Shown piece after piece: positions 1-64,000 of a stretch of 64,000 bases of DNA. The DNA lies in assembly GCF_014217605.1 (NCBI RefSeq), contig NZ_CP043639.1, positions 1,263,501 through 1,327,500 on the forward strand, written 5' to 3'. This DNA comes from Sphingomonas sp. NBWT7. GTDB lineage: Bacteria > Pseudomonadota > Alphaproteobacteria > Sphingomonadales > Sphingomonadaceae. How positions within the stretch are numbered: the stretch's first letter is position 1; the number at the start of each line of letters is the position of its first letter. Under the pieces are notes generated by a model, which was given only the letters and a program-made list of their open reading frames with translations, made no database searches and was not told the DNA's origin. The translations under genes and the position numbers were made by a program.

Positions 1-870
1 GACACCGTGCGCAGCTATTGGAAGGGCGCCCCCGGCACGCGCGGCGATCTCGCCGCGCGCCTCGCCGGCTCGGGCGACCTCTTCGACCGCCGCGCGCGTC
101 GCCCGTGGGCCAGCGTCAATTTCCTCGTCGCGCACGACGGCTTCACCCTCGCCGACACGGTGATGTACGAGGACCGCCACAACGAGGCCAATGGCGAGGA
201 CAATCGCGACGGCCACGACAACAACCATTCGCGCAACTGGGGCGCCGAAGGCCCGACCGACGATCCCGCGATCAACGACGCGCGCGGCCGCGTGATGCGA
301 TCGATGATGACCACGCTGCTCGCGTCGCTCGGCACGCCGATGCTCGTCGCCGGCGACGAGTTCGGCCGCACGCAGGGCGGCAACAACAACGCCTATTGCC
401 AGGACAACGAGATCAGCTGGCTCGACTGGCGGGCCGCCGCCTCCCCCGAGGCCCAGCAGCAGATCGACTTCACCGCGCGCCTGACCGAGCTGCGCCGCCG
501 CTACCCCGTGCTGCGCGCGGCGACCTTCCTCTACGGTCAGAATTCTCCCGGCCACGGCGTCAACGACGTCGAATGGTGGGACGAGCGCGGGCAACGCCTA
601 AGCGACGAGGATTGGCAGAACCCCGAGGGCCGCGCGCTGATGATGCGCCGCGCGACGCGCACCGAGGACGGCGAGGTTGAGGCCGTTTCGCTGCTGCTGA
701 ACGCCAGCGAGGCCCCGATCACCTTCCGCCTCCCCGCCCCCGAAACCCACCGCCGCGTCCTGATCGACAGCGCCAAGCCCGATCAGGGCGAGGTCGAGAT
801 CGGCAACGAGTACGAAGTCGCCCCGCAAGGCGCCGTCCTGCTTACCTGGACGAATTCGTGGGAAGCGTGA
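1..870 (+). CDS. glgX: Glycogen debranching enzyme GlgX, 3' part only
   Basis: This is the C-terminal 289 codons of a GH13 alpha-1,6-glucosidase that removes limit-dextrin branches from glycogen in the cytoplasm. The 5' part lies outside the window. Visible family features are the catalytic-domain end with HDGFTLAD near the start, the GTPMLVAGDEFGRTQGGNNNAYCQ block and ISWLDW, followed by a beta-sandwich C-terminal domain. Its stop (TGA 868-870) overlaps the start of treZ, so the two are translationally coupled. With treZ, malQ and treY it forms one operon that feeds linear maltodextrins into trehalose. The family call is secure; the missing N-terminus cannot be judged. Confidence 0.95.
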   Translation, partial: DTVRSYWKGAPGTRGDLAARLAGSGDLFDRRARRPWASVNFLVAHDGFTLADTVMYEDRHNEANGEDNRDGHDNNHSRNWGAEGPTDDPAINDARGRVMRSMMTTLLASLGTPMLVAGDEFGRTQGGNNNAYCQDNEISWLDWRAAASPEAQQQIDFTARLTELRRRYPVLRAATFLYGQNSPGHGVNDVEWWDERGQRLSDEDWQNPEGRALMMRRATRTEDGEVEAVSLLLNASEAPITFRLPAPETHRRVLIDSAKPDQGEVEIGNEYEVAPQGAVLLTWTNSWEA

Positions 871-2660
871 ACAGCTGGGGTCCCGAACCGCTCGCCGACG
901 GCACCACCCGCTTCCGCCTCTGGGCGCCGGATGTGGAAGCGGTGACGATTGAGATTGGCACGACCGAGCAGGATGCCCCCTCCCCGTTCGTACTAAGCCT
1001 GTCGAAGCACGTGCCCTCACCCGAAACCGAGGATGTGGAAGCGCCCTTCGACAAGCTCGGGGCGAACGGAGGATCTGCTGCCCTCGCTTCCACCGAGAAC
1101 GGCTGGTGGCACATCACCCTGCCGGTCGGCGCGGGCACCCGCTACCGCTTCCGTATCGGCGACACCCCGGTTCCCGATCCCGCCTCACACCGCCAGTGGG
1201 GCGGCGTCCACGGCTGGAGCATCGTCCCCGACCACGCCTACCACTGGCGCACCGAAGACTGGCGCGGCCGCCCGTGGCACGAGATGGTCATCATGGAGCT
1301 CCACGCCGGCACGCTTGGCGGCTTCAGCGGCGTCACCGCGCGCCTGCCTGCCATCGCAGCGCTCGGCGTCACCGCGTTCGAACTCATGCCGATCAACGCC
1401 TTCGGTGGCGACCGCGGCTGGGGCTATGATGGCGTGCTCCCCTATGCCGTCCACGAGGCATACGGCTCCCCCGACGAGCTACGCGCGCTGATCGACGCCG
1501 CGCACGAACTCGGCCTCAGCGTCTTCCTCGACGTGGTGTACAATCACTTCGGCCCCGACGGTAACTACCTCGGCCTCTACGCCGACCGCTTCTTCCACCG
1601 CGACGTCGCAACCCCCTGGGGCGGCGCGGTCGCAGTCGACGAGCCCCCCATCGCCCGCTTCTTCATCGACAACGCCCTGATGTGGCTACGCGACTACCGC
1701 TTCGACGGCCTGCGCTTCGACGCCGTCCACGCAATCGACAACTCCGTGTTCCTCGACACGATGGCCTCCGAAATCCGCGACGCGCTTCCTGATCGACACA
1801 CCCATCTCGTCCTCGAAAACGAGGCGAACGACGCCGCCCGCCTCCGCCCCGATGCGTACGACGCACAATGGAACGACGACTTCCACAACGTTCTTCACGT
1901 CCTGCTCACCGGTGAGACCAACGCCTATTACGGCGACTTCGCCGACCGCCCTGCCGAGCGCCTCGCGCGCTGCCTCTCCGAAGGCTTCATCTACCAGGGC
2001 GACCCCTCGCCCAACCACGATGGCAAGCCCCGCGGCACCCCAAGCGCACACCTGCCGCCGACGCGCTTTGTCAGCTTCCTCCAGAACCACGACCAGATCG
2101 GCAACCGCGCACTTGGCGAGCGCCTCACCCGCCTCACCGATCCTGCCAAGCTTCGCGCCGCCACCGCGCTGCTTCTGCTGAGCCCGCAGATCCCACTGCT
2201 CTTCATGGGCGAGGAGGACGGCAGCGAGACGCCGTTCCTCTTCTTCACCGACTTCCACGACGATCTCGCCGACGCGGTTCGCGAAGGCCGTCGCCGCGAA
2301 TTCGCCAAGTTTCCCGCCTTCGCCGACGAAAAGGCGCGCGAGACGATCCCCGACCCGAACGACCTCGCGACGTTCGATCGTTCCCGCCCGCTGCCCGGCG
2401 CCGACGCGGAAAGCTGGCGCGCGCTCTATCGCGACTTACTCGCAATCCGCCGAGATAGGATCGTCCCACATCTTGGCGACGTGCGTGCGATCGGAGCGCA
2501 AGCGACCGGCGATGCATCGGTCGTCGCGCGCTGGCGCCTGGGTAACGGCGCTTGCCTGGGTATCGCGATCGACCTGTCCGACACGCCGACGCTGCACGCG
2601 ATTCAGGGCGAACCGATCTACACCGACGGCGCGCGCTTCGCCGCCTGGCTCGGATCGTGA
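858..2660 (+). CDS. treZ: Malto-oligosyltrehalose trehalohydrolase TreZ
   Basis: A 600-residue GH13 enzyme that releases trehalose from maltooligosyl-trehalose made by TreY. It has an N-terminal carbohydrate-binding-like domain, then the barrel with LDVVYNHFG, the nucleophile strand GLRFDAVHAID, the acid/base strand LVLENEAND and FLQNHDQIGN. The start could be GTG 858 or GTG 867; the second overlaps the glgX stop by the usual GTGA arrangement. Residues about 43-71 are an odd low-similarity insert encoded by a palindromic repeat (984-1069) that keeps the frame open. The stop codon 2658-2660 overlaps the malQ start. Function is secure by sequence family and by its neighbour treY. Confidence 0.95.
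   Translation: MGSVNSWGPEPLADGTTRFRLWAPDVEAVTIEIGTTEQDAPSPFVLSLSKHVPSPETEDVEAPFDKLGANGGSAALASTENGWWHITLPVGAGTRYRFRIGDTPVPDPASHRQWGGVHGWSIVPDHAYHWRTEDWRGRPWHEMVIMELHAGTLGGFSGVTARLPAIAALGVTAFELMPINAFGGDRGWGYDGVLPYAVHEAYGSPDELRALIDAAHELGLSVFLDVVYNHFGPDGNYLGLYADRFFHRDVATPWGGAVAVDEPPIARFFIDNALMWLRDYRFDGLRFDAVHAIDNSVFLDTMASEIRDALPDRHTHLVLENEANDAARLRPDAYDAQWNDDFHNVLHVLLTGETNAYYGDFADRPAERLARCLSEGFIYQGDPSPNHDGKPRGTPSAHLPPTRFVSFLQNHDQIGNRALGERLTRLTDPAKLRAATALLLLSPQIPLLFMGEEDGSETPFLFFTDFHDDLADAVREGRRREFAKFPAFADEKARETIPDPNDLATFDRSRPLPGADAESWRALYRDLLAIRRDRIVPHLGDVRAIGAQATGDASVVARWRLGNGACLGIAIDLSDTPTLHAIQGEPIYTDGARFAAWLGS
984..1069. repeat. Palindromic repeat element inserted in frame in treZ
   Basis: Arms at 984-1007 (CCGTTCGTACTAAGCCTGTC followed by GAAG) and 1046-1069 are inverted copies matching at 19 of 24 positions. 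They enclose about 38 bp. I recognise this arm type from sphingomonad genomes, where it is usually intergenic. Here it encodes the peptide PFVLSLSKH on entry and FDKLGANG on exit, without a stop. Both arms lie in the N-terminal domain of TreZ. I did not find a second copy in this window. Confidence 0.8.
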
Positions 2661-4528
2661 CCGCCCCCGCCGACGCTGCGCAGGCGGTCGGCCTGCAACG
2701 CGACTGGACCGATGCGAAGGGCCACGCCCATCGCGTCGACGATGAAGTCTTGGAAGCGATCGCCGCCTGTCTCGATCCGACCCCGCCCGACCAGCCCTTC
2801 CTATCCGCCGACGCGGGCGACGCCATCGCACTGCCAGCGTGGGCATCGGGCAAGGCGGTCCTGTGCCTCGAAGCGGGATCGACGCGCGAGCTGACGATCG
2901 AAAACGGATCGATGCCGCCGATCGTCGAGACCGGCTACCATCGCCTTGAGATCGCCGGCCGAACGGTGACCCTTGCGATCGCCCCCACCCACTGCCCGCA
3001 ACCGCCCGGTCACGGCTGGGGCGTGGCGATACAGATCCCCTCGCTTCGCGGCGCCGCGCAAACCGCGTTCGGCGATTTCGGCGCCCTCTGCGAGGCGGCA
3101 TCGGCCTTCGCGGACGTCGGCGCATCGGCGGTGGCGATCAGCCCGACGCACGCGATCCTCACGCACGGCAGCGGTGCGTACAGCCCCTATTCGCCCTCCT
3201 CGCGCCTGTTCCACAACACGCTGTTCGCCAACGCGGCACGCCTCGGTGCCGCTCTGCGCGTCGATCACGTCGATCCGCTGATCGACTGGCACCGCGCCAT
3301 TCCCGATCGACTGGCCGATCTGCGCCGCGCGTTCGACATGCGGTCCGACGCCGTTCGCACGGCGGTCGAAACCTATCGCGCGCCGCGCGCGACGCCACTC
3401 GATCGACACGCGCTATTCGAGGCGCTGCATGCACATTTCGGCGGCGGCTGGCGCGACTGGCCGATAGCCTATCACGATCCTGCCGGCCCGGCGGTCTCCG
3501 ACTTCGCCGCCAGCCACCGCGACGCAATCGACTTTCACGTTTTCCTGCAGTGGCTCGCCGACGACAGCCTCGCCGGGGCGCAGCGGCGCGCGCGATCAGG
3601 CATGCCGATCGGTCTCGTCGCCGATCTCGCCGTCGGCATGATCACCGACGGCGGCCACGCCTGGTCTCGCCGCGACGAATTGCTGTCGGGGCTGACGATC
3701 GGCGCGCCGCCCGATCCACTCGGGCCGCAGGGGCAGAATTGGGGCATCACCGCGCTCGATCCCTTCGCGCTCGGGCGCACGGGTTTCGCCCCCTTCATCG
3801 AGACGATCCGCGCTACGCTCGCGCACGCCGGCGGGATCCGTATCGATCACGCGCTCGGGCTCGATCGCCTATGGGTCATTCCCGAAGGCGCGACGGCGGC
3901 GCAAGGCGCCTATCTCACCATGCCCGGGGCGCATCTGAAGCGCATCGTCGCGATCGAGGCGCAGCGCGCGAATGCAATCGTCATCGCCGAGGATCTCGGT
4001 ACGGTTCCGCCCGGCTTTCGCACGGATCTCGCCCGGCGCGGGATGCTCGGCATGCGCGTCCTGCCGTTCGAGCGGGACGAGGAGGGCCATTTCGTCCCGC
4101 CGCGCCGATGGGACGCCGATGCCGTCGCAATGACCGGGACGCACGATACGCCGACGCTCGCCGGCTGGTGGAGTGGCCGCGACATCGAATGGCGCCGCAC
4201 GCTCGGACACGACGTACCCGCGGACGCCGAAGCGGCGCGGCAGGCCGAACGCATCGATCTTTGCGCCAGGCTCGACCTGCCCGTTCAGGGCGCCGACGAC
4301 GCCGCGCCGATCGACGCGATCCTAAGCAGTGTGGCACAGGCGCCCGCACCGCTCGCGATCGTCCCACTCGAGGACCTGCTCGGCCTCGTCGAACAGCCCA
4401 ACATTCCCGGCACGGTCACCGAACACCCCAATTGGCGCCGCCGCATGCCGGCGCCAACCGCCACGCTGCTCGACGATCCATCCGTCGCCGCACGCGTCGC
4501 GCGGCTCACCAGCGAGAGACCCGGATGA
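2657..4528 (+). CDS. malQ: 4-alpha-glucanotransferase MalQ (amylomaltase)
   Basis: A GH77 disproportionating enzyme of 623 residues that transfers maltodextrin segments between alpha-1,4-glucans in the cytoplasm. Recognisable stretches are SPYSPSSR, GLVADLAVGM, GAPPDPLGPQGQNWG, IRIDHALGLDRLW (nucleophile region), IVIAEDLGTVPPGF (acid/base region), TGTHDTPTLAGWW and NIPGTVTEHPNWRRR near the end. I chose GTG 2657, whose TG is shared with the treZ stop, in preference to an ATG at 2552 buried inside treZ. The 3' end overlaps treY by ATGA. Sitting between treZ and treY, it probably rebuilds longer chains from the short oligosaccharides they leave. Confidence 0.95.
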   Translation: MTAPADAAQAVGLQRDWTDAKGHAHRVDDEVLEAIAACLDPTPPDQPFLSADAGDAIALPAWASGKAVLCLEAGSTRELTIENGSMPPIVETGYHRLEIAGRTVTLAIAPTHCPQPPGHGWGVAIQIPSLRGAAQTAFGDFGALCEAASAFADVGASAVAISPTHAILTHGSGAYSPYSPSSRLFHNTLFANAARLGAALRVDHVDPLIDWHRAIPDRLADLRRAFDMRSDAVRTAVETYRAPRATPLDRHALFEALHAHFGGGWRDWPIAYHDPAGPAVSDFAASHRDAIDFHVFLQWLADDSLAGAQRRARSGMPIGLVADLAVGMITDGGHAWSRRDELLSGLTIGAPPDPLGPQGQNWGITALDPFALGRTGFAPFIETIRATLAHAGGIRIDHALGLDRLWVIPEGATAAQGAYLTMPGAHLKRIVAIEAQRANAIVIAEDLGTVPPGFRTDLARRGMLGMRVLPFERDEEGHFVPPRRWDADAVAMTGTHDTPTLAGWWSGRDIEWRRTLGHDVPADAEAARQAERIDLCARLDLPVQGADDAAPIDAILSSVAQAPAPLAIVPLEDLLGLVEQPNIPGTVTEHPNWRRRMPAPTATLLDDPSVAARVARLTSERPG

Positions 4529-6855
4529 TCCCGCGCGCCACCTACCGCCTGCAATTTCACGCCGGCTTCACCTTCGCGGATGCCGAGGCTATCGTGCCCT
4601 ATCTCGATCGGCTCGGGATCAGCCACATCTACGCCTCGCCCGTCACCACGGCAGCGCCGGGCTCGACGCACGGGTACGACGTCGTCGATCCGACGACGAT
4701 CAACCCGGAACTCGGCGGCGAAGACGGCTTCCGCCGCTTGGTCGCCGCGCTGCGCGCCCGCGGCATGGGAATCGTCATCGATATCGTGCCCAATCACATG
4801 GGGGTGGCCGGCGATACCAACGCCTGGTGGCGCGACGTCCTGCGGCGCGGCAAGGCGAGCGACTTCGCCGACGTGTTCGACATCGACTGGTCGCGCCCGA
4901 TCATGCTGCCGATACTCGGCACGTCGTTGGACGAGGCGCTCGAGCAAGGCGCGATCGGCGTGGCGCAGCACGCCGGGCGCTGGTCGATTACCGCCTACGA
5001 CGAACACCGGTTCCCGATCCGTGACGAGGATCAGGACGGCGCGGCGCAGCTACCGATCGCGACGCTACTCGCACGGCAGCATTATCGCCTAGCCTGGTGG
5101 CGCGCAGCGAACGACGAACTCAACTGGCGCCGCTTCTTCGCGATCAACGAATTGGCCGGCGTGCGCGTCGAGGATCCAGCCGTGTTCGCGCGCACGCACG
5201 CGCTATACTTCCGGCTGCACGACGAGGGGCTGATCGACGGCGTGCGCATCGACCACGTCGACGGGCTGACCGACCCGGCGGGCTATTGCCGCTTGCTCCG
5301 CGAGCGCCTCGGCCCCGAAGCGTGGATCATCGTTGAGAAAATCCTCGCGCCCGAAGAGCAGCTCGCGCGCGACTGGGGCATCGACGGGACGAGCGGCTAC
5401 GACTTCATGGAACAGGTCACCGCGCTGATCCACGATCCTGCCGGCGCCGCGCCGCTCGGCGATCTGTGGCGGGACGTCAGCGGCCGTCCGGACGAGCTCG
5501 CCCCCCAGGAGCTGCTGGCGCGGCAGCAACTGCTCGCCTGGCAGTTCAGCGGCCAGCTGGAAGGCTGCACCGACGCGTTCGCAAGCCTCGCGCATAGCGC
5601 CGCCGCCACCGACGGCCTCACGCGGCAGATGCTTCGCCGCGCGATCGAACGCTTGCTGTGGGTGTTTCCGGTCTATCGCACCTACGGTACCGGCGACGCC
5701 GCACCGGCGGGCGATGCCTCGATCCGCGCCACCGTGCGTCGCCGCGTCGCACCGCACATTCCGCCGGGCGAAGCGATGGTCGTAGATCACATCCTCGAAT
5801 GGCTCGCCAGCACCGGTCCCGGCGATCGTGGCCTCGCGGCCGAGGCGGTCCGCCGCTTTCAGCAACTCTCCGCACCGATTGCCGCCAAGGCGCTCGAGGA
5901 TACGGCATTCTATCGCTACGGCCGCTTGCTGTCGCGCAACGATGTCGGGTTCGACGCCGTGCGCATGAGCCTGCCCGTCGCCGAGTTCCACGCGATCATG
6001 GCGGATCGCGCGGCGCACTGGCTCAAAGCGATGCTGACCACCGCCACGCACGATCACAAGCGCGGCGAGGATAGTCGCGCCCGGCTCGCCGCGCTGAGTG
6101 CGAAGCCCGAACAGTGGCGTGCCGCCGTCGAGCAGTGGGAAAGGATCGCCGCGCCGTTCCCCGACGGCGTCGATCGCGGTGATCGCTACATGCTGTTCCA
6201 GGCGCTGCTCGGCGCCTGGCCGGCTGGCGAGCCCGACGCTAGCTTCGCCGATCGGATCGCCGCGTGGCAGACCAAGGCGCTGCGCGAAGCCAAGCTGCGC
6301 TCGTCGTGGGAAGCGCCCGATACCGAATACGAGGATCGCTGCAACAATCTCTGCGCGACGCTTATCGCTACGCCCGCGTTCGTTGCGGCAGTGGAAGCCT
6401 TCCTCAAGGAAATCGACTCGATCGCGCGCCGCAACATGCTGGTGACTACAGCGCTGCGGTGCGTCGTGCCGGGCGTTCCCGATCTCTATCAGGGGACCGA
6501 ACTCGGCGACTTCAGCCTGGTCGATCCCGACAATCGGGCACCGGTCGATTATCAGCGCTGCGCCGCGGCGATCGCTGCGCCGCCCGAGAAGATGCGGCTG
6601 ATCCTCGCGCTGCTCGATCTGCGCCGGGCTTATCAGCCGCTGTTCGCGCACGGCACGTACGAGCCCGCAACGATCAACGACGACAGCCGGATCGTGGCGT
6701 TCGAACGCCACCACGATGGAACAACACTGCGCTTCGCCGCGAAACTCGGCGACCATTCACCGAGCACCCGGATCGCCTTTCCGTCCACCCGCGAAGAGAA
6801 AGCGGCGACGCTCTTCACGGATGGCCCGGTCTGGTTCGAGGTTGTTTCCGCCTAA
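4525..6855 (+). CDS. treY: Malto-oligosyltrehalose synthase TreY
   Basis: A 776-residue GH13 enzyme that turns the reducing-end alpha-1,4 bond of maltodextrins into the alpha,alpha-1,1 bond of a trehalose terminus; TreZ then cuts trehalose off. It begins PRATYRLQFHAGFTFADAEA, typical of TreY, and shows DIVPNHMG, VDGVRIDHVDGLTDP (nucleophile strand), IIVEKILAPEE (acid/base strand), TTATHDHKRGEDSRAR and GVPDLYQGTELGDFSLVDPD. ATG 4525 overlaps the malQ stop (ATGA). The stop TAA 6853-6855 overlaps by 4 bp the stop of the convergent minus-strand gene, so no spacer terminator exists between them. Confidence 0.96.
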   Translation: MIPRATYRLQFHAGFTFADAEAIVPYLDRLGISHIYASPVTTAAPGSTHGYDVVDPTTINPELGGEDGFRRLVAALRARGMGIVIDIVPNHMGVAGDTNAWWRDVLRRGKASDFADVFDIDWSRPIMLPILGTSLDEALEQGAIGVAQHAGRWSITAYDEHRFPIRDEDQDGAAQLPIATLLARQHYRLAWWRAANDELNWRRFFAINELAGVRVEDPAVFARTHALYFRLHDEGLIDGVRIDHVDGLTDPAGYCRLLRERLGPEAWIIVEKILAPEEQLARDWGIDGTSGYDFMEQVTALIHDPAGAAPLGDLWRDVSGRPDELAPQELLARQQLLAWQFSGQLEGCTDAFASLAHSAAATDGLTRQMLRRAIERLLWVFPVYRTYGTGDAAPAGDASIRATVRRRVAPHIPPGEAMVVDHILEWLASTGPGDRGLAAEAVRRFQQLSAPIAAKALEDTAFYRYGRLLSRNDVGFDAVRMSLPVAEFHAIMADRAAHWLKAMLTTATHDHKRGEDSRARLAALSAKPEQWRAAVEQWERIAAPFPDGVDRGDRYMLFQALLGAWPAGEPDASFADRIAAWQTKALREAKLRSSWEAPDTEYEDRCNNLCATLIATPAFVAAVEAFLKEIDSIARRNMLVTTALRCVVPGVPDLYQGTELGDFSLVDPDNRAPVDYQRCAAAIAAPPEKMRLILALLDLRRAYQPLFAHGTYEPATINDDSRIVAFERHHDGTTLRFAAKLGDHSPSTRIAFPSTREEKAATLFTDGPVWFEVVSA

Positions 6856-7679
6856 AGGAGCCAGTCGAACGCCTGCCGCACCCTTGCCGCGCCGCGCCCG
6901 CGAAAGATGTCGCCGTGCGCGAAGACGACGGTTTCCGGCTCGGTCGCGATTGCGGCGCTGATTGCCGCCACGGCCTCCCCGCGATTGAGCAGCAGGGCCG
7001 CGCGGGCGTGAAGCGCGCAGGTGCCGCGCGTCGCCAGCGTCGCGCGCATCACCGCCGCCGCCGCGGGGCGTAGCTTGCCGGGATCGAGGTTCTCGATCAG
7101 GTCGGTCAGCACCAGCGTCCGGCTGGCGGCGTGGAAGAACCACGCTTCCTCGAAGCCCGCGCCGCCGCGCACCAGCCCCTGGCGTATCTCGTCCGCCCAA
7201 TCCGCGGGCGCCGCCTCGCCGAGCTCGGCGTCGATCCGTAGGCCGGCGTCGCGCACCGCGCGCCGGTCTCGCAAGCCCGGCACAGCCCAGCACGTCGCCG
7301 ACGGATAGGCGCGCTGCCATTCCTCGAGATACGCCCAGTGCGCGATCGTCGGCGCAACGATATGACGCACCGTCCCGATCGCATCGAGTGCGGCGCCGAG
7401 TGCCGCGGTATGCCGTGTCGGCGAATGGAGGATCAGGCTGCCGTCGCGCAGCCGCATCACCGTCATGCGCACAGGCAATTTGAACCCCAGCGCGCTGATC
7501 GGCCCGCTGTCGACGATCCATATATCGTCGCCGAGCGACTTGGGCGTGTCGAGCGGCGGGTAGACGATCGCCGCGTCGTCACGCGCCGCGCCGCGCGTTA
7601 AAAACAGCGCGCCGCCGATCAATCCCAGCGCCGCGCCCGCACCCAGCAGCGTTGCTCGCTCGTTCGCCCGTTCCTTCAT
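6852..7679 (-). CDS. DUF4336 domain protein, membrane-anchored
   Basis: A 275-residue protein of the DUF4336 family, whose members resemble metallo-beta-lactamase folds but lack a defined reaction. The N-terminus has a charged start followed by a hydrophobic segment (about residues 10-28), fitting a membrane anchor or uncleaved signal. The body includes IWIVDSGPISALGFKLPVRMTV, HSPTRH, HIVAPTIAHW and VVFAHGD. I placed the start at ATG 7679, preceded by an AGAAGGGA ribosome-binding site, because the frame upstream is low-complexity and overlaps the neighbouring small gene. It converges on treY with a 4-bp overlap. Substrate unknown. Confidence 0.8.
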   Translation of the reverse strand: MKERANERATLLGAGAALGLIGGALFLTRGAARDDAAIVYPPLDTPKSLGDDIWIVDSGPISALGFKLPVRMTVMRLRDGSLILHSPTRHTAALGAALDAIGTVRHIVAPTIAHWAYLEEWQRAYPSATCWAVPGLRDRRAVRDAGLRIDAELGEAAPADWADEIRQGLVRGGAGFEEAWFFHAASRTLVLTDLIENLDPGKLRPAAAAVMRATLATRGTCALHARAALLLNRGEAVAAISAAIATEPETVVFAHGDIFRGRGAARVRQAFDWLL

Positions 7680-7704
7680 CAGACGCGTTCCCTTCTGTCC
7701 GGCG

Positions 7705-7944
7705 TTATTCGGAAGAGCCCGCATTGGGCTGCTCGCCCGTCTTCTCCTCACCCAGGCGGCCGCTGCCATGATAGGCGCGCTCGGACTGGCCGCCGTCGAA
7801 CCCGCCCGGCTTCTTGCCGCTGTGTGGGTTGGGATAGGCGCCGCCCTGGCTTTCGCCCTCGGCCTTCGGCTTGCGCGACTCCTGCGGATCGGCCGCGTCG
7901 CTCGTTCCCGCACCATCGGCCTGCATCGGCTGCTTATCGGTCAT
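7705..7944 (-). CDS. Small hydrophilic protein, unknown
   Basis: A 79-residue protein rich in Gly, Ser, Glu, Lys and Gln, with no hydrophobic segment and a strongly disordered look. It starts at ATG 7944 behind a GAGAGAG purine stretch and ends 25 bp before the DUF4336 gene on the same strand, so the two may be co-transcribed. The sequence contains AYPNPHSGKK and GSGRLGEE. The composition resembles the small stress-type hydrophilic proteins common in sphingomonads, but I do not recognise a family and assign no function. Confidence 0.6.
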   Translation of the reverse strand: MTDKQPMQADGAGTSDAADPQESRKPKAEGESQGGAYPNPHSGKKPGGFDGGQSERAYHGSGRLGEEKTGEQPNAGSSE

Positions 7945-8126
7945 CGTCTCTCTCCATGCATGCGCTAGCTCAACGCCCCGCCGCCGCGTTCGTGCCGTAC
8001 CGTCGCCGCCGCATCGACGGTCGGCGAAGCGCTAATCGAAACTCTTCGGTTCGATCCGCGGCCTTGCGGCGTGCCGCGCGAGCACCGAGCTTCCCTGCAA
8101 CTGATCATCGCATGGGAATGTGCGTC

Positions 8127-9161
8127 ATGAAGAAGATCGGCTTTCTGTCGTTCGGCCATTGGTCGTCCTCCCCGCATTCGGCGACGCGCTCTGCGGCGGA
8201 CGTGCTGCTGCAATCGATCGACCTCGCGGTCGCCGCGGAGGAACTTGGCGTCGACGGCGCCTATTTTCGCGTGCACCATTTCGCGCAGCAGCTCGCGTCG
8301 CCCTTTCCGCTGCTCGCCGCGGTCGGCTCGCGGACGAAGCGGATCGAGATCGGCACCGGCGTCATCGACATGCGATACGAGAATCCGTTCTACATGGCGG
8401 AGGATGCGGGCGCCGCGGACCTGATCGGCGGCGGACGGCTGCAGCTGGGGCTAAGCCGCGGCTCGCCCGAGCAGGTCATCGATGGCTGGCGCCATTTCGG
8501 CTACGCACCGGCGGAGGGTGAGAGCGATGCCGACATGGGCCGACGCCATGCCGAGGTGTTTCTGGAACTCCTGGATGGCAAAGGCTTCGCGCGCGCCAAT
8601 CCGCGGCCTATGTTCCCCAATCCGCCGGGGCTCCTGCGGCTCGAGCCGCATTCGCCGGGCTTGCGCGAGCGGATCTGGTGGGGCTCCGCCTCGAACGCGA
8701 CCGCCGTGTGGGCGGCGCAGATGGGTATGAACCTGCAGAGTTCGACGCTGAAGGCCGACGAGACGGGCGAGCCGTTCCACGTCCAGCAGGCGCGGCAGAT
8801 CCGCGCCTATCGCAAAGCCTGGAAGGACGCCGGGCACACCCGAACGCCGCGCGTGTCGGTATCGCGGTCGATCTTCGCACTGGTCGACGATCGCGACCGG
8901 GCCTATTTCGGGCGCGGCGCGGACAGCGACCAGATCGGCGTGATCGACAATATGCGCGCCGTCTTCGGCCGCAGCTACGCCAACGGGCCCGATCGCCTGG
9001 TCGAGCAGCTGCGCGGCGACGAGGCAATCGCCGAGGCCGACACGCTACTCGTCACCGTTCCCAACCAGCTTGGGGTGGCGTACAACACGCACGTGCTCGA
9101 GGCGCTCATGACGCATGTCGCCCCAGCACTGGGCTGGACGGACACGCGCCTCGCCGCCTGA
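8127..9161 (+). CDS. LLM-class flavin-dependent monooxygenase
   Basis: A 344-residue luciferase-like (bacterial luciferase / F420-like fold) flavin oxidoreductase. Supporting blocks are the start KKIGFLSFGHW, AAEELGVDGAYFRVHHFAQQ, IGTGVIDMRYENPFYMAEDA, LQLGLSRGSPEQV and WWGSASNATAVWAA. Such enzymes use reduced FMN to monooxygenate small organic compounds; the actual substrate cannot be read from sequence. Of three closely spaced ATGs (8112, 8118, 8127) I prefer 8127, which has GGGAA about 8 bp upstream. It stands alone between a minus-strand gene pair and the convergent SWIB gene. Confidence 0.85.
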   Translation: MKKIGFLSFGHWSSSPHSATRSAADVLLQSIDLAVAAEELGVDGAYFRVHHFAQQLASPFPLLAAVGSRTKRIEIGTGVIDMRYENPFYMAEDAGAADLIGGGRLQLGLSRGSPEQVIDGWRHFGYAPAEGESDADMGRRHAEVFLELLDGKGFARANPRPMFPNPPGLLRLEPHSPGLRERIWWGSASNATAVWAAQMGMNLQSSTLKADETGEPFHVQQARQIRAYRKAWKDAGHTRTPRVSVSRSIFALVDDRDRAYFGRGADSDQIGVIDNMRAVFGRSYANGPDRLVEQLRGDEAIAEADTLLVTVPNQLGVAYNTHVLEALMTHVAPALGWTDTRLAA

Positions 9162-9207
9162 TCGGAGATGCTCGCCGCCGGGCGCCCTATGCGCGCCCGG
9201 CGATCGA

Positions 9208-9549
9208 TCAGGCCTTCGGCGTGCTCAGATGCGCGCTGAGGTGCTTGTTCATCTCGAACATGCTGACCGACTTCTTGCCGAAGATCTTCGCCAGCTTGTC
9301 GTCGCCGTTGATCTGCCGCCGATCCTTGGCATCCTGCAGGTCGTGCTTCTTGATATAGTCCCACACCTTTTTCACGACTTCGCTGCGCGGAAGATCGCCC
9401 TTGCCGACGATCTCGGCGAGATCGGCGGAGGGCGTGACCGGCGCGGTGATCCCGCCGCGCGCGCCGCCAGCGGACTTGCCGGTTGCCTTGACCTTCTTTT
9501 CCGCCGCCGCGGTCTCGTCCTTGCCGCGCTTCTCTGCCGAACGTGCCAT
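9208..9549 (-). CDS. SWIB/MDM2 domain protein
   Basis: A 113-residue basic protein. The first 45 residues are Lys/Ala/Glu-rich and probably flexible; the rest is a SWIB domain, with PRSEVVKKVWDYIKKHDLQD, KDRRQINGDDKLAKIFGKKSVSMFEMNKHLSAHL. Bacterial SWIB proteins are found in alphaproteobacteria, chlamydiae and others and are thought to act on chromatin or DNA topology, but their role is not settled. The start ATG 9549 follows a GGAGAGA site. It converges with the monooxygenase gene. Domain assignment is strong, function is not. Confidence 0.88.
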   Translation of the reverse strand: MARSAEKRGKDETAAAEKKVKATGKSAGGARGGITAPVTPSADLAEIVGKGDLPRSEVVKKVWDYIKKHDLQDAKDRRQINGDDKLAKIFGKKSVSMFEMNKHLSAHLSTPKA

Positions 9550-9751
9550 TTTTCTCTCCGGTCCTGCCCGCCCGATTCCGGGCGCAGCGAGTGGTGGGCG
9601 CGATTGTGTCGTATGAAAAGCGAAACATCGCAAGGCGCAACGCATTGGCTCGTCCGCCAAACACGCGGCAGACGCCGCCGTTGCGGTTCTGTCACTGGGC
9701 CCAGATGACGCACGGGCGGTCGGCGGCTTGCAGTTCGCGCGCCCGGCGCTA

Positions 9752-9985
9752 GGACGGTGCCGCGCCGTTCGACGGCGCATCAAGGCGTGCCGGTACCGGG
9801 AACGCAGTGCGCATGCCTCGGCATGCAATTCTGCGGCTGACCCTGCAACTGTGAGCGGCGAGTGCGATGTGCAGGCGGGATGGCATCACTCCGCAGTCAC
9901 TGGATCGATCGGTTCACCCGAACCGGTCGTCTGGGAAGGCGCAGATCGCGCGGTGATCCGCGAGCCAGGAGACCGCCCGGCGCGC
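9752..9985 (+). promoter_or_regulatory. Cobalamin (B12) riboswitch
   Basis: The leader carries the conserved marks of a cobalamin riboswitch in order: GGTGC near 9756, a GGGAACGCAGTG segment near 9800, GACCCTGCAACTGTGAGCGG near 9840-9860, a stem capped by GGTTCACCCGAACC, CTGGGAAGGC at 9931-9940 and the B12 box GAGCCAGGAGACCGCCC at 9962-9978. The first downstream start is at 10163. Binding of adenosyl- or related cobalamin is expected to lower expression of the two downstream genes. Boundaries are approximate because I cannot fold it here. Confidence 0.85.
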
Positions 9986-10162
9986 GTCGCTCTTGTTCGG
10001 TTCATGGGATTGGGCGGGCGCGAAGCTCTTCGACTGAGCGACGAATATGCGGCCGGGGCCGCACCGGTGACCGTTAGCGGCGCGAACGCGCGCGCCGCTT
10101 CGATCGTCCGGCCGTTCGCGCGGACGCCCCGGCATGGTCGCTCGACGCGTGGAGCCTGCCTG

Positions 10163-10705
10163 ATGACCCTCCCCCGTACCTCCGATGCCGGCATCGCCTG
10201 GCCCCTAGCGCTTGCCGCTGCCGCCGTGCTCGGCACGCTGGCGATCGCCTGCATGATGCCGTTCGTCGCGCTTGCGGTCGCGGCCGCCCTGTCGATGTCG
10301 CGCGCGCGCGCGGCGGTGACGATCTCCGGCATCTGGGCGACCAACCAACTTATCGGCTTCGGACTGCTCAGCTATCCCTTGACCGGCTACGCGCTGTCGT
10401 GGGGCGGCGCGCTGCTTGGCGCCAGCCTCGGTGCGATGCTGCTCGCAGCCCGGCTGTCGCAGAAACCTCGCTCGCATGGCTACGCGCTGCCGCTGGTCTT
10501 CCTCGCCGCCTTCGCCGCCTTCGAAGTCGCCCTATTGGGCTTCGCACTCGTCGTCGGCGGGACCGAGACGTTCACGCCGACGATCGTGCTCCAGCTGCTC
10601 ACCAACGACGTGCTGTGGTTTGCAGGGCTGTTCGCGCTCCACGTCGTGCTCACTCGCGCGGCGCCGCGCGTGTTCGGCCCGGGCCTCGCACTGCGGGCGG
10701 CGTGA
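10163..10705 (+). CDS. Membrane protein under B12 riboswitch, candidate cobalamin transporter
   Basis: A 180-residue integral membrane protein with about six hydrophobic segments (roughly residues 12-30, 33-47, 54-72, 75-93, 108-132, 145-163). The second begins with CMMPF and the third contains WATNQLIGFG. It follows a cobalamin riboswitch by about 180 bp and shares TGATG with the next gene, a BtuF-like protein, so a role in uptake or handling of B12 or a precursor is likely. Its size and topology fit a solitary ECF-type S component such as BtuM, but I cannot establish homology by eye. No ATPase or permease gene is adjacent. Confidence 0.75.
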   Translation: MTLPRTSDAGIAWPLALAAAAVLGTLAIACMMPFVALAVAAALSMSRARAAVTISGIWATNQLIGFGLLSYPLTGYALSWGGALLGASLGAMLLAARLSQKPRSHGYALPLVFLAAFAAFEVALLGFALVVGGTETFTPTIVLQLLTNDVLWFAGLFALHVVLTRAAPRVFGPGLALRAA

Positions 10706-11619
10706 TGGCCGCGCCGCGCGTCGTCTCGCTGCTGCCCAGCGCGACCGAGATCGCGGTCGCCGTCGGCATGGAGCATGAAATCGTCGGACGCTCGCACGAG
10801 TGCGATTTCCCGCCGTTCATCAAGGCGCTGCCGATCTGCACCGCGACCAAGCTCGAAAAGGGTCTGACGTCGCTGCAGATCGACGATTGCGTGCAGGAAA
10901 TCGTGCGCCAGGGCCTGTCGGTCTACGAAGTCGACGCCGCGCTGCTGAAATCGCTGCGCCCCGACGTCATCCTGACACAGTCGCAATGCGCCGTTTGCGC
11001 GGTCACGCCGCGCGATCTCGAGGAAGCGCTGTCGTCCTGGATCGGCACGCCGCCGACGCTGCTGTCGCTTGCGCCCGACAATCTCGACGACGTCTGGGGT
11101 GATCTGCGCCGCGTCGGTGAGGCAGTCGGCGCGCCGGCCGCCGCTGAAGCTTCGATCACCGCCCTTCAGGCGCGGCTCGACACGCTGCGCTCGCGGGCGG
11201 CAAAGCGCGCGCATCGCCCGACGATCGCCGCGATCGAGTGGATCGATCCGCTGATGGCGGCGGGAAACTGGGTGCCCCAACTGATTCAGATCGCCGGCGG
11301 GGAGCCGCTGTTTGCGACGCCCGGCCAGCATTCGCCATGGCTCGAATGGGACGCGCTGGTCGCCGCCGATCCCGACATGATCGTGCTGATGCCGTGCGGC
11401 TTCCAGATCCCGCAGACGATGGCCGATCTTGCCCCGCTCACCGCGCGGGACGGGTGGAATCGGCTCGCCGCGGTGCGCGCCGGCCGCGTGTTCGTTGCCG
11501 ACGGCCACCATTTCTTCAATCGCCCCGGCCCGCGGCTCGTCGAATCCGCCGCGATCATCGCCGAGACGATCGATGCCGGACGGGGCGTCGATGCCGGCGC
11601 GGGGTGGCGGAGACTGTGA
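10705..11619 (+). CDS. BtuF-like cobalamin-binding protein without signal peptide
   Basis: A 304-residue protein of the periplasmic-binding-protein type (BtuF/FecB-like). It starts APRVVSLLPSATEIAVAVG and includes TQSQCAVCAV, AIEWIDPLMAAGNWVPQLIQIAGG, PCGF and DGHHFFNRPGPRLVES. Conserved Cys residues lie in the QCAVC segment. No signal peptide or lipobox is present at the ATG that overlaps the preceding stop (TGATG), so a cytoplasmic location is implied unless the start is wrong. The riboswitch upstream supports a cobalamin role. Similar signal-less proteins occur in many bacteria with unclear function. Confidence 0.85.
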   Translation: MAAPRVVSLLPSATEIAVAVGMEHEIVGRSHECDFPPFIKALPICTATKLEKGLTSLQIDDCVQEIVRQGLSVYEVDAALLKSLRPDVILTQSQCAVCAVTPRDLEEALSSWIGTPPTLLSLAPDNLDDVWGDLRRVGEAVGAPAAAEASITALQARLDTLRSRAAKRAHRPTIAAIEWIDPLMAAGNWVPQLIQIAGGEPLFATPGQHSPWLEWDALVAADPDMIVLMPCGFQIPQTMADLAPLTARDGWNRLAAVRAGRVFVADGHHFFNRPGPRLVESAAIIAETIDAGRGVDAGAGWRRL

Positions 11620-11642
11620 CGGCGCGCCCCGCCCCTTAAGCG

Positions 11643-12701
11643 TCACCCGATCAACGCGTCGAGATCGAGCCGATAGAAGCGCGCTGCCGCCCCGGCGAAG
11701 AGTTCGCGTTTCTCCGCCGCGCTCGCGCCCGCCGCGATACGCTTGAACGCGTTCCACAGCGTCGCATAATCCGCGCCCCAGCGATCGACCGGAAAGTTGC
11801 TCTCGAACATCGCGCGTTCGGCACCGAACGCCTCGATGCACGTCTCGACATACGGGCGGAACAGCTCGGCGAGTATGTCGGACGTCGGTCGCGCGTCGGG
11901 TCCGAGATCGCCCAGCGCGCAGAACGGCATCGCCAGCCCACCGAGCTTGACCGTCACATTGGGGCATTGCGCAAGATCGCGGATCGCCGCCGCCCAGCCA
12001 TCGAAGCGCTCGCGCTGCCGCCCGTCGTAGCTGCCGAGCCCGAGCGGCGTGCCGACGTGGTCGAGCACGATCGGCTGGTCCGGGAACGCACGGGCCAGCG
12101 CCGCGACCTCGCCGATCTGCGGCTCGAGCACCCACGCGTCGAACGTCAGGCCAAGCGGCCCAAGCTGGGCGAAGCCGGCGCGGAACGTCGCGTCGGCGTA
12201 GAGCCCGGCCGGCGCATGGCCGAGCGGACCTAGCACCGTCGGATCGGCATCCCACGCACCGATATGGCGTATCCCGCGAAACCGCCCGTTGCCCGCCGCG
12301 ATCTCCGCCTCCAGCACCGCGGTGACGGTGTCGCCAAGCATCAGATCGGCCTGTCCCACGATCCCGGCGCAGGCGCGAAACGGCCCGTAGATCCCGCTCG
12401 CCGACTGCGCCGCGACGCCGTTGACGAACTCCACCTCGCCCACCGGCTTCAGTTCCGCCGGCCCATTGGCGCGATAGAAGGCACCGCATTGCAGGAACAC
12501 GGTGGCGAAGACGTTGTGCCCGCTCGCGCGGCAATCGGCGTAGAGTTCGTCGAATAGATAACGCGGCGACTGGCGCGATATCCGCCCGAACGGATGCGCG
12601 ATCTCGGGCATCCGCGGCAGCATCGGCTGGAAATCCCACAAATGGTGGTGCGGATCGATGATCGGCAGATCCGGCTCGATGATCGGCTCGGCGTCGCGCA
12701 T
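11643..12701 (-). CDS. Amidohydrolase family protein (amidohydrolase 2)
   Basis: A 352-residue TIM-barrel metal-dependent hydrolase. The N-terminal IIDPHHHLWDF provides the first metal ligands; later landmarks are RFRGIRHI, LTFDAWVLEPQ, PIVLDHVGTPLG, VTVKLGGL and RAMFESNFPVDRWG with its C-terminal Asp. The sequence resembles the branch with lactonases and dicarboxylate hydrolases. It converges on the BtuF-like gene 23 bp away and is divergent from the enoyl-CoA hydratase. Substrate not predicted. Confidence 0.85.
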   Translation of the reverse strand: MRDAEPIIEPDLPIIDPHHHLWDFQPMLPRMPEIAHPFGRISRQSPRYLFDELYADCRASGHNVFATVFLQCGAFYRANGPAELKPVGEVEFVNGVAAQSASGIYGPFRACAGIVGQADLMLGDTVTAVLEAEIAAGNGRFRGIRHIGAWDADPTVLGPLGHAPAGLYADATFRAGFAQLGPLGLTFDAWVLEPQIGEVAALARAFPDQPIVLDHVGTPLGLGSYDGRQRERFDGWAAAIRDLAQCPNVTVKLGGLAMPFCALGDLGPDARPTSDILAELFRPYVETCIEAFGAERAMFESNFPVDRWGADYATLWNAFKRIAAGASAAEKRELFAGAAARFYRLDLDALIG

Positions 12702-12839
12702 GCTGCCCTCTCCTTGTCCTGTCGTTGTTTGGCAGCAGCGTGCCGCACACCGTCGGTGAATTCGATGCCCGCTGCTTTACGCTACGTCACTGCCCGGCCA
12801 TACCGGCACAAGAACGACGAACGAGCATGGAGAGTGATG

Positions 12840-13589
12840 ATGGGCGATCTGGTCACCCGCGACGATCGAGACGGCTGGGCGCTACTGACGCTCAACCGCC
12901 CCGACAAGCTCAACGCGCTGACCGTGGGCGTCTTTCGCGAACTTCGCGCGCATGTCGTCGATCTTAAAACCGATAAGTCGGTCGTTTGCGTCGTCCTGCG
13001 CGGGGCGGGCAAATGCTTTTCCGCCGGACACGATCTCGCCGATATCGCGAGCGGCGAGGACGTGCCGTCGCGCGGCTGGCATAGCGAGACGCTGCGGTTC
13101 CTGGAGAAGCTGCCGATGCCGGTGATCGCCGCCGTCCACGGCCACTGCTACACCGGCGCGCTCGAAGTCGCGCTCGCGTGCGACTTCATCGTTGCCGCGG
13201 ACAATGCGCGCTTCGGCGACACGCACGCCAAATGGGCGCTGACCCCGATCTGGGGAATGAGCCAGCGGCTGCCACGACGGGTCGGCGTCGCCACCGCCAA
13301 GCGGCTGATGTTCACTGCCGACATGATCGATGCGGCCGAGGCGCACCGTATTGGGCTCGCCGAGCAGGTCGTCCCGCTCGACCGGTTCGATGACGAGATC
13401 GCCGCGCTCGCCGGCCGCATCGCCGCCAATTCTGCGTTCAGCCACGCTGCCAACAAGCGGCTGCTCGACGTCACCGACGGCCAGGTGCTCGACGCCGGGC
13501 TGCAATATGAGGTGCTCGAGAACGAGGGCGTCGGGCCCGACATGCGCGATCGCATCGCCGCCTTCACCGGCAAGTCGGCGAAGGCCTGA
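12840..13589 (+). CDS. Enoyl-CoA hydratase/isomerase family protein
   Basis: A 249-residue crotonase-fold protein. Diagnostic stretches are LLTLNRPDKLNAL, VVLRGAGKCFSAGHDLADI (first oxyanion-hole region) and VHGHCYTGALEVALACDFIVAAD (second). The second helix region has GHCYTGALEV in place of the common G-x-GxxGGGxEL pattern, so the precise reaction (hydration or isomerisation) is uncertain. The start is ATG 12840 or the adjacent ATG 12837; GGAGAG lies at 12830-12835. It probably acts on acyl-CoA in fatty-acid or aromatic acid breakdown. Confidence 0.87.
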   Translation: MGDLVTRDDRDGWALLTLNRPDKLNALTVGVFRELRAHVVDLKTDKSVVCVVLRGAGKCFSAGHDLADIASGEDVPSRGWHSETLRFLEKLPMPVIAAVHGHCYTGALEVALACDFIVAADNARFGDTHAKWALTPIWGMSQRLPRRVGVATAKRLMFTADMIDAAEAHRIGLAEQVVPLDRFDDEIAALAGRIAANSAFSHAANKRLLDVTDGQVLDAGLQYEVLENEGVGPDMRDRIAAFTGKSAKA

Positions 13590-13710
13590 TCGCTCGCGTT
13601 GCCGGCTTTGTCGCCCGGCGATGGAACGCGGCGTTCACCCGCGCTTTGAACCGGTAACGGCGCGCGGCCGCCTGCCGCGGCGCCTTCTCGGCACAAGGAC
13701 GGCGCGGCAG

Positions 13711-15039
13711 ATGGCAGAACAGGGTGGCGGCCGGGCTGTGCCGAGCGGACGGATGGCACGCTTCGGGCGCTTCGGGCGGCTGGCTGGCGGCGTCGCCGGC
13801 GGCATGCTCGCGGAAGGGACGCGCCGCATTGCCGCCGGCGAGCGTCCGCGCATGGGCGATCTGCTGCTGACGCCGGGCAACGCCGCGCGCGTTGCCGATC
13901 AGCTGGCACATTTGCGCGGCGCGGCGATGAAGCTTGGGCAGATGATCTCGATGGACGCGGGCGACCTGCTCCCGCCCGAACTCACCGCAATTCTCGCCCG
14001 GCTACGCGACAATGCGCACCACATGCCGCCGCCGCAGCTTGATCGCGTGCTGGTGCAGGAATGGGGCCGCGACTGGCGCCGGCGTTTCCGCCACTTCCAG
14101 GCGCATCCGATCGCTGCCGCCTCGATCGGGCAGGTGCATCGCGCGGACCTTCCCGACGGCCGCACGATCGCGATCAAGGTGCAATATCCCGGCGTCGCGG
14201 AGAGCATCGACGCCGACGTCGACAATGTCGCGACGCTGCTGCGCGTGTCGGGCCTGCTCCCGCGCGAGCTCGACGTCGCGACGCTGCTCGTCGAAGCCAA
14301 GCGCCAGCTGCACGAGGAAGCCGATTACCTGCGCGAGCGCGAGATGCTCGAGCGGTATCGCGCGCGGATCGGCGACGATCCCGCCTATGTCGTCCCGGCC
14401 GCCGTTCCCGAACTCAGCACCGCGCGCGTGCTGGCGATGGAGTTCGTCGCCGGCAGCCCGATCGAGACGCTGGAGGACGCTCCGCAGGAAGTGCGCGATC
14501 GCGCCGCCACCGCGCTGGTCACCCTCGTCCTGCGCGAGTTGTTCGGCTGGGGCCTGATGCAGACCGATCCCAATTTCGCCAACTATCGCTGGCAGACGGA
14601 TACGGGCCGCCTCGTCCTGCTCGATTTCGGTGCCGCTCGCCCGGTCCAGCCGCGGACGCAGGCGGGCTATCACCGTCTGCTAATGGCGGGACTCGACGAG
14701 AATGCGGCCGAGATTCGCACCGCGGCGATCGAAGCGGGCTTCCTCGGCGACGCTGCCGCCGATCGCCACGCCGCGATCGTCGCGCGGATGATCGACGTTA
14801 TCGTCGCCGAACTCCACCGTCCCGGCCCGTTCGATTTCGGCGACCGCGCCTTCGTCCAGGTACTGCGCGAGGAGGCCATGGCGATGGCGCAGGATCGCAG
14901 CACCTGGCATCTGCCACCGATCGACACGCTGTTCGTCCAGCGCAAGGTTAGCGGCACTGCGCTGCTGTGCGCGCGGCTGAAGGCCAAGGTCGACCTGCGC
15001 GGCCTGATCGGTGCGCATCGCGACGCGATTTTCGACTGA
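13711..15039 (+). CDS. UbiB/ABC1-family atypical kinase (AarF-like)
   Basis: A 442-residue protein of the ABC1/UbiB/ADCK family, which supports ubiquinone biosynthesis or lipid handling. It shows the family's KxGQ motif (MKLGQMISMD), the Ala-rich loop AAASIGQVH, an invariant Lys in TIAIKVQYPG, HEEADYLRE, and the kinase-like DPNFANYRW and LDFGAARP. The common DPHPGN motif reads DPNFANY here, as in some bacterial branches. ATG 13711 is chosen for its AAGGAC upstream; an earlier ATG at 13621 would add 30 unlikely residues. Coq4 is encoded elsewhere in the window (33265). Confidence 0.88.
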   Translation: MAEQGGGRAVPSGRMARFGRFGRLAGGVAGGMLAEGTRRIAAGERPRMGDLLLTPGNAARVADQLAHLRGAAMKLGQMISMDAGDLLPPELTAILARLRDNAHHMPPPQLDRVLVQEWGRDWRRRFRHFQAHPIAAASIGQVHRADLPDGRTIAIKVQYPGVAESIDADVDNVATLLRVSGLLPRELDVATLLVEAKRQLHEEADYLREREMLERYRARIGDDPAYVVPAAVPELSTARVLAMEFVAGSPIETLEDAPQEVRDRAATALVTLVLRELFGWGLMQTDPNFANYRWQTDTGRLVLLDFGAARPVQPRTQAGYHRLLMAGLDENAAEIRTAAIEAGFLGDAAADRHAAIVARMIDVIVAELHRPGPFDFGDRAFVQVLREEAMAMAQDRSTWHLPPIDTLFVQRKVSGTALLCARLKAKVDLRGLIGAHRDAIFD

Positions 15040-15109
15040 CCGCGCGCGTGTCTCGGAACGCTTGCCCCGGGCGCGCGTCGTCCCGGCTACACCTTCAAAA
15101 GGCAGAACG

Positions 15110-15526
15110 ATGGCGATCTTCAACAAGGACATGGTCGAGCTCGCGACCCGCAACACACTGTGGCAGAAGGAAGTGTATCGCGATCGCAAGGTTCAGATCG
15201 TACTGATGAGTATCCCCGCCGGTGAAGAGATCGGCGCCGAGACGCACCCCGCCGACCAAACGACCTTCATCGTGTCAGGCGAAGCCAAGGTCGTCATCGA
15301 CGGCCACACGACGACAGCGGGGGCGAACCACCTCGTCGTCGTGCCGAAGGGCGCGGAGCACAATATCGTCAACAAGGGCAGCGGTGAGCTGAAACTGTTC
15401 TCGGTCTACGCTCCGCCGGCCGAACCGGAAGGCGCGGCATTCAAGACGAAGGCGGAAGCGGAGGAGGCCGAGAAAGGCGTGATTGCCAAGGCGGCCGACA
15501 AGGTGAAGGAAGCTCTGCGCGACTGA
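15110..15526 (+). CDS. Cupin domain protein
   Basis: A 138-residue single-domain cupin. The barrel is seen in GEEIGAETHPADQTTFIVSGEAKVVIDG (motif 1) and NHLVVVPKGAEHNIVNKG (motif 2), with His residues placed as metal ligands. The last 30 residues are Lys/Glu/Ala-rich and predicted helical. The start ATG 15110 follows an AAAAGG site. Small cupins of this kind often bind a metal or small ligand, but the sequence does not say which. It follows the UbiB-like gene by 70 bp on the same strand. Confidence 0.85.
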   Translation: MAIFNKDMVELATRNTLWQKEVYRDRKVQIVLMSIPAGEEIGAETHPADQTTFIVSGEAKVVIDGHTTTAGANHLVVVPKGAEHNIVNKGSGELKLFSVYAPPAEPEGAAFKTKAEAEEAEKGVIAKAADKVKEALRD

Positions 15527-15641
15527 TCCATTTCGGGTCGGACGCTGCGCCTCTGCTTTCAGTAGGTTGCAGCGTCGACCACGCATCAGGCCAAGCGCTA
15601 GTCGCATTGTCACGGCTTCCCCCCTCCGCTACGTTTCGGCA

Positions 15642-17501
15642 ATGATTGACGGCATGATCCCCTTCCGTGAGGCGGCTCGCCGTCCGGGCGCGAACAGCGC
15701 GGCGACCTGGCCGGCTCGGGGCGAGCCCAACCGCCTCGAGCCTGAATGCTGGCCCGTGCTGCGCCCCAGCTTCACCGTTGCGAAGGGCGCAACCGTGTTC
15801 ACGATGGGCAGCTGCTTCGCACGCAACATCGAGACGCATCTCGACCGGCTCGGCTTCGCCGTCCCCGCCGTCACGCTGACGCGGTCGAACAGCGCGCTGA
15901 CCGCAGCCTACGGCGCGGAGATCTTCAACAAATATACGCCCACCTCGATCGCGCAGGAGCTCGAATGGGCACGTACGATCTATGATCGTGACGACACGCT
16001 GACCGAGCAGGACGTGATGCCCCTGCTGCTGCAACTGGCCGAGGATCGCTACGTCGATCTGCACGCGCGCGCCGATCCCGGCTTTGGCCTGCCGTTCGAC
16101 GAACAGATGGCACGGCGCCGGCTGATCTATTCGTGGCTACGCACCGCGTTCGACTGCGATCTCGCCGTCGTCACGCTCGGGCTGATCGAGACATGGTGGG
16201 ATACACGCGTCGACCAGTCGATCGAGATGCACCCGCGCGTGCTGCGCCATCCGGACGCGAAGCATTTTGGTTTCAAGCCGCTCGATTACGCGCGCGCATT
16301 GTCGGCGACGCGTCAGGCGCTCAGCGTTCTGCTCCGCAATCCGCGTACCAAGGTGCTCATCACCACCTCCCCGGTGCCGCTGGAAACCACCTTTACCACC
16401 GACGACGTCATCGTCGCCAACATGATGTCGAAAAGCGTTCTGCGCGCGGTGGCAGGCACGGTTACGCAGGACAATGATCGCGTCGATTATTTCCCGTCGT
16501 ACGAGAGCGTGATGCTCACCAAACAGGCGTCGGTATGGATGAACGACCTCATCCATATCGAACAGGCGTTCGTGGGCCGCATCATGGCGCGCGTCGTCGA
16601 GGCCTATGTCGTCGACGCGGCGACCAGCCAGTACGAGCAGGCGATGGCGTTCAGCACCGCGGTGATGGGCGGCGCGATCGACGATGCAGCGCCGCTCTAT
16701 CAGGGACTGCGCGATGGCCCCGCCGATCCGACGCTGCACGGATTGCCGCTCGACCTCGCCCATTATGAAATCGCCACCGGGGATACCGAGACCGCACGGA
16801 AGCGCCTGTGCACGCTGCACGGTTCGGGTGCGGAAACGGCAGAGGGATTTCGCTTCGCCTGGCTGCTCCAGTCGGTCGGCGAGGATGCCGCGGCGGAAGA
16901 GCAGCGGGAGCGTGCCTTCGCGCAGATCGCCGGCAATTGGGCGATGCTCGAGGCGGTGATGGTGCAGATGCAGCGTCAGGGCCGCGATGATGAACACCGC
17001 CGCCTGATGCAGAAGGCCGAGACGACCTTCGTCGCCAATCCCGACGTCCTGGCGCGGCTCGCGCTATTCTATCGCGATCGCGGTGAGGAAGCCGAACACC
17101 AGCGGCTGCTGCAGGCCGCGGCGCTGGCCGGCGGGACGCCCGAGCAGATCACCTATTACGCGCAGCAGTTTCTCGGTGCCGGCGATCACGATGCGGCGCA
17201 CGCGATCGTCTCGCTGCTCAAGTCGCCGGAACAATCCCCCGAAGCATCGCGGCAACTCGCCACGATCGCGTCCACTCGGCAGCGCTTCGACGAGGCGGCG
17301 GCGCATCTAAAGCGGCGCCTCGACGTGGCGCCGGACGACGTGATCGCGCTCGGCATGTACGCCGTCGCATTGAGCCAGGCGGGACGCGAGGTCGAGGCGC
17401 TCGTGGCCGGGCGGCGCGCGCTGTCGCTGGATTCCGGCGATTCGCGCATTCCCGATCTTGTCGCGCGGTTGGAAGCGCGCGGCGACGATTTGCGCGCGTG
17501 A
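15642..17501 (+). CDS. GSCFA domain protein with C-terminal TPR-like repeats
   Basis: A 619-residue protein. Residues about 45-330 form a GSCFA domain, named for the literal motif present here as TMGSCFARNIE; this family is related to SGNH-type hydrolases, and TLGLIETWWD and TTSPVPLETTF fit. Residues about 350-610 are helical repeats of TPR character (for example ARKRLCTLHG, FDEAAAHLKRRLDVAPDDVIALGMYAVALSQAGREVEALVAGRRALSL). GSCFA proteins are thought to act on polysaccharide or surface glycans, but no reaction is established. No signal peptide is seen. ATG 15654 is an alternative start. Confidence 0.85.
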   Translation: MIDGMIPFREAARRPGANSAATWPARGEPNRLEPECWPVLRPSFTVAKGATVFTMGSCFARNIETHLDRLGFAVPAVTLTRSNSALTAAYGAEIFNKYTPTSIAQELEWARTIYDRDDTLTEQDVMPLLLQLAEDRYVDLHARADPGFGLPFDEQMARRRLIYSWLRTAFDCDLAVVTLGLIETWWDTRVDQSIEMHPRVLRHPDAKHFGFKPLDYARALSATRQALSVLLRNPRTKVLITTSPVPLETTFTTDDVIVANMMSKSVLRAVAGTVTQDNDRVDYFPSYESVMLTKQASVWMNDLIHIEQAFVGRIMARVVEAYVVDAATSQYEQAMAFSTAVMGGAIDDAAPLYQGLRDGPADPTLHGLPLDLAHYEIATGDTETARKRLCTLHGSGAETAEGFRFAWLLQSVGEDAAAEEQRERAFAQIAGNWAMLEAVMVQMQRQGRDDEHRRLMQKAETTFVANPDVLARLALFYRDRGEEAEHQRLLQAAALAGGTPEQITYYAQQFLGAGDHDAAHAIVSLLKSPEQSPEASRQLATIASTRQRFDEAAAHLKRRLDVAPDDVIALGMYAVALSQAGREVEALVAGRRALSLDSGDSRIPDLVARLEARGDDLRA

Positions 17502-17618
17502 CGCGCACCGATCGAATATCGGCCAGGAACGACGGTTGGATTATGGTTTTAATATATGCGCTTGCCCGCCGATCATCATTGCATCTCCGCATAGCAACAA
17601 AACGATATGAACAATGCG

Positions 17619-17637
17619 ATTGCGAACGACTTGCAAT
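17619..17637. promoter_or_regulatory. Possible Fur-type operator
   Basis: A 19-bp imperfect palindrome, ATTGCGAACGACTTGCAAT, with matching ATTGC/GCAAT arms. It lies about 50 bp before the start of the siderophore receptor gene in an AT-richer leader. Its form resembles iron-responsive Fur boxes described in alphaproteobacteria. Functional assignment is inference. Confidence 0.4.
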
Positions 17638-17689
17638 AGCACCGATGCCTGGCTAGTCCGCGTCTCGACCCTTGGGGGGAGTAGAGACG

Positions 17690-19843
17690 TTGTTGACGAT
17701 TTTCGGGCTGCTAGCATCGGCAGCCGCCATTACCACCGCACCCGCAGAAGCCGCTGAACCGCAGACCGTTGCCGATATCGTCGTCACCGGACAGCGAACC
17801 GAAGGTAACGACGATTATACGATCCGCGGCGAGACGACCGCGACGCGCCTCAACCTGACGCAGCGCGAGACGCCGCAGTCGATCAGCGTCGTCACGCGCG
17901 CCCAGATCGAGGACTTCCAGCTGAACGACGTCAACACGCTGCTGACGACCGTGCCGGGCGTCAACGTCCAGGCGAACGAGACCGATCGCGTCTATTTCTC
18001 GGCGCGCGGCTTCGACATCCAGACGTTCCAGATCGACGGCATCGGCGTGCCCTTCGCCTTCGGCATCCAGACCGGGTCGATCGACACCGCCTTCTACGAT
18101 CATATCGAGGTGGTGCGCGGCGCCCCCGGCCTGCTCTCGTCGACCGGTAACCCGTCGGCAGTGGTCAACTTCATCCGCAAGCGCCCGACGCGCGACACGC
18201 AGGTGCGCGCCTCGGCGCAATACGGTTCGTTCGACAACGTCCGGCTAGAGGCGGACGTCAGCGTGCCGTTGACCAGCGACGGCAGCGTCCGCGCGCGCGC
18301 GGTGGGCGCTTTCACCGATACTGACAGCCATCTCGACCGCTACGGCCTGCGCCGTTGGGTCGGCTACGGCATCGTCGAGGCCGATATCGGGCCAAGCACC
18401 GTCGTCAGCGCGGGCTACGGCCATCAAGATCACCAGAGCCGCGGCGCGATGTGGGGCGCACTGCCGCTCAACTACACCGACGGCACGCGGATCGACTATG
18501 ATCGCTCGGCCAATGTCGCGCCCGACTGGTCGAACTGGAACATCATCGATCGGCAGATCTTCGGCGACATCACGCACCGCTTCGACAATGGCTGGATCGC
18601 GCGGTTCAGCGCGGTCCGCCGCGCGACGAGCGAGGCCGACGAGCTGTTCTACGTCTACGATGCGCCCGTTCGCGGCGCACCGGGCGGCATCGACCTGCGC
18701 GATCCGGCGAATCCGTTCGATGATCTTGGCATTAAAGCCTATCCCGGCGCCTTTCGCGCGCAGACGCGCAACCTGACGATGGAAGGCTATATCACCGGCC
18801 CGGTGACACTGTTCGGTCGCCAGCATGACGTGAACATCGGCGTCAACCGCAGCGCGCAGGATTACAAGCAGTCGTCGAGCTACGACAATGCACTGATCGG
18901 CCAGCTGCTGCCCTTCCCCGATCTGCTCGACGGCAATTTCCCGAAGCCGAACTTCCCGACCGAATTCTCAACCGCCTATGCATCAAGCCAGAACACGCAG
19001 ACGCGGCGCCAGACGGTCTATGGCCTCGTCCGGCTAAACCTCGCCGATCCGCTCAAGGTGATGCTCGGCGGCAACGTCACCCACGCCGTCAGCAAGGGCT
19101 TTTCCTACGGCGTCGACACCAATTTCGACAACACGCGCTTCCTGCCGTTCGCCGGCGCGACGTTCGACGTGACGCCGAACCTCAGCCTGTACGCAAGCTA
19201 TGCCACGATCTTCAATCCGCAGACGGCGATCGGCGCGGACTTCCGCATCCTCGATCCGATCCGCGGCAACAATCTCGAAGCCGGTATAAAGGGCGAATGG
19301 TTCGACGGGCGGCTCAACGCCACCGTCGCGCTGTTCCGCACGCGGCAGGACAACACTGCGGAGGCGATCGACTTCGTCGGCGGCCGCACGATCTCGCGCG
19401 GCGTCGACGCGCGCTCCGAAGGCATTGAGATCGAGGTCGGCGGGCAGCTCGCGCCCGGGCTGCAAGCGACCGGCGGTTATACGCTGATGCGGATCGAGGA
19501 TGAGAATGGCGACGCCGCTCGCCTGTTCGTGCCGCGCAACACCGGCCGACTGAATGTCAGCTACTCGCCCCCCGCCCTGCCACAGCTGAAGCTCGGCGCC
19601 TCTGGCCAGTATCAGAGCCGCATCTTCACGCCGACGCGGACGGCGCGCCAGGGCAGCTACGCGCTGCTCGATCTGCTCGCCCGCTACGAACTGACCCCAA
19701 ATGTCGCCGCAGGTATCAACGTACGCAACGTCACCAACGCCAAATATCTGACCGCGGTGAACTTCGACGGCGGCTATTTCGGCGCGCCCCGCACGGTGCT
19801 TGGCACGATCAGCGTGCGCTTCGGGCCCGGCATCGGCTTCTGA
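17690..19843 (+). CDS. TonB-dependent siderophore receptor
   Basis: A 717-residue outer-membrane receptor for ferric siderophores. After a signal peptide ending near AEA-AEP, the plug domain has a TonB-box-like DIVVTGQ, TPQSISVVTRAQIEDF, LLTTVPGVNVQ and EVVRGAPGLLSSTGNPSAVVNFIRKRPT, typical of the FhuE/FpvA group. The beta-barrel runs to a terminal Phe (GPGIGF). I chose TTG 17690 because GGGGGGAG lies about 8 bp upstream; TTG 17672 precedes that site. The next two membrane-protein genes follow within 1-4 bp, forming an iron-uptake operon. Confidence 0.92.
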   Translation: MLTIFGLLASAAAITTAPAEAAEPQTVADIVVTGQRTEGNDDYTIRGETTATRLNLTQRETPQSISVVTRAQIEDFQLNDVNTLLTTVPGVNVQANETDRVYFSARGFDIQTFQIDGIGVPFAFGIQTGSIDTAFYDHIEVVRGAPGLLSSTGNPSAVVNFIRKRPTRDTQVRASAQYGSFDNVRLEADVSVPLTSDGSVRARAVGAFTDTDSHLDRYGLRRWVGYGIVEADIGPSTVVSAGYGHQDHQSRGAMWGALPLNYTDGTRIDYDRSANVAPDWSNWNIIDRQIFGDITHRFDNGWIARFSAVRRATSEADELFYVYDAPVRGAPGGIDLRDPANPFDDLGIKAYPGAFRAQTRNLTMEGYITGPVTLFGRQHDVNIGVNRSAQDYKQSSSYDNALIGQLLPFPDLLDGNFPKPNFPTEFSTAYASSQNTQTRRQTVYGLVRLNLADPLKVMLGGNVTHAVSKGFSYGVDTNFDNTRFLPFAGATFDVTPNLSLYASYATIFNPQTAIGADFRILDPIRGNNLEAGIKGEWFDGRLNATVALFRTRQDNTAEAIDFVGGRTISRGVDARSEGIEIEVGGQLAPGLQATGGYTLMRIEDENGDAARLFVPRNTGRLNVSYSPPALPQLKLGASGQYQSRIFTPTRTARQGSYALLDLLARYELTPNVAAGINVRNVTNAKYLTAVNFDGGYFGAPRTVLGTISVRFGPGIGF

Positions 19844-19844
19844 C

Positions 19845-20387
19845 GTGATCGCCGCCCCGCTCCTCGTCATCGTCGCCGCGACGCTGCTGATCCGCGCCGG
19901 ATGGAGCGGGCGGCGCAGCCTCGGCGTCGTCGGCTGGGCGCTCGGCGGCGTCGCGCTCTGCTGGCTGGCTTGGGCGGACGGCGCGTGGGGCATCGCGCTC
20001 GGCACCGTCGCCGGGATTGTCGTCGCACTCGCGCTCATTTTCTACGCCGGCACCACTGCCCCCGCCCGCACGCGCCGCGCGCCGCGCGAGGCGCCCGCGA
20101 TAGCGCTGCCGCGCAACGGTGGCGATCTCAGTCGCCGCGTCGCCGTCTTCCTCCTGGTCGTGCCGGTCGCATTCGTCGCCGCGCAGTGGTGCGCCTATGG
20201 TGCCCAGGCGCTTGCCCGGCGCGCAGGGAGCGGGGAAGCGGACGCGATCGTCCTCACGCTTTTCCTGCAGCCGATGATCTGGAGCGCGCTGATGGTATGG
20301 CAGATGACCCGGCCCGGCCCGGTACAGATGATCGCCCCCGTAGCCCTGACCGCGCTGTCCGGCACGCTGCTCTGGCTCGTCGCATGA
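19845..20387 (+). CDS. Small membrane protein of the siderophore operon
   Basis: A 180-residue protein with two N-terminal hydrophobic segments (about residues 1-16 and 25-62), a basic Pro/Arg/Ala loop, and further segments near residues 95-115 and 138-180. It starts at GTG 19845, one base after the receptor stop, and its stop overlaps the next start (ATGA). The close coupling to a TonB receptor and a PepSY protein implies a part in ferric-siderophore handling at the inner membrane. I do not recognise a named family with certainty. Confidence 0.75.
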   Translation: MIAAPLLVIVAATLLIRAGWSGRRSLGVVGWALGGVALCWLAWADGAWGIALGTVAGIVVALALIFYAGTTAPARTRRAPREAPAIALPRNGGDLSRRVAVFLLVVPVAFVAAQWCAYGAQALARRAGSGEADAIVLTLFLQPMIWSALMVWQMTRPGPVQMIAPVALTALSGTLLWLVA

Positions 20388-21871
20388 GCGGGCCGCCGCG
20401 TCAGACGCTGGTGCAACGCGCGTTGGGCGGCCATGCCGCACTCGGCCTGCTCGCGGGCGCGCTGATCTACATCATCGCGCTGACCGGCTCGATCATTGTC
20501 ATCCACGATCGCTGGCAACGGTGGGAAGAGCCCAGTGTCGTGGAGAGCGCGGTCCTCTCGCCGACCGCGGCGCAGGCGGCGATGACGGCGGTGGTCGCGG
20601 GCGAAGCCGGCAAGCCGCCCACGACGCACCTCTATATCCGCATGCCGACGCCCGATCTGCCCCGCGCCGTCGTCACCACCGATCACGCCGCCTGGTACGT
20701 CGACGGCGCCGGCCGCATCGTCGCGCCCGAAGCGCACAGCTGGACCGAATTCCTCATCGGGCTGCACGAGTATCTGCACCTCCCGATGACATGGGGCATG
20801 ATTCTCGTCGGGGCGCTTGGCGTGGCGCTGGCCGCGCTCGTCGTCACCGGCGTGCTCGCGCACCCGCGCATCGTGCGCGACGCCTTTCTGCTGCGCACGC
20901 GCCATGATCCGCAGATCGCGCGCGCCGATTGGCACAACAGGCTGGGCGTGTGGACGCTGCCCTTCGCGCTCGCCGTGACGCTGACGGGGGCCTTTATCGG
21001 GCTCGGCAGTGTCGGGGTCAGCGCATTGGCGCGCGGCTATACCGGGGGCGACCTCGAAAAGGTCTACGCGCGCGTGTTCGGCGACGAGCCGGCGCCGAAT
21101 GCGGCGCGCGGGTCGCTGCCGAACGTCGCGGCGGCGCTGCATGCGGTGCATGATCGCGTGCCGCAGGCGACACCGACCTACGTCATCGTTCACGATCCCG
21201 GCACGCGCGGGCAGCACGTTCAGGTGATTGCCGAGCATCCCCGGCGACTGATCTACGGCGAGACCTATCGTTTCGACGGCGAAGGCCGCTGGCATGGGCC
21301 GGTCGGTCTGTCCGACGGCGCGCTGGGGCAGCAGGCCGCCGCGTCCGCCTACAATCTTCATTTCGGCAACTATGCCGGCCTGCCGGTCGAGATCGCCTAT
21401 ATCCTGCTCGGCTTAGCGCTGTGCATCGTCACCGCGACGGGAACCACCTTGTGGCTCGGCAAGCGCCGCCGCCGCGGGCATGGCAGCCACCGGCTCGAGG
21501 CGAGCTGGACAGTGATCGTCTGGGGTACGCCGCTGGGGCTGATCCTCGCCTATTGGCTGCGCGCGACAGTCGGCCCGCAGGCACCGCTCGTCACCTGCTT
21601 CTGGCTGTTCCTCGCCGCGCTGCTGCTTGCCGCCGGCGTGCGGCCCGCGCTCATCGCGGCGCTGCACCTGCGTACAGTGACGGTCGGTGCGCTCGGTGTG
21701 ACTGCACTCGGCCACGCCGCCGCGACCTATCCCGGCCCGACTGCAAACTTCGCGCTCGACGCCGCGATCCTGGCGATGGCGGGGCTGATCTGGGCAGTGG
21801 GTCGTCGCTCGTCGGCTGCGGCGACGGTGGCGGGTGCTGAGCGAACGCGGATGGCCGCCGCGCAGCACTGA
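20384..21871 (+). CDS. PepSY-associated TM protein (siderophore-iron reductase type)
   Basis: A 495-residue inner-membrane protein. The N-terminus has HAALGLLAGALIYIIALTGSIIVI, a typical PepSY_TM first helix, and residues about 35-115 form a periplasmic region; HEYLHLP and a later WHNRLGVWTLPFALAVTLTGAF give histidines suited to haem binding. Further helices follow, ending with a Leu/Ala-rich bundle. Such proteins in TonB-receptor operons are linked to release of iron from siderophores by reduction at the inner membrane. ATG 20384 overlaps the preceding stop. Confidence 0.85.
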   Translation: MSGPPRQTLVQRALGGHAALGLLAGALIYIIALTGSIIVIHDRWQRWEEPSVVESAVLSPTAAQAAMTAVVAGEAGKPPTTHLYIRMPTPDLPRAVVTTDHAAWYVDGAGRIVAPEAHSWTEFLIGLHEYLHLPMTWGMILVGALGVALAALVVTGVLAHPRIVRDAFLLRTRHDPQIARADWHNRLGVWTLPFALAVTLTGAFIGLGSVGVSALARGYTGGDLEKVYARVFGDEPAPNAARGSLPNVAAALHAVHDRVPQATPTYVIVHDPGTRGQHVQVIAEHPRRLIYGETYRFDGEGRWHGPVGLSDGALGQQAAASAYNLHFGNYAGLPVEIAYILLGLALCIVTATGTTLWLGKRRRRGHGSHRLEASWTVIVWGTPLGLILAYWLRATVGPQAPLVTCFWLFLAALLLAAGVRPALIAALHLRTVTVGALGVTALGHAAATYPGPTANFALDAAILAMAGLIWAVGRRSSAAATVAGAERTRMAAAQH

Positions 21872-21881
21872 AGCGTGCAGG

Positions 21882-22388
21882 TCAGCCGCGCGACGTGCCG
21901 GGATAGGTCCTCTGCTGCGCCCATTCGGCGATGCCGAGCCGTTTGGGTAGGGTCCGCAGCACGGCCTCTAGTGCTGCACCCTCGCCGTCCCGACACCCGC
22001 CGGCGGCGTGGATCACGTGCCTTGCACCAGCGGCACCGGTCCACGTCACGTCGTACGACGCCTGATCGCATACCTTCACCCGGCACGCGACCTCGCGCTG
22101 TTCCTCGGCTCGCGGTCGAAATCGGGCAAGCTCGGCAGCGATGGCACGGTAGACCGCTGCATCGATCTTCCGACGGCGCTCGCCCAGCGCCGCCGTATGC
22201 CGTGCGTCGTCGAACACCACCTCGCCATTCGCGGCCATGCTGACGGTATAGACCAGGCAGAAGCCGAAACATGGCCCAACCGAAACCGTGATCGTCTCCG
22301 CGGTCCTGGTCGCGGAATGCGGCGCGGGAAGATTGCCCGCGCATCCCGCCAGCACCGCGCTCATCGCAAGCAGCAACCGTCGGATCAT
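21882..22388 (-). CDS. DUF6438-like lipoprotein
   Basis: A 168-residue predicted lipoprotein with a short signal and lipobox VLAGC near residue 16. The mature part has ITVSVGPCFGFCLVYTVSMAANGEVVFDD, matching my memory of DUF6438 proteins, whose function is unknown. Several Cys residues (GPCFGFC, ACRVKVC, GGCRDG) could form disulfides. Its start overlaps the stop of the upstream gene 22385-22816 by 4 bp, so the two exported proteins are co-translated. It converges with the PepSY gene. Confidence 0.7.
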   Translation of the reverse strand: MIRRLLLAMSAVLAGCAGNLPAPHSATRTAETITVSVGPCFGFCLVYTVSMAANGEVVFDDARHTAALGERRRKIDAAVYRAIAAELARFRPRAEEQREVACRVKVCDQASYDVTWTGAAGARHVIHAAGGCRDGEGAALEAVLRTLPKRLGIAEWAQQRTYPGTSRG

Positions 22389-22816
22389 CGCGCATACTCG
22401 CGAAGGTCGGCAGGCAGTTGCGCGATCGGACAGTAGCGGAAGGTCGAGGCCGACGCGCCGCGACGCAGCGTGAAGGTCGTCGCATCGCGTACCGTCACCA
22501 CCTGCCGCTCGCTCGATCGCGGCGCAGGCCCGGCGCCGGCATCGATGCAACTTTGCGACACGCTGTACCGATTGCCCCTGCGCGACAGCATCGTGACGCG
22601 GCAAGCTCGCGAATGGGCGCCGCTGATCCCCCGACCGTCGTAGCGCCGGATCGATGCATTGGGCGGCGCGGCACAGCCGGTCCCCTGCTCGACATAGATC
22701 CCCGGTGTCAGCCGATAGACCCCGCGCGGCTCGGGCGAGCGGGTTACCTGCGCTGCCGCCGAGATCGTTACGCCCAGCCCGCACAGCGCGGCCAACCACT
22801 TCACACGAACAGCCAC
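22385..22816 (-). CDS. Small exported protein, unknown
   Basis: A 143-residue protein with an N-terminal signal sequence (KWLAALCGLGVTISAAAQ, cleavage near residue 23). The mature part has four or more Cys, including GTGCAAPPNAS and SRACRVTML, and the phrase GVYRLTPGIYVEQG. Start is GTG 22816; GTG 22804 would shorten it by four residues and still leave the signal. It is coupled by ATGA to the downstream lipoprotein gene. I recognise no family. Confidence 0.65.
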   Translation of the reverse strand: MAVRVKWLAALCGLGVTISAAAQVTRSPEPRGVYRLTPGIYVEQGTGCAAPPNASIRRYDGRGISGAHSRACRVTMLSRRGNRYSVSQSCIDAGAGPAPRSSERQVVTVRDATTFTLRRGASASTFRYCPIAQLPADLREYAR

Positions 22817-22959
22817 CTGATCGCCTTCCTCACCGTGCTTCGCCGCATCTCGCTAAACGGCCTAAGCTGAACCGGCGCTGCGATGTCGCTGTCCAACGCC
22901 CGCCCGGCGCACAGTACGGCCCCTGTACGCCCGGCATTCGGCCATGATATGTTCCGCCG

Positions 22960-23862
22960 ATGATCGTTCCGGCCGACGCGCCCGCCTTCTCACCCGATCC
23001 CGCCGTGCCCGATTTCGTGGTCGTCGACGTGGAGACCGCCTGCGCGCGCGTCAGCAGCATCTGCCAGATCGGCATCGTCGGCTTTCGCGCCGGCCGGGAG
23101 CTGTTCGCGTACGAATCGCTCGTCGATCCGTGTGACGAATTCTCGCCCTTCAACACGCGGATCCACGGCCTGTGCGAGGATCACGTGATGAACCAGCCGA
23201 CCTTTGCCGGCATTCATGCCGCGGTCGACGGCCACCTCGGTGGTCGCGTCACCGTTGCGCACTCACTGTTCGACAAGAGCGCGCTCGCAGCGGCGTGCCG
23301 CGCGCACGAGAAGCCCGCGATCGAGGCGACGTGGCTCGACAGCGTGCGCGTCGCACAGCGCGCCTGGCCCGATCTGCCGAGCCACCGTCTGAGCGCGCTC
23401 GCCAAGTTCCTTGGCCTGCGCCACAAGCACCACGACGCGCTTAGCGACGCGCGCGCGGCGGGCATGGTGATCGTCCGCGCAATCGAACATACCGGCATCG
23501 ACCTTGCAGCATGGCTCAAGCCCGCCGCCACCCGCGCCGCCCCCGTGCCCCGGCCCGCCGCCGACGGCCCACTGAAGGGTGAGCGGATCGCCCTGCTCGG
23601 CGCCAAACGCAACGGCACCTTGGCGCAGGCACTCGCGCAGGCCGGCGCCCGCGTCGTCGCCTCGGTCGGCCCGACGACCACGATGCTCGTCGTTGCGAAC
23701 GACCAACCCTACGGCCGCTTCTTCCACGCCAGCCCCGCCCACCGACGGGCGGACGAGCTTCGCGCTGCCGGCTCTCCGATCGCGATCGTGCGCGAAGACG
23801 ATCTGCTACAGCGTATCGCCTTGACCGCGGCGTCGACCGACGAGGCGTGCGCCAGCGCGTGA
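22960..23862 (+). CDS. DEDDh exonuclease with C-terminal BRCT-like domain
   Basis: A 300-residue protein. Residues about 18-185 are a DnaQ-like 3'-5' exonuclease: DFVVVDVETACARVSSICQIG supplies the first Asp-Glu pair, HSLFDKSAL the middle Asp, and HKHHDALSDARAAG the final His and Asp. After a Pro/Ala linker, residues about 208-285 (LKGERIALLGAKRNGTLAQALAQAGARVVASVG) look like a BRCT domain, as in the exonuclease-BRCT proteins of many bacteria. It may act in DNA repair or nucleic acid turnover. It stands alone, upstream of purT by 96 bp. Confidence 0.85.
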   Translation: MIVPADAPAFSPDPAVPDFVVVDVETACARVSSICQIGIVGFRAGRELFAYESLVDPCDEFSPFNTRIHGLCEDHVMNQPTFAGIHAAVDGHLGGRVTVAHSLFDKSALAAACRAHEKPAIEATWLDSVRVAQRAWPDLPSHRLSALAKFLGLRHKHHDALSDARAAGMVIVRAIEHTGIDLAAWLKPAATRAAPVPRPAADGPLKGERIALLGAKRNGTLAQALAQAGARVVASVGPTTTMLVVANDQPYGRFFHASPAHRRADELRAAGSPIAIVREDDLLQRIALTAASTDEACASA

Positions 23863-23958
23863 TGCCGCCGGCGACACCGCTGCGCAATCGCACTTGCCTA
23901 GTGCGCGGACGATGGCCACCCCTGAGCAACGTAGCTCATTCGCAACGAGGCTTCTTCC

Positions 23959-25125
23959 GTGACCCATATCGCCAAGATCATGCTGCTCGGGTCGGGGGAA
24001 CTCGGCCGCGAATTCACCATCTCGGCCAAGCGCCTCGGTGCCTATGTCGTGGCGTGCGACAGCTACGCGCACGCCCCGGCGATGCAGATGGCCGACGAGG
24101 CCGACGTCTTCTCGATGCTCGATCCCGATCTGCTGCGCGCCGCGATCGCCCGCCATCGCCCCGACTATATTGTTCCCGAGGTTGAGGCGATCCGCACCGA
24201 GATCCTCGCCGAAGTCGAGGCGCAAGGCATCACCGTCGTGCCTTCGGCCCGCGCCACGCAGATGACGATGAACCGCGATGCGATCCGCGACGTCGCCGCG
24301 CGCGATCTGGGCCTCGTCACGTCGCGCTACGACTATGCGGAGAGCCTGGCCGAAGCACGCGCGGCTGCTGCGACGGTGGGCTTCCCGTGCGTCGTCAAAC
24401 CCGTGATGTCCTCGTCGGGCAAGGGCCAGAGCATGGTCCGTGACGCGGACGGGCTCGACCGCGCCTGGACCTACGCGGTCGACAACATGCGCGGCGACCG
24501 GCGACGGGTCATCGTCGAGCAGTTCGTCGACTTCGATTACGAGATCACGCTACTGACGGTGCGAACGCGCGTCGGCGTGTGCTTCTGCCCGCCGATCGGT
24601 CACCGCCAGGAACGCGGCGACTATCGCGAATCGTGGCAGCCCGCCGCGATGTCCGCCACGGCGCTCGCCAACGCGCAGGACATGGCGCGCCGCGTCGTCG
24701 ACGATCTCGGCGGCTACGGACTGTTCGGGGTCGAGTTCTTCGTTGCCGGCGACCGCGTCATCTTCTCCGAACTTTCGCCGCGCCCGCACGACACTGGTAT
24801 GGTGACGCTGATCTCGCAGACGTTGAGCGAGTTCGAGTTGCACGCGCGCGCGATCCTCGGCCTGCCGATTCCCGACGTAACCGTGGTCGGCCCCGCCGCC
24901 TCCGCCGTGATCCTCGCCGATCGCGACGCGACGCGCTTCAGCTATCGCGGGCTGGCCGATGCACTGGCGACAGAGGCGCAGGCGGTCGACGTCCGGCTGT
25001 TCGGCAAGCCGACGACGCGGCCCTATCGTCGGATGGGTGTCGCACTCGCGCGCGCTGCCGATGTCGACGAGGCACGTGCCGCCGCGCGCACCGCCGCCGA
25101 CGCGATCGTCATAGATTACGAGTGA
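23959..25125 (+). CDS. purT: Formate-dependent phosphoribosylglycinamide formyltransferase PurT
   Basis: A 388-residue ATP-grasp enzyme that forms formyl-GAR from GAR, formate and ATP in purine synthesis. Blocks include LLGSGELGREFTISAKRLG, PDYIVPEVEAIRTE, CVVKPVMSSSGKGQS (ATP-grasp loop), VEQFVDFDYEITLLTVR, GLFGVEFFV and FSELSPRPHDTGMVT. Length matches E. coli PurT (about 390). The start is GTG 23959, following a short purine run. Whether a folate-dependent PurN is also present cannot be seen here. Confidence 0.96.
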   Translation: MTHIAKIMLLGSGELGREFTISAKRLGAYVVACDSYAHAPAMQMADEADVFSMLDPDLLRAAIARHRPDYIVPEVEAIRTEILAEVEAQGITVVPSARATQMTMNRDAIRDVAARDLGLVTSRYDYAESLAEARAAAATVGFPCVVKPVMSSSGKGQSMVRDADGLDRAWTYAVDNMRGDRRRVIVEQFVDFDYEITLLTVRTRVGVCFCPPIGHRQERGDYRESWQPAAMSATALANAQDMARRVVDDLGGYGLFGVEFFVAGDRVIFSELSPRPHDTGMVTLISQTLSEFELHARAILGLPIPDVTVVGPAASAVILADRDATRFSYRGLADALATEAQAVDVRLFGKPTTRPYRRMGVALARAADVDEARAAARTAADAIVIDYE

Positions 25126-25150
25126 ACTGCCGCGCGGCGTTTGCCGCGGG

Positions 25151-25180
25151 CAAAGAAAAAGGGGCGGCTTTCGCCACCCC
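25151..25180 (-). terminator. Rho-independent terminator after tRNA-Arg
   Basis: On the minus strand the sequence reads GGGGTGGCGAAAGCCGCCCC followed by TTTTTCTTTG. The hairpin has a GGGG/CCCC and GG/CC stem with one mismatch, and the T-run completes it. It lies 29 bp downstream of the tRNA-Arg gene on the same strand and also sits just beyond the convergent purT gene. Confidence 0.75.
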
Positions 25181-25208
25181 TGTATCCTCCACCGCTTCCG
25201 AAGAAGAA

Positions 25209-25285
25209 TGGCGCGCCCGGAACGATTCGAACGTCCGACCCTCAGATTCGTAGTCTGATGCTCTATCCAGCTGAGCTACGGGCGC
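25209..25285 (-). tRNA. tRNA-Arg (anticodon ACG), CCA encoded
   Basis: The minus strand reads GCGCCCGTAGCTCAGCTGG at the 5' end, with an acceptor stem pairing GCGCCCG and CGGGCGC. The anticodon loop is CTACGAA between TCAGA and TCTGA, giving ACG; the T-arm has GTTCGAATC. Discriminator G is followed by encoded CCA. Length 77 nt. All four arms fold. Confidence 0.97.
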
Positions 25286-25369
25286 CCGGTGGAGGCGCGC
25301 TAATATAAGCGGGTTCGGGTTTGCGCAAGGGCGTTGCGCCACTCTTTTTCGCTTCGTAAGCATCACGGC

Positions 25370-25876
25370 ATGTCACCGCATCGCACGCTCCTGCCCCTGA
25401 TGCTCGGCGTCGCGCTTGCCGGGTGCAGCGCGACGGGCCGATCCTATCCCCCCCTGCTTCCCCGCGCGGCAGAGCAGCAGAGCTTTGCGGAGCCGACAGC
25501 GCCGCCTCCGGTGCCCGCAGCGCCCGATCCCGCGCTCGACACCCGGATCGCCGCGACCAGCGCTACCCTCGCCGCGCGCGTCAAGGCGTTCGATGCCGCG
25601 AGCGCAACCGCGCGGCAGAAGGTGGCCTCCGCCGGGCGCGCGCCGGCTGGCAGCGAATCGTGGCTCGATGCGCAGGTGACCTTGGCTGAACTCGATTCGC
25701 TCCGCTCGGCGACGCTCGAGGTAGTCACCGATCTCGAGACGATCGCCGGCGAGCGTGCGGCCGATCTCGCGGCGCCTTATGCGCCCTTGGAGACGACGAT
25801 CGCACAAGCCCGCGCTGCGGCGGCGAAACAGGCGGCGACGATCGCCGAGCTACAGGGTCGGCTGTCGCCCGCCTGA
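25370..25876 (+). CDS. Small predicted lipoprotein, unknown
   Basis: A 168-residue protein with signal and lipobox VALAGC at about residue 19, followed by a Pro/Ala-rich linker and a helical Ala-rich region (residues about 60-165) that could form a coiled coil. ATG 25370 gives a standard signal sequence; no strong ribosome-binding site is visible. It starts 85 bp beyond the tRNA-Arg 5' end, in the opposite direction. Many such helical lipoproteins act in the envelope, but no family is recognised. Confidence 0.7.
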   Translation: MSPHRTLLPLMLGVALAGCSATGRSYPPLLPRAAEQQSFAEPTAPPPVPAAPDPALDTRIAATSATLAARVKAFDAASATARQKVASAGRAPAGSESWLDAQVTLAELDSLRSATLEVVTDLETIAGERAADLAAPYAPLETTIAQARAAAAKQAATIAELQGRLSPA

Positions 25877-25887
25877 CTATTTCGGCG

Positions 25888-26418
25888 CTACCCCACGGGG
25901 CGAAGTGCACCGCCACTAAGATACATCGCGGTGATCGTGATCTCGGTCACGCCGCGCCCAACAGTGACTGCGGTAACCTTGGGCGACGGCTTGCGACCGA
26001 ACACAAAATCGAGCAGCGTCACGCGCGGATTGCCCGATGCGCCACCCCCATCGCTTCGATCGGTGTTGCCATTACCGTTCACGTCGTGCCGCAGATCGAC
26101 GGCGTAGCTGCCCGGCGCCGGCACCGGCATGCAAATGCGGATCGGGCCTGCCGAGGGCGTCGGCACTTCGACACGATCGAGCCACGTCTTCTTTTCGAAC
26201 CACTTGGCGGGCGCCCCGCCGAAGGTACGTACGCGGATCGCGCCGGTACGGCTCTTGAGCCCAACCACGGTAACAAGGATCGCCGAGCCACCGCCCGAGC
26301 AGCGCGCCGCGTGCGGGCCAAGAACCGCGCCGCCCTGCGCCGCTGACGGCGTCGCCATGAGAAGGGCGGTACCAAAAGCAAGCGCGCTATAGAACGAACC
26401 GTGATGGAATGACGTCAT
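25888..26418 (-). CDS. DUF2141 domain exported protein
   Basis: A 176-residue protein with a signal peptide (cleavage near SAAQ-GG, residue 28). The mature region matches the DUF2141 pattern: ILVTVVGLKSRTGAIRVRTFGG, a middle WFEKKTWLDRVEVPTPSAG, PGSYAVDLRHDVNGNGNTDRSDGGGASGNP with its Asp/Asn-rich turn and an ending FGRKPSPKVTAVTVGRG. The family is exported and of unknown role. It converges on the lipoprotein gene with 11 bp between them. Confidence 0.8.
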   Translation of the reverse strand: MTSFHHGSFYSALAFGTALLMATPSAAQGGAVLGPHAARCSGGGSAILVTVVGLKSRTGAIRVRTFGGAPAKWFEKKTWLDRVEVPTPSAGPIRICMPVPAPGSYAVDLRHDVNGNGNTDRSDGGGASGNPRVTLLDFVFGRKPSPKVTAVTVGRGVTEITITAMYLSGGALRPVG

Positions 26419-26498
26419 CAGGCCAACGTCGCATCAACTCATGGCACCAACGTGGCATAGCCGCGTCAACGGCATGAAATGTCGCGCATTGTTTGAAT

Positions 26499-26574
26499 TG
26501 GTGGGCGCTGACGGGTTCGAACCGCCGACCTACTCGGTGTAAACGAGCCGCTCTACCAGCTGAGCTAAGCGCCC
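26499..26574 (-). tRNA. tRNA-Val (anticodon TAC), CCA encoded
   Basis: The minus strand begins GGGCGCTTAGCTCAGCTGG and ends AGCGCCC-A-CCA; the acceptor stem pairs perfectly. The anticodon stem GCTCG/CGAGT (one G-T pair) encloses TTTACAC, giving TAC. The T-arm contains GGTTCGAACCC. Length 76 nt with encoded CCA. Confidence 0.96.
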
Positions 26575-26629
26575 CCTTGCGGGAGAAGCGGCGGTGTAGC
26601 GTGGTTTGCGCGCGGCACAAGACCGATCG

Positions 26630-27556
26630 TCAGACCAGCGGCAGCCCCATCGCGCGCAGGGACGCGATATAGCGGCGCATGCCCTCCAACCCGCGCGGGG
26701 TCAGGAACATGAAGGCACGGCGGCGATCGAACGGGTCCGGTTCACGACGGAAGATGCCCGCGTCGGTCATGCGCGCGATCCAGCGCAGCGCCGTCGTCGG
26801 CGCCACCGCGGCCGCGATGCACAGGCTGGATACCGACACCTGCGCGCGCTCGAGATGCGCTGCATACAGGTCGAGCATCATGTCCCAGCCGGGATCCTCG
26901 AACAGCCCCGGCCCGAGATGGCGATCGCGCTGCCGGCGCGCCCGAACGATCTGGCGGATCTCGCTGGACGAACCGGCATCTTCCGCCGCCGAGGCGAAAT
27001 CGTCACTGCGATCGATCGGCGCCGCCCCGGATGCCGCCCCGCGCGTCGACAATCGAGCGAGCACCTCGGCGATTCGCGCCACTTCGGCGTTCAGCCGCGC
27101 AAGTCGCGCCGCCTCGTTCTCGCGCACGGTCTCGCCCAGGCTGAAGCGGTCCGACAGGCCGCAGGCCGCGATCGCTGCGATCCAGTCCAAAGCTGATGGA
27201 TCGCACACGATTTCGTACCGCGCGGCGGCGAGCGACGCGGCGACGACGTCGATTCGCGCCATGTCCGTGCCGATAACCAGCGGCAACCCGCGCCCTGCGG
27301 CCTCATGATCGATCGCCGGAAGAATGTCGGCGAGCGTATCCTCGGCTACTCCGCAGGCGTTAAGCACCACCACCGGTACGGCCGACAAGGTCTGCAAACG
27401 ATCAAGCGCGTCGTTCCACGATACGCCCGGCAGCACACGGCCCCCGGCCTGCGCGATCACCGCCGATACGGTATCAGCGGCATCGTCGCTGCCGACGATC
27501 AGTGCGTCGAACCGTCGTCCCGCGTCGGACCCATAGTCCCAATTGGTTCCCAGCAT
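26630..27556 (-). CDS. MarR-like winged-helix regulator with N-terminal receiver-like domain
   Basis: A 308-residue protein. The C-terminal 100 residues form a winged helix: MMLDLYAAHLERAQVSVSSLCIAAAVAPTTALRWIARMTDAGIFRREPDPFDRRRAFMFLT, in which the recognition helix and the wing with DRRRAF are typical of MarR-type regulators. The first 150 residues alternate beta strands and helices (FDALIVGSDDAADTVSAVIAQAGGRV, VPVVVLNACG, GLPLVIGTDMARID) like a CheY or ligand-binding fold, but the usual acidic pocket is not clear. No divergent target gene is adjacent. It probably senses a signal through the N-terminal part. Confidence 0.75.
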   Translation of the reverse strand: MLGTNWDYGSDAGRRFDALIVGSDDAADTVSAVIAQAGGRVLPGVSWNDALDRLQTLSAVPVVVLNACGVAEDTLADILPAIDHEAAGRGLPLVIGTDMARIDVVAASLAAARYEIVCDPSALDWIAAIAACGLSDRFSLGETVRENEAARLARLNAEVARIAEVLARLSTRGAASGAAPIDRSDDFASAAEDAGSSSEIRQIVRARRQRDRHLGPGLFEDPGWDMMLDLYAAHLERAQVSVSSLCIAAAVAPTTALRWIARMTDAGIFRREPDPFDRRRAFMFLTPRGLEGMRRYIASLRAMGLPLV

Positions 27557-27680
27557 ATCCCACCCTGAACCGGATCAGAACATGTCGTCTGACCCATTGA
27601 GGCCATGCAATGATCAACCTCCGGAACGGCGCCGCGTATCCGCGTTTCGGCCGTAAAACCTCCGCTTCGGATGATTCACA

Positions 27681-29189
27681 TTAGTCGATCGCCTTAACGA
27701 TTTCCTCGACCATTTTCTTGGCGTCGGCCAGCAGCATCATCGTGTTGTCCATGTAGAAGACGTCGTTGTCGACACCGGCGTAGCCGACGCCGCCCATCGA
27801 TCGCTTCACGAACAGCACCGTTTTCGCTTTCTCTACGTCGAGGATCGGCATGCCGTAGATCGGCGACGTCTTGTCGGTCTTCGCCGCCGGATTGGTCACG
27901 TCGTTCGCCCCGATCACGAACGCGACGTCGGTCTGCGCGAATTCCGAATTGATGTCCTCCAGTTCGAACACCTCATCGTACGGCACGTTGGCCTCGGCCA
28001 GCAGCACGTTCATGTGGCCGGGCATGCGGCCGGCGACCGGGTGAATCGCGTATTTCACGCGCACGCCGGCCTCCTTCAGCTTGTCCGCCATCTCGCGCAG
28101 GACGTGCTGCGCCTGCGCCACCGCCATGCCGTATCCTGGCACGATGATGACCTGTTCGGCCTGCGTCATCAGGAACGCGGCGTCCTCCGCCGAGCCGCGC
28201 TTCCACGGGCGTTGCTCCTTCGCCGCGCCGTCACCGCTGCCGCCGCTCTCCGCACCGAAGCCGCCCGCGATCACGCTGATGAAGCTGCGGTTCATCGCGC
28301 GGCACATGATGTAACTGAGGATCGCGCCTGAAGAGCCGACGAGCGCGCCGGTGATGATCATCGCGCTGTTGTGCAGCGTGAAGCCCATCGCCGCCGCCGC
28401 CCAGCCCGAATAGCTGTTGAGCATGCTGACGACGACCGGCATGTCCGCGCCGCCGATCGGCACGATCAGCAGGAAACCGATCGCGAACGACAGCGCGACG
28501 ACGATCCAGAAGTTGGCGGGCGCCTCGGTCAGCCAGAAGGCGAAGGCGAAATAGGCGATCATCAGCGCGACACCGAGATTGATCGCGTGACGCATCGGCA
28601 GCAGGATCGGCGCGCCGCCCATGTTGCCGTTGAGCTTGAGGAACGCGATCACCGACCCGGAAAAGGTGATTGCGCCGATCGCGACACCCAGGATCATCTC
28701 GACCCGGCTGACGGGATGGATCGTCGCGAACGGCTGGCCGATCAGCGGGGTAACGACGTCGGCGATCCCGAAGGCGACCGGGTTGAGATAGGCGGCGACC
28801 GCCACGAGCACCGCGGCGAGCCCGACGAGGCTGTGGAAGGCGGCGACGAGCTGCGGCATCGCCGTCATCGCGATGCGCCTTGCGGTGACGATCCCGATGA
28901 TCGCGCCAACCCCGATCGCCGCCAGGATCTCGATCACCGCCAGCGTGTCAACGCGCTGCAGCAGTGCGGCGTAGTCATAGCCGCCCACCTCGCCCAGCGC
29001 GACGACCGGCATCGTCGGCACATGCGTCAGCAGCGTCGTCACCACTGCGATCGTCATGCCGATCATTCCGTAGCGATTGCCGCGCTGGCTGGATGCCGGG
29101 CTCGACAGCCCGCGCAGTGCGAGGATGAAGCAGACCCCCGCCACAAGGTAGGCGAGCGCCGCCCAGGGATTGTCCGCGACCTGTTCCAC
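27681..29189 (-). CDS. pntB: NAD(P) transhydrogenase beta subunit PntB
   Basis: A 502-residue membrane subunit of the proton-translocating transhydrogenase, which makes NADPH from NADH using the proton gradient. The N-terminal two thirds are transmembrane helices; the C-terminal domain III binds NADP(H), with VIIVPGYGMAVAQAQH, YAIHPVAGRMPGHMNVLLAEA, VIGANDVTNPAAKTD and GGVGYAGVDN. The start GTG 29189 lies behind a GAGG sequence. It is the last gene of a pntAA-pntAB-pntB operon on the minus strand. Confidence 0.97.
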   Translation of the reverse strand: MEQVADNPWAALAYLVAGVCFILALRGLSSPASSQRGNRYGMIGMTIAVVTTLLTHVPTMPVVALGEVGGYDYAALLQRVDTLAVIEILAAIGVGAIIGIVTARRIAMTAMPQLVAAFHSLVGLAAVLVAVAAYLNPVAFGIADVVTPLIGQPFATIHPVSRVEMILGVAIGAITFSGSVIAFLKLNGNMGGAPILLPMRHAINLGVALMIAYFAFAFWLTEAPANFWIVVALSFAIGFLLIVPIGGADMPVVVSMLNSYSGWAAAAMGFTLHNSAMIITGALVGSSGAILSYIMCRAMNRSFISVIAGGFGAESGGSGDGAAKEQRPWKRGSAEDAAFLMTQAEQVIIVPGYGMAVAQAQHVLREMADKLKEAGVRVKYAIHPVAGRMPGHMNVLLAEANVPYDEVFELEDINSEFAQTDVAFVIGANDVTNPAAKTDKTSPIYGMPILDVEKAKTVLFVKRSMGGVGYAGVDNDVFYMDNTMMLLADAKKMVEEIVKAID

Positions 29190-29246
29190 TACCCTCGATC
29201 CCCCCGCTTCATGTGCGTCCGGCGGCGCCCGCCGCCGGTATGCCGA

Positions 29247-29546
29247 TCAGTGCTTCGCAGCCGCCGGCCGCTCCTTCTTCTTGTACATCGCGAGCATGCG
29301 CTGCGTGACGGCGAAACCGCCGAAGATGTTGATGCTGGCGAGCACGACGCCCAGCAGCCCCAGCCATTTGGCGCTCGGGCTGCCGCTCGCCGCCGCGGCG
29401 ATTAGCGCGCCGACGATGATGACGGAGGAGATCGCATTGGTCACCGCCATCAGCGGCGTGTGGAGTGCCGGCGTCACCGACCAGACGACGAAATAGCCGA
29501 CGAAGCACGCCAATACGAAGATCGACAGGATCGCGATGAAGCTCAA
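29247..29546 (-). CDS. pntAB: NAD(P) transhydrogenase alpha-2 membrane subunit
   Basis: A 99-residue protein with three transmembrane segments (about residues 3-25, 34-54, 60-80), including VVWSVTPALHTPLMAVTNAISSVIIVGA, the signature of domain II of the alpha subunit when encoded separately, as in Rhodospirillum. The start appears to be TTG 29546, behind GGAGGGGAAG. It ends 57 bp before pntB. Together with PntAA and PntB it forms the three-gene transhydrogenase. Confidence 0.94.
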   Translation of the reverse strand: MSFIAILSIFVLACFVGYFVVWSVTPALHTPLMAVTNAISSVIIVGALIAAAASGSPSAKWLGLLGVVLASINIFGGFAVTQRMLAMYKKKERPAAAKH

Positions 29547-29656
29547 CTTCCCCTCCTCACCCGGAACGCACGATACGATGGTCGAGATCGCGGCGCGCCT
29601 GTTCGAAACGTTTCACTGCTGCCCGCACCGGATCTCAGCGGTGCCGAGCATATGCA

Positions 29657-30781
29657 TCAGACGCCCAGCAGCCGTTCGTTGACGACCTTGCCGCCCTGCG
29701 TCAGTCGCACCGCGTCGCCGATTTCCGCATCGAGCACCGGCCGCCCGGCCTCCTTGTTCCAGAAGGCGGACAGGAAGTTGAACAGGTTGCGCGCGAACAG
29801 CGCCGAGGCATCCGCCGCGAGTCGTGAGGGCACGTTGCGATGCCCGACGATCTTGACGCCATGCCGCTCGACCACTTGGCCAGCGACCGCACCCTCGACG
29901 TTGCCGCCCTGCTCGACGGCGAGGTCGACGATCACGCTGCCCGCGCGCATCGTCGCGATCTGCGCATCGCTGATCAGCCGCGGCGCGGGGCGGCCGGGGA
30001 TCAGCGCGGTGGTGATGACGATGTCCTGCTTGGCGATGTGCGCCGACACCAGTTCGGCCTGCGCCGCCTGATATTCGGCGCTCATCTCGGTCGCGTAACC
30101 GCCCGAGCCTTCGCCCTCGATGCCCTTCACATTCTCGACGAAGATCGGCTTGGCGCCGAGCGACTGGATCTGCTCCTTGGTCGCGGATCGAACGTCGGTT
30201 GCCGACACTTGCGCGCCGAGCCGCCGCGCGGTGGCGATCGCCTGCAGCCCAGCGACGCCCACGCCCATCACGAAGACCTTGGCGGCGGAGACTGTGCCGG
30301 CCGCGGTCATCATCATCGGAAAGGCGCGGCCATATTCGCCCGCCGCGTCGAGCACTGCCTTGTACCCCGACAGGTTCGACTGCGACGACAGGATGTCCAT
30401 CGATTGCGCGCGGGTGATGCGCGGCATGAATTCCATCGCCAGCGCCTCGATCCCCGCCGCGGCATAGCCGTCGACGCGCGCGCGTTCACCAAAGGGGTTA
30501 AGCCCGGCGACGAGCCACGCGCCCGGCTTCATGCCGGCGAGCGACGCAGGCTCGGGGCCCTGCACGCCGAGCACGATATCCGCGCCCGCCAACACCGCGG
30601 CACGATCGGCCACCGTCGCGCCGGCATCGGCATAGGCCTGATCGGTGATCGACGCCGCAGCGCCGGCGCCCGTCTCGACGGCCAGATCGGCACCGAGCGA
30701 TGTGAACTTCTTCACCGTCTCCGGTGTCGCCGCCACCCGCCGTTCGCCGTCCGCCCCCTCCTTGAGGACAGCGATCTTCAT
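29657..30781 (-). CDS. pntAA: NAD(P) transhydrogenase alpha-1 (NAD-binding) subunit
   Basis: A 374-residue soluble NAD(H)-binding subunit (domain I), related to alanine dehydrogenase. It starts MKIAVLKEGADGERRVAATPETVKKF and has KVFVMGVGVAGLQAIATARRLGAQV (Rossmann nucleotide loop) and DVRSATKEQIQSLGAK. ATG 30781 is used; the frame before it is the small oxidase-subunit gene. Three bases before it ends a 44-residue gene for an aa3 oxidase subunit IV-like protein, so that gene is first in the operon. Confidence 0.96.
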   Translation of the reverse strand: MKIAVLKEGADGERRVAATPETVKKFTSLGADLAVETGAGAAASITDQAYADAGATVADRAAVLAGADIVLGVQGPEPASLAGMKPGAWLVAGLNPFGERARVDGYAAAGIEALAMEFMPRITRAQSMDILSSQSNLSGYKAVLDAAGEYGRAFPMMMTAAGTVSAAKVFVMGVGVAGLQAIATARRLGAQVSATDVRSATKEQIQSLGAKPIFVENVKGIEGEGSGGYATEMSAEYQAAQAELVSAHIAKQDIVITTALIPGRPAPRLISDAQIATMRAGSVIVDLAVEQGGNVEGAVAGQVVERHGVKIVGHRNVPSRLAADASALFARNLFNFLSAFWNKEAGRPVLDAEIGDAVRLTQGGKVVNERLLGV

Positions 30782-30783
30782 GG

Positions 30784-30918
30784 TCAGGCGATCAGCCAGA
30801 CCACGAAGGCGGCGACGATGACGCAGGCGACCGTGCCCCACTTCATCAGCCCCATGACGCCCTCGTAGGTCGCGGCATGCGCCTTGATGTCGTTGGACTG
30901 CGCACCGTGATCGGCCAT
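30784..30918 (-). CDS. aa3-type cytochrome c oxidase subunit IV-like peptide
   Basis: A 44-residue protein beginning MADHGAQSNDIKAHAATYEG and ending in one transmembrane helix (KWGTVACVIVAAFVVWLIA). The pattern of a soluble N-terminal part with AATYEGVM(G)L followed by one helix is that of the bacterial aa3-type cytochrome c oxidase subunit IV family. It ends three bases before the pntAA start, so it is translated as the first gene of the transhydrogenase operon. No oxidase genes are nearby. The ATG 30918 is preceded by a GAGGGTGACC sequence. Confidence 0.85.
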   Translation of the reverse strand: MADHGAQSNDIKAHAATYEGVMGLMKWGTVACVIVAAFVVWLIA

Positions 30919-31042
30919 GGTCACCCTCTTGTTGTACTCTGGTCTGCCACGCTCTTATCCGGGGCCCCTGCCCGTCTCAACCCTGCTTAAGCGAGCTTTT
31001 ACTTCAGCGTCCTAAAGCCGGTCGAATGAGGCGGGACGACAG

Positions 31043-32464
31043 ATGACGCGCAACGGCCAGCGCATGCTGATGCTGATCGACGACGAGCCCGCGCAGCGGC
31101 GGCTGGTGGCGGCGCTTGCCGCGCGCGGCGGCTGGCGCACGCTATTCGCCGGCGATTCCGATACGGCGATCGCGATGCTCGGCACGCAGGACGGGATGCA
31201 GCTCGATGCGATCCTGTTCGATCACTGGGGCGAGGACGACGACGCCTCGGCACTGATCGCGGAGCTGCGCGCGCGCCGGCCTGCGCTGCCGATCCTGGTG
31301 CTCACCGCCAACGGCTCCGTCAGCCATGCAGTCAACGCGATGCGCGCGGGCGCGACCGATTTCCTAGTCAAGCCGCTCGCGCCGGAACGGATGCTGCGCG
31401 CGCTCGACGCCGCGGTTGCCGGCACGCAGGCGGGCGAGCTGCGGCCGCTGACGGAGAAAATTCCGGCGATGCTCGGTTTCGACGAGATCGTCGGCTCGGC
31501 ACCGCAGTTTCGCGCCGCACTCGCGATCGCGGCGAAGGCGGCGCGCGCGCGCGTTGCCGTGCTGATCGAAGGCGAGAGCGGCGTCGGCAAGGAAGTCGTC
31601 GCGGAGGCGGTGCACGCCGCCAGCCCGCGCGCGAAGAAGCCGATGGTCACCGTCAATTGCGGCGCGCTGCCGGCGAATCAGATCGAGAGCGAGTTGTTCG
31701 GCCACGAGCCAGGCGCGTTCACCGGCGCGTTCGAGCGCAAGATCGGCAAGTTCGTCGACGCCGATGGCGGCACGATCTTCCTCGACGAGATCGGCGAGAT
31801 GCCGCTCGAGGCGCAGCAGCGGCTGCTGCGCGTGCTGCAAGCAGGCGAGATCCATCCGCTCGGCGCGCGGCACCCGCGCGAGGTCGACGTGCGGATCATC
31901 GCGGCCACCAACAAGCGGCTTGCCGACGAGGTGGAGGCGGGCACGTTCCGCGAGGACCTCTACTATCGGCTCAACCTGGTGCAGGTGCCGATCCCGCCGT
32001 TGCGCGAGCGCGCGCAGGACATTCCGGCGCTGGCCCGCCACCTGCTGGCGCGGATCGCGCAGCAGCCGGGGCTCAAGGAACTCGGCATCACCGACGACGC
32101 GCTGGCGCTGCTCGTTGACTATGACTGGCCCGGCAACGTGCGCCAGCTGCAAAACGCGCTCTTCCGCGCCGCGGTGTTGTGCGAGGGTGATGCGCTGACC
32201 CGCACCGACTTCCCCCAGATCGCGACCTACAGCGCGCGCCGCAGCCGCACCCCGCAACCGCAGCAGATGGCGACATCGGGCGGCGTCACGCTGTTCCGCG
32301 CCGACGGCAATCTGCGCGCGCTCGAAGAGATCGAGGCCGACGTCATCCGTCTCGCCATCGGCCATTACCGCGGCCGCATGACCGAAGTGGCGCGGCGGCT
32401 GGGGATCGGGCGCTCGACGCTCTACCGCAAGCTCAGCGAGCTCGGCATCGAGAACGCCGCCTGA
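31043..32464 (+). CDS. Sigma-54-dependent response regulator, NtrC family
   Basis: A 473-residue regulator. Residues 1-125 are a receiver domain with DDE near residue 15, a candidate phosphoacceptor in AILFDHWGEDD and the conserved Lys in DFLVKPLAPE. The AAA+ domain (about 145-370) has Walker A GESGVGKE at residues 176-183, the sigma-54 contact loop GAFTGAFERK beginning at 224 and IFLDEIGEMP. The C-terminus is a Fis-type HTH (MTEVARRLGIGRSTLYRKLSELG). No histidine kinase gene is adjacent. It converges with the HAD gene with abutting stops. Confidence 0.93.
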   Translation: MTRNGQRMLMLIDDEPAQRRLVAALAARGGWRTLFAGDSDTAIAMLGTQDGMQLDAILFDHWGEDDDASALIAELRARRPALPILVLTANGSVSHAVNAMRAGATDFLVKPLAPERMLRALDAAVAGTQAGELRPLTEKIPAMLGFDEIVGSAPQFRAALAIAAKAARARVAVLIEGESGVGKEVVAEAVHAASPRAKKPMVTVNCGALPANQIESELFGHEPGAFTGAFERKIGKFVDADGGTIFLDEIGEMPLEAQQRLLRVLQAGEIHPLGARHPREVDVRIIAATNKRLADEVEAGTFREDLYYRLNLVQVPIPPLRERAQDIPALARHLLARIAQQPGLKELGITDDALALLVDYDWPGNVRQLQNALFRAAVLCEGDALTRTDFPQIATYSARRSRTPQPQQMATSGGVTLFRADGNLRALEEIEADVIRLAIGHYRGRMTEVARRLGIGRSTLYRKLSELGIENAA

Positions 32465-33160
32465 CTAGTCGATCTGCGCGATCCATTCCGGCAGCTCGGC
32501 AAGGCTAGTGAGCTGGCGGAACCGCGCGGCGTCGACCGGCGGCGGCGCAGCCTCGTGGCTCCAGCCGCCGTCCTGCGGCACATAGGCGGCCCACGCCCCG
32601 GCAGCGAGCGCGGGCAGCACGTCCGACCGCATCGAATCGCCTGCCATCACCGCCCGCTGCGGCGCGACGCCGTAGTGCGCGAACAGCCGCGCGAAGGTGG
32701 CCGGCTGCTTGTCGCTGACGATCTCGATGCCGGCGAAGCGCTCGCCGAGCCCGGACGCGGCGAGCTTCATCTCCTGGTGCAGCAGATCGCCCTTGGTCAC
32801 CAGCACCAGCCGCCCGAGCGCTGCGAGCCGATCGAGCGTGTCCTCGATCCCGTCGAGTAGTTCCACCGGATGCGCCAACAGCGTCCGCCCGGCATCGAGG
32901 ATCTCGCGCACCGCCGTTGCGGGCAGTGCCGCACCGCCGAGCTCAAGCGCGGTCTCGATCATCGACAGCGTGAAGCTCTTCGCGCCGTAGCCGTACAGCG
33001 GCAGGTTGCGCACCTCGACCTCGGCGAGCGTATCGCGCGCGATCCCGGCCGCCGCGAAGGGTACCAGCATCGCGACGAACGCTTCCTCGGCCGCGGCGAA
33101 GAAGCGCATGTTATGCCACAAAGTATCGTCGGCATCGAGGCAGATGAGATCGATCGGCAT
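32465..33160 (-). CDS. HAD-family hydrolase
   Basis: A 231-residue haloacid-dehalogenase-type phosphatase. Motif I is LICLDADDTLWHN, motif II RLVLVTKGDLLHQEMK (the T and following K), motif III near IVSDKQPATF, and motif IV AVMAGDSMRSDVLPAL. A helical cap lies between motifs I and II, as in subfamily I. The substrate is a phosphomonoester that cannot be named from sequence. It ends one base after the sigma-54 regulator gene (stops TGA/TAG abut) and is divergent from coq4 with about 100 bp between. Confidence 0.9.
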   Translation of the reverse strand: MPIDLICLDADDTLWHNMRFFAAAEEAFVAMLVPFAAAGIARDTLAEVEVRNLPLYGYGAKSFTLSMIETALELGGAALPATAVREILDAGRTLLAHPVELLDGIEDTLDRLAALGRLVLVTKGDLLHQEMKLAASGLGERFAGIEIVSDKQPATFARLFAHYGVAPQRAVMAGDSMRSDVLPALAAGAWAAYVPQDGGWSHEAAPPPVDAARFRQLTSLAELPEWIAQID

Positions 33161-33208
33161 GCCCGCCGATTAGCCGCCCGCCGGATGCGGCGAAAGCACG
33201 GCCTGCAC

Positions 33209-33252
33209 TTGACGGGAACGTAAACCGTACTTACTGACATATCTGTCAATAA
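33209..33252 (+). promoter_or_regulatory. Promoter with palindromic operator before coq4
   Basis: A -35-like TTGACG at 33209-33214 is followed at 17 bp by a weak -10-like TACTGA. Overlapping the latter is a palindrome TTACTGACA-TATC-TGTCAATAA at 33231-33252, with arms matching at 8 of 9 positions. AAGGAG at 33251 then leads to the ATG at 33265. The form resembles a TetR-family operator; no such regulator gene is nearby, so this is inference. Confidence 0.5.
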
Positions 33253-33264
33253 GGAGCAGTATCG

Positions 33265-34059
33265 ATGGCCGCCAAGCTTCCCCCCTTCCCCGGCACGACG
33301 GGCAAGCGCGACTGGCGCACCGCGTTCGACGCGATCAAGAAGCTGCTGAACAACGGCGACGATACGGTGCAGGTGTTCCGCATCATGCGCGCGCTCAACA
33401 CCGGCAGCACCGAATGGGGCTACGCCAAGCTGCTCGAGACCGAGAACGGCGGCCGCATCGCGCTGGAGCAGGCCAATCTCGCCGAGCGTTTTTCCGATCG
33501 GTCGTGGGTGGATACTTTCGCGCCCGGCACCGTCGGCGCGGCCTATCGCGACTTCCTCGACAGCACGGGCTATTCGGCCGATGGCCTCGTCGAGGTCAGC
33601 AAGGTCGGCAACGACAATGCCGAGATCGAGCATCCCTACGCCTGGTTCGGCCGCCGCACGCGCGATATGCACGATATCTGGCACGTGCTGACCGGCTACA
33701 AGGCGGACGAAAGCCTGGGCGAGGCGGCGCTGGTCGCGTTCAGCTACGCGCAGGTCGGCGGGCTCGGCTGGGCATTCATCGGCAGCGCGGCGGCGCTCAA
33801 GAGCTTCGGCGTCACCAAGAACACGCTCTTCGCACGCGCGGTCGCCGAAGGGTTCAAGCGCGGCAAGCAGGCGAAGTGGCTCGCCGGCGAGGACGTGCTG
33901 CAGTTGATGCACGAGCCGCTCGGCGCCGCGCGCAAGCGCCTCGGCCTGACCGAGCCGGTGATGTACAAGCGGGCACAGCGCGAGCTGGGTGAGGAAATGG
34001 CCTCGTACCTCAGCGCGCGTCGCGAAGCAGCGGCGGAGCCCGAGCGGCTCGCCGCCTGA
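33265..34059 (+). CDS. Coq4-family ubiquinone biosynthesis protein
   Basis: A 264-residue protein of the Coq4 family, which in eukaryotes and alphaproteobacteria supports coenzyme Q biosynthesis. The metal-binding HDxxH motif is present as MHDIWHVLTGY (His136 and His140), within a helical fold containing SYAQVGGLGWAF and EDVLQLMHEPLGAARKRLGL. Lengths of family members are similar. The gene is preceded by a palindrome overlapping its promoter and an AAGGAG site. A bacterial UbiB-like protein is also encoded in the window at 13711. Confidence 0.9.
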   Translation: MAAKLPPFPGTTGKRDWRTAFDAIKKLLNNGDDTVQVFRIMRALNTGSTEWGYAKLLETENGGRIALEQANLAERFSDRSWVDTFAPGTVGAAYRDFLDSTGYSADGLVEVSKVGNDNAEIEHPYAWFGRRTRDMHDIWHVLTGYKADESLGEAALVAFSYAQVGGLGWAFIGSAAALKSFGVTKNTLFARAVAEGFKRGKQAKWLAGEDVLQLMHEPLGAARKRLGLTEPVMYKRAQRELGEEMASYLSARREAAAEPERLAA

Positions 34060-34140
34060 CATCGCCGCGGCGCCGCCTGATCTGCTCGGGCGGCGCCGGC
34101 GGATTGCCTATTGCGCGCGCGCCCGCCACATGCCGGCCGG

Positions 34141-35184
34141 ATGCTCCGCCGGCTCGTTCTCACCGATACGCGCAATCACGCGGCGCTCGCGCTCGAGCCG
34201 GGCGCCGGCTTCGTCGTCCTGACCGGTCCGAACGGCGCGGGCAAGACGAACGTACTGGAGGCGGTGTCGCTGCTGTCGCCAGGTCGCGGGCTGCGTCGCG
34301 CGATGTTGGGCGACGTCGCGCGCCGTGATGGACCGGGCGGCTTCGGCATTGCCGCCACGCTCGATGATACGACGCAGATCGCCACCGGCACGCTCGGGTT
34401 CGCGCCCGAGCGCCGGGTCGTACGGATCAATGGCGCGACCGCCGCGGCGAATGCCCTCGCGGAATGGCTTTCGATCTTGTGGCTCACGCCGGCGATGGAC
34501 CGGCTGTTCGTCGAGCCCGCAGGCGAGCGCCGCCGGTTCCTCGATCGCCTTACGCTCGCACTCGCGCCGTCTCACGCGCATGAAGCGACGCGCTACGACG
34601 CGGCGATGCGCGCGCGTAACAAGCTGCTCGCCGACGATGCGCCCGATCGCGATTGGCTGTCGGCGCTCGAGGTGCAGATGGCGCAGCACGGCGCCGCGAT
34701 CGATGCCGCGCGCCGCGAGACCGTGGCGGCCGTTTCGACGCGGCTTGCCGACCAGGCCGCCGCCGATTTCCCGCGCGCGACGCTCGCGCTTGATGGCTGG
34801 ACGGGTGACGAGGCGGCGCTGCTCCATGCTCTGCGCGAGGGCCGCGCGCGCGACGCCGCGGCGGGCCGCACGCTCACCGGCCCGCACCGCGCCGATCTCG
34901 TCGTCACGCATCGCGACAAGGCGATCCCCGCCGCTCAGGCATCGACCGGGGAGCAAAAGGCACTGCTGCTCGGCATCGTTCTTGCCCACGCCGATCTGGT
35001 CGGCACGCGGCGCGGGCAGCCGCCGATCCTGCTGCTCGACGAGATCGCCGCGCATCTCGATCCGGCCCGCCGCGCGGCGCTGTTCGCGCGCTTGGCCGGC
35101 CACGCGCAGGTGTGGATGACGGGCACGGAGCCGCAGTTGTTCGACGCGATCGACGCGGACGCGACGCGCATCGCGCTCGGCTGA
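34141..35184 (+). CDS. recF: DNA replication and repair protein RecF
   Basis: A 347-residue SMC-like ATPase that loads RecA at single-strand gaps. It starts [23 protein letters not shown], with Walker [10 protein letters not shown] at about residues 29-36, an RRFLDRL motif, TGPHRADL, the signature [17 protein letters not shown] and Walker [22 protein letters not shown] 34141 matches the usual RecF start; an ATG at 34111 would add ten residues. It lies about 2.2 kb before gyrB on the same strand, separated by two unrelated genes, in place of the common recF-gyrB adjacency. Confidence 0.95.
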
Positions 35185-35271
35185 ACGCCGGCTGTCGATC
35201 GGTCTCAGCCAGGGTTCAAGCACGGGCGCGCAGTGACGCCATCGTAGCGGGGGCTACGATGGAGGAATGTG

Positions 35272-36048
35272 ATGCGTACCCTTATCCTCGCCACTCTTGG
35301 TTTCGCCGCCATGGCGGGCGCCGCACCGGCCGATGCGCAGCGCAGCTGGGACTGGACCGGCGGGCGGCCCGGCAGCGGCGCGTGGCGCCTGGTCGGTCCC
35401 GGCGTGCCGATGCTGATCCCCGAGCTACGCGGCACCATCCGCGGCCGGGCGTTCGTGATGCGCAATTTCGATCTCAATGGCGACCGCGTGATCGGCCGGC
35501 GCGAGGCAGCGCTCGCCAACCGCACCTTTATCGAGATCGCGGGCGCCGATCGGCCGCGCTTCAACTGGGACCGTCGCGACACGACCTATGTGGTCGCCGT
35601 CGAGGAACCGGCGCGCGGCGCGATCGGCTGGGATCGCCGCGCGATGCGCGACTATGGCTTCCGCCAGACGCCGCGCGGCGCGACGATGACGCTGAGCGAG
35701 CAGGTGCTGTTCGATACCGACAGTGCGACGCTGCGCCCCGGCGCGATCGCACGGCTGCGCCCACTCGCCGCCTATCTGCGCGCCAATCCGGGCGTGCGCG
35801 TCGCGATCGACGGCCACACCGATTCGCGCGCGTCGGACGCGTACAACAAGTCGCTGTCGCTGCGCCGCGCGGATGCGGTGCGCGGCGCATTCGACGAGCT
35901 CGGCGTCACCCGCGCGCGCTTCTCGGTCGAGGGGTTCGGCGAGCGCCAGCCTGTCGCCAGCAACGCGACGCCGCAGGGCAGGCAGCGCAATCGCCGCGTC
36001 GAGGTGACGCTGCTCGGCCAGCGCGCCGACCGTCTGACGGCCGAATGA
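35272..36048 (+). CDS. OmpA-family protein with N-terminal EF-hand-like loop
   Basis: A 258-residue exported protein. After a signal peptide (cleavage near ADAQ-RS, residue 23) residues 67-78 read DLNGDRVIGRRE, a good EF-hand loop (acidic at 1, Asn at 3, Asp at 5, Ile at 8, Glu at 12). Residues about 140-245 are an OmpA C-terminal peptidoglycan-binding domain: VLFDTDSATLRPGAIARLRPLAAYL, IDGHTDSRASDAYN, LSLRRADAVRGAF and GFGERQPVASNATPQGRQRNRRVEV. ATG 35272 follows GGAGGA. It is probably anchored to the cell wall and may bind calcium. Confidence 0.9.
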   Translation: MRTLILATLGFAAMAGAAPADAQRSWDWTGGRPGSGAWRLVGPGVPMLIPELRGTIRGRAFVMRNFDLNGDRVIGRREAALANRTFIEIAGADRPRFNWDRRDTTYVVAVEEPARGAIGWDRRAMRDYGFRQTPRGATMTLSEQVLFDTDSATLRPGAIARLRPLAAYLRANPGVRVAIDGHTDSRASDAYNKSLSLRRADAVRGAFDELGVTRARFSVEGFGERQPVASNATPQGRQRNRRVEVTLLGQRADRLTAE

Positions 36049-36116
36049 CGCATCACCGGCGTCCGCCCCGCCCGTCGAGGGGTGGACGCCGGCCCGCGCG
36101 GCGCTACGGTCGCGTG

Positions 36117-39900
<3,784 letters not shown>

Positions 39901-39972
39901 TCCGGCACAGCGCGCGGACGGCCTGGACGACGTCGCGCGCCGTACCCTGAACTTTTACATGAGCGGTTTGCC

Positions 39973-41538
39973 ATGATCCTCTCTCCCGGCGCGGTCGGCT
40001 ATGCCGGATGGCGCGCCATCTATCACGGTGCCACGCCGCGCCTCGATCCCGCCTGCCACCCGACGATCGCCGAGAGCGCCGCGGCGGTCGCGCGGATCGT
40101 CGCGCACGGCGCGCCGGTCTACGGCATCAATACCGGCTTCGGTAAGCTCGCCAGCGTGCGCATCCATGCCGAGGATCTGGCGACGCTCCAGCGCAACATC
40201 GTGCTCAGCCACGCCGCCGGCGTCGGCGATCCGATGCCGGTTCCCATCGCCCGGCTGATGATGGCGCTGAAGCTCGCCAGTCTCGCGCAGGGCGCGTCGG
40301 GTGTCCGTCCGGAAACGATCGCGCTGCTCGAAGCGATGCTCGCGAAAGGGCTAACGCCGCTCGTTCCTGCGCAGGGTTCGGTCGGCGCGAGCGGCGATCT
40401 CGCCCCGCTCGCGCATATGGCCGCAACGATGATCGGCGTCGGCGAGATGATCGTCGACGGCGTGGTCGTTCCCGCCGACCGAGCGCTCGAGCATGCCGGC
40501 CTCGCCGCGCTGTCGCTTGGCCCCAAGGAAGGGCTGGCGCTGCTCAACGGCACGCAGTTCAGTACGGCCTACGCGCTCGCGGCGCTGTTCGAAGCCGAGC
40601 GGCTGTACCGGTCGGCGCTGGTCACCGGGATCGTCGCGACCGAGGCGGCGAAGGGATCGGACGCGCCGTTCGATCCACGGATCCACGCGCTGCGCCGCCA
40701 CCGCGGCCAGATCGACACCGCCGACGCGCTGCGCCGGTTGATGGAAGGCTCGGCGATCCGTGCCAGCCACCGGATCGACGATGCGCGCGTGCAGGATCCC
40801 TATTGCCTACGCTGCCAGCCGCAGGTGATGGGCGCCGTGCTCGATCTCCTCCGGCAGGCGGCGGCAACGCTCGTCACCGAGGCGAACGGTGTCAGCGACA
40901 ATCCGCTGATCTTCCCGGGGGTGGGCGGCGCCGACGAAGCACTGTCAGGCGGCAACTTTCACGCGGAGCCGGTCGCATTCGCCGCCGACATGATCGCGCT
41001 CGCCCTGTGCGAGATCGGCAGCCTTGCCGAGCGCCGCATTGCGATGCTCGTCGATCCGGCGCTGTCCGGCCTCCCCGCCTTTCTCACGGCGAAGCCGGGG
41101 CTCAATTCTGGTTTCATGATCCCGCAGGTCACCGCCGCCGCGCTCGTCAGCGAGAACAAGCAACGCGCCTATCCTGCCAGCGTCGATTCGATCCCGACCT
41201 CCGCCAATCAGGAGGATCACGTGTCGATGGCCGCGCACGGCGCGCGCCGCCTCATGCCGATGGCCGCCAACGTCGACGCGATCCTCGGGATCGAGTTGCT
41301 CGCCGCCGCGCAGGGCTGCGACTTTCACGCGCCGCTCACGTCGAGCGCACCGGTCGAGGCGGTCCGCGCCGCGCTGCGCCAACGCGTACCGACCCTGGTC
41401 GACGACCGCCACATGGCACCCGACATGGCCGCCGCGACCGACCTCGTTGCCACCGGCGCCTTGGTGGCGCTCGCTGGCGTGCTACCCGGACTCGACGAAA
41501 TCAACTTTGAGAGCGCTACCTCGGCGCTGCATCGTTAG
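39973..41538 (+). CDS. hutH: Histidine ammonia-lyase
   Basis: A 521-residue enzyme that deaminates histidine to urocanate. The MIO prosthetic group would form from Ala139-Ser140-Gly141 in [15 protein letters not shown]. Other landmarks are [53 protein letters not shown] and [14 protein letters not shown]. No hut operon partners follow; the gene is isolated, which is unusual and leaves open an aromatic-amino-acid lyase relative, though the sequence matches HutH best. ATG 39973 follows a weak site. Confidence 0.93.
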
Positions 41539-41881
41539 CCGATTTCATCGGGTCGGTCGGAACGATGGCAGGTAACCGCGATCGGCCATGGCAGGATATG
41601 ACAATCCTGATAGCCTTTGCTCAGAACATTCACGCCAACTGGTAAGCAATTGACGCTCGAGGTCTTTCACAATCATCGTTACCGTCCGGTGGCAAATCGG
41701 CGTCTGAACGGCCACCATGACACGATGGTTATCGATTAAGCATCGGGCCGACACATCCCGACTGCTGATGCAACATAGTGTTCGCTCACTGCGGGCGTAG
41801 GTGCAGCAGCGCTTCCAGTTTCGACGGCCGGCAAACGCTATCCGGGAGGCGCAGTACGGCGCCGCCCGGATCGGCAGGTGG
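41539..41881. other. Intergenic region, no supported gene
   Basis: This 343-bp stretch between hutH and the fasciclin gene is less G/C-rich than its neighbours. A 69-codon minus-strand frame (41545-41754) exists but shows no family similarity and no clear ribosome-binding site, so I do not call it. No strong hairpin-plus-T-run terminator was seen. Confidence 0.6.
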
Positions 41882-42436
41882 TTACGGCATCAGCACGCCG
41901 TCGACGACATGGATGACGCCGTTGGACTGCTTCACGTCGGCGACCGTGACGTGGCTCATGCCACCCTTGGCGTCGGTCAGCATAATACGATTGCCCATCA
42001 TCGAAGCCGTCAGCGGCTCGCCCTGCACCGTCGTCAGCGTCGCCTTGCCGTTGCCGGCCTTGATCGCCTTGGCGAGATCCTTCGACGTCATCGTGCCCGA
42101 GACGACGTGATAGGTCAGGATATTCGTCAGCTGCGCCTTGTTTTCCGGCTTCACCAGCGTATCGACGGTGCCCGCGGGAAGCTTGGCGAAGGCCGCGTTG
42201 GTCGGCGCGAACACGGTGAACGGGCCTGGGCCGGACAGCGTCTCGGCGAGTCCCGCCGCCTTCACGGCGGTAACCAGCGTCGTATGGTCCTTCGACTGCG
42301 CCGTATTCTCGACGATCGTCTTGGTGGGATACATCGCCGCGCCGCCGACCATCGGGTTCTTCGGCGCCGCGAGCGCGGGGCCGGCGGCCAGCAGGGCGGC
42401 GGCCGCGATCGCGCCGCGCAGATTGAACTTCGTCAT
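41882..42436 (-). CDS. Fasciclin (FAS1) domain exported protein
   Basis: A 184-residue protein with a signal peptide (AAAALLAAGPALA-AP) and one FAS1 domain: IVENTAQSKDHTTLVTAVKAAGLAETLSGPGPFTVFAPTNAAFAKLP, ILTYHVVSGTM, and a final NGVIHVVDGVLMP. FAS1 domains mediate adhesion or act as extracellular surface proteins. ATG 42436 is preceded by GAGGAAAA; a longer frame runs upstream to 42502 but adds no similarity. It is divergent from the SDR gene with about 270 bp between. Confidence 0.93.
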   Translation of the reverse strand: MTKFNLRGAIAAAALLAAGPALAAPKNPMVGGAAMYPTKTIVENTAQSKDHTTLVTAVKAAGLAETLSGPGPFTVFAPTNAAFAKLPAGTVDTLVKPENKAQLTNILTYHVVSGTMTSKDLAKAIKAGNGKATLTTVQGEPLTASMMGNRIMLTDAKGGMSHVTVADVKQSNGVIHVVDGVLMP

Positions 42437-42705
42437 CGGGTTTTCCTCGTTACTCACGCCGAGAGTTGCGACGCTGAAGCGAGATACGTTCGAAACGGCC
42501 ATTTAGCGGCGCGGGCGAAAAATTAATTTGTCAAGGTTCGGTGCGCTGGTAGCGCTGCAGGAAAGCGGCACCGAGGTTGGCAATCTTACTACGCCCGCAA
42601 CGTGCATGCCCCCCGCCCGGCACAAACCGCCAGAATAGTCGAGACCGCTAGCGCGCCCGCTCGTCCCGCGGCTAGGTTGCGTCAGAACAGACAGGAGAGA
42701 CGACC

Positions 42706-43488
42706 ATGCCCTATGCCCCCTTCGATCTGACCGGCAAGGTCGCGCTGATCACCGGCGGGAATGGTGGCATCGGCATCGGCATGGCCGATGCGCTGGCGCA
42801 GGCCGGGGCGGCGGTGGTCGTCTGGGGCAACAATCCGGCGAAGAATGCGGCGGCGGAAGCGCGTCTGTCCGCGCACGGCGGGCGCGTCCACGTCGAGCGC
42901 GTCGAAGTGTCGGACGAAGCCGCGGTCGACGCGGCGGTCGATCGCGCCGCCGAGATGTTTGGCCGGCTCGATTTCGTCGCGGCGAACGCCGGTGTGGGCG
43001 AAGGTGCGCCGTCGTTCCACGAGATGACGACCGATCTGTGGCGGCGGGTACTTGCGGTGAACCTCGACGGCGTGTTCTGGACGCTGCGCGCCGCTGCCCG
43101 CCACATGGTGGCACGCGCGGAGAAAGGTGATCACGGCGGCTCGCTGCTCGCGACATCGTCTACCTCGGCGATCCACGGTGCGCCGCGCAACCAAGCCTAT
43201 GCCGCGACCAAGGGCGCGCTGCTGCCAATGGTGCGCGGGCTCGCGGTCGAATATGCCCGGTACGAGATCCGCGCCAACGCCGTCCTCCCCGGCTGGATCG
43301 CGACCGACATGACCGCGCGTGCGCAGGGCAACGAGAAGTTCAACGACAAGGTAATCGGCCGCGTGCCGATGCGCCGCTGGGGCGAGCCGGAGGATTTCGG
43401 CGGGCTCGCGGTTTATCTTGCGTCCGACGCGTCGCGCTTCCACACCGGTGATACGTTCACGGTCGACGGCGGTTACACGATCTTCTGA
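42706..43488 (+). CDS. Short-chain dehydrogenase/reductase
   Basis: A 260-residue classical SDR. The cofactor loop is TGGNGGIGIGMA near residue 15 (T-G-x3-G-x-G), an NAG-type motif follows at ANAGVG, the catalytic Ser lies in ATSSTSAIHG and the Tyr/Lys pair in YAATKGALLPM. It ends TGDTFTVDGGYTIF. The presence of WGNNP after the first beta strand suggests NAD(P) choice cannot be settled. ATG 42706 follows AGGAGAG. The next gene is the amidase 52 bp downstream. Confidence 0.92.
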   Translation: MPYAPFDLTGKVALITGGNGGIGIGMADALAQAGAAVVVWGNNPAKNAAAEARLSAHGGRVHVERVEVSDEAAVDAAVDRAAEMFGRLDFVAANAGVGEGAPSFHEMTTDLWRRVLAVNLDGVFWTLRAAARHMVARAEKGDHGGSLLATSSTSAIHGAPRNQAYAATKGALLPMVRGLAVEYARYEIRANAVLPGWIATDMTARAQGNEKFNDKVIGRVPMRRWGEPEDFGGLAVYLASDASRFHTGDTFTVDGGYTIF

Positions 43489-43540
43489 CGGCCGTCGCCA
43501 GAGGTGGCGGGCGTCGACGGCATCGCCTACATGGCCGCGC

Positions 43541-44401
43541 ATGACTGAGATCACCGTCGCTGCGCTGCAGCTCGCCTTCTCCGCCGACATCAATGTTAAC
43601 ATCGCCAACGTCTCCCGCCTGGTGCGTGAGGCCGCGGCGCGGGGCGCGCAGGTGATCCTTCCCCCCGAATTGTTCGAGGGGGAATATTTCTGCCGCGTCG
43701 AGGACGAAGGGCTGTTCGCCAATGCCAAGCCGACCGCCCAGCACAAGGCAGTGCGCGCGATGCAGGCGCTGGCGGCCGAGCTCAAGGTGCATATCCCGAC
43801 GAGCTTCTTCGAGGCCGACGGGCCGCATCACTACAACAGCCTCGCGATGATAGACCCGGACGGCCGTATCCAGGGCGTCTATCGCAAGAGCCACATTCCC
43901 GATGGTCCGGGCTATGAGGAGAAATTCTATTTCCGTCCCGGCAACACCGGGTTCAAGGTGTGGGATGGCCCGACCGCCGCAGATAAGGCGAAGCTTGGCG
44001 TCGGCATCTGCTGGGATCAATGGTATCCCGAGACCGCGCGGGCGATGATGCTGATGGGCGCCGAGGTGCTGTTCTATCCGACCGCGATCGGCAGCGAGCC
44101 GCACGACACGTCGCTCGACACCGCACGGCTGTGGCGGCGCGCAATGGTCGGCCATGCCGTTTCGAACGTGGTGCCGGTGGTGGCGGCGAACCGGGTCGGC
44201 GTGGAGCACGGCCAGACGTTCTACGGCACCAGCTTCATCTGCGACGAACGCGGCGACATGCTGGCGGAGCTCGGGCGCGATGAAGAGGGCGTCATTACCG
44301 CGACGCTCGATCTCGATCGGGTCAAGCGCCACCGCGCCGCTTTCGGCTTCTTCCGCGATCGACGCCCCGAACTCTACGGTCGACTGGTGGCGGATATCTG
44401 A
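43541..44401 (+). CDS. aguB: N-carbamoylputrescine amidase
   Basis: A 286-residue nitrilase-superfamily enzyme that hydrolyses N-carbamoylputrescine to putrescine in the agmatine route. The Glu-Lys-Cys triad is found in LPPELFEGEYFC, YRKSHIPDGPGYEEKFYF and GVGICWDQWYPE; PHDTSLDTARLWRRAMVGHAVSN and FYGTSFICDE fit AguB closely. No agmatine deiminase gene is adjacent. It is the last gene before the mobile region: the tniQ stop is 56 bp further on, in convergent orientation. Confidence 0.9.
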   Translation: MTEITVAALQLAFSADINVNIANVSRLVREAAARGAQVILPPELFEGEYFCRVEDEGLFANAKPTAQHKAVRAMQALAAELKVHIPTSFFEADGPHHYNSLAMIDPDGRIQGVYRKSHIPDGPGYEEKFYFRPGNTGFKVWDGPTAADKAKLGVGICWDQWYPETARAMMLMGAEVLFYPTAIGSEPHDTSLDTARLWRRAMVGHAVSNVVPVVAANRVGVEHGQTFYGTSFICDERGDMLAELGRDEEGVITATLDLDRVKRHRAAFGFFRDRRPELYGRLVADI

Positions 44402-44412
44402 AGGCACTGGCA

Positions 44413-44524
44413 CACCCTTAAAATGACATTGGGCGTCCACCCTCAGAATATAGGACCTAAAGCGGGAGCAATCCAGCTTCACGAAGCTGGCTACGATCCC
44501 ATCCCGTAGCCACAGGAGCAATCC
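44413..44524. repeat. Clustered repeats and hairpins at tniQ 3' end, candidate element terminus
   Basis: CACCCT followed by Y-A-R-AAT occurs at 44413 and again at 44438. GGAGCAATCC occurs exactly at 44465-44474 and 44515-44524, 50 bp apart. Between the latter are two hairpins: CCAGCTTC/GAAGCTGG (44473-44490) and GGCTACG/CGTAGCC (44489-44511). Arrays like this suit transposase-binding sites at a transposon end, but the first part is intergenic and the rest lies inside tniQ coding sequence. The assignment is inference. Confidence 0.4.
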
Positions 44525-46328
44525 CCTCTTTGCGCATCAGCCCGCGGACCTTCTGCGGGGCGACCCCGAGGTTCCAGGCGATCTCGCCGGGCCAGGCGAT
44601 CCGGCGGGCCAGTGCCTCGACCGAGCTGCGGCATGCCCGACCCTTACAGTCGGCGCCGTGACCGAACGCGTCGGCGACCTGGACCAGGTCGCTCGGCTTG
44701 ATGTTCAGCATCTCGGCCGCGTCCCGCTGGCTGAGAAGCTGCGACAGTCCGCCCGGCAGCTTGCGGAGCTCAACTGGCGCGCGCCGGAACGGGCCCAGGT
44801 CGTTCGGACGGACCAGGACGTCGCCGAGATCGCCGGCGGAGCGGGTCATCCAGAACGGGATAGATCCGCCGATCATCGCCGCCAGGATCGTCGACCAGGG
44901 CTTCGGGCCGCCGCCGATGCGGTCGGCCGCCAGCAGGAGCGGCCTGCAACCGGCAGGCGCGGTGCCCGCGATCGCGATCGCGGGAATGCGGGACATGAGG
45001 TGCGCGACGCTGCCCGCCCGAATGCGCATCTCGTCAGTGGCGATCCGGGCGACGAAGTGGTCCTCGACCTCGAGAAGTCCGTCGAGGCAGAGCTGCTCGA
45101 CCCCGTAGACGGGCAGGCGGATGCCATGCGCGACCGAGCGCGCGGTCGTGGCTCCCTGGACGATCGCGGCCAGTCCGTCGATGTAGTCGGCGTCATACTG
45201 GATGAGCTGCCGCTTTGCCGGGGCGGAGATGTGGCGTGCGACGAGATCGGGGTGCGCCTTGAACTTCGCCATCTGCAGGTGGTCGAAACCGAGCCGCCGA
45301 CGGACTTCGGTGTAAAGGTAGTAGCGCTTGGTGGTGACGAGACCGTGCGACGCGTATCGCGCGATGTTGGGGAGCGCCTGCTCGATGAGCGCGGGGACGC
45401 CGGGGTAGGCGAACCTTCCGATCAGGAAGCGCAGGCGGGTCCGCAGCTTCGCGATGGCCTCGATGTCGTTTCCTAGGCCGTAGTCCGCTTCGCGGACCCA
45501 GTCCTGAAGACCGAACGGGAAGGTTCGGAGGAATCCGGCGCCGACAGCCGCGCTCTCCGCGAGGCCCTCGTCCGTCATGGCGGATAGCGAAAAGCGGGAG
45601 GGCGGCTTTGGGGTCGCGCCCGTGGCGATAGTGCCAAGCTGCAGCGCCAGATTGACGAGCCCTTGCGGGTCTACCGTCCTGAGGGGGTCCGGCAGGGCTG
45701 ACCAGGCTTTCGCGACAGAGGCGGCATCGGGTGAAGAAAGGCTGCCGAAGAGGCGATAGCCCTCCGCGAGCCTTTCGGGCAGATGCCGAGCGTCCGAAGG
45801 GGGCACTACCTCGCCGCAGTGGTCGCAGCACCCGATACCTTGCGCGAAGCGCCAGCCCAGCTTGATGTCGCAGCTGGGACAGGTGTCGACAAGCCGTTCA
45901 AGCGACTCGGTGCAGTATGGCAGCAGCAGGTTCATCCAGTGCAAGCGGTGGTAGTTGCGCTTGAGCAACGAACTGGGACCGATGCGCCTGCGGTCGAGTT
46001 CCAGCAATGCCCGGGGGATGACGAGCGTCCCGAATTTCGCATGCACGCTGGATTTGCCGCTGGGTTCGTCGACGCGGATGCCGGCGCGGCCAGCCAGCGC
46101 GGCGGGATCGCACCGGATGACGTAGGCGAGGCGTTCAAGTTCGGCGGGCGTGGCAAGCTGCGCGAGGCCGGTGTTGCGCAGCGAGACGGCCGCGGCCTCG
46201 AATACCGGCTTCGTCACGACGAGGACGTGCTGCCGGACGCCGCGCGCGATGGCGCCCGGGATGCTCTCGTCGTCGTAGAGGTCGACCGGGAAGCGCAGGC
46301 GGCGGCCGCTCGTGCCTTCAGGCGGCAT
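44457..46328 (-). CDS. tniQ: TniQ/TnsD-family target-selection protein
   Basis: A 623-residue TniQ protein, the target-site selector of Tn7-like elements. It has the N-terminal TniQ region with LLKRNYHRLHWMNLLLPYCTESLERLVDTCPSC, a zinc-binding pair CPSC and CCDHCG, and helix-turn-helix-like stretches towards the C-terminus (RDAAEMLNIKPSDLVQVADAF; EIAWNLGVAPQKVRGLMRKEG). The size is near TnsD, which reads a fixed attachment site, more than the short TniQ of CRISPR-linked systems. ATG 46328 follows GAGGAGG and lies close to the tnsC stop. Its 3' end contains hairpins and repeats. Confidence 0.9.
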   Translation of the reverse strand: MPPEGTSGRRLRFPVDLYDDESIPGAIARGVRQHVLVVTKPVFEAAAVSLRNTGLAQLATPAELERLAYVIRCDPAALAGRAGIRVDEPSGKSSVHAKFGTLVIPRALLELDRRRIGPSSLLKRNYHRLHWMNLLLPYCTESLERLVDTCPSCDIKLGWRFAQGIGCCDHCGEVVPPSDARHLPERLAEGYRLFGSLSSPDAASVAKAWSALPDPLRTVDPQGLVNLALQLGTIATGATPKPPSRFSLSAMTDEGLAESAAVGAGFLRTFPFGLQDWVREADYGLGNDIEAIAKLRTRLRFLIGRFAYPGVPALIEQALPNIARYASHGLVTTKRYYLYTEVRRRLGFDHLQMAKFKAHPDLVARHISAPAKRQLIQYDADYIDGLAAIVQGATTARSVAHGIRLPVYGVEQLCLDGLLEVEDHFVARIATDEMRIRAGSVAHLMSRIPAIAIAGTAPAGCRPLLLAADRIGGGPKPWSTILAAMIGGSIPFWMTRSAGDLGDVLVRPNDLGPFRRAPVELRKLPGGLSQLLSQRDAAEMLNIKPSDLVQVADAFGHGADCKGRACRSSVEALARRIAWPGEIAWNLGVAPQKVRGLMRKEGIAPVATGWDRSQLREAGLLPL

Positions 46329-47484
46329 CAACTTCGGCCTCCTCTGCCGCGATCTGCTGGACGGGCACGTATTGGATCGAGAACGGGTCGTGGTCGACCC
46401 AGTCGAGCCCGATGGCGAAGCTGCGCACCGCGTTGCTCAGGTCATAGGCTTCCATCGTCACGGCGGCCCGCGCGAGCGCCTTCGGGAGGGCGACCTCGAT
46501 GATGCGCGCCGCGCGCCCGATGTGACCGCCGGACGCGGTGATCAGGGCGGTGAGGACGTCCGGTTCGGGCAGGCAGGTGGGTGCGGCGATAGCGCCGCGC
46601 CACCTGAGTTCCTTGTCGTATTCGACGCAGAACTTGTGGAACTGCCGTCGATCCGCGACTCTTCCCATGTTCAGGGGCTTGAGCTCGAGCGGATCGCCGA
46701 GGCGCGCCGCGAACTGCTGGTTGAGCTTGAAGAACACCTCCGAAGTCTCGTCCCCTATGAAGAAGAGCGGCACGACGCCGCGGTCGAGGAAGCCCTGCAG
46801 CTTTTTCGTCACGTCGGTGGCGTCGGCCGTGAAGAAGGTGCCGTCGTCCAGGTCGCCGTCGGCGAGCACGCGTTCGGGCTTGGTGACGAGGCGCTGAACC
46901 TCGTCGACGACGACGAGTTCGACGCCGAGCTTTGCGGTCCACTCCTCTACCCGCTGCTCGACGATCTTTACGTTGTCGGTGGACTTGCCCTTGATCTTCT
47001 CGGCCATTTCGGCGGTGACGCGCAGGCCCACTGCGCCCGGCTGGTCGAGGAAGTCGTCGGCGAGACGGTTGAGGATCTCCTGGTATAGCATCTTGAGCGA
47101 CATGCGGGTGTCGATCGTGATGTGGATCACGCGGAAGGGGTTGTGCTGCTCGCCGGCGGCGATCGCCTCCTGCTCGAGTTCGGCGATGAGCCGTTCGACT
47201 ATTGCGCTCTTGCCGGCCTGGCTGAACTGGCTGAGGCGCCGGCCCGGGATGGCGGTGCCCCTGCGCTTCCGCAGCTTCTTACAGAGGCGCATGTATTGGC
47301 GGATCGCCAGGAGGATCGCCCGCTGGCGGTCGGTATCGACCCACATCTCCGCGACGATCGCCTCCGCCTTCTCGGAGCGCGCCTGGGCCGCGGCGTCCCC
47401 GAGATCCGGCTTGGCGCGGCCGGTGACGCGCGCGGGTTTCCTGTAGACGGGGGTCATGGCCGTGTCCGTGGTGGTGCTGGGCAT
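46318..47484 (-). CDS. tniB: TniB/TnsC-family AAA+ transposition ATPase
   Basis: A 388-residue ATPase that links target selection to the transposase. Walker A is the abbreviated FSQAGKSAIVERL, Walker B ELVVVDEVQRL, and a sensor-like VPLFFIGDETSEVFFKLNQQFAARL follows; the C-terminal helices ASGGHIGRAARIIEVALPKALARA fit the TniB/TnsC family. The N-terminus (about 30 residues) is basic and unstructured. Its start ATG shares the A of TGATG with the tnsB stop, and its stop overlaps the tniQ start region, so expression is coordinated. Confidence 0.92.
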   Translation of the reverse strand: MPSTTTDTAMTPVYRKPARVTGRAKPDLGDAAAQARSEKAEAIVAEMWVDTDRQRAILLAIRQYMRLCKKLRKRRGTAIPGRRLSQFSQAGKSAIVERLIAELEQEAIAAGEQHNPFRVIHITIDTRMSLKMLYQEILNRLADDFLDQPGAVGLRVTAEMAEKIKGKSTDNVKIVEQRVEEWTAKLGVELVVVDEVQRLVTKPERVLADGDLDDGTFFTADATDVTKKLQGFLDRGVVPLFFIGDETSEVFFKLNQQFAARLGDPLELKPLNMGRVADRRQFHKFCVEYDKELRWRGAIAAPTCLPEPDVLTALITASGGHIGRAARIIEVALPKALARAAVTMEAYDLSNAVRSFAIGLDWVDHDPFSIQYVPVQQIAAEEAEVDAA

Positions 47485-49679
47485 CAGTCGTCCTCCACTT
47501 CGTCATCGTCTTCGGCGGTGCCGGCCGCGAAATCCCAAGACACGTTGGCCGCGCCCAGGATGGCCTCGTCGTCGCCGAGCTCGCGGGCGACGTCGCGCGA
47601 GGGGTCGGAGCGCAGGTCGTGTCCGCCCTCCCCTACGTCGACCTCGTCACGGGGCTGCGGCGGCGCCTTGGGGACATCGTCGCGCTTGGCGTTGTCGATG
47701 CGCGTCGGGATGCGGAGTTCGGGCACCTGGGCGCAGCCGGGGTTGGCGGCGCGCTTGCCGGACAGGCGCATCTCCTCCTCCGCCAGCAGCTCGACCGGCT
47801 GCTCGCGCTCGCGGAACGACTTGCCGGACAGCGTCCGCTGCTGGTCGTTAAGGTGCTTCGCCTTGTTGCGCAGCCTGTCCTGCTTCGTGGCGCCCTTCCG
47901 CGAGGCGAGCGCCTTCTGGTAGATCCTGTGTTCCCAGCGGCTCAGACCGCCCGTGTAGCCGGGGTCGGTCGACCACATGTAGAAGTATTCCTCGTTCGCC
48001 TCGTCGTAGACCTCGATCATGTCGATGTCGTCGTCCCAGACGCGGGGGATCACCTCGATGCGGGCGGTGCCGGTCAGGCGTTTGCCAAAGGGTGTTCGGT
48101 GGTGGTTCGAGCTGAGCGCCTTGCCGACGCCCGCGCGGTTGAAGCGGTAGTGGACGTTGTCGTAGATCAGGCCGTTGGTGGTCAGCACGCACGGCTTGTC
48201 CGGCACGCTGGCGAGGCTCCGCATGACCTCCTTCGGATCGGTCAGGCGCATCCCGCCGGAACGTATGTGCGCGAGCATGATGTCGTTCGGCGAGCGATTG
48301 CCGAGCGACGTCTTCTGCGTGCTGTTCCAGCGCCGTCGCAGCTGCTCGACGAGGTCGACGTATTGGGCGCGGGTGACCTCGGTCGCGGCGATCGGGTCGT
48401 AGCGGATGGCGTGCCGGACCTGAGGTCCGAGGATTCGGCCCGGGATCATCGCCAGCGCGGCCTTCACATACTTGTGGTAGTTCTCGAGCTTGGACTTGGC
48501 ATCGTGGTGATACGCCTCGGCGAGCTCCACCGTGCTGAGGATCTTGACGGCGCCGGGCACCATGCGCGGAGAGATGAGCGTGCGGTCCCGGTCGATCATG
48601 ACGTCCGACGGCAGGCCGTAGATCATGGCCAGCTCTGGGTTCTCGGCGATCTCCTCTGGGGTCATGGGCGGCGGCATCATCACGCCGCGCAGCGAACGCA
48701 GGCCCCATTGCGGCCGGTAGTTGCCGGCGAACGTCGGGTGCGGTGCGACCCACTGCGAGAAGGAGTCCATCGTGATGACCGACCGCATCTTCGCCGCCGG
48801 GATCCTGAGGTCCTCCGAGTAGTGGACGCTGTGCTCCCATTCGACCCCGTCCATATACATGCGCTCGAAGGGGCGTTCGACCGCGACCGGCTCCCCGCTC
48901 GCCGAGAACTTGCGGTCCGCAGCTGGCGCGCCGTAGCGGGAGGCGTAGGTCGAGTGGCACTCGAGGCTGTTGATGCGGGTGCGCACGCACTCAGAAGACG
49001 GCGGGTTCTCGCTGAGGTATGGGATGCCCATCTCCTTCAGCTCGTCCCAGTCGGCGACGACCATCGCGGCGGCGTCCTCCTTGTGGGCGAGCCGGCCGTT
49101 GAGGCTGTCCGGGCGCCAATACCGCATCGCCCACTTGTGGACGAGCCGGTCCTCGATGTCAGGCAGCTGGCTCTCGCCTTTCTCGCGGCCGGCGGTGCTG
49201 ACGAGCGCGCCGATACGGCCACCATGCAGCTTGAGCTTGCGCATCCAGCGCAGGAGCGAGCGGGGCTGCGGCCGCTTCCCGCCGAGGTTGTTCGCCTTGA
49301 TCCAGGTCAGGGCATCGTCCTCGGTTTTCTTAATGCCCGCCCTGATCGCGGCATCCGCCCAGTCGTAGCGCCAGCCGGACTTGGGATCGAGGGACTCGTA
49401 CGCGGGCCGGTCGAGCGTGAGGTTGGTCTCGTTCCGGTCGGTGACGTGCGCGTTGTAGTCGGGATCGACGACGACGCCTGCACGGAACTGCTCGATGATC
49501 CAGCCGACGGTGATTAGGCCGAGGACGGCGTCGCGTCCCAGCGGCACCGTGACGATCTCCTCCTTGCCGTCGATGTAGCGGAAGAGCAGGACGCCGTCGC
49601 CGCGGCTCTCCTCGAAGCGCATCTTGCGCTTGCCGAACTTCAGGATGTGCCCCTCGGGCAACCAGAACGGGATGTTCAC
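47484..49679 (-). CDS. tniA: TnsB/TniA-family DDE transposase
   Basis: A 731-residue transposase of the Mu/TnsB type. N-terminal DNA-binding helices are followed by an RNase H-like domain with a full acidic triad: Asp277 in MYMDGVEW, Asp363 in VMIDRDRTL and Glu399 in KLENYHKYV, the last two 36 residues apart as in D,D-35-E enzymes. A beta-barrel domain and a charged acidic C-terminal tail (AEDDDEVEDD) follow, probably for TnsC contact. The start is GTG 49679 behind GAGGAG, 11 bp after tnsA. Catalytically intact by inspection. Confidence 0.94.
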   Translation of the reverse strand: MNIPFWLPEGHILKFGKRKMRFEESRGDGVLLFRYIDGKEEIVTVPLGRDAVLGLITVGWIIEQFRAGVVVDPDYNAHVTDRNETNLTLDRPAYESLDPKSGWRYDWADAAIRAGIKKTEDDALTWIKANNLGGKRPQPRSLLRWMRKLKLHGGRIGALVSTAGREKGESQLPDIEDRLVHKWAMRYWRPDSLNGRLAHKEDAAAMVVADWDELKEMGIPYLSENPPSSECVRTRINSLECHSTYASRYGAPAADRKFSASGEPVAVERPFERMYMDGVEWEHSVHYSEDLRIPAAKMRSVITMDSFSQWVAPHPTFAGNYRPQWGLRSLRGVMMPPPMTPEEIAENPELAMIYGLPSDVMIDRDRTLISPRMVPGAVKILSTVELAEAYHHDAKSKLENYHKYVKAALAMIPGRILGPQVRHAIRYDPIAATEVTRAQYVDLVEQLRRRWNSTQKTSLGNRSPNDIMLAHIRSGGMRLTDPKEVMRSLASVPDKPCVLTTNGLIYDNVHYRFNRAGVGKALSSNHHRTPFGKRLTGTARIEVIPRVWDDDIDMIEVYDEANEEYFYMWSTDPGYTGGLSRWEHRIYQKALASRKGATKQDRLRNKAKHLNDQQRTLSGKSFREREQPVELLAEEEMRLSGKRAANPGCAQVPELRIPTRIDNAKRDDVPKAPPQPRDEVDVGEGGHDLRSDPSRDVARELGDDEAILGAANVSWDFAAGTAEDDDEVEDD

Positions 49680-49689
49680 GGGCTTCTCC

Positions 49690-50778
49690 TCAGGCCGGGA
49701 CGTGGCGGGCGAGGAAGGCGCGCAGGGCCCCCCTCTTGGCGGGGGGCGGGATGGTGACGGGCGTGTCGGGCATCGGCGGCGCGGTGAGCGGCATCGAGAC
49801 GAGCCGGTCGAACATCATGGCGCGGGCGATGTCGAGTGACAGCCGGGGGTGTTCGCCGATCGCGGCGATGACGCCGCATAGCGACGTGGTGCCACCCGAG
49901 GCGAGGATCGCCGTCCGGACGCGGGCAGCGTGCGCTTCATCGTATTCGGTGCGGCGAGCGTCGAAGATGTCCTTGACGACGCGGCGCTCCAGTGCGGTCG
50001 GCAAGCCGCCGGCGACGCGGCGTTCGAGACGTGCGCCGTGCTCCGCGAGATATTCCTCGGCGAAGTCCAGCCGCTCGTCGAGTTCGGGATCGGCGAAATA
50101 ATCCTCGCACGCCTTGTCCTCGCCGAACACGACGGTGCCGTCCTGCAGTTCCACGCCCCAGTCGAGGGTCATCCAGTTCAGGCGGCCGTCCACCGTCGTC
50201 CACTTGATGCGGACGGGCTGGTATTGGATGTCGGTCCTGACCGGATCGACCTCGTCCCTCCGGAACCCGAAGGTCTCGTGCGGACCTTCGAAATACTGGT
50301 CGCGCCCGGCCTTCTCGCTGAACGCGGCGGTCATCGACTGGAAGGACGCGTAGCGGAAGTTGATGCGCACCGCGCCGAGCCCGCGGTCGGCGACCAGCCG
50401 CGTGCCTTGCCGGTCGGGACGCTCCATCGGGCGGGGCTGGCCCGCGTCGCGCCGGTCGCGGCGGGGCGGCGACCACGCGGGCCGGGGCTGCGGCCGGAAC
50501 GGCAGGATCTCCATTGGGTGCCGGAGGCGGATGCCGGGTGGCAGCGCCAGCGCCACGGCCGGCACGGGTCGGGCGCCAGCCGCCGGGTCGGGCGCCGCTG
50601 CGTCGACCGGAATGCCTGCCGTGGACGACGAGCCCGTCCGACCGGATATGCCTGCGCTGCCGCGACCCTGGCGCCGCCGCACCGGAGGCGCCCCCTCTGC
50701 GTTGGCGACGCCGGTCGACGCGGACGCGTCGGCCGGGCCGGCCTGCCCCGCGGCCCGCTTGCGTTTCGCATGGTTCAA
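49690..50778 (-). CDS. TnsA-like endonuclease of the Tn7-type element
   Basis: A protein of about 362 residues whose C-terminal half fits TnsA. It shows DQYFEGPHETFGF, DIQYQPVRIKW, a DGRLNWMTLDWGVELQDG strand pair and FGEDKACEDYF, which correspond to the E..QP..T-x-D..E-x-K layout of TnsA nucleases that cut the 5' strand for excision. The N-terminal 88 residues are Ala/Pro/Arg-rich and likely disordered. I set the start at TTG 50778, behind GGAAGGG, because third-position G/C stays high to that point; ATG 50514 is the conservative alternative. Directly upstream of tnsB. Confidence 0.72.
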   Translation of the reverse strand: MNHAKRKRAAGQAGPADASASTGVANAEGAPPVRRRQGRGSAGISGRTGSSSTAGIPVDAAAPDPAAGARPVPAVALALPPGIRLRHPMEILPFRPQPRPAWSPPRRDRRDAGQPRPMERPDRQGTRLVADRGLGAVRINFRYASFQSMTAAFSEKAGRDQYFEGPHETFGFRRDEVDPVRTDIQYQPVRIKWTTVDGRLNWMTLDWGVELQDGTVVFGEDKACEDYFADPELDERLDFAEEYLAEHGARLERRVAGGLPTALERRVVKDIFDARRTEYDEAHAARVRTAILASGGTTSLCGVIAAIGEHPRLSLDIARAMMFDRLVSMPLTAPPMPDTPVTIPPPAKRGALRAFLARHVPA

Positions 50779-50971
50779 CGGAGGGCGCCCTTCCGGGCGG
50801 CTTGCAATTGGTGGATCATACTGCTTCCCCGTTCGGAGAGAGCGTGCGTCGGCGTTCCGCCGACCGCGGGCACGGTCTCGGTCAACCGGGCCTGCGAACC
50901 CGGATGGGGACGCGGCATCGCGTCCCGTTTTCGGGATCGGCCGCCCGCGATGCAGGCGACCGCGGTCGGCG

Positions 50972-51247
50972 CTAGGTGGTATCGCCTCCGATGTGCATCC
51001 GACCGACCCCCTCGTGGGGCACGGTGGCCCCACAGGGGGTGGTGACGCCACTGGACCCGTGGACCACCTTGTGGCGGAGGTCGGCCTCATCGTGGGTGAG
51101 GCTGTCGACGCGCCGGGCGCGGCGGTCAGCCGGCCTGCCGGTGTCGTCGGGCAGCGAGCCGCGCACAACGCGCGCATGGCCGCCGACGTCGACGTGGTGG
51201 CGCGCTGCGGTATCGTCGGCGGCGCGAGGCAGGTGGTTCTTCTCCAT
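50972..51247 (-). CDS. Small protein upstream of tnsA, unknown (member of array)
   Basis: A 91-codon frame starting MEKNHLPRAADDTAARHH at ATG 51247 behind a strong GAGAGGAG site (4-5 bp spacing). The product is rich in His, Arg, Asp and Gly and has no hydrophobic segment. It is the last of four short minus-strand frames that precede tnsA, each with its own ribosome-binding site and each starting with M followed by charged, Arg/His-rich residues. Function unknown; coding status is inferred from the signals and arrangement. Confidence 0.5.
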   Translation of the reverse strand: MEKNHLPRAADDTAARHHVDVGGHARVVRGSLPDDTGRPADRRARRVDSLTHDEADLRHKVVHGSSGVTTPCGATVPHEGVGRMHIGGDTT

Positions 51248-51308
51248 GGTGGCTCCTCTCGGGCTCGGGCGCCCGCGACCTGTTGCTATCGGTGGGTGAG
51301 TGGAGGCG

Positions 51309-51572
51309 TCAGCCGTCGGTTGTTCCGCCGCGCTGGTCGAAGGCGTCGGCCGCGATCGGCACCTCGGCCATCCGGTCTGGCCGGCCGACGAGGAAGTTCG
51401 GCGGCGCGGCCTCGGTCGGGTTGCGCCTGTTGGCGCGGCGGAAGCTCCGGCCGGTGAGCGGGACGAAGTGATGGTATAGATGTCCGCGCGAGAGGCTCGC
51501 CCGTCCTCTGGCGGTGACATGTCCCGCGGCGATGCGGCTGACGGCGTTGCGGGACTTGCGGTGGGACTTCAT
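51309..51572 (-). CDS. Small Arg-rich protein, unknown (member of array)
   Basis: An 87-codon frame beginning MKSHRKSRNAVSRIAAGHV at ATG 51572, preceded by AAGGAAA. It contains 18 or so Arg and Lys, a HLYHHFVPLTGRSFRRANRRNP centre and an acidic end (VPIAADAFDQRGG). The start M-K-S-H-R-K resembles M-K-N-H-R-R of the next frame upstream (51838), so the two may be related or serve the same role. No family recognised. Likely DNA- or RNA-binding by charge, but that is inference. Confidence 0.55.
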   Translation of the reverse strand: MKSHRKSRNAVSRIAAGHVTARGRASLSRGHLYHHFVPLTGRSFRRANRRNPTEAAPPNFLVGRPDRMAEVPIAADAFDQRGGTTDG

Positions 51573-51628
51573 CGGACGGGTTTCCTTGCTGGCGGCGTGG
51601 TTGGAAGGTGGGGCGTAGGGCCCGAGGC

Positions 51629-51838
51629 TCAGCGTTCGCGGAAGGCGATGCCGGTCGGAGCGACGATCGCGGCGGTCATGCCGCGGCTGGCTCCCACGCC
51701 GACCCACGGGTCGGCCTCCGTGCTGGGACGTAGGTGCCCAGCGGGTGGCCGGAGCGAGCGCGGGCCGTAGCGGTCGCTGTATGCGCCCGAGGGTGCCTTC
51801 CTCTTGAAGTGGCGGCGGGTGCGGCGATGGTTCTTCAT
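51629..51838 (-). CDS. Small Arg-rich protein, unknown (member of array)
   Basis: A 69-codon frame beginning MKNHRRTRRHFKRKAPSG at ATG 51838, behind GAGGAG with 8-bp spacing. The first 16 residues are almost entirely basic; the rest has GAYSDRYGPRSLRPPAGHLRPS and a hydrophobic-Gly tail (GMTAAIVAPTGIAF). The N-terminus echoes that of 51309-51572. Position and signals favour a real gene. No known family. Confidence 0.6.
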   Translation of the reverse strand: MKNHRRTRRHFKRKAPSGAYSDRYGPRSLRPPAGHLRPSTEADPWVGVGASRGMTAAIVAPTGIAFRER

Positions 51839-51978
51839 TCCATTTTCTCCTCTGCAGTGGGGGACGTCCGATAGTGGCGTCGATCGGTGGATGGTGGTGG
51901 CCGGCGTGGTCAGTTGCCCGCCGCGGTCGCTTCCGGTCGACGGCTCCATCGCGGATGCCGCTCCTTGCGGGGCAGCGC

Positions 51979-52137
51979 TCACGATCCGGGCGTCGGGCTG
52001 CGGCGGCGCGCGGGGCCGATGACCTGCCGGCGGCCGAGGCGATGGCGACGCCGCCCGGCATGCTTCGCCTGCGCTGCCATCGCCCTGCGCATCAACATCG
52101 TCACCAGAGTCTCGATCTCGGTCGCTTCCATCGTCAT
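51979..52137 (-). CDS. Small basic helical protein, unknown (first of array)
   Basis: A 52-codon frame, MTMEATEIETLVTMLMRRAM then AAQAKHAGRRRHRLGRRQ, starting at ATG 52137 (or ATG 52131). The N-terminal half is an amphipathic Met/Leu-rich helix and the C-terminal half is Arg/His-rich. The GGAAAGTGGGG ribosome-binding region coincides with one arm of the inverted repeat at 52146-52226, so control through that repeat is plausible. It is the first gene downstream of the divergent control region on this strand. Confidence 0.5.
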   Translation of the reverse strand: MTMEATEIETLVTMLMRRAMAAQAKHAGRRRHRLGRRQVIGPARRRSPTPGS

Positions 52138-52145
52138 TCCCCACT

Positions 52146-52226
52146 TTCCACGGTGAATTGAATAACGGCTAGATGGCGATGGATGTCGGATCGCGCAACA
52201 GCTTTTTTATTCATATCCCCGTGGAA
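52146..52226. promoter_or_regulatory. Symmetric divergent control region (inverted repeat)
   Basis: TTCCACGGTGAATTGAATAA (52146-52165) and its inverted partner TTATTCATATCCCCGTGGAA (52207-52226) match at 17 of 20 positions around a 41-bp centre. Each arm reads outward as AT-rich then CCGTGGAAA, placing similar leaders before the minus-strand array (first ATG 52137) and the plus-strand gene (52267). It could be a pair of promoters or operators, or a protein-binding terminus. The centre includes a T-run (52203-52208). Confidence 0.6.
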
Positions 52227-52266
52227 ACTGGTAGCGTTGCTGCGTTAAGCATTGTAGGCCGCAGGG

Positions 52267-53535
52267 ATGGGCGAATTCGGGAAGCCAGGATTAGGGACGA
52301 ATGGTCGCGCCGAGGGTCGGGCCAGGGCGGCGGGAAAGGAGCGCGGAGGCTCCGGGACCGGCGAATCGGGCGCGCTCTCGGCCGAATCGGGCGTGGCCGA
52401 TGCGCCGGTCGACCTGGAGACGCTGCTGATGCGCCCGCCGACCGAGGAAGAGGCGCGGTCCTGGGCTGTCCTGTCGCCTGCGCTGCGCACGCGGGCGGTA
52501 GACCGCATCACCTTGCTGCGGCGGTGGTGGGGCGAGCGCGACGGGCTGACCGCGAAGGAGGCGGCCGCGATGGCGGGCGTCATCCCCAACCGCTTCTACC
52601 AGATGGCCGCCGCGTGGAAGCGGGCGCCGGGCCTGGCGGCGGTGGGCGCCTTCGCGGGAACGCCGGCGCCGCGATCCCCCCGCATCCATCCCCTGGTCAA
52701 TGCCTCCCTGCAGGCCAATGTCGTGAAGGTCGTGGCCGACGGCGGCGGCAAGTCGGTCGAGGCGATGCGCCGCCGTCTGGAGGAGCTTGTCGCGGCCGAT
52801 CTGCGCGCGCGTCAGTTGGCCGAGACCGGATCGTCCGGCGCCGGACCGGCGATCCCGTCGCCCACCGTCGTGCGCGCCGTCATCACCCGCGAGCTGAACC
52901 GCGTCGGCGAGGCTCAGCTGCTCGGCGAGTCGATCGCGATGGACTGCTGCCCGACCGCGATGCGCTCGCCGACGGGCGAGCCGTGGGCGTTGTTCGCGAT
53001 CATCGACCGCGGCACGCTGCGCATCCTCGGCACGTCCGTGGGATCGCTCGACGACAGCGTCGAGGGCTACTCGCTCGCCGCCAGGCGCGCGCTGGTCGCG
53101 CTCGCCCCGGTCGGGCCGAGCCTTGGCCCCTGGGCCCGCCGGACCCGGCGCGTGGACATGGTGGTCGGCCGGGACGAGGCCGCATGCGATGCGCTGATCG
53201 CGCGCTATGGGAATGTCGAGGGCGCGATCGAGTTCAAGGCGGTGACGCGGCCGCGGCGGTTCGGCTCGATGCTTCGGCGGTATGTGGGGGAGCGCATGGG
53301 CCGGGTGGACTTGAGGCCCGGCTGGGCGACTGCGGCGCCTCCGATGGCGGACGGGGACCCGGCGTTCGCCAGGTGGGATGCCTGGGAGCGCACGGACTTC
53401 GAGGCGCAGGCGTGGAACGAGGCGAAGGTGATCGAGCGCGCTGCCAAGGGCCATGACCGTCCGCCGGACGAACTGGTGGCGCTGATCCGTCTGCTGGTCG
53501 GCGACGGTCAGATCGATCCGGGCACGCTGCGCTAG
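52267..53535 (+). CDS. HTH plus degenerate RNase H-like (transposase-like) protein A
   Basis: A 422-residue protein I do not recognise as a named family. Residues about 85-120 are a helix-turn-helix (GLTAKEAAAMAGVIPNRFYQM, then AAAWKR). Residues about 220-320 look like an rve/TnsB-type core: IAMDCCP with Asp226, a strand pair GEPWALFAIIDRGTLRILG, and DMVVGRDEAA where the catalytic Asp is replaced by Gly-Arg-Asp. The later stretch RRFGSMLRRYV has no Glu where TnsB has KLENYHKYV. It thus seems a catalytically dead transposase relative. It converges with a distant paralogue, sharing CTAG at the stops. Confidence 0.7.
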   Translation: MGEFGKPGLGTNGRAEGRARAAGKERGGSGTGESGALSAESGVADAPVDLETLLMRPPTEEEARSWAVLSPALRTRAVDRITLLRRWWGERDGLTAKEAAAMAGVIPNRFYQMAAAWKRAPGLAAVGAFAGTPAPRSPRIHPLVNASLQANVVKVVADGGGKSVEAMRRRLEELVAADLRARQLAETGSSGAGPAIPSPTVVRAVITRELNRVGEAQLLGESIAMDCCPTAMRSPTGEPWALFAIIDRGTLRILGTSVGSLDDSVEGYSLAARRALVALAPVGPSLGPWARRTRRVDMVVGRDEAACDALIARYGNVEGAIEFKAVTRPRRFGSMLRRYVGERMGRVDLRPGWATAAPPMADGDPAFARWDAWERTDFEAQAWNEAKVIERAAKGHDRPPDELVALIRLLVGDGQIDPGTLR

Positions 53536-54548
53536 CCGCGCCTCGCGGCGTTGTGCGCCGCGACCGCCAGATCGACGGCCGTGACGGCGTCGTCCGGCGA
53601 CAACGGCCTCCACGGTCCCGCCTTCCGCGCCGCATGGCTGCGGTGTCGTATCGGGATGCTGTCGATATAGCTGCCGAGCGTGGTCGACAGCAGCGTGGAT
53701 CGGCGGACCACCTGTATGCGCGCGTCCCGCGCGCCCGCGCACGGGACATCGGTCGTCACCGAGTCTGCATGCCCGTCGCGAGCGACGGCGCCGGCGAGCG
53801 TGGCGACCACGGTCACCCGCCGATGATGCTCCGCGACGATCTGTGCCACTAGCGGGCGCGCCGCGGCGACCACGTCGCCGTCGATCACGAGGCGATGCCC
53901 GACGATGACGCCGCCCGGACGCTCCACCGCCAGGACGAGTTCGGGTGTCGCGACCGTTCCGTCGCCGGCCATGACCGGCAGCAGGCACTCGACGACGGCG
54001 ACCGCGACGTCGTCGACCGGTCCGGCCGCAGCGCCCGACTGCGCCTGGCGCGCCCGCATCATGGCCTTGTGCACAAGCCCGGATGATGGCGGCGCGATGC
54101 CGGCGGCGGCACACACGGAGCGCACCTCGGCGCGCACGTCGGTGAAGCGCGCTTCCGTGCCCCGCCGCCCGATCACCCGGTCCATGATGGCCCGGGCGTC
54201 GTCCGCGACCGGGCGCGCGCCGTGCTGGTCACGCGTGTCGCCGCGGCGACCGTTGTGGCCGCTGACGAGTCGGGCGTCGCGGTGCTTCTTCCATGCCGAC
54301 ACGAGCCGGTAGAAGTGGGAGACGGTGACCCCCATCCGCGCCGCGGCCGCAAGCGCCTCGCTGCGGGGGTGGCGGCCGTTCGCGCACCATGCGCGCAGGA
54401 TCGCGACGCGTTCGCGGGTATCGGCCCAGTGCAGCGGATCGATCCCCGTCAGATCGACGTCGGCCGAGACGGCTTCGTGCCCGGCCAACAGCGTGGCGCG
54501 CGCGTCCGCGCGCCGGGACGCGAGGCGTCCTTCTTCGATGTCGCTCAT
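53532..54548 (-). CDS. HTH plus degenerate RNase H-like (transposase-like) protein B
   Basis: A 338-residue protein that parallels protein A at 52267 block by block: RVAILRAW..., the HTH EALAAAARMGVTVSHFYRLVSAWKKH, a hinge PPSSGLVHKAMMRAR (A has IPSPTVVRAVITREL), strands VVECLLPVMAGDG and PELVLAVERPGGVIVGHRLV (A has IAMDCCP... and WALFAIIDRGTLRILGTSV), and STTLGSYIDSIPIRHRSH (A has GSMLRRYVGERMGRVDLRPGW). Catalytic acids of a DDE enzyme are absent or not in register. Probably a DNA-binding accessory protein. No family name is claimed. It starts at ATG 54548. Confidence 0.7.
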   Translation of the reverse strand: MSDIEEGRLASRRADARATLLAGHEAVSADVDLTGIDPLHWADTRERVAILRAWCANGRHPRSEALAAAARMGVTVSHFYRLVSAWKKHRDARLVSGHNGRRGDTRDQHGARPVADDARAIMDRVIGRRGTEARFTDVRAEVRSVCAAAGIAPPSSGLVHKAMMRARQAQSGAAAGPVDDVAVAVVECLLPVMAGDGTVATPELVLAVERPGGVIVGHRLVIDGDVVAAARPLVAQIVAEHHRRVTVVATLAGAVARDGHADSVTTDVPCAGARDARIQVVRRSTLLSTTLGSYIDSIPIRHRSHAARKAGPWRPLSPDDAVTAVDLAVAAHNAARRG

Positions 54549-54633
54549 CTCGTTTTTCCCTTCAGGATGGTTTCACCGAAGCCGCTCCGGCCGTCGGATT
54601 TTGCGCCGCTGCAGCCGCCGCCGGCGGAGAGGA

Positions 54634-54707
54634 GGGATTGCCTGCTGCGCTAAGCGGCGTGGCCGCTCGCATCCCCTTCCCTGCGCGGGTCGGTAGGTAG
54701 GGATTGC
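54634..54707. repeat. Pair of GGGATTGC repeats, inverted relative to tniQ end
   Basis: GGGATTGC occurs at 54634-54641 and 54700-54707 in the 223-bp gap between protein B and the next gene. The reverse complement core GCAATCC is repeated at 44468-44474 and 44518-44524 at the tniQ end. In that arrangement the pairs lie in opposite orientation at the two sides of a 10.2-kb module. This is a short motif and may be chance. No other feature was seen in this gap. Confidence 0.3.
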
Positions 54708-54771
54708 TTCACCACCGACGGGCTATCCTCCCGACGATGAGCAGGATCGCCGTCGCAGGCCCGAGGGGCGC

Positions 54772-55266
54772 ATGAACCGGCTGCTAACGCATGCCGTCGG
54801 CCCGGTGCCGGTCGACGGACTGACTGCATTCGCCGAGCCACGGTTCGGCGGCGTCGGCGCGGTGCTGCCGTTCGCCGTATGGGGTCAGGCTGGCGCACGC
54901 TGGTCCGACATGGCGTTGGGCGTGCTGACGCGCGACGTCGGGAGCGCGTCCCGCGTCGCGAGCGCGAGGGCCGATGCCTTGGACACCGTCGAGCGCTGGT
55001 GCCTCATGGCGCCGCGCCGATGCGCGTTGCCGGTCAGGGGCTACCGCTGGTCCGCTCACTCCGACTGGATCGAGGTCGGGCCGCTCTGGGCGCCATGCAT
55101 CTCCGAGGACGATCGCCGGCTGGGCGCTGGCGCCGTGGTGATCGCCGATCCCGCGGCCGACCATCGCGCGCCGGTGCTCATGGACGTCCGCGAGATCGGG
55201 ATCTGGCTGACCGCGCCGCTCTGGGAAGCGATGGCGCTCGTCCGCGGCAGTCGGGCCGCCGCCTGA
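54772..55266 (+). CDS. Hypothetical protein, unknown
   Basis: A 164-residue protein starting MNRLLTHAVGPVPVDGL at ATG 54772, behind GAGGGG. It has no signal or transmembrane segment. Trp-rich stretches (FAVWGQAGARWSD, YRWSAHSDWIEVGPLWAP, IGIWLTAPLWEAM) suggest a compact globular fold, possibly beta-rich. I do not recognise a family. It lies between the transposase-like pair and the defence genes, so it may be mobile-element cargo. An opposite-strand frame at 54784-55164 is the less likely alternative. Confidence 0.55.
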   Translation: MNRLLTHAVGPVPVDGLTAFAEPRFGGVGAVLPFAVWGQAGARWSDMALGVLTRDVGSASRVASARADALDTVERWCLMAPRRCALPVRGYRWSAHSDWIEVGPLWAPCISEDDRRLGAGAVVIADPAADHRAPVLMDVREIGIWLTAPLWEAMALVRGSRAAA

Positions 55267-55339
55267 CTACTGCTCGGGCGGGATCTCCCGTCCTTCTAGG
55301 CACGTGACCGCAAGGGACATCACGCGCCCGCGGTGAAAA

Positions 55340-55651
55340 TCAATGGGTGGCGGGATTCCGGTCCAGCGTCACCATGCCGCCGAGTTCGGCGAGCGTCATG
55401 GTGGCGTCGATGGTATGCTCGCCGTCGCGGCCGAGCACCAGGATGGGCAACGCCACCTTCCGACCGTCCGGGAAGGTCGCGATAAGCGGATCGGGCCGGA
55501 ACAGCCCGACGTCGTCGGTCCAGCCGTCGTGCGTGTCGGTTAGCTCGAACGCGTCCCAGGTGATGCTCGAATGGCTTTCCCAGTCGGGGGCGACGTCGAG
55601 TTCGCTGATCCCCTTGTCGTCGATCCACAATGCCCGCACGGTCACCTCCAC
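55340..55651 (-). CDS. Hypothetical protein, start uncertain
   Basis: A frame with clear protein-like composition: ALWIDDKGISELDVAPDWES, ITWDAFELTDTHDGWTDD, FRPDPLIATFPDGRKVALPILVLGRDGEHTIDATMTLAELGGMV. I take GTG 55651 as a provisional start, but protein-like sequence continues upstream (GECRFFNDPTIGPA) without a convincing start codon, so the true start may be farther up or a frameshift may have removed it. The acidic, strand-rich product has no recognised domain. It sits back to back with the SIR2 gene and may be a small partner of the defence cassette or unrelated cargo. Confidence 0.5.
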   Translation of the reverse strand: MEVTVRALWIDDKGISELDVAPDWESHSSITWDAFELTDTHDGWTDDVGLFRPDPLIATFPDGRKVALPILVLGRDGEHTIDATMTLAELGGMVTLDRNPATH

Positions 55652-55946
55652 CGCCGGGCCTATCGTCGGATCGTTAAAGAACCGGCACTCGCCAGTTGGC
55701 GGCGCGAAGGGCGATGGAATGCGACCAGGACCACGGCCATCGTCAGTATCACTGCCGACGAGGCGGCGGACGGCGGGGGATGGTCGCGCCGATCGCTGAC
55801 TCCGGCCGACTGCCGCGCTCTTCCGGGCGTCATGTCGGCGCGCACGGCGCCGCTGGATCGGTTCGGGTTGCTCGCGCGCGCAGGTCACCGCACAAGTGGG
55901 CTGACACATCGTCTGCGGAGCGGTGGGATTCTCGAAGGGGTGGTGG

Positions 55947-57278
55947 ATGGACGGAGCGGATGGACTGATGGCGGACGGCGCCTCGACCGCGGCAGGTGGA
56001 GCCCCCCACGCCGACAGCGGCTTCACCCTCGTCCGCAGCGGCGACCACGGGACGCAGCAGCTGGACTGGGACAAGGGTCCCGAGCATGTGCGCAAGGCGC
56101 TGGGCGAGGCGCTCGGCGCGCGCAACGTCGCGTTCCTGCTGGGCGCGGGCTGCTCGTCGATGATGAAGGACGGCACCGAGCGCGGCATCGCCACGATGGC
56201 GCCGTTGGCGGCGGAGTTCTGCGGTGCGGCCGGCGCCGCCGCGGGCGGCCCCGCTTGGGCGCTCGACGCATCCGACCTGTCATGCCTGGCGGGGCACGGC
56301 CTCACCCTGGCCGGCGACTACACGCGCAACCTGGAACGGCTGATGGAGACGCTGCATGCGCTCCGGTTCGTGCTGTCGCGGAGCGACGACGCCGGGGACG
56401 TGGACGAGGTCGCGACGATCGACGGCATGATCGCCAAGATCCAGGCGTTCCTGTGGGAGCGGTGCACGGCCGGGGCCTTCGCCAGCGGCGACGACCAGGT
56501 GCTCGGCCTCTACGAATCCTTCTACCGCCGCTTGGTGCTGCGCGACCGCTCGCTGCCCCGGCCCTGGATCTTCACGACGAACTACGACCTGTTCAGCGAA
56601 CGGGCGATGGACCGTCTGGGGCTGCCATACGCGAACGGGTTCTCAGGCGTCGTCGAGCGCCGCTTCAATCCGGCGACGTTCAGATACGCTCTCGCCGAGC
56701 AGCTCGACATCTCGAACCGCAAGTGGTCGGCGGTCGACGGATTCGTGTACCTGTGTAAGCTGCACGGCTCGATCAGCTGGACGGAGGACGACCACGGGCT
56801 CTTCCCGATCCGCGAGACCTGGCCCCAGACCGCGCCTTCGAAGGTCATGATCTTCCCAACGCCGGCGAAGCAGAACTCGAGCCTCGGGTCGCCGTATTCC
56901 GACCTGTTCCGCGAGTTCCAGTCGCGCATCGTCCGAGAGCAGAGCGTCCTGATCACCATGGGCTACGCCTTCGGCGACGAGCACCTGAACAACATTATCT
57001 ACCAGGCGCTGACGATCCCGACCTTCAGGCTCATCGTCTTCGCCGATCCGGGTTCGGGCGGCGACATCGCCAAGCTGCGTGCGCTGGCCGATCCGCGCAT
57101 CTGGATCATCGGCGGGTCGGGGCCGCCCGACGGCGCACCCGCCCATTACTTCAGCACCATCGTCGAGCACCTGCTGCCGCGACGCCCGTCCGACAGGATC
57201 GACGACGCGGTGAAGCTGGTGCTCCAGACCATGGCCGCCGGCTCGGCCGCCGCCGCGGTGCCGACCGATGACGACTGA
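55947..57278 (+). CDS. SIR2-domain effector of SIR2-HerA defence
   Basis: A 443-residue protein with a SIR2-like NADase domain. The nucleotide loop is FLLGAGCSSMM (Gly66-Ala67-Gly68), the TNYD motif is FTTNYDLF with Asn212 and Asp214, and the catalytic His273 is in KLHGSISW. GYAFGDEHLNNIIYQAL near the end fits the SIR2_2 group. The next gene, overlapping by 11 bp, encodes a HerA ATPase; the pair is the known anti-phage SIR2-HerA system, in which SIR2 depletes NAD+ on infection. ATG 55947 follows AAGGGG; GTG 55923 would add eight residues. Confidence 0.9.
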   Translation: MDGADGLMADGASTAAGGAPHADSGFTLVRSGDHGTQQLDWDKGPEHVRKALGEALGARNVAFLLGAGCSSMMKDGTERGIATMAPLAAEFCGAAGAAAGGPAWALDASDLSCLAGHGLTLAGDYTRNLERLMETLHALRFVLSRSDDAGDVDEVATIDGMIAKIQAFLWERCTAGAFASGDDQVLGLYESFYRRLVLRDRSLPRPWIFTTNYDLFSERAMDRLGLPYANGFSGVVERRFNPATFRYALAEQLDISNRKWSAVDGFVYLCKLHGSISWTEDDHGLFPIRETWPQTAPSKVMIFPTPAKQNSSLGSPYSDLFREFQSRIVREQSVLITMGYAFGDEHLNNIIYQALTIPTFRLIVFADPGSGGDIAKLRALADPRIWIIGGSGPPDGAPAHYFSTIVEHLLPRRPSDRIDDAVKLVLQTMAAGSAAAAVPTDDD

Positions 57279-59274
57279 CGATAGGCGCCGCGCCATCGGC
57301 TCGGTCGTCGCGGTCGCGGCCGACAGGTTCGTCATCGAGATGCATGGCGGCACGGACAGCTTCACCGTGGTCGGCTTCGACGACGTGCATTACGTCGCCC
57401 GCCTGGGATCGTTCGTCATGATCCCGGCTCAGGCCGAGTATGTGGTGGCCGAGATCGTGGGGCTTCGCGAGCGCGACGCCGGCGCCGGTGGCGAGATGGA
57501 CAAGGCCGGCTCGGCCAAGTTCCTGGACGTCGTGCCCGTGGGCATGCTGCCCGTGGAGGGCGGCAGGTTCCGCTTCGGCGTCTCCGTTTTCCCCTCCCTC
57601 TACGCTGATGCCCTCTACGCCCTGGACAAGGAGCTGGACCGCATCTTCGACACGAGCCCGGCGTCGGAAAGGTCGTCGGGTCCCGACGGCGGCGACTGCG
57701 TGCCGGCCGAGGCGACCCGTCTGCGCATCCTGGAGATCGGACAGTCGGTCGTCTTCGAGGATTACCGGGTCAAGGTCCGCATCGACGAGTTCTTCGGAGG
57801 TCATGCAGCGGTGCTGGGCAACACCGGAAGCGGCAAGTCGTGCACGGTCGCGTCGATCCTGCAGGAGCTGTTCGACAAGCCCGACGAGCACCATGCCAGG
57901 GGCGCGACCTTCGTCGCGCTCGACGTAAACGGCGAATACCACCAGGCGTTCGGCAGGCTGGCCGCGGCAGGCGTGATCGGCGTGGATCGGCTGGTGCTCG
58001 ACGGCACGGCCGCCGCCGACCGGTTCAGGATCCCGCACTGGTTCCTGGACCTGTCGGAATGGGAACTGCTGCTTCAGGCGAGCGAGCGCACGCAGGTGCC
58101 GATCCTGCGCATGGCGCTTGGCCTGGCGACGCTGTTCGGGGGCGCGGCCGACGGACAGCTGAACGACATCCGCAACCACATCCTCGCCAAGTGCATCACC
58201 CAGATCCTGTCCGACGAGAGCCCGCCCGGTGCCAAGGAGACGCGGATCCTCGGCATCCTGCAGCGCTTCAGGACCGCCGAGATCAATTCGGGCACGATCG
58301 GGGCAATGGTGCACACGAATTACGGCAACATGGCCAATATCGAGGACGCGTTCGCGTATCTCGTCGGCGAAGATGGCGATGGCGGCTATGTCATCGACGA
58401 CTTCAAGCTGCCCGACTATTCCAACAGTCCGTTCGACTTTGAGACGCTGGGTGACGCGATCGACCTGGCGCTGCTCTACGAGGAGGCGCACGGCAACCGC
58501 CAGATCCGCGACTATTGCTCGCAGATGGTCACGCGCTTCAAGGCGCTGCTGGAGCGCGAGGATTACGCCTTCCTGCGCCACCCGGCGGCGGGCGCGACGA
58601 GGGACACCGGGCCGTTCCTAGCGCGGCTGCTGGGCCTGGGCGCTCAGAACGGCTGCCATGTGAAGGCGTCGCAGGTCGTGATCATCGACATGAACGCGGT
58701 CGAGGATGAGGTCGTGGAACTCGTCAGCGCGGTGGTCGCGCGCATGGTATTCAGGCTGCTGCGGCGCGCCGACCCCCGCAGCCGCTTTCCCGTCCACCTG
58801 CTGCTGGAGGAGGCGCACCGCTACATCTCGTCCACGCCGTCCCGCTATGCGCTGGACGCCGGCCGGGTGTTCGAGCGGATCGCGAAGGAGGGCCGCAAGT
58901 ATGGCCTGTTCCTGCTGGTGGCGTCGCAACGGCCGAGCGAGCTGTCGAAGACCGTGCTGTCGCAATGCTCGAACTTCGTCGTGCACCGCATCCAGAACCC
59001 CGACGACCTTTCGCAGATCAGGCAGATGTCGCCGTCGATATCGGACGGCGTGCTGCGCCGGTTGCCGACGCTGCCCAAGCAGCACGCGCTCGTGTTCGGC
59101 AACTCGGTCAACCTGCCGACCACCTTCAAGGTCCGGAGCGCCGATCCGCTGCCGGCAAGCGACGACGCGAAGATCGTCGACTTGTGGTTCCACGAGGCCG
59201 GACGCAAGGCGGGCATCACGCTCTCGCCTGCGCCTGCAGACCTGGCGGATGAAGGGGAACAACCGTTCCCGTAA
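57268..59274 (+). CDS. HerA-like ATPase of SIR2-HerA defence
   Basis: A 668-residue HerA/FtsK-type ATPase. An N-terminal HAS-barrel region (IGSVVAVAADRFVIEMHGG and following strands) is followed by Walker A GNTGSGKS at residues 184-191, FVALDVNGEYHQAFG, the Walker B strand LLLEEAHRYIS with Glu514/Glu515, and GLFLLVASQRPSELSKTVLSQC with sensor residues. HerA assemblies of this kind form hexamers that bind the SIR2 partner. The start overlaps the SIR2 stop by 11 bp. It converges with the Qat operon 62 bp away. Confidence 0.92.
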   Translation: MTTDDRRRAIGSVVAVAADRFVIEMHGGTDSFTVVGFDDVHYVARLGSFVMIPAQAEYVVAEIVGLRERDAGAGGEMDKAGSAKFLDVVPVGMLPVEGGRFRFGVSVFPSLYADALYALDKELDRIFDTSPASERSSGPDGGDCVPAEATRLRILEIGQSVVFEDYRVKVRIDEFFGGHAAVLGNTGSGKSCTVASILQELFDKPDEHHARGATFVALDVNGEYHQAFGRLAAAGVIGVDRLVLDGTAAADRFRIPHWFLDLSEWELLLQASERTQVPILRMALGLATLFGGAADGQLNDIRNHILAKCITQILSDESPPGAKETRILGILQRFRTAEINSGTIGAMVHTNYGNMANIEDAFAYLVGEDGDGGYVIDDFKLPDYSNSPFDFETLGDAIDLALLYEEAHGNRQIRDYCSQMVTRFKALLEREDYAFLRHPAAGATRDTGPFLARLLGLGAQNGCHVKASQVVIIDMNAVEDEVVELVSAVVARMVFRLLRRADPRSRFPVHLLLEEAHRYISSTPSRYALDAGRVFERIAKEGRKYGLFLLVASQRPSELSKTVLSQCSNFVVHRIQNPDDLSQIRQMSPSISDGVLRRLPTLPKQHALVFGNSVNLPTTFKVRSADPLPASDDAKIVDLWFHEAGRKAGITLSPAPADLADEGEQPFP

Positions 59275-59335
59275 CGCTCCGCCTGCAGGATGTGGGTGCT
59301 CGCTTGACCCTCCGGAGGCTTGATGCCCAAGCGGT

Positions 59336-60106
59336 CTAGACGGCGCTGACGAGCGAGCGGAGGTTTGACACGATCACCTTCGCCAGTTCGCCCGGCACCA
59401 TGCCCTTGAGGGTGGCTAGCTCCCCGACCGTGTCGATCACCGACGGCGGCCGCGCCGGCGCTCCGTCCATCTCGACGAACGGGCCGTCGGTTTCCGTCAA
59501 AAGACGGTCGAGCGGCAGGCCCGCCACTAGTTCGCGATGCTTGTCCGATCGTAGCATCTCGCGATTGATTGAGAAGTAGCAGCCCATAGCCGCGGCGCGG
59601 CGCGCCTCGGCGGGCGTTCCGGTGAACCAGTGGAGAATGACGCGCCCACGATCCTGCGGCAGCGCGGCCTCGATGTGGCCGAGCACCTTCGGCACCGAGC
59701 GCACGCTGTGAACCGTCAGGATCTTCCCGCCCTGCTCGGCGCAGGCGCGCAGGATGCGTTCGAAGACCCGCTCCTGTTCCGGGAAGCTGCGGTAGAAGCG
59801 CGGCCCCGCGTCTAGTCCGATCTCGCCGACGTAGCGCGCGTCCGGCAGCAATGCCTCGAACAGCGGCAGCTCCCCGGCGCGTTCCGCCACCAGCTGCGGA
59901 TGCAGCCCGAGCGCCACGCGGACGTGCTGCGACCGGGACGCCAGCTCCCGGTTGCGCTTCCAGGCCTTGGGCGTGGTGGTGACGGCCAGCGTCGCGACCC
60001 GTTCCCGGTCGCATTCGGCGATCACCGCGGCGTGGTCCCGATACAGGTCCAGGTGGCAGTGGAAGTCGACCCAGCGCGGCGGCGGACGGGTGGTTGCGGT
60101 GGTCAT
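59336..60106 (-). CDS. qatD: TatD-family DNase QatD of the Qat defence system
   Basis: A 256-residue TatD-type metal-dependent hydrolase. Ligand motifs are VDFHCHLDLY (HxH), VALGLHPQL, YVGEIGLDAG, TVHSVRSV, HWFTGTP and LTETDGPFVEM. It is the last gene of qatA-qatB-qatC-qatD; its ATG overlaps the qatC stop (ATGA). In Qat systems this subunit is a TatD nuclease and all four genes are needed for anti-phage activity in reported cases. Its place after a QueC-like gene, rather than in a housekeeping setting, identifies it. Confidence 0.92.
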   Translation of the reverse strand: MTTATTRPPPRWVDFHCHLDLYRDHAAVIAECDRERVATLAVTTTPKAWKRNRELASRSQHVRVALGLHPQLVAERAGELPLFEALLPDARYVGEIGLDAGPRFYRSFPEQERVFERILRACAEQGGKILTVHSVRSVPKVLGHIEAALPQDRGRVILHWFTGTPAEARRAAAMGCYFSINREMLRSDKHRELVAGLPLDRLLTETDGPFVEMDGAPARPPSVIDTVGELATLKGMVPGELAKVIVSNLRSLVSAV

Positions 60107-61476
60107 GAAGGTTTGGCTTGCACACCTTGGAGTAGGCGCCCGACCTCTTGCAGGCCAGCGATATAGACCGCCTCATAGTCGGTCAGCTTGCTGGGATGAT
60201 CCGTCAGCGGACCCGGACGATGGATGTCGAATGCCGCGCGTGCCGGTTTCTTGGCCAGTCGCGAGAGCGCCAACTGGAAGGAGCGCACGTGCTCGCCCTC
60301 TGCGCGATTGGTGTCCAGCACGCGCCCATGCAGGCTCGGGATCTGATATTCGGTATCGTCGGTGCCCCAGCCTTCCTTGATCGCGGCGCGCCGTATCAGA
60401 CACGGCACGCAGTGCCCGCAATGCTTGGGCTGGCGATCCGCCTCGTTGAGTGCCCAGCGCGCCTTGGCCGGCGACGAGCACGACATCGTGTTCTTGGCCT
60501 CCCGCTGGAGGAAGCCCACGTCCGCGCAGCCTTTCGCCATCTGCCCCTTCGTCTGGAACGCGTAGGGGTTGTGGAGGGTCACGTTCAGCCCCAGCCCTCG
60601 CATCAGTTCCTCGAAGCGCGCCATGTAGAACGGGTGCGTCGTCCGCGTGCTGAGGGCGCCCAGCCGCAGCGGATCGAGTGGCACGTTGAGCGAGATGAGG
60701 CCGTTCTCGGGAACATGGACAACCGCCTGTCCACCGACTGCATCCGCCGTCATCGCGGCGAGGGCGAAGAACAGGAAGGAGCGACCCCGCAGCGTGTTCT
60801 CGACCGAGAAGTCGTCGACGACGTCGTTCGGGAAGCCGACCCGCGCGCGGATGTGATGGATGGTCGCGCTCGGGAAGCGCCGCTTCAGCGCCTCGCCGCA
60901 ATAGGTCTGGTGCTTGCTCGTGATGCCGTCCCAGTAGTGGCTGACGAGCAGCGGGGACTCGCCGGCCGCGAGCAGGTCGATGGCGCCGATGAAACTGTCG
61001 AGGCCGCCCGAGAACAGGCAGACGCTCGACGGCGTCGCGGTGCGCAGCTTAGTTGGCGGTGCGGCCAGCACGGGCACCGACGCGATCCGGGGGCGGAACC
61101 GCACACCCCAGTGGTCGCCGGTCAGGAAGTTCAGCGTCGTCATGATCAATGGTGCGAGACCGGTCCAAAGCGCGGGATCGTGGACCGGGAGGTGCAAGTC
61201 GATCTCGCGCGTCCAGGCGTCCTGGGCGTCGGCATCCCGCGAGATGCGCGTGTCGGCGGCGGTGATCGCGGCGGCCAGCAGCGCCAGATCGACCGCTGCC
61301 TCGCTCGGGCTAAGCCCGACGTCGCGGAGCTGGTCGAGCGCCTGCCCCAGGCCGTAGCCAACGTGTCCGAAGCCATCGATGAACGATATCTCGGTGACGT
61401 GCGTGTCCGCCCGCGTCGGAGTGATCGGCGCGGTATCGGCGGTTCCGAGGCGGCCGACGATGCTGTGGTGCCTCAT
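60103..61476 (-). CDS. qatC: QueC-like protein QatC of the Qat defence system
   Basis: A 457-residue protein with a PP-loop ATP-pyrophosphatase motif CLFSGGLDSFIGAIDLL and the C-terminal zinc-like CGHCVPCLIRRAAIKEGWG of QueC. An N-terminal extension of about 150 residues precedes the QueC-like core. In Qat systems QatC is this 7-cyano-7-deazaguanine synthase-like member, perhaps modifying a protein or nucleic acid. ATG 61476 overlaps the qatB stop and the qatD start overlaps this stop, so translation is coupled throughout. Confidence 0.92.
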   Translation of the reverse strand: MRHHSIVGRLGTADTAPITPTRADTHVTEISFIDGFGHVGYGLGQALDQLRDVGLSPSEAAVDLALLAAAITAADTRISRDADAQDAWTREIDLHLPVHDPALWTGLAPLIMTTLNFLTGDHWGVRFRPRIASVPVLAAPPTKLRTATPSSVCLFSGGLDSFIGAIDLLAAGESPLLVSHYWDGITSKHQTYCGEALKRRFPSATIHHIRARVGFPNDVVDDFSVENTLRGRSFLFFALAAMTADAVGGQAVVHVPENGLISLNVPLDPLRLGALSTRTTHPFYMARFEELMRGLGLNVTLHNPYAFQTKGQMAKGCADVGFLQREAKNTMSCSSPAKARWALNEADRQPKHCGHCVPCLIRRAAIKEGWGTDDTEYQIPSLHGRVLDTNRAEGEHVRSFQLALSRLAKKPARAAFDIHRPGPLTDHPSKLTDYEAVYIAGLQEVGRLLQGVQAKPS

Positions 61477-62348
61477 GCTGCGGCCTCGCCTGCTGCGGCG
61501 ACCAGCTCGAACGCCGCCTCGTATATCTGGTTCACGACGACCTCGATGTCGCGGTCCGACATCCGCTCGACGCCGTCCAGACGCCCGGCGAGCTGCCCAC
61601 GCGTGCAGCCGGTAACGAAGTCGTGGAGCTGGGCCTGCGCGTTCTCGACGGCCGCCACGCTGTCGGGCAGCGTCACGCCGCGGCCGCCCAGGTCGGCCAT
61701 GACCCGCCCCTCGATTGAGCGGGCGACGAAGTCGAAGAAGAACTCGCCCATCTGCTCGGGGGTGAGCGTATCGAAGCTGCCCACGCCGGCCTCGGCCATG
61801 TCGCCGATGGTCTCCAGCATGGCCTGCCGTGCGATCGCCTCGTCCACCGCCCCGCCGGGTGGGCACACGAACTCGAGCAGGCCGACGAACACCTCGGCGG
61901 CCGGCCGGCCCGCGAGTCCTGCCAGGTTTAGCTGACGGAGAGCTTCGGCGGGACCGATCGTAGCGAAATCCCGCACGACGCCGAGCAGGCGCGCACCGGC
62001 GGCGCGCGAGGATCCCATCCGCCTTGCCGCCCTGCCGGCGCCGCCCGTGCCGTTCCGCACGTAGCTGGACAGCGCGCTGCCGAGCGCGCTGCTGCTTCCG
62101 GTGCGAGCGAAGCGGGAGAAGCTGCCGCGAGCGCCGCCGAGGCCGCCCGCTGCGCTGGTGTCTGGACGCGGCGCTGGCGCCTGGGGCTGCTTCGGTGCGG
62201 GCGCGCCCGGCTGCCCCGGACCTGCGGGCTGACCCGGTGTGCCCGGCGCAGGAGCCGCTGGCGCTGGTGCGACGCCGGGTGCCGGGTCATCGACCCAGGA
62301 AGGGACCAGACCGCTGGACGGACCGCCGTAGCCTTTCGAGGTGCCCAC
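61473..62348 (-). CDS. qatB: QatB of the Qat defence system
   Basis: A 291-residue protein starting at GTG 62348 with GTSKGYGGPSSGLVPSWVDD, a start I recognise from QatB. A Pro/Ala/Gly-rich low-complexity stretch fills residues about 22-65 and a helical domain follows (FVGLLEFVCPPGGAVDEAIARQAMLETIGDM). Recent work suggests QatB is a substrate of other Qat proteins in some systems, but the sequence gives no proof here. Three bases separate it from the qatA stop; the stop overlaps qatC. Confidence 0.88.
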   Translation of the reverse strand: MGTSKGYGGPSSGLVPSWVDDPAPGVAPAPAAPAPGTPGQPAGPGQPGAPAPKQPQAPAPRPDTSAAGGLGGARGSFSRFARTGSSSALGSALSSYVRNGTGGAGRAARRMGSSRAAGARLLGVVRDFATIGPAEALRQLNLAGLAGRPAAEVFVGLLEFVCPPGGAVDEAIARQAMLETIGDMAEAGVGSFDTLTPEQMGEFFFDFVARSIEGRVMADLGGRGVTLPDSVAAVENAQAQLHDFVTGCTRGQLAGRLDGVERMSDRDIEVVVNQIYEAAFELVAAAGEAAA

Positions 62349-62351
62349 GGC

Positions 62352-64000
62352 TCAGTTTCGCCGGAACTGCGACACCGCCCTGGCGGTGGCCTGGAGGGTG
62401 GCGTTGTCCGTCTGTTCGGCCCAACCCTGGACTAGGATCTGGAACTCGCCCGACATGGCGGCGTCGGGGAAGCATGTGCCCCAGCTCGACACGGCCCACG
62501 CGCCGACCTTCGTAACCGGAAGCTCGCGCAGGAAGTCGAGCAGCCTTCGCTGCAGGGCGGGGTGCAGCTCGACCACCTTGATCAGTCCGTCGATGCCCTT
62601 CGGCTTCGAGGTGAAGCTGTCCTCCTGAAGGACGCGTCCGCGAATGGCCTCGAACACCTCCTCGGGTTCGGGGCCGGTCAGCTTGCCCACCTGATCCGAC
62701 GCGCCCCGCACCATCAGCGTCGGGCCCATCAGCTTGTCGACTAGATCCTCAAGATGACTGGCGGCGACCAGGCCGCCGAGCGAGCTGCGCTTGTCGCGCG
62801 TTACGAAGACGTAGGGGCGCAGGTCTTGGTCGGCGAGCGCGGGGTCGATCGCCGCCCAAATCTTCGCCCAATCGTTCTTCATCCACTCCTCGGCCTCGGT
62901 AGGCAGCGGCGGCGGCGCCGGCCTAGCCGCCTTACGCGAGCCCCGGGCGGCAGGCTTGTCGTCCTCGTCGGCCTGGCCAACCGGCTCGCGCACCGCGGCC
63001 TCGAACCGGGCCAGCGCGTCCGGCTTCCCGTCTGGTGCATTTGCCGCGAGCCTGGCCAGCTGCTCGTAGAAGTCGGGATAGAAGCGTTCGGCGAGCATGA
63101 TTTTGGCCAGCACCGGCCGCTGCACGTCCGCCCCGAATCCGCGCTCGTCGGCGATCGCATGCCGCAGCATCATCGAGTTCAGGAAGCGCTTGATCTGGCG
63201 CGGATTGCCACGGGTGCCTTCGCTGAGGATCTTCGTGACGTGGGCGCTGATCACCAGCGCCTGGTCGACGTCCGGGGGAACGGTTCCGCCAAGGGCCGTC
63301 TCCACCGTTTTCCTGTCCAGGCCTCTGCTCTTCCAAGGTCGCTTCATGTCCTCGCGGGCCGCCGCGAGCAGCGCGAGGAAACCGGGGTCGGTCGAGCCGA
63401 GCGCGTTCTCGGCCATCAGCAGCGTGATGTAGACGCGCGTCTCGGCAAGCCCCAGCGCGGGGATGCGGAATGGCACCTGGATCAGCTTCTCGAGATAGTT
63501 GCGCGCGTAGCTGACGGGTCCCGAGCTCGGCGGCAGGTCCGGAAAGTGCTCGCGCACGGCGTATTCGATCATCAGCTCGTCGGCCCCGATCACGAAGGCG
63601 GTGCGGTCGACAAACAGGAACAGTCGGATCGCCTCCAGCGTGGCGATCGCCGTCTTGGGTAGGCAGCGGTCGAGATCGTCGACGATGACGACGAGCTGGT
63701 CGATGTCGGCGGCGTCCAGCAGCTCCTCGAATTCCTTTCGGAACGCGTGAATGTGCTCGGGCAGGTTGTCGGAGTCTTTGGGCGCTTCCTTCAGAAAGTC
63801 GCCCGCCTTGCCGGCGAGCTCCAGCACGTCGGCCTTCGAGACATGGTCCTGAGGCTTGGCGACGAACGCGGTCGCCATGTCGTAGAGCCCCTTCACCTGG
63901 TCGAGCGTAGGGATGCCGGTGGTGGCCGTGAACGCGAAGCCGCCCGCCTTGCGGGCGAGCTTCAACCAGTCGACGCGCTTCAGCACCTTCTTCGCCGCGT
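62352..64000 (-). CDS. qatA: KAP-family P-loop ATPase QatA, 5' end outside window
   Basis: The last 549 codons of a KAP NTPase. The Walker B strand is QLVVIVDDLDRCLP, followed by AIRLFLFVDRTAFVIGADELMIEYAVREHFP and ARNYLEKLIQVPFRIPAL, typical of KAP. The Walker A motif would be upstream of the window. A Lys/Arg/Ala-rich linker (PAARGSRKAARPAPPPLP) lies near mid-length, then a C-terminal helical domain. It heads the Qat operon (qatA to qatD), transcribed leftwards. The 5' end and promoter are not visible. Confidence 0.93.
   Translation of the reverse strand, partial: AAKKVLKRVDWLKLARKAGGFAFTATTGIPTLDQVKGLYDMATAFVAKPQDHVSKADVLELAGKAGDFLKEAPKDSDNLPEHIHAFRKEFEELLDAADIDQLVVIVDDLDRCLPKTAIATLEAIRLFLFVDRTAFVIGADELMIEYAVREHFPDLPPSSGPVSYARNYLEKLIQVPFRIPALGLAETRVYITLLMAENALGSTDPGFLALLAAAREDMKRPWKSRGLDRKTVETALGGTVPPDVDQALVISAHVTKILSEGTRGNPRQIKRFLNSMMLRHAIADERGFGADVQRPVLAKIMLAERFYPDFYEQLARLAANAPDGKPDALARFEAAVREPVGQADEDDKPAARGSRKAARPAPPPLPTEAEEWMKNDWAKIWAAIDPALADQDLRPYVFVTRDKRSSLGGLVAASHLEDLVDKLMGPTLMVRGASDQVGKLTGPEPEEVFEAIRGRVLQEDSFTSKPKGIDGLIKVVELHPALQRRLLDFLRELPVTKVGAWAVSSWGTCFPDAAMSGEFQILVQGWAEQTDNATLQATARAVSQFRRN

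Follow-up and report, generated by a model that had tools for sequence, protein, structure and literature searches.

The Mu repressor and the transposase MuA share operator sites, and phage immunity regions are exchangeable control regions. Tn7-like elements are known to have recruited both target selectors and transcription factors of unrelated origin. According to the available portions of the respective papers, TnsF of Tn6022 is an inactivated tyrosine recombinase that a Tn7-like transposon co-opted as a target selector with TniQ (PMC10293859), the MerR protein CvkR of type V-K CAST represses tnsB via an inverted-repeat motif (PMC9938897), and RtaC and RtbC are Xre regulators of type I-F3 CRISPR-associated transposons (PMC11406308). 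In the locus described here, it is the transposase itself that seems to have undergone duplication and inactivation, and the resulting partner module appears to travel between elements independently of the machinery that it would control. A pair of dead TnsB-like proteins is not named in the available portions of these three papers or of a cargo survey (PMC8649781), and no description of one was found among titles and the opening parts of abstracts, chiefly of open papers.

The stretch of DNA analysed (the window) spans 64,000 nucleotides of the Sphingomonas sp. NBWT7 genome. Its genes A and B belong to a 52 kb Tn7-like element in which tnsA, tnsB, tnsC and tniQ are all present (Table 1). Like TnsB of Tn7 and ShCAST, and like MuA, the A and B proteins have an HTH followed by an RNase H-like core. 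Unlike TnsB, both have lost the catalytic triad, the C-terminal part of TnsB lies outside their aligned range, and an intact TnsB is encoded alongside them.

Table 1. Features of the Tn7-like element and the A/B pair, in window coordinates.
Feature	Position	Strand	Remarks
Gene A	52267..53535	+	422 aa; HTH ~71-119, helical hinge, RNase H-like core ~222-386; D226 and D247 kept, second Asp is G301, Glu lost
Gene B	53532..54548	-	338 aa; HTH 38-89, hinge, shorter RNase H-like core ~180-337; no catalytic residue kept
Left candidate site of operator-like inverted pair 5' of A	52142..52167	+	17/20 complementary; arms 52145-52164 / 52208-52227
Right candidate site of inverted pair	52205..52230	-	starts 63 bp from left site
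Conserved leader element (possibly structured RNA), ~90 nt	50818..50907	-	~250 bp 5' of chosen tnsA start; found at tns loci only
tnsA-like endonuclease gene	49690..50565	-	start picked by codon usage
tnsB	47484..49679	-	catalytic D277, D363 and E399 kept
tnsC (TniB/AAA)	46318..47484	-
tniQ	44457..46331	-	624 aa
Left terminal inverted repeat	44405..44434	+	partner end 52.1 kb off, beyond the window, at genome position C1:1360027 (window-coordinate 96527)
5-bp target duplication GAAGG	44400..44404		second copy directly after far end, 8 bp from 3' end of tRNA-Lys gene

The convergent A and B open reading frames overlap by 4 nt. Their GC content at third codon positions is 0.89 and 0.88, respectively, and their codon-position GC pattern is that of the adjoining tns genes. 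BLASTP between A and B, with masking and composition correction off, gave 33.5 bits (E 6e-6) with the best match in the HTH region, and 0 of 300 shuffled controls scored equally well. Alignment of a 17-row A profile with an 18-row B profile gave E 3.4e-21 over 282 columns, so that A and B are homologous over the HTH, hinge, RNase H-like core and C-terminal helix. An initial annotation of the window had called them convergent distant paralogues that align in order over the HTH, a hinge, two beta strands and a C-terminal helix; both statements were upheld, as was the homology whose absence it had named as the contrary outcome. The genome of origin holds a single copy of A. In Pfam, A has no HTH match and the HTH matches of B fall under the gathering score; neither protein matches a MerR or Xre type domain, and the whole-protein fold matches TnsB-like proteins. 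Pfam and PADLOC yielded no function for A or B.

The predicted models of A and B have modest confidence (pLDDT 74.6 and 71.6, respectively). Foldseek returned 11 matches below E 0.001 for each model, and every one of these is a chain from a TnsB or a MuA complex (best E 7.5e-7 for A and 1.1e-6 for B), and the unrelated fold that had been named as a refutation was not found. When the structures were re-aligned, many integrases among the families listed scored level with TnsB; TnsB and MuA are the best solved-structure matches of A, and for B they are tied with integrases. The degenerate RNase H-like cores of the two models resemble those of TnsB, MuA and retroviral integrases. When sequences of solved structures were searched with the A profile, two weak matches appeared, both unrelated.

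Profile comparison with TnsB, one of the checks that the initial annotation had suggested alongside structure prediction, relates both proteins to it (hhalign E 9e-5 and probability 59 for A; E 3e-5 and probability 73 for B). The alignments end at residue 454 of the 731 TnsB residues for A and at residue 335 for B. An earlier iterated profile was open to TnsB entry and was discarded for this comparison. Controlled iterated profiles, built without Tns open reading frames, matched four TnsB rows with A and five with B (best E 3e-7 for a set size of 10000). The same profiles matched no TnsA, TnsC or TniQ row, left most TnsB rows unmatched and had matched no TnsB row before iteration.

Residue Asp226 of A aligns with the first catalytic residue of TnsB, Asp277, and Gly301, of a Gly-Arg-Asp stretch, aligns with the second, Asp363. 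The TnsB residue Glu399 stands opposite a gap in A. Residues Asp226 and Asp247 are invariant across 17 A rows, and in TnsB the D, D and E are kept in all 12 aligned rows. In B of the window an Ala faces Asp226 of A in the profile alignment, and no acidic column is listed as conserved in the RNase H part of 18 B rows; Asp180 of B is almost invariant among close relatives. The RNase H part is unrecognisable in the B proteins of loci L022 and L023. These columns agree with the earlier description of A, in which the first Asp is kept, the second is replaced by Gly-Arg-Asp and the Glu is missing, and of B, in which no clear triad was seen. Both proteins have the RNase H-like fold of a DDE transposase and a sequence relation to TnsB, and lack the DDE triad. 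The earlier suggestion of domestication is thus borne out: fold, profiles and residue columns support the view that A and B are domesticated, catalytically dead TnsB/Mu-type transposases. Together with the tree below, fold and profiles also support the view that both descend from a transposase of the TnsB type through loss of catalysis and a duplication.

Element ends were sought in two ways. When eight elements were searched without restriction, three of them (G000, G059 and G187) had their ends among the top matches, each beside a tRNA. A search confined to the neighbourhood of tRNAs in 15 elements found inverted ends with an exact 5-bp duplication in six (the window's element and five others), and not in the remaining nine. 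The six delimited elements adjoin tRNA-Lys (one), tRNA-Cys (two) and tRNA-Arg (three). One of them, G884, was delimited only at a threshold of 13/22, which random left positions in two other genomes sometimes reach; by eye, its ends improve with a one-base gap. In G081 the tRNA is instead a tRNA-Gly, on the tniQ side. A far end considered for the window's element near 97,790 proved to be an inverted chromosomal block, and the true end lies at 96,527. A Tn5053 end pattern, tried at the left end, gave no result.

Convergent A/B pairs in which tnsA lies 5' of A were found at 26 loci (the window, L002-L004, L016-L024, L093, L095, L098, L100, L101 and L144-L151), a count biased by the fact that most of them were found by searching with A. 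In all 26, A adjoins and diverges from tnsA. The A and tnsA open frames lie within ~210 bp of each other or overlap in 14 of 25 loci (L019 excluded), and in L016 A and B are separated by 1.1 kb. A search of 298 family genomes with a TnsB profile, itself built from pair-bearing loci, gave 19 long matches (18 of at least 370 bits, and the split match in G059). One of these loci, L094, is cut by a contig end; among the 18 that could be assessed, the pair is present in 15, L099 has a single B-like gene, and L096 and L097 have none beside tnsA. The pair is also absent from the tns genes of L152, its absence here and in L096 and L097 being judged within the fetched stretch. The search beside Tn7-like operons that the initial annotation had recommended thus supports the presence of the pair there.

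Wider searches found A/B-type matches in two of 385 genomes of the class (the genome of origin and one of its own genus) and in 19 of 296 of the order. Two order-wide matches outside the family (G340 and G369) lie in transposase genes, and the match in G423 lies in TnsB. The three named loci are from Sphingomonas. As the family was scanned in part, the range of the pair is a lower bound. At L018, a third gene of the A/B family (6350-7690; a 447-aa open frame) stands beside the usual pair, and L002 holds fragments of a further B-like gene (12615-13519).

A tree of 38 rows from 19 loci, from which L144-L151 were left out, is divided by a 97/91 branch into 18 A rows on one side and 19 B rows with the third gene of L018 on the other. 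The two clades are arranged as would be expected from one duplication. Distance matrices over 21 loci gave a rho of 0.68 between A and B, and of 0.51-0.69 among TnsA, TnsB, TnsC and TniQ (0.51 for TniQ and TnsC). In comparisons of A or B with TnsA, TnsB, TnsC or TniQ, rho lay between -0.13 and 0.01, and 16 loci gave the same picture. Between the window and L002, A is 82% and B 70% identical, and TnsB is 21% identical. The ten locus pairs with the most similar A proteins have TnsB identities of just 14-44%.

Topology tests revealed the same conflict. The clade of the window, L002, L003 and L004 was rejected by the AU test on the TnsB tree (p 2e-58) and the TnsC tree (p 9e-31), and that of L095, L100 and L101 was rejected on both (p 0.0003 and 0.001, respectively). 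The A tree in turn rejects the core groups of L003, L093, L095 and L150 (p 5e-5) and of L146 and L147 (p 0.0025). These p-values are optimistic, because the groups were chosen after the distance matrices had revealed the conflict. The window and L002 are similar at the nucleotide level from ~0.9 kb before A until shortly beyond the B start, and again, separately, at the leader element. In genome G450, two elements have TnsB proteins that are 74% identical and A and B proteins that are 26-27% identical, and their site sequences differ. At the level of sequence comparison, these results show that the A/B pair is co-inherited independently of the tns core and is swapped between elements as a unit.

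One alternative is that A and B act as an accessory target selector like TnsE or TnsF, which would bind targets of a second kind, such as plasmid or phage DNA, and bring TnsABC to them. The available part of PMC10293859 describes TnsF, a dead recombinase, as a demonstrated Tn7 selector and selectors as modular, and HTH proteins are kept beside tns genes. Both TnsF and A/B are dead recombinases in Tn7-like elements, although the fold differs. Targets were compared in nine loci with an assigned tRNA, comprising the six delimited elements and L003, L100 and L101, for which the first tRNA in a suitable orientation was taken; G043 and G205 also have an assigned tRNA and were excluded. Pairs with the same target were more alike in TniQ (p 0.007) and in TnsA, TnsB and TnsC (p 0.011-0.013), but not in A (p 0.97) or B (p 0.98); the six delimited loci alone gave nothing significant (TniQ p 0.25; TnsB p 0.10). 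L101 groups with the window in both the TnsB and the TnsC tree, and there, too, the first suitable tRNA is a tRNA-Lys. Across the nine, the target tRNA appears to track the core genes and not A/B, and choice of the tRNA by A/B finds no support there. Furthermore, co-divergence is seen between TniQ and TnsC but not between either of them and A or B, and the candidate sites described below sit at the promoter region of A itself. A role as a target selector seems unlikely.

Upstream of A, the window contains two inverted candidate sites. They were sought with an imposed arm length of 20 and a start spacing of 48-85. Such a pair occurs at 15/20 or better in seven of 25 loci and at 17/20 or better in four, compared with 0.7% and none, respectively, of 300 shuffles in two-base blocks. 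In the control region upstream of B, two of 24 loci reached 15 (3.1% of 288 shuffles) and none reached 16. A looser search gave z > 3 in 32% of the 25 loci and 4% of 50 control windows. The seven loci are the window, L003, L004, L018, L147, L148 and L151, with spacings of 53-82; the pair lies between the A and tnsA open frames in L004, L018 and L148, and farther upstream in L151. The other 18 loci, L002 included, have no pair at 15/20, which may reflect faster decay, another geometry or a wrong idea. Of the site pairs in the G450 elements, only that of L147 passes the threshold.

Site scores exceeded those of the next best place in 26-81 kb of sequence (window 46 versus 29, L002 42 versus 28, L003 45 versus 32, L004 44 versus 31). 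The window and L004 were scanned over both known ends, and there the two sites are the sole good copies, with none at an end; for L003 the far end is unlocated, and for L002 the contig ends early. By eye, a matched change is seen, with GAATAA in both window sites and GACTAA in both L002 sites; the L002 pair as a whole scores 14/20, inside the shuffle range. The A-upstream region gave no promoter match, and blastn among upstream regions gave no clear motif shared by the window with L003 or L004. The initial annotation had suggested that A and B bind element DNA. Their HTHs and the inverted site pair upstream of A in seven of 25 loci lend this idea indirect support.

It is proposed, with a probability of roughly 45%, that A and B form a transposase-derived, exchangeable operator-binding module that controls tns expression. 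As a DNA-binding pair, A and/or B would recognise the two inverted ~20-bp sites that lie where A and the tns operon diverge. Their RNase H-like cores would pair both sites as a transposase pairs two ends, and the paired sites would loop or block the promoter, keeping tnsABC-tniQ and A itself low. Since the pair would carry its own operator, it could be swapped between elements without matching the remaining machinery, like phage immunity regions. The proposal draws on the dead TnsB-like fold combined with an HTH, the divergence of A from tnsA at every pair locus, the co-divergence of A and B without the core, and site pairs that exceed shuffles in seven loci and are absent from the ends of the window and L004. 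CvkR and RtaC/RtbC are likewise DNA-binding regulators kept with transposition genes; they are MerR and Xre proteins from other sources, whereas a regulator made of A and B would derive from the transposase itself, as two proteins. The use of transposase-type DNA binding for control and the modular swap recall the Mu repressor and phage immunity, a likeness by analogy that does not place A and B as members of either.

Several observations count against this role in expression control. In the window, the sites are separated from tnsA by small open reading frames and by the leader element, and a single transcript reaching tnsA is putative. Most loci (18 of 25) lack the site pair, that of L151 is displaced, and a promoter match is missing. 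No pair accompanies the tns genes in the fetched stretches of L096, L097 and L152, and only one B-like gene is present in L099. The proposal also leaves the invariance of Asp226 and Asp247, and the need for two convergent genes, unaccounted for.

The initial annotation had also considered modulation of TnsB, and a related alternative is that A and B act in or on the transpososome, binding the ends or mixing with TnsB as a structural partner or dominant-negative inhibitor. Fold and domain order do match TnsB over the HTH and RNase H parts. However, A and B do not co-diverge with TnsA, TnsB, TnsC or TniQ, the loci with the most similar A proteins have dissimilar TnsB proteins, and the alignments stop well before the end of TnsB; direct contact is unsupported, and control of tns expression appears to fit better. 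The A-upstream sites are missing from the ends of the window and L004, and some B proteins (L022, L023) have no recognisable RNase H part, which makes a transpososome role improbable as well. It is still less probable that A and B serve competition, as exclusion of or defence against related elements or invading DNA, instead of control of their own element. The similar cores and divergent A/B of the G450 elements, and the defence-rich cargo that adjoins the pair, would suit such a role; the loss of the catalytic triad, the lack of a PADLOC match and the position of the pair beside tnsA in 26 of 26 loci, not among the cargo, argue against it.

The G450 elements, with their divergent A/B and sites, would also fit control of tns expression if A/B decide who represses whom, although this is a single case. 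In a more specific and rather doubtful form of that proposal, the pair would be an exchangeable immunity region, in which a heteromeric repressor of two dead transposases pairs two pseudo-ends at the tns promoter, and swapped specificity lets related elements coexist in one cell without mutual repression. If correct, control of tns expression by A/B would explain how Tn7-like elements limit their own movement and coexist. It would also supply insertion tools of the Tn7 type with naturally occurring on/off parts, and modular immunity in transposons could be put to a clear genetic test.

Beyond the pair, cargo on the A/B side (window 55923-63986) encodes a SIR2-HerA system and a Qat system (QatC and QatD by PADLOC), and a KAP ATPase there fits QatA. 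Six relatives were compared for the block of genes that includes tRNA-Lys and lies past the far end of the element (L026:12741-12816; window 43541-44401). In four of them it has the opposite orientation and comes after the nitrilase-like gene, so that a chromosomal rearrangement took place at the element site. A 100-nt tRNA-Arg(cct) prediction lies inside element cargo at L025:17315-17414. In L021, L144 and L145, tnsB is split over two frames and is perhaps frameshifted or decayed.

Six other tns loci carry DNA that is 77-94% identical to the leader element of the window. In L003, L094, L095 and L096 the end of the element directly precedes the start of tnsB; in the window, L002 and L147 the element is close to the 5' side of tnsA. 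A model of it (R1) found four of 249 family genomes, all four hits being at tns loci, and seven of 35 loci searched. Rfam gave no match up to E 1, and covariation is weak (two of 24 pairs). The predicted last hairpin holds a GGAG-like stretch. Between A and tnsA, the minus strand of the window (~50972-52137) carries a run of small basic open reading frames, for example at ~51309-51575, and one such frame shows 49% identity with L002 across 97 residues.
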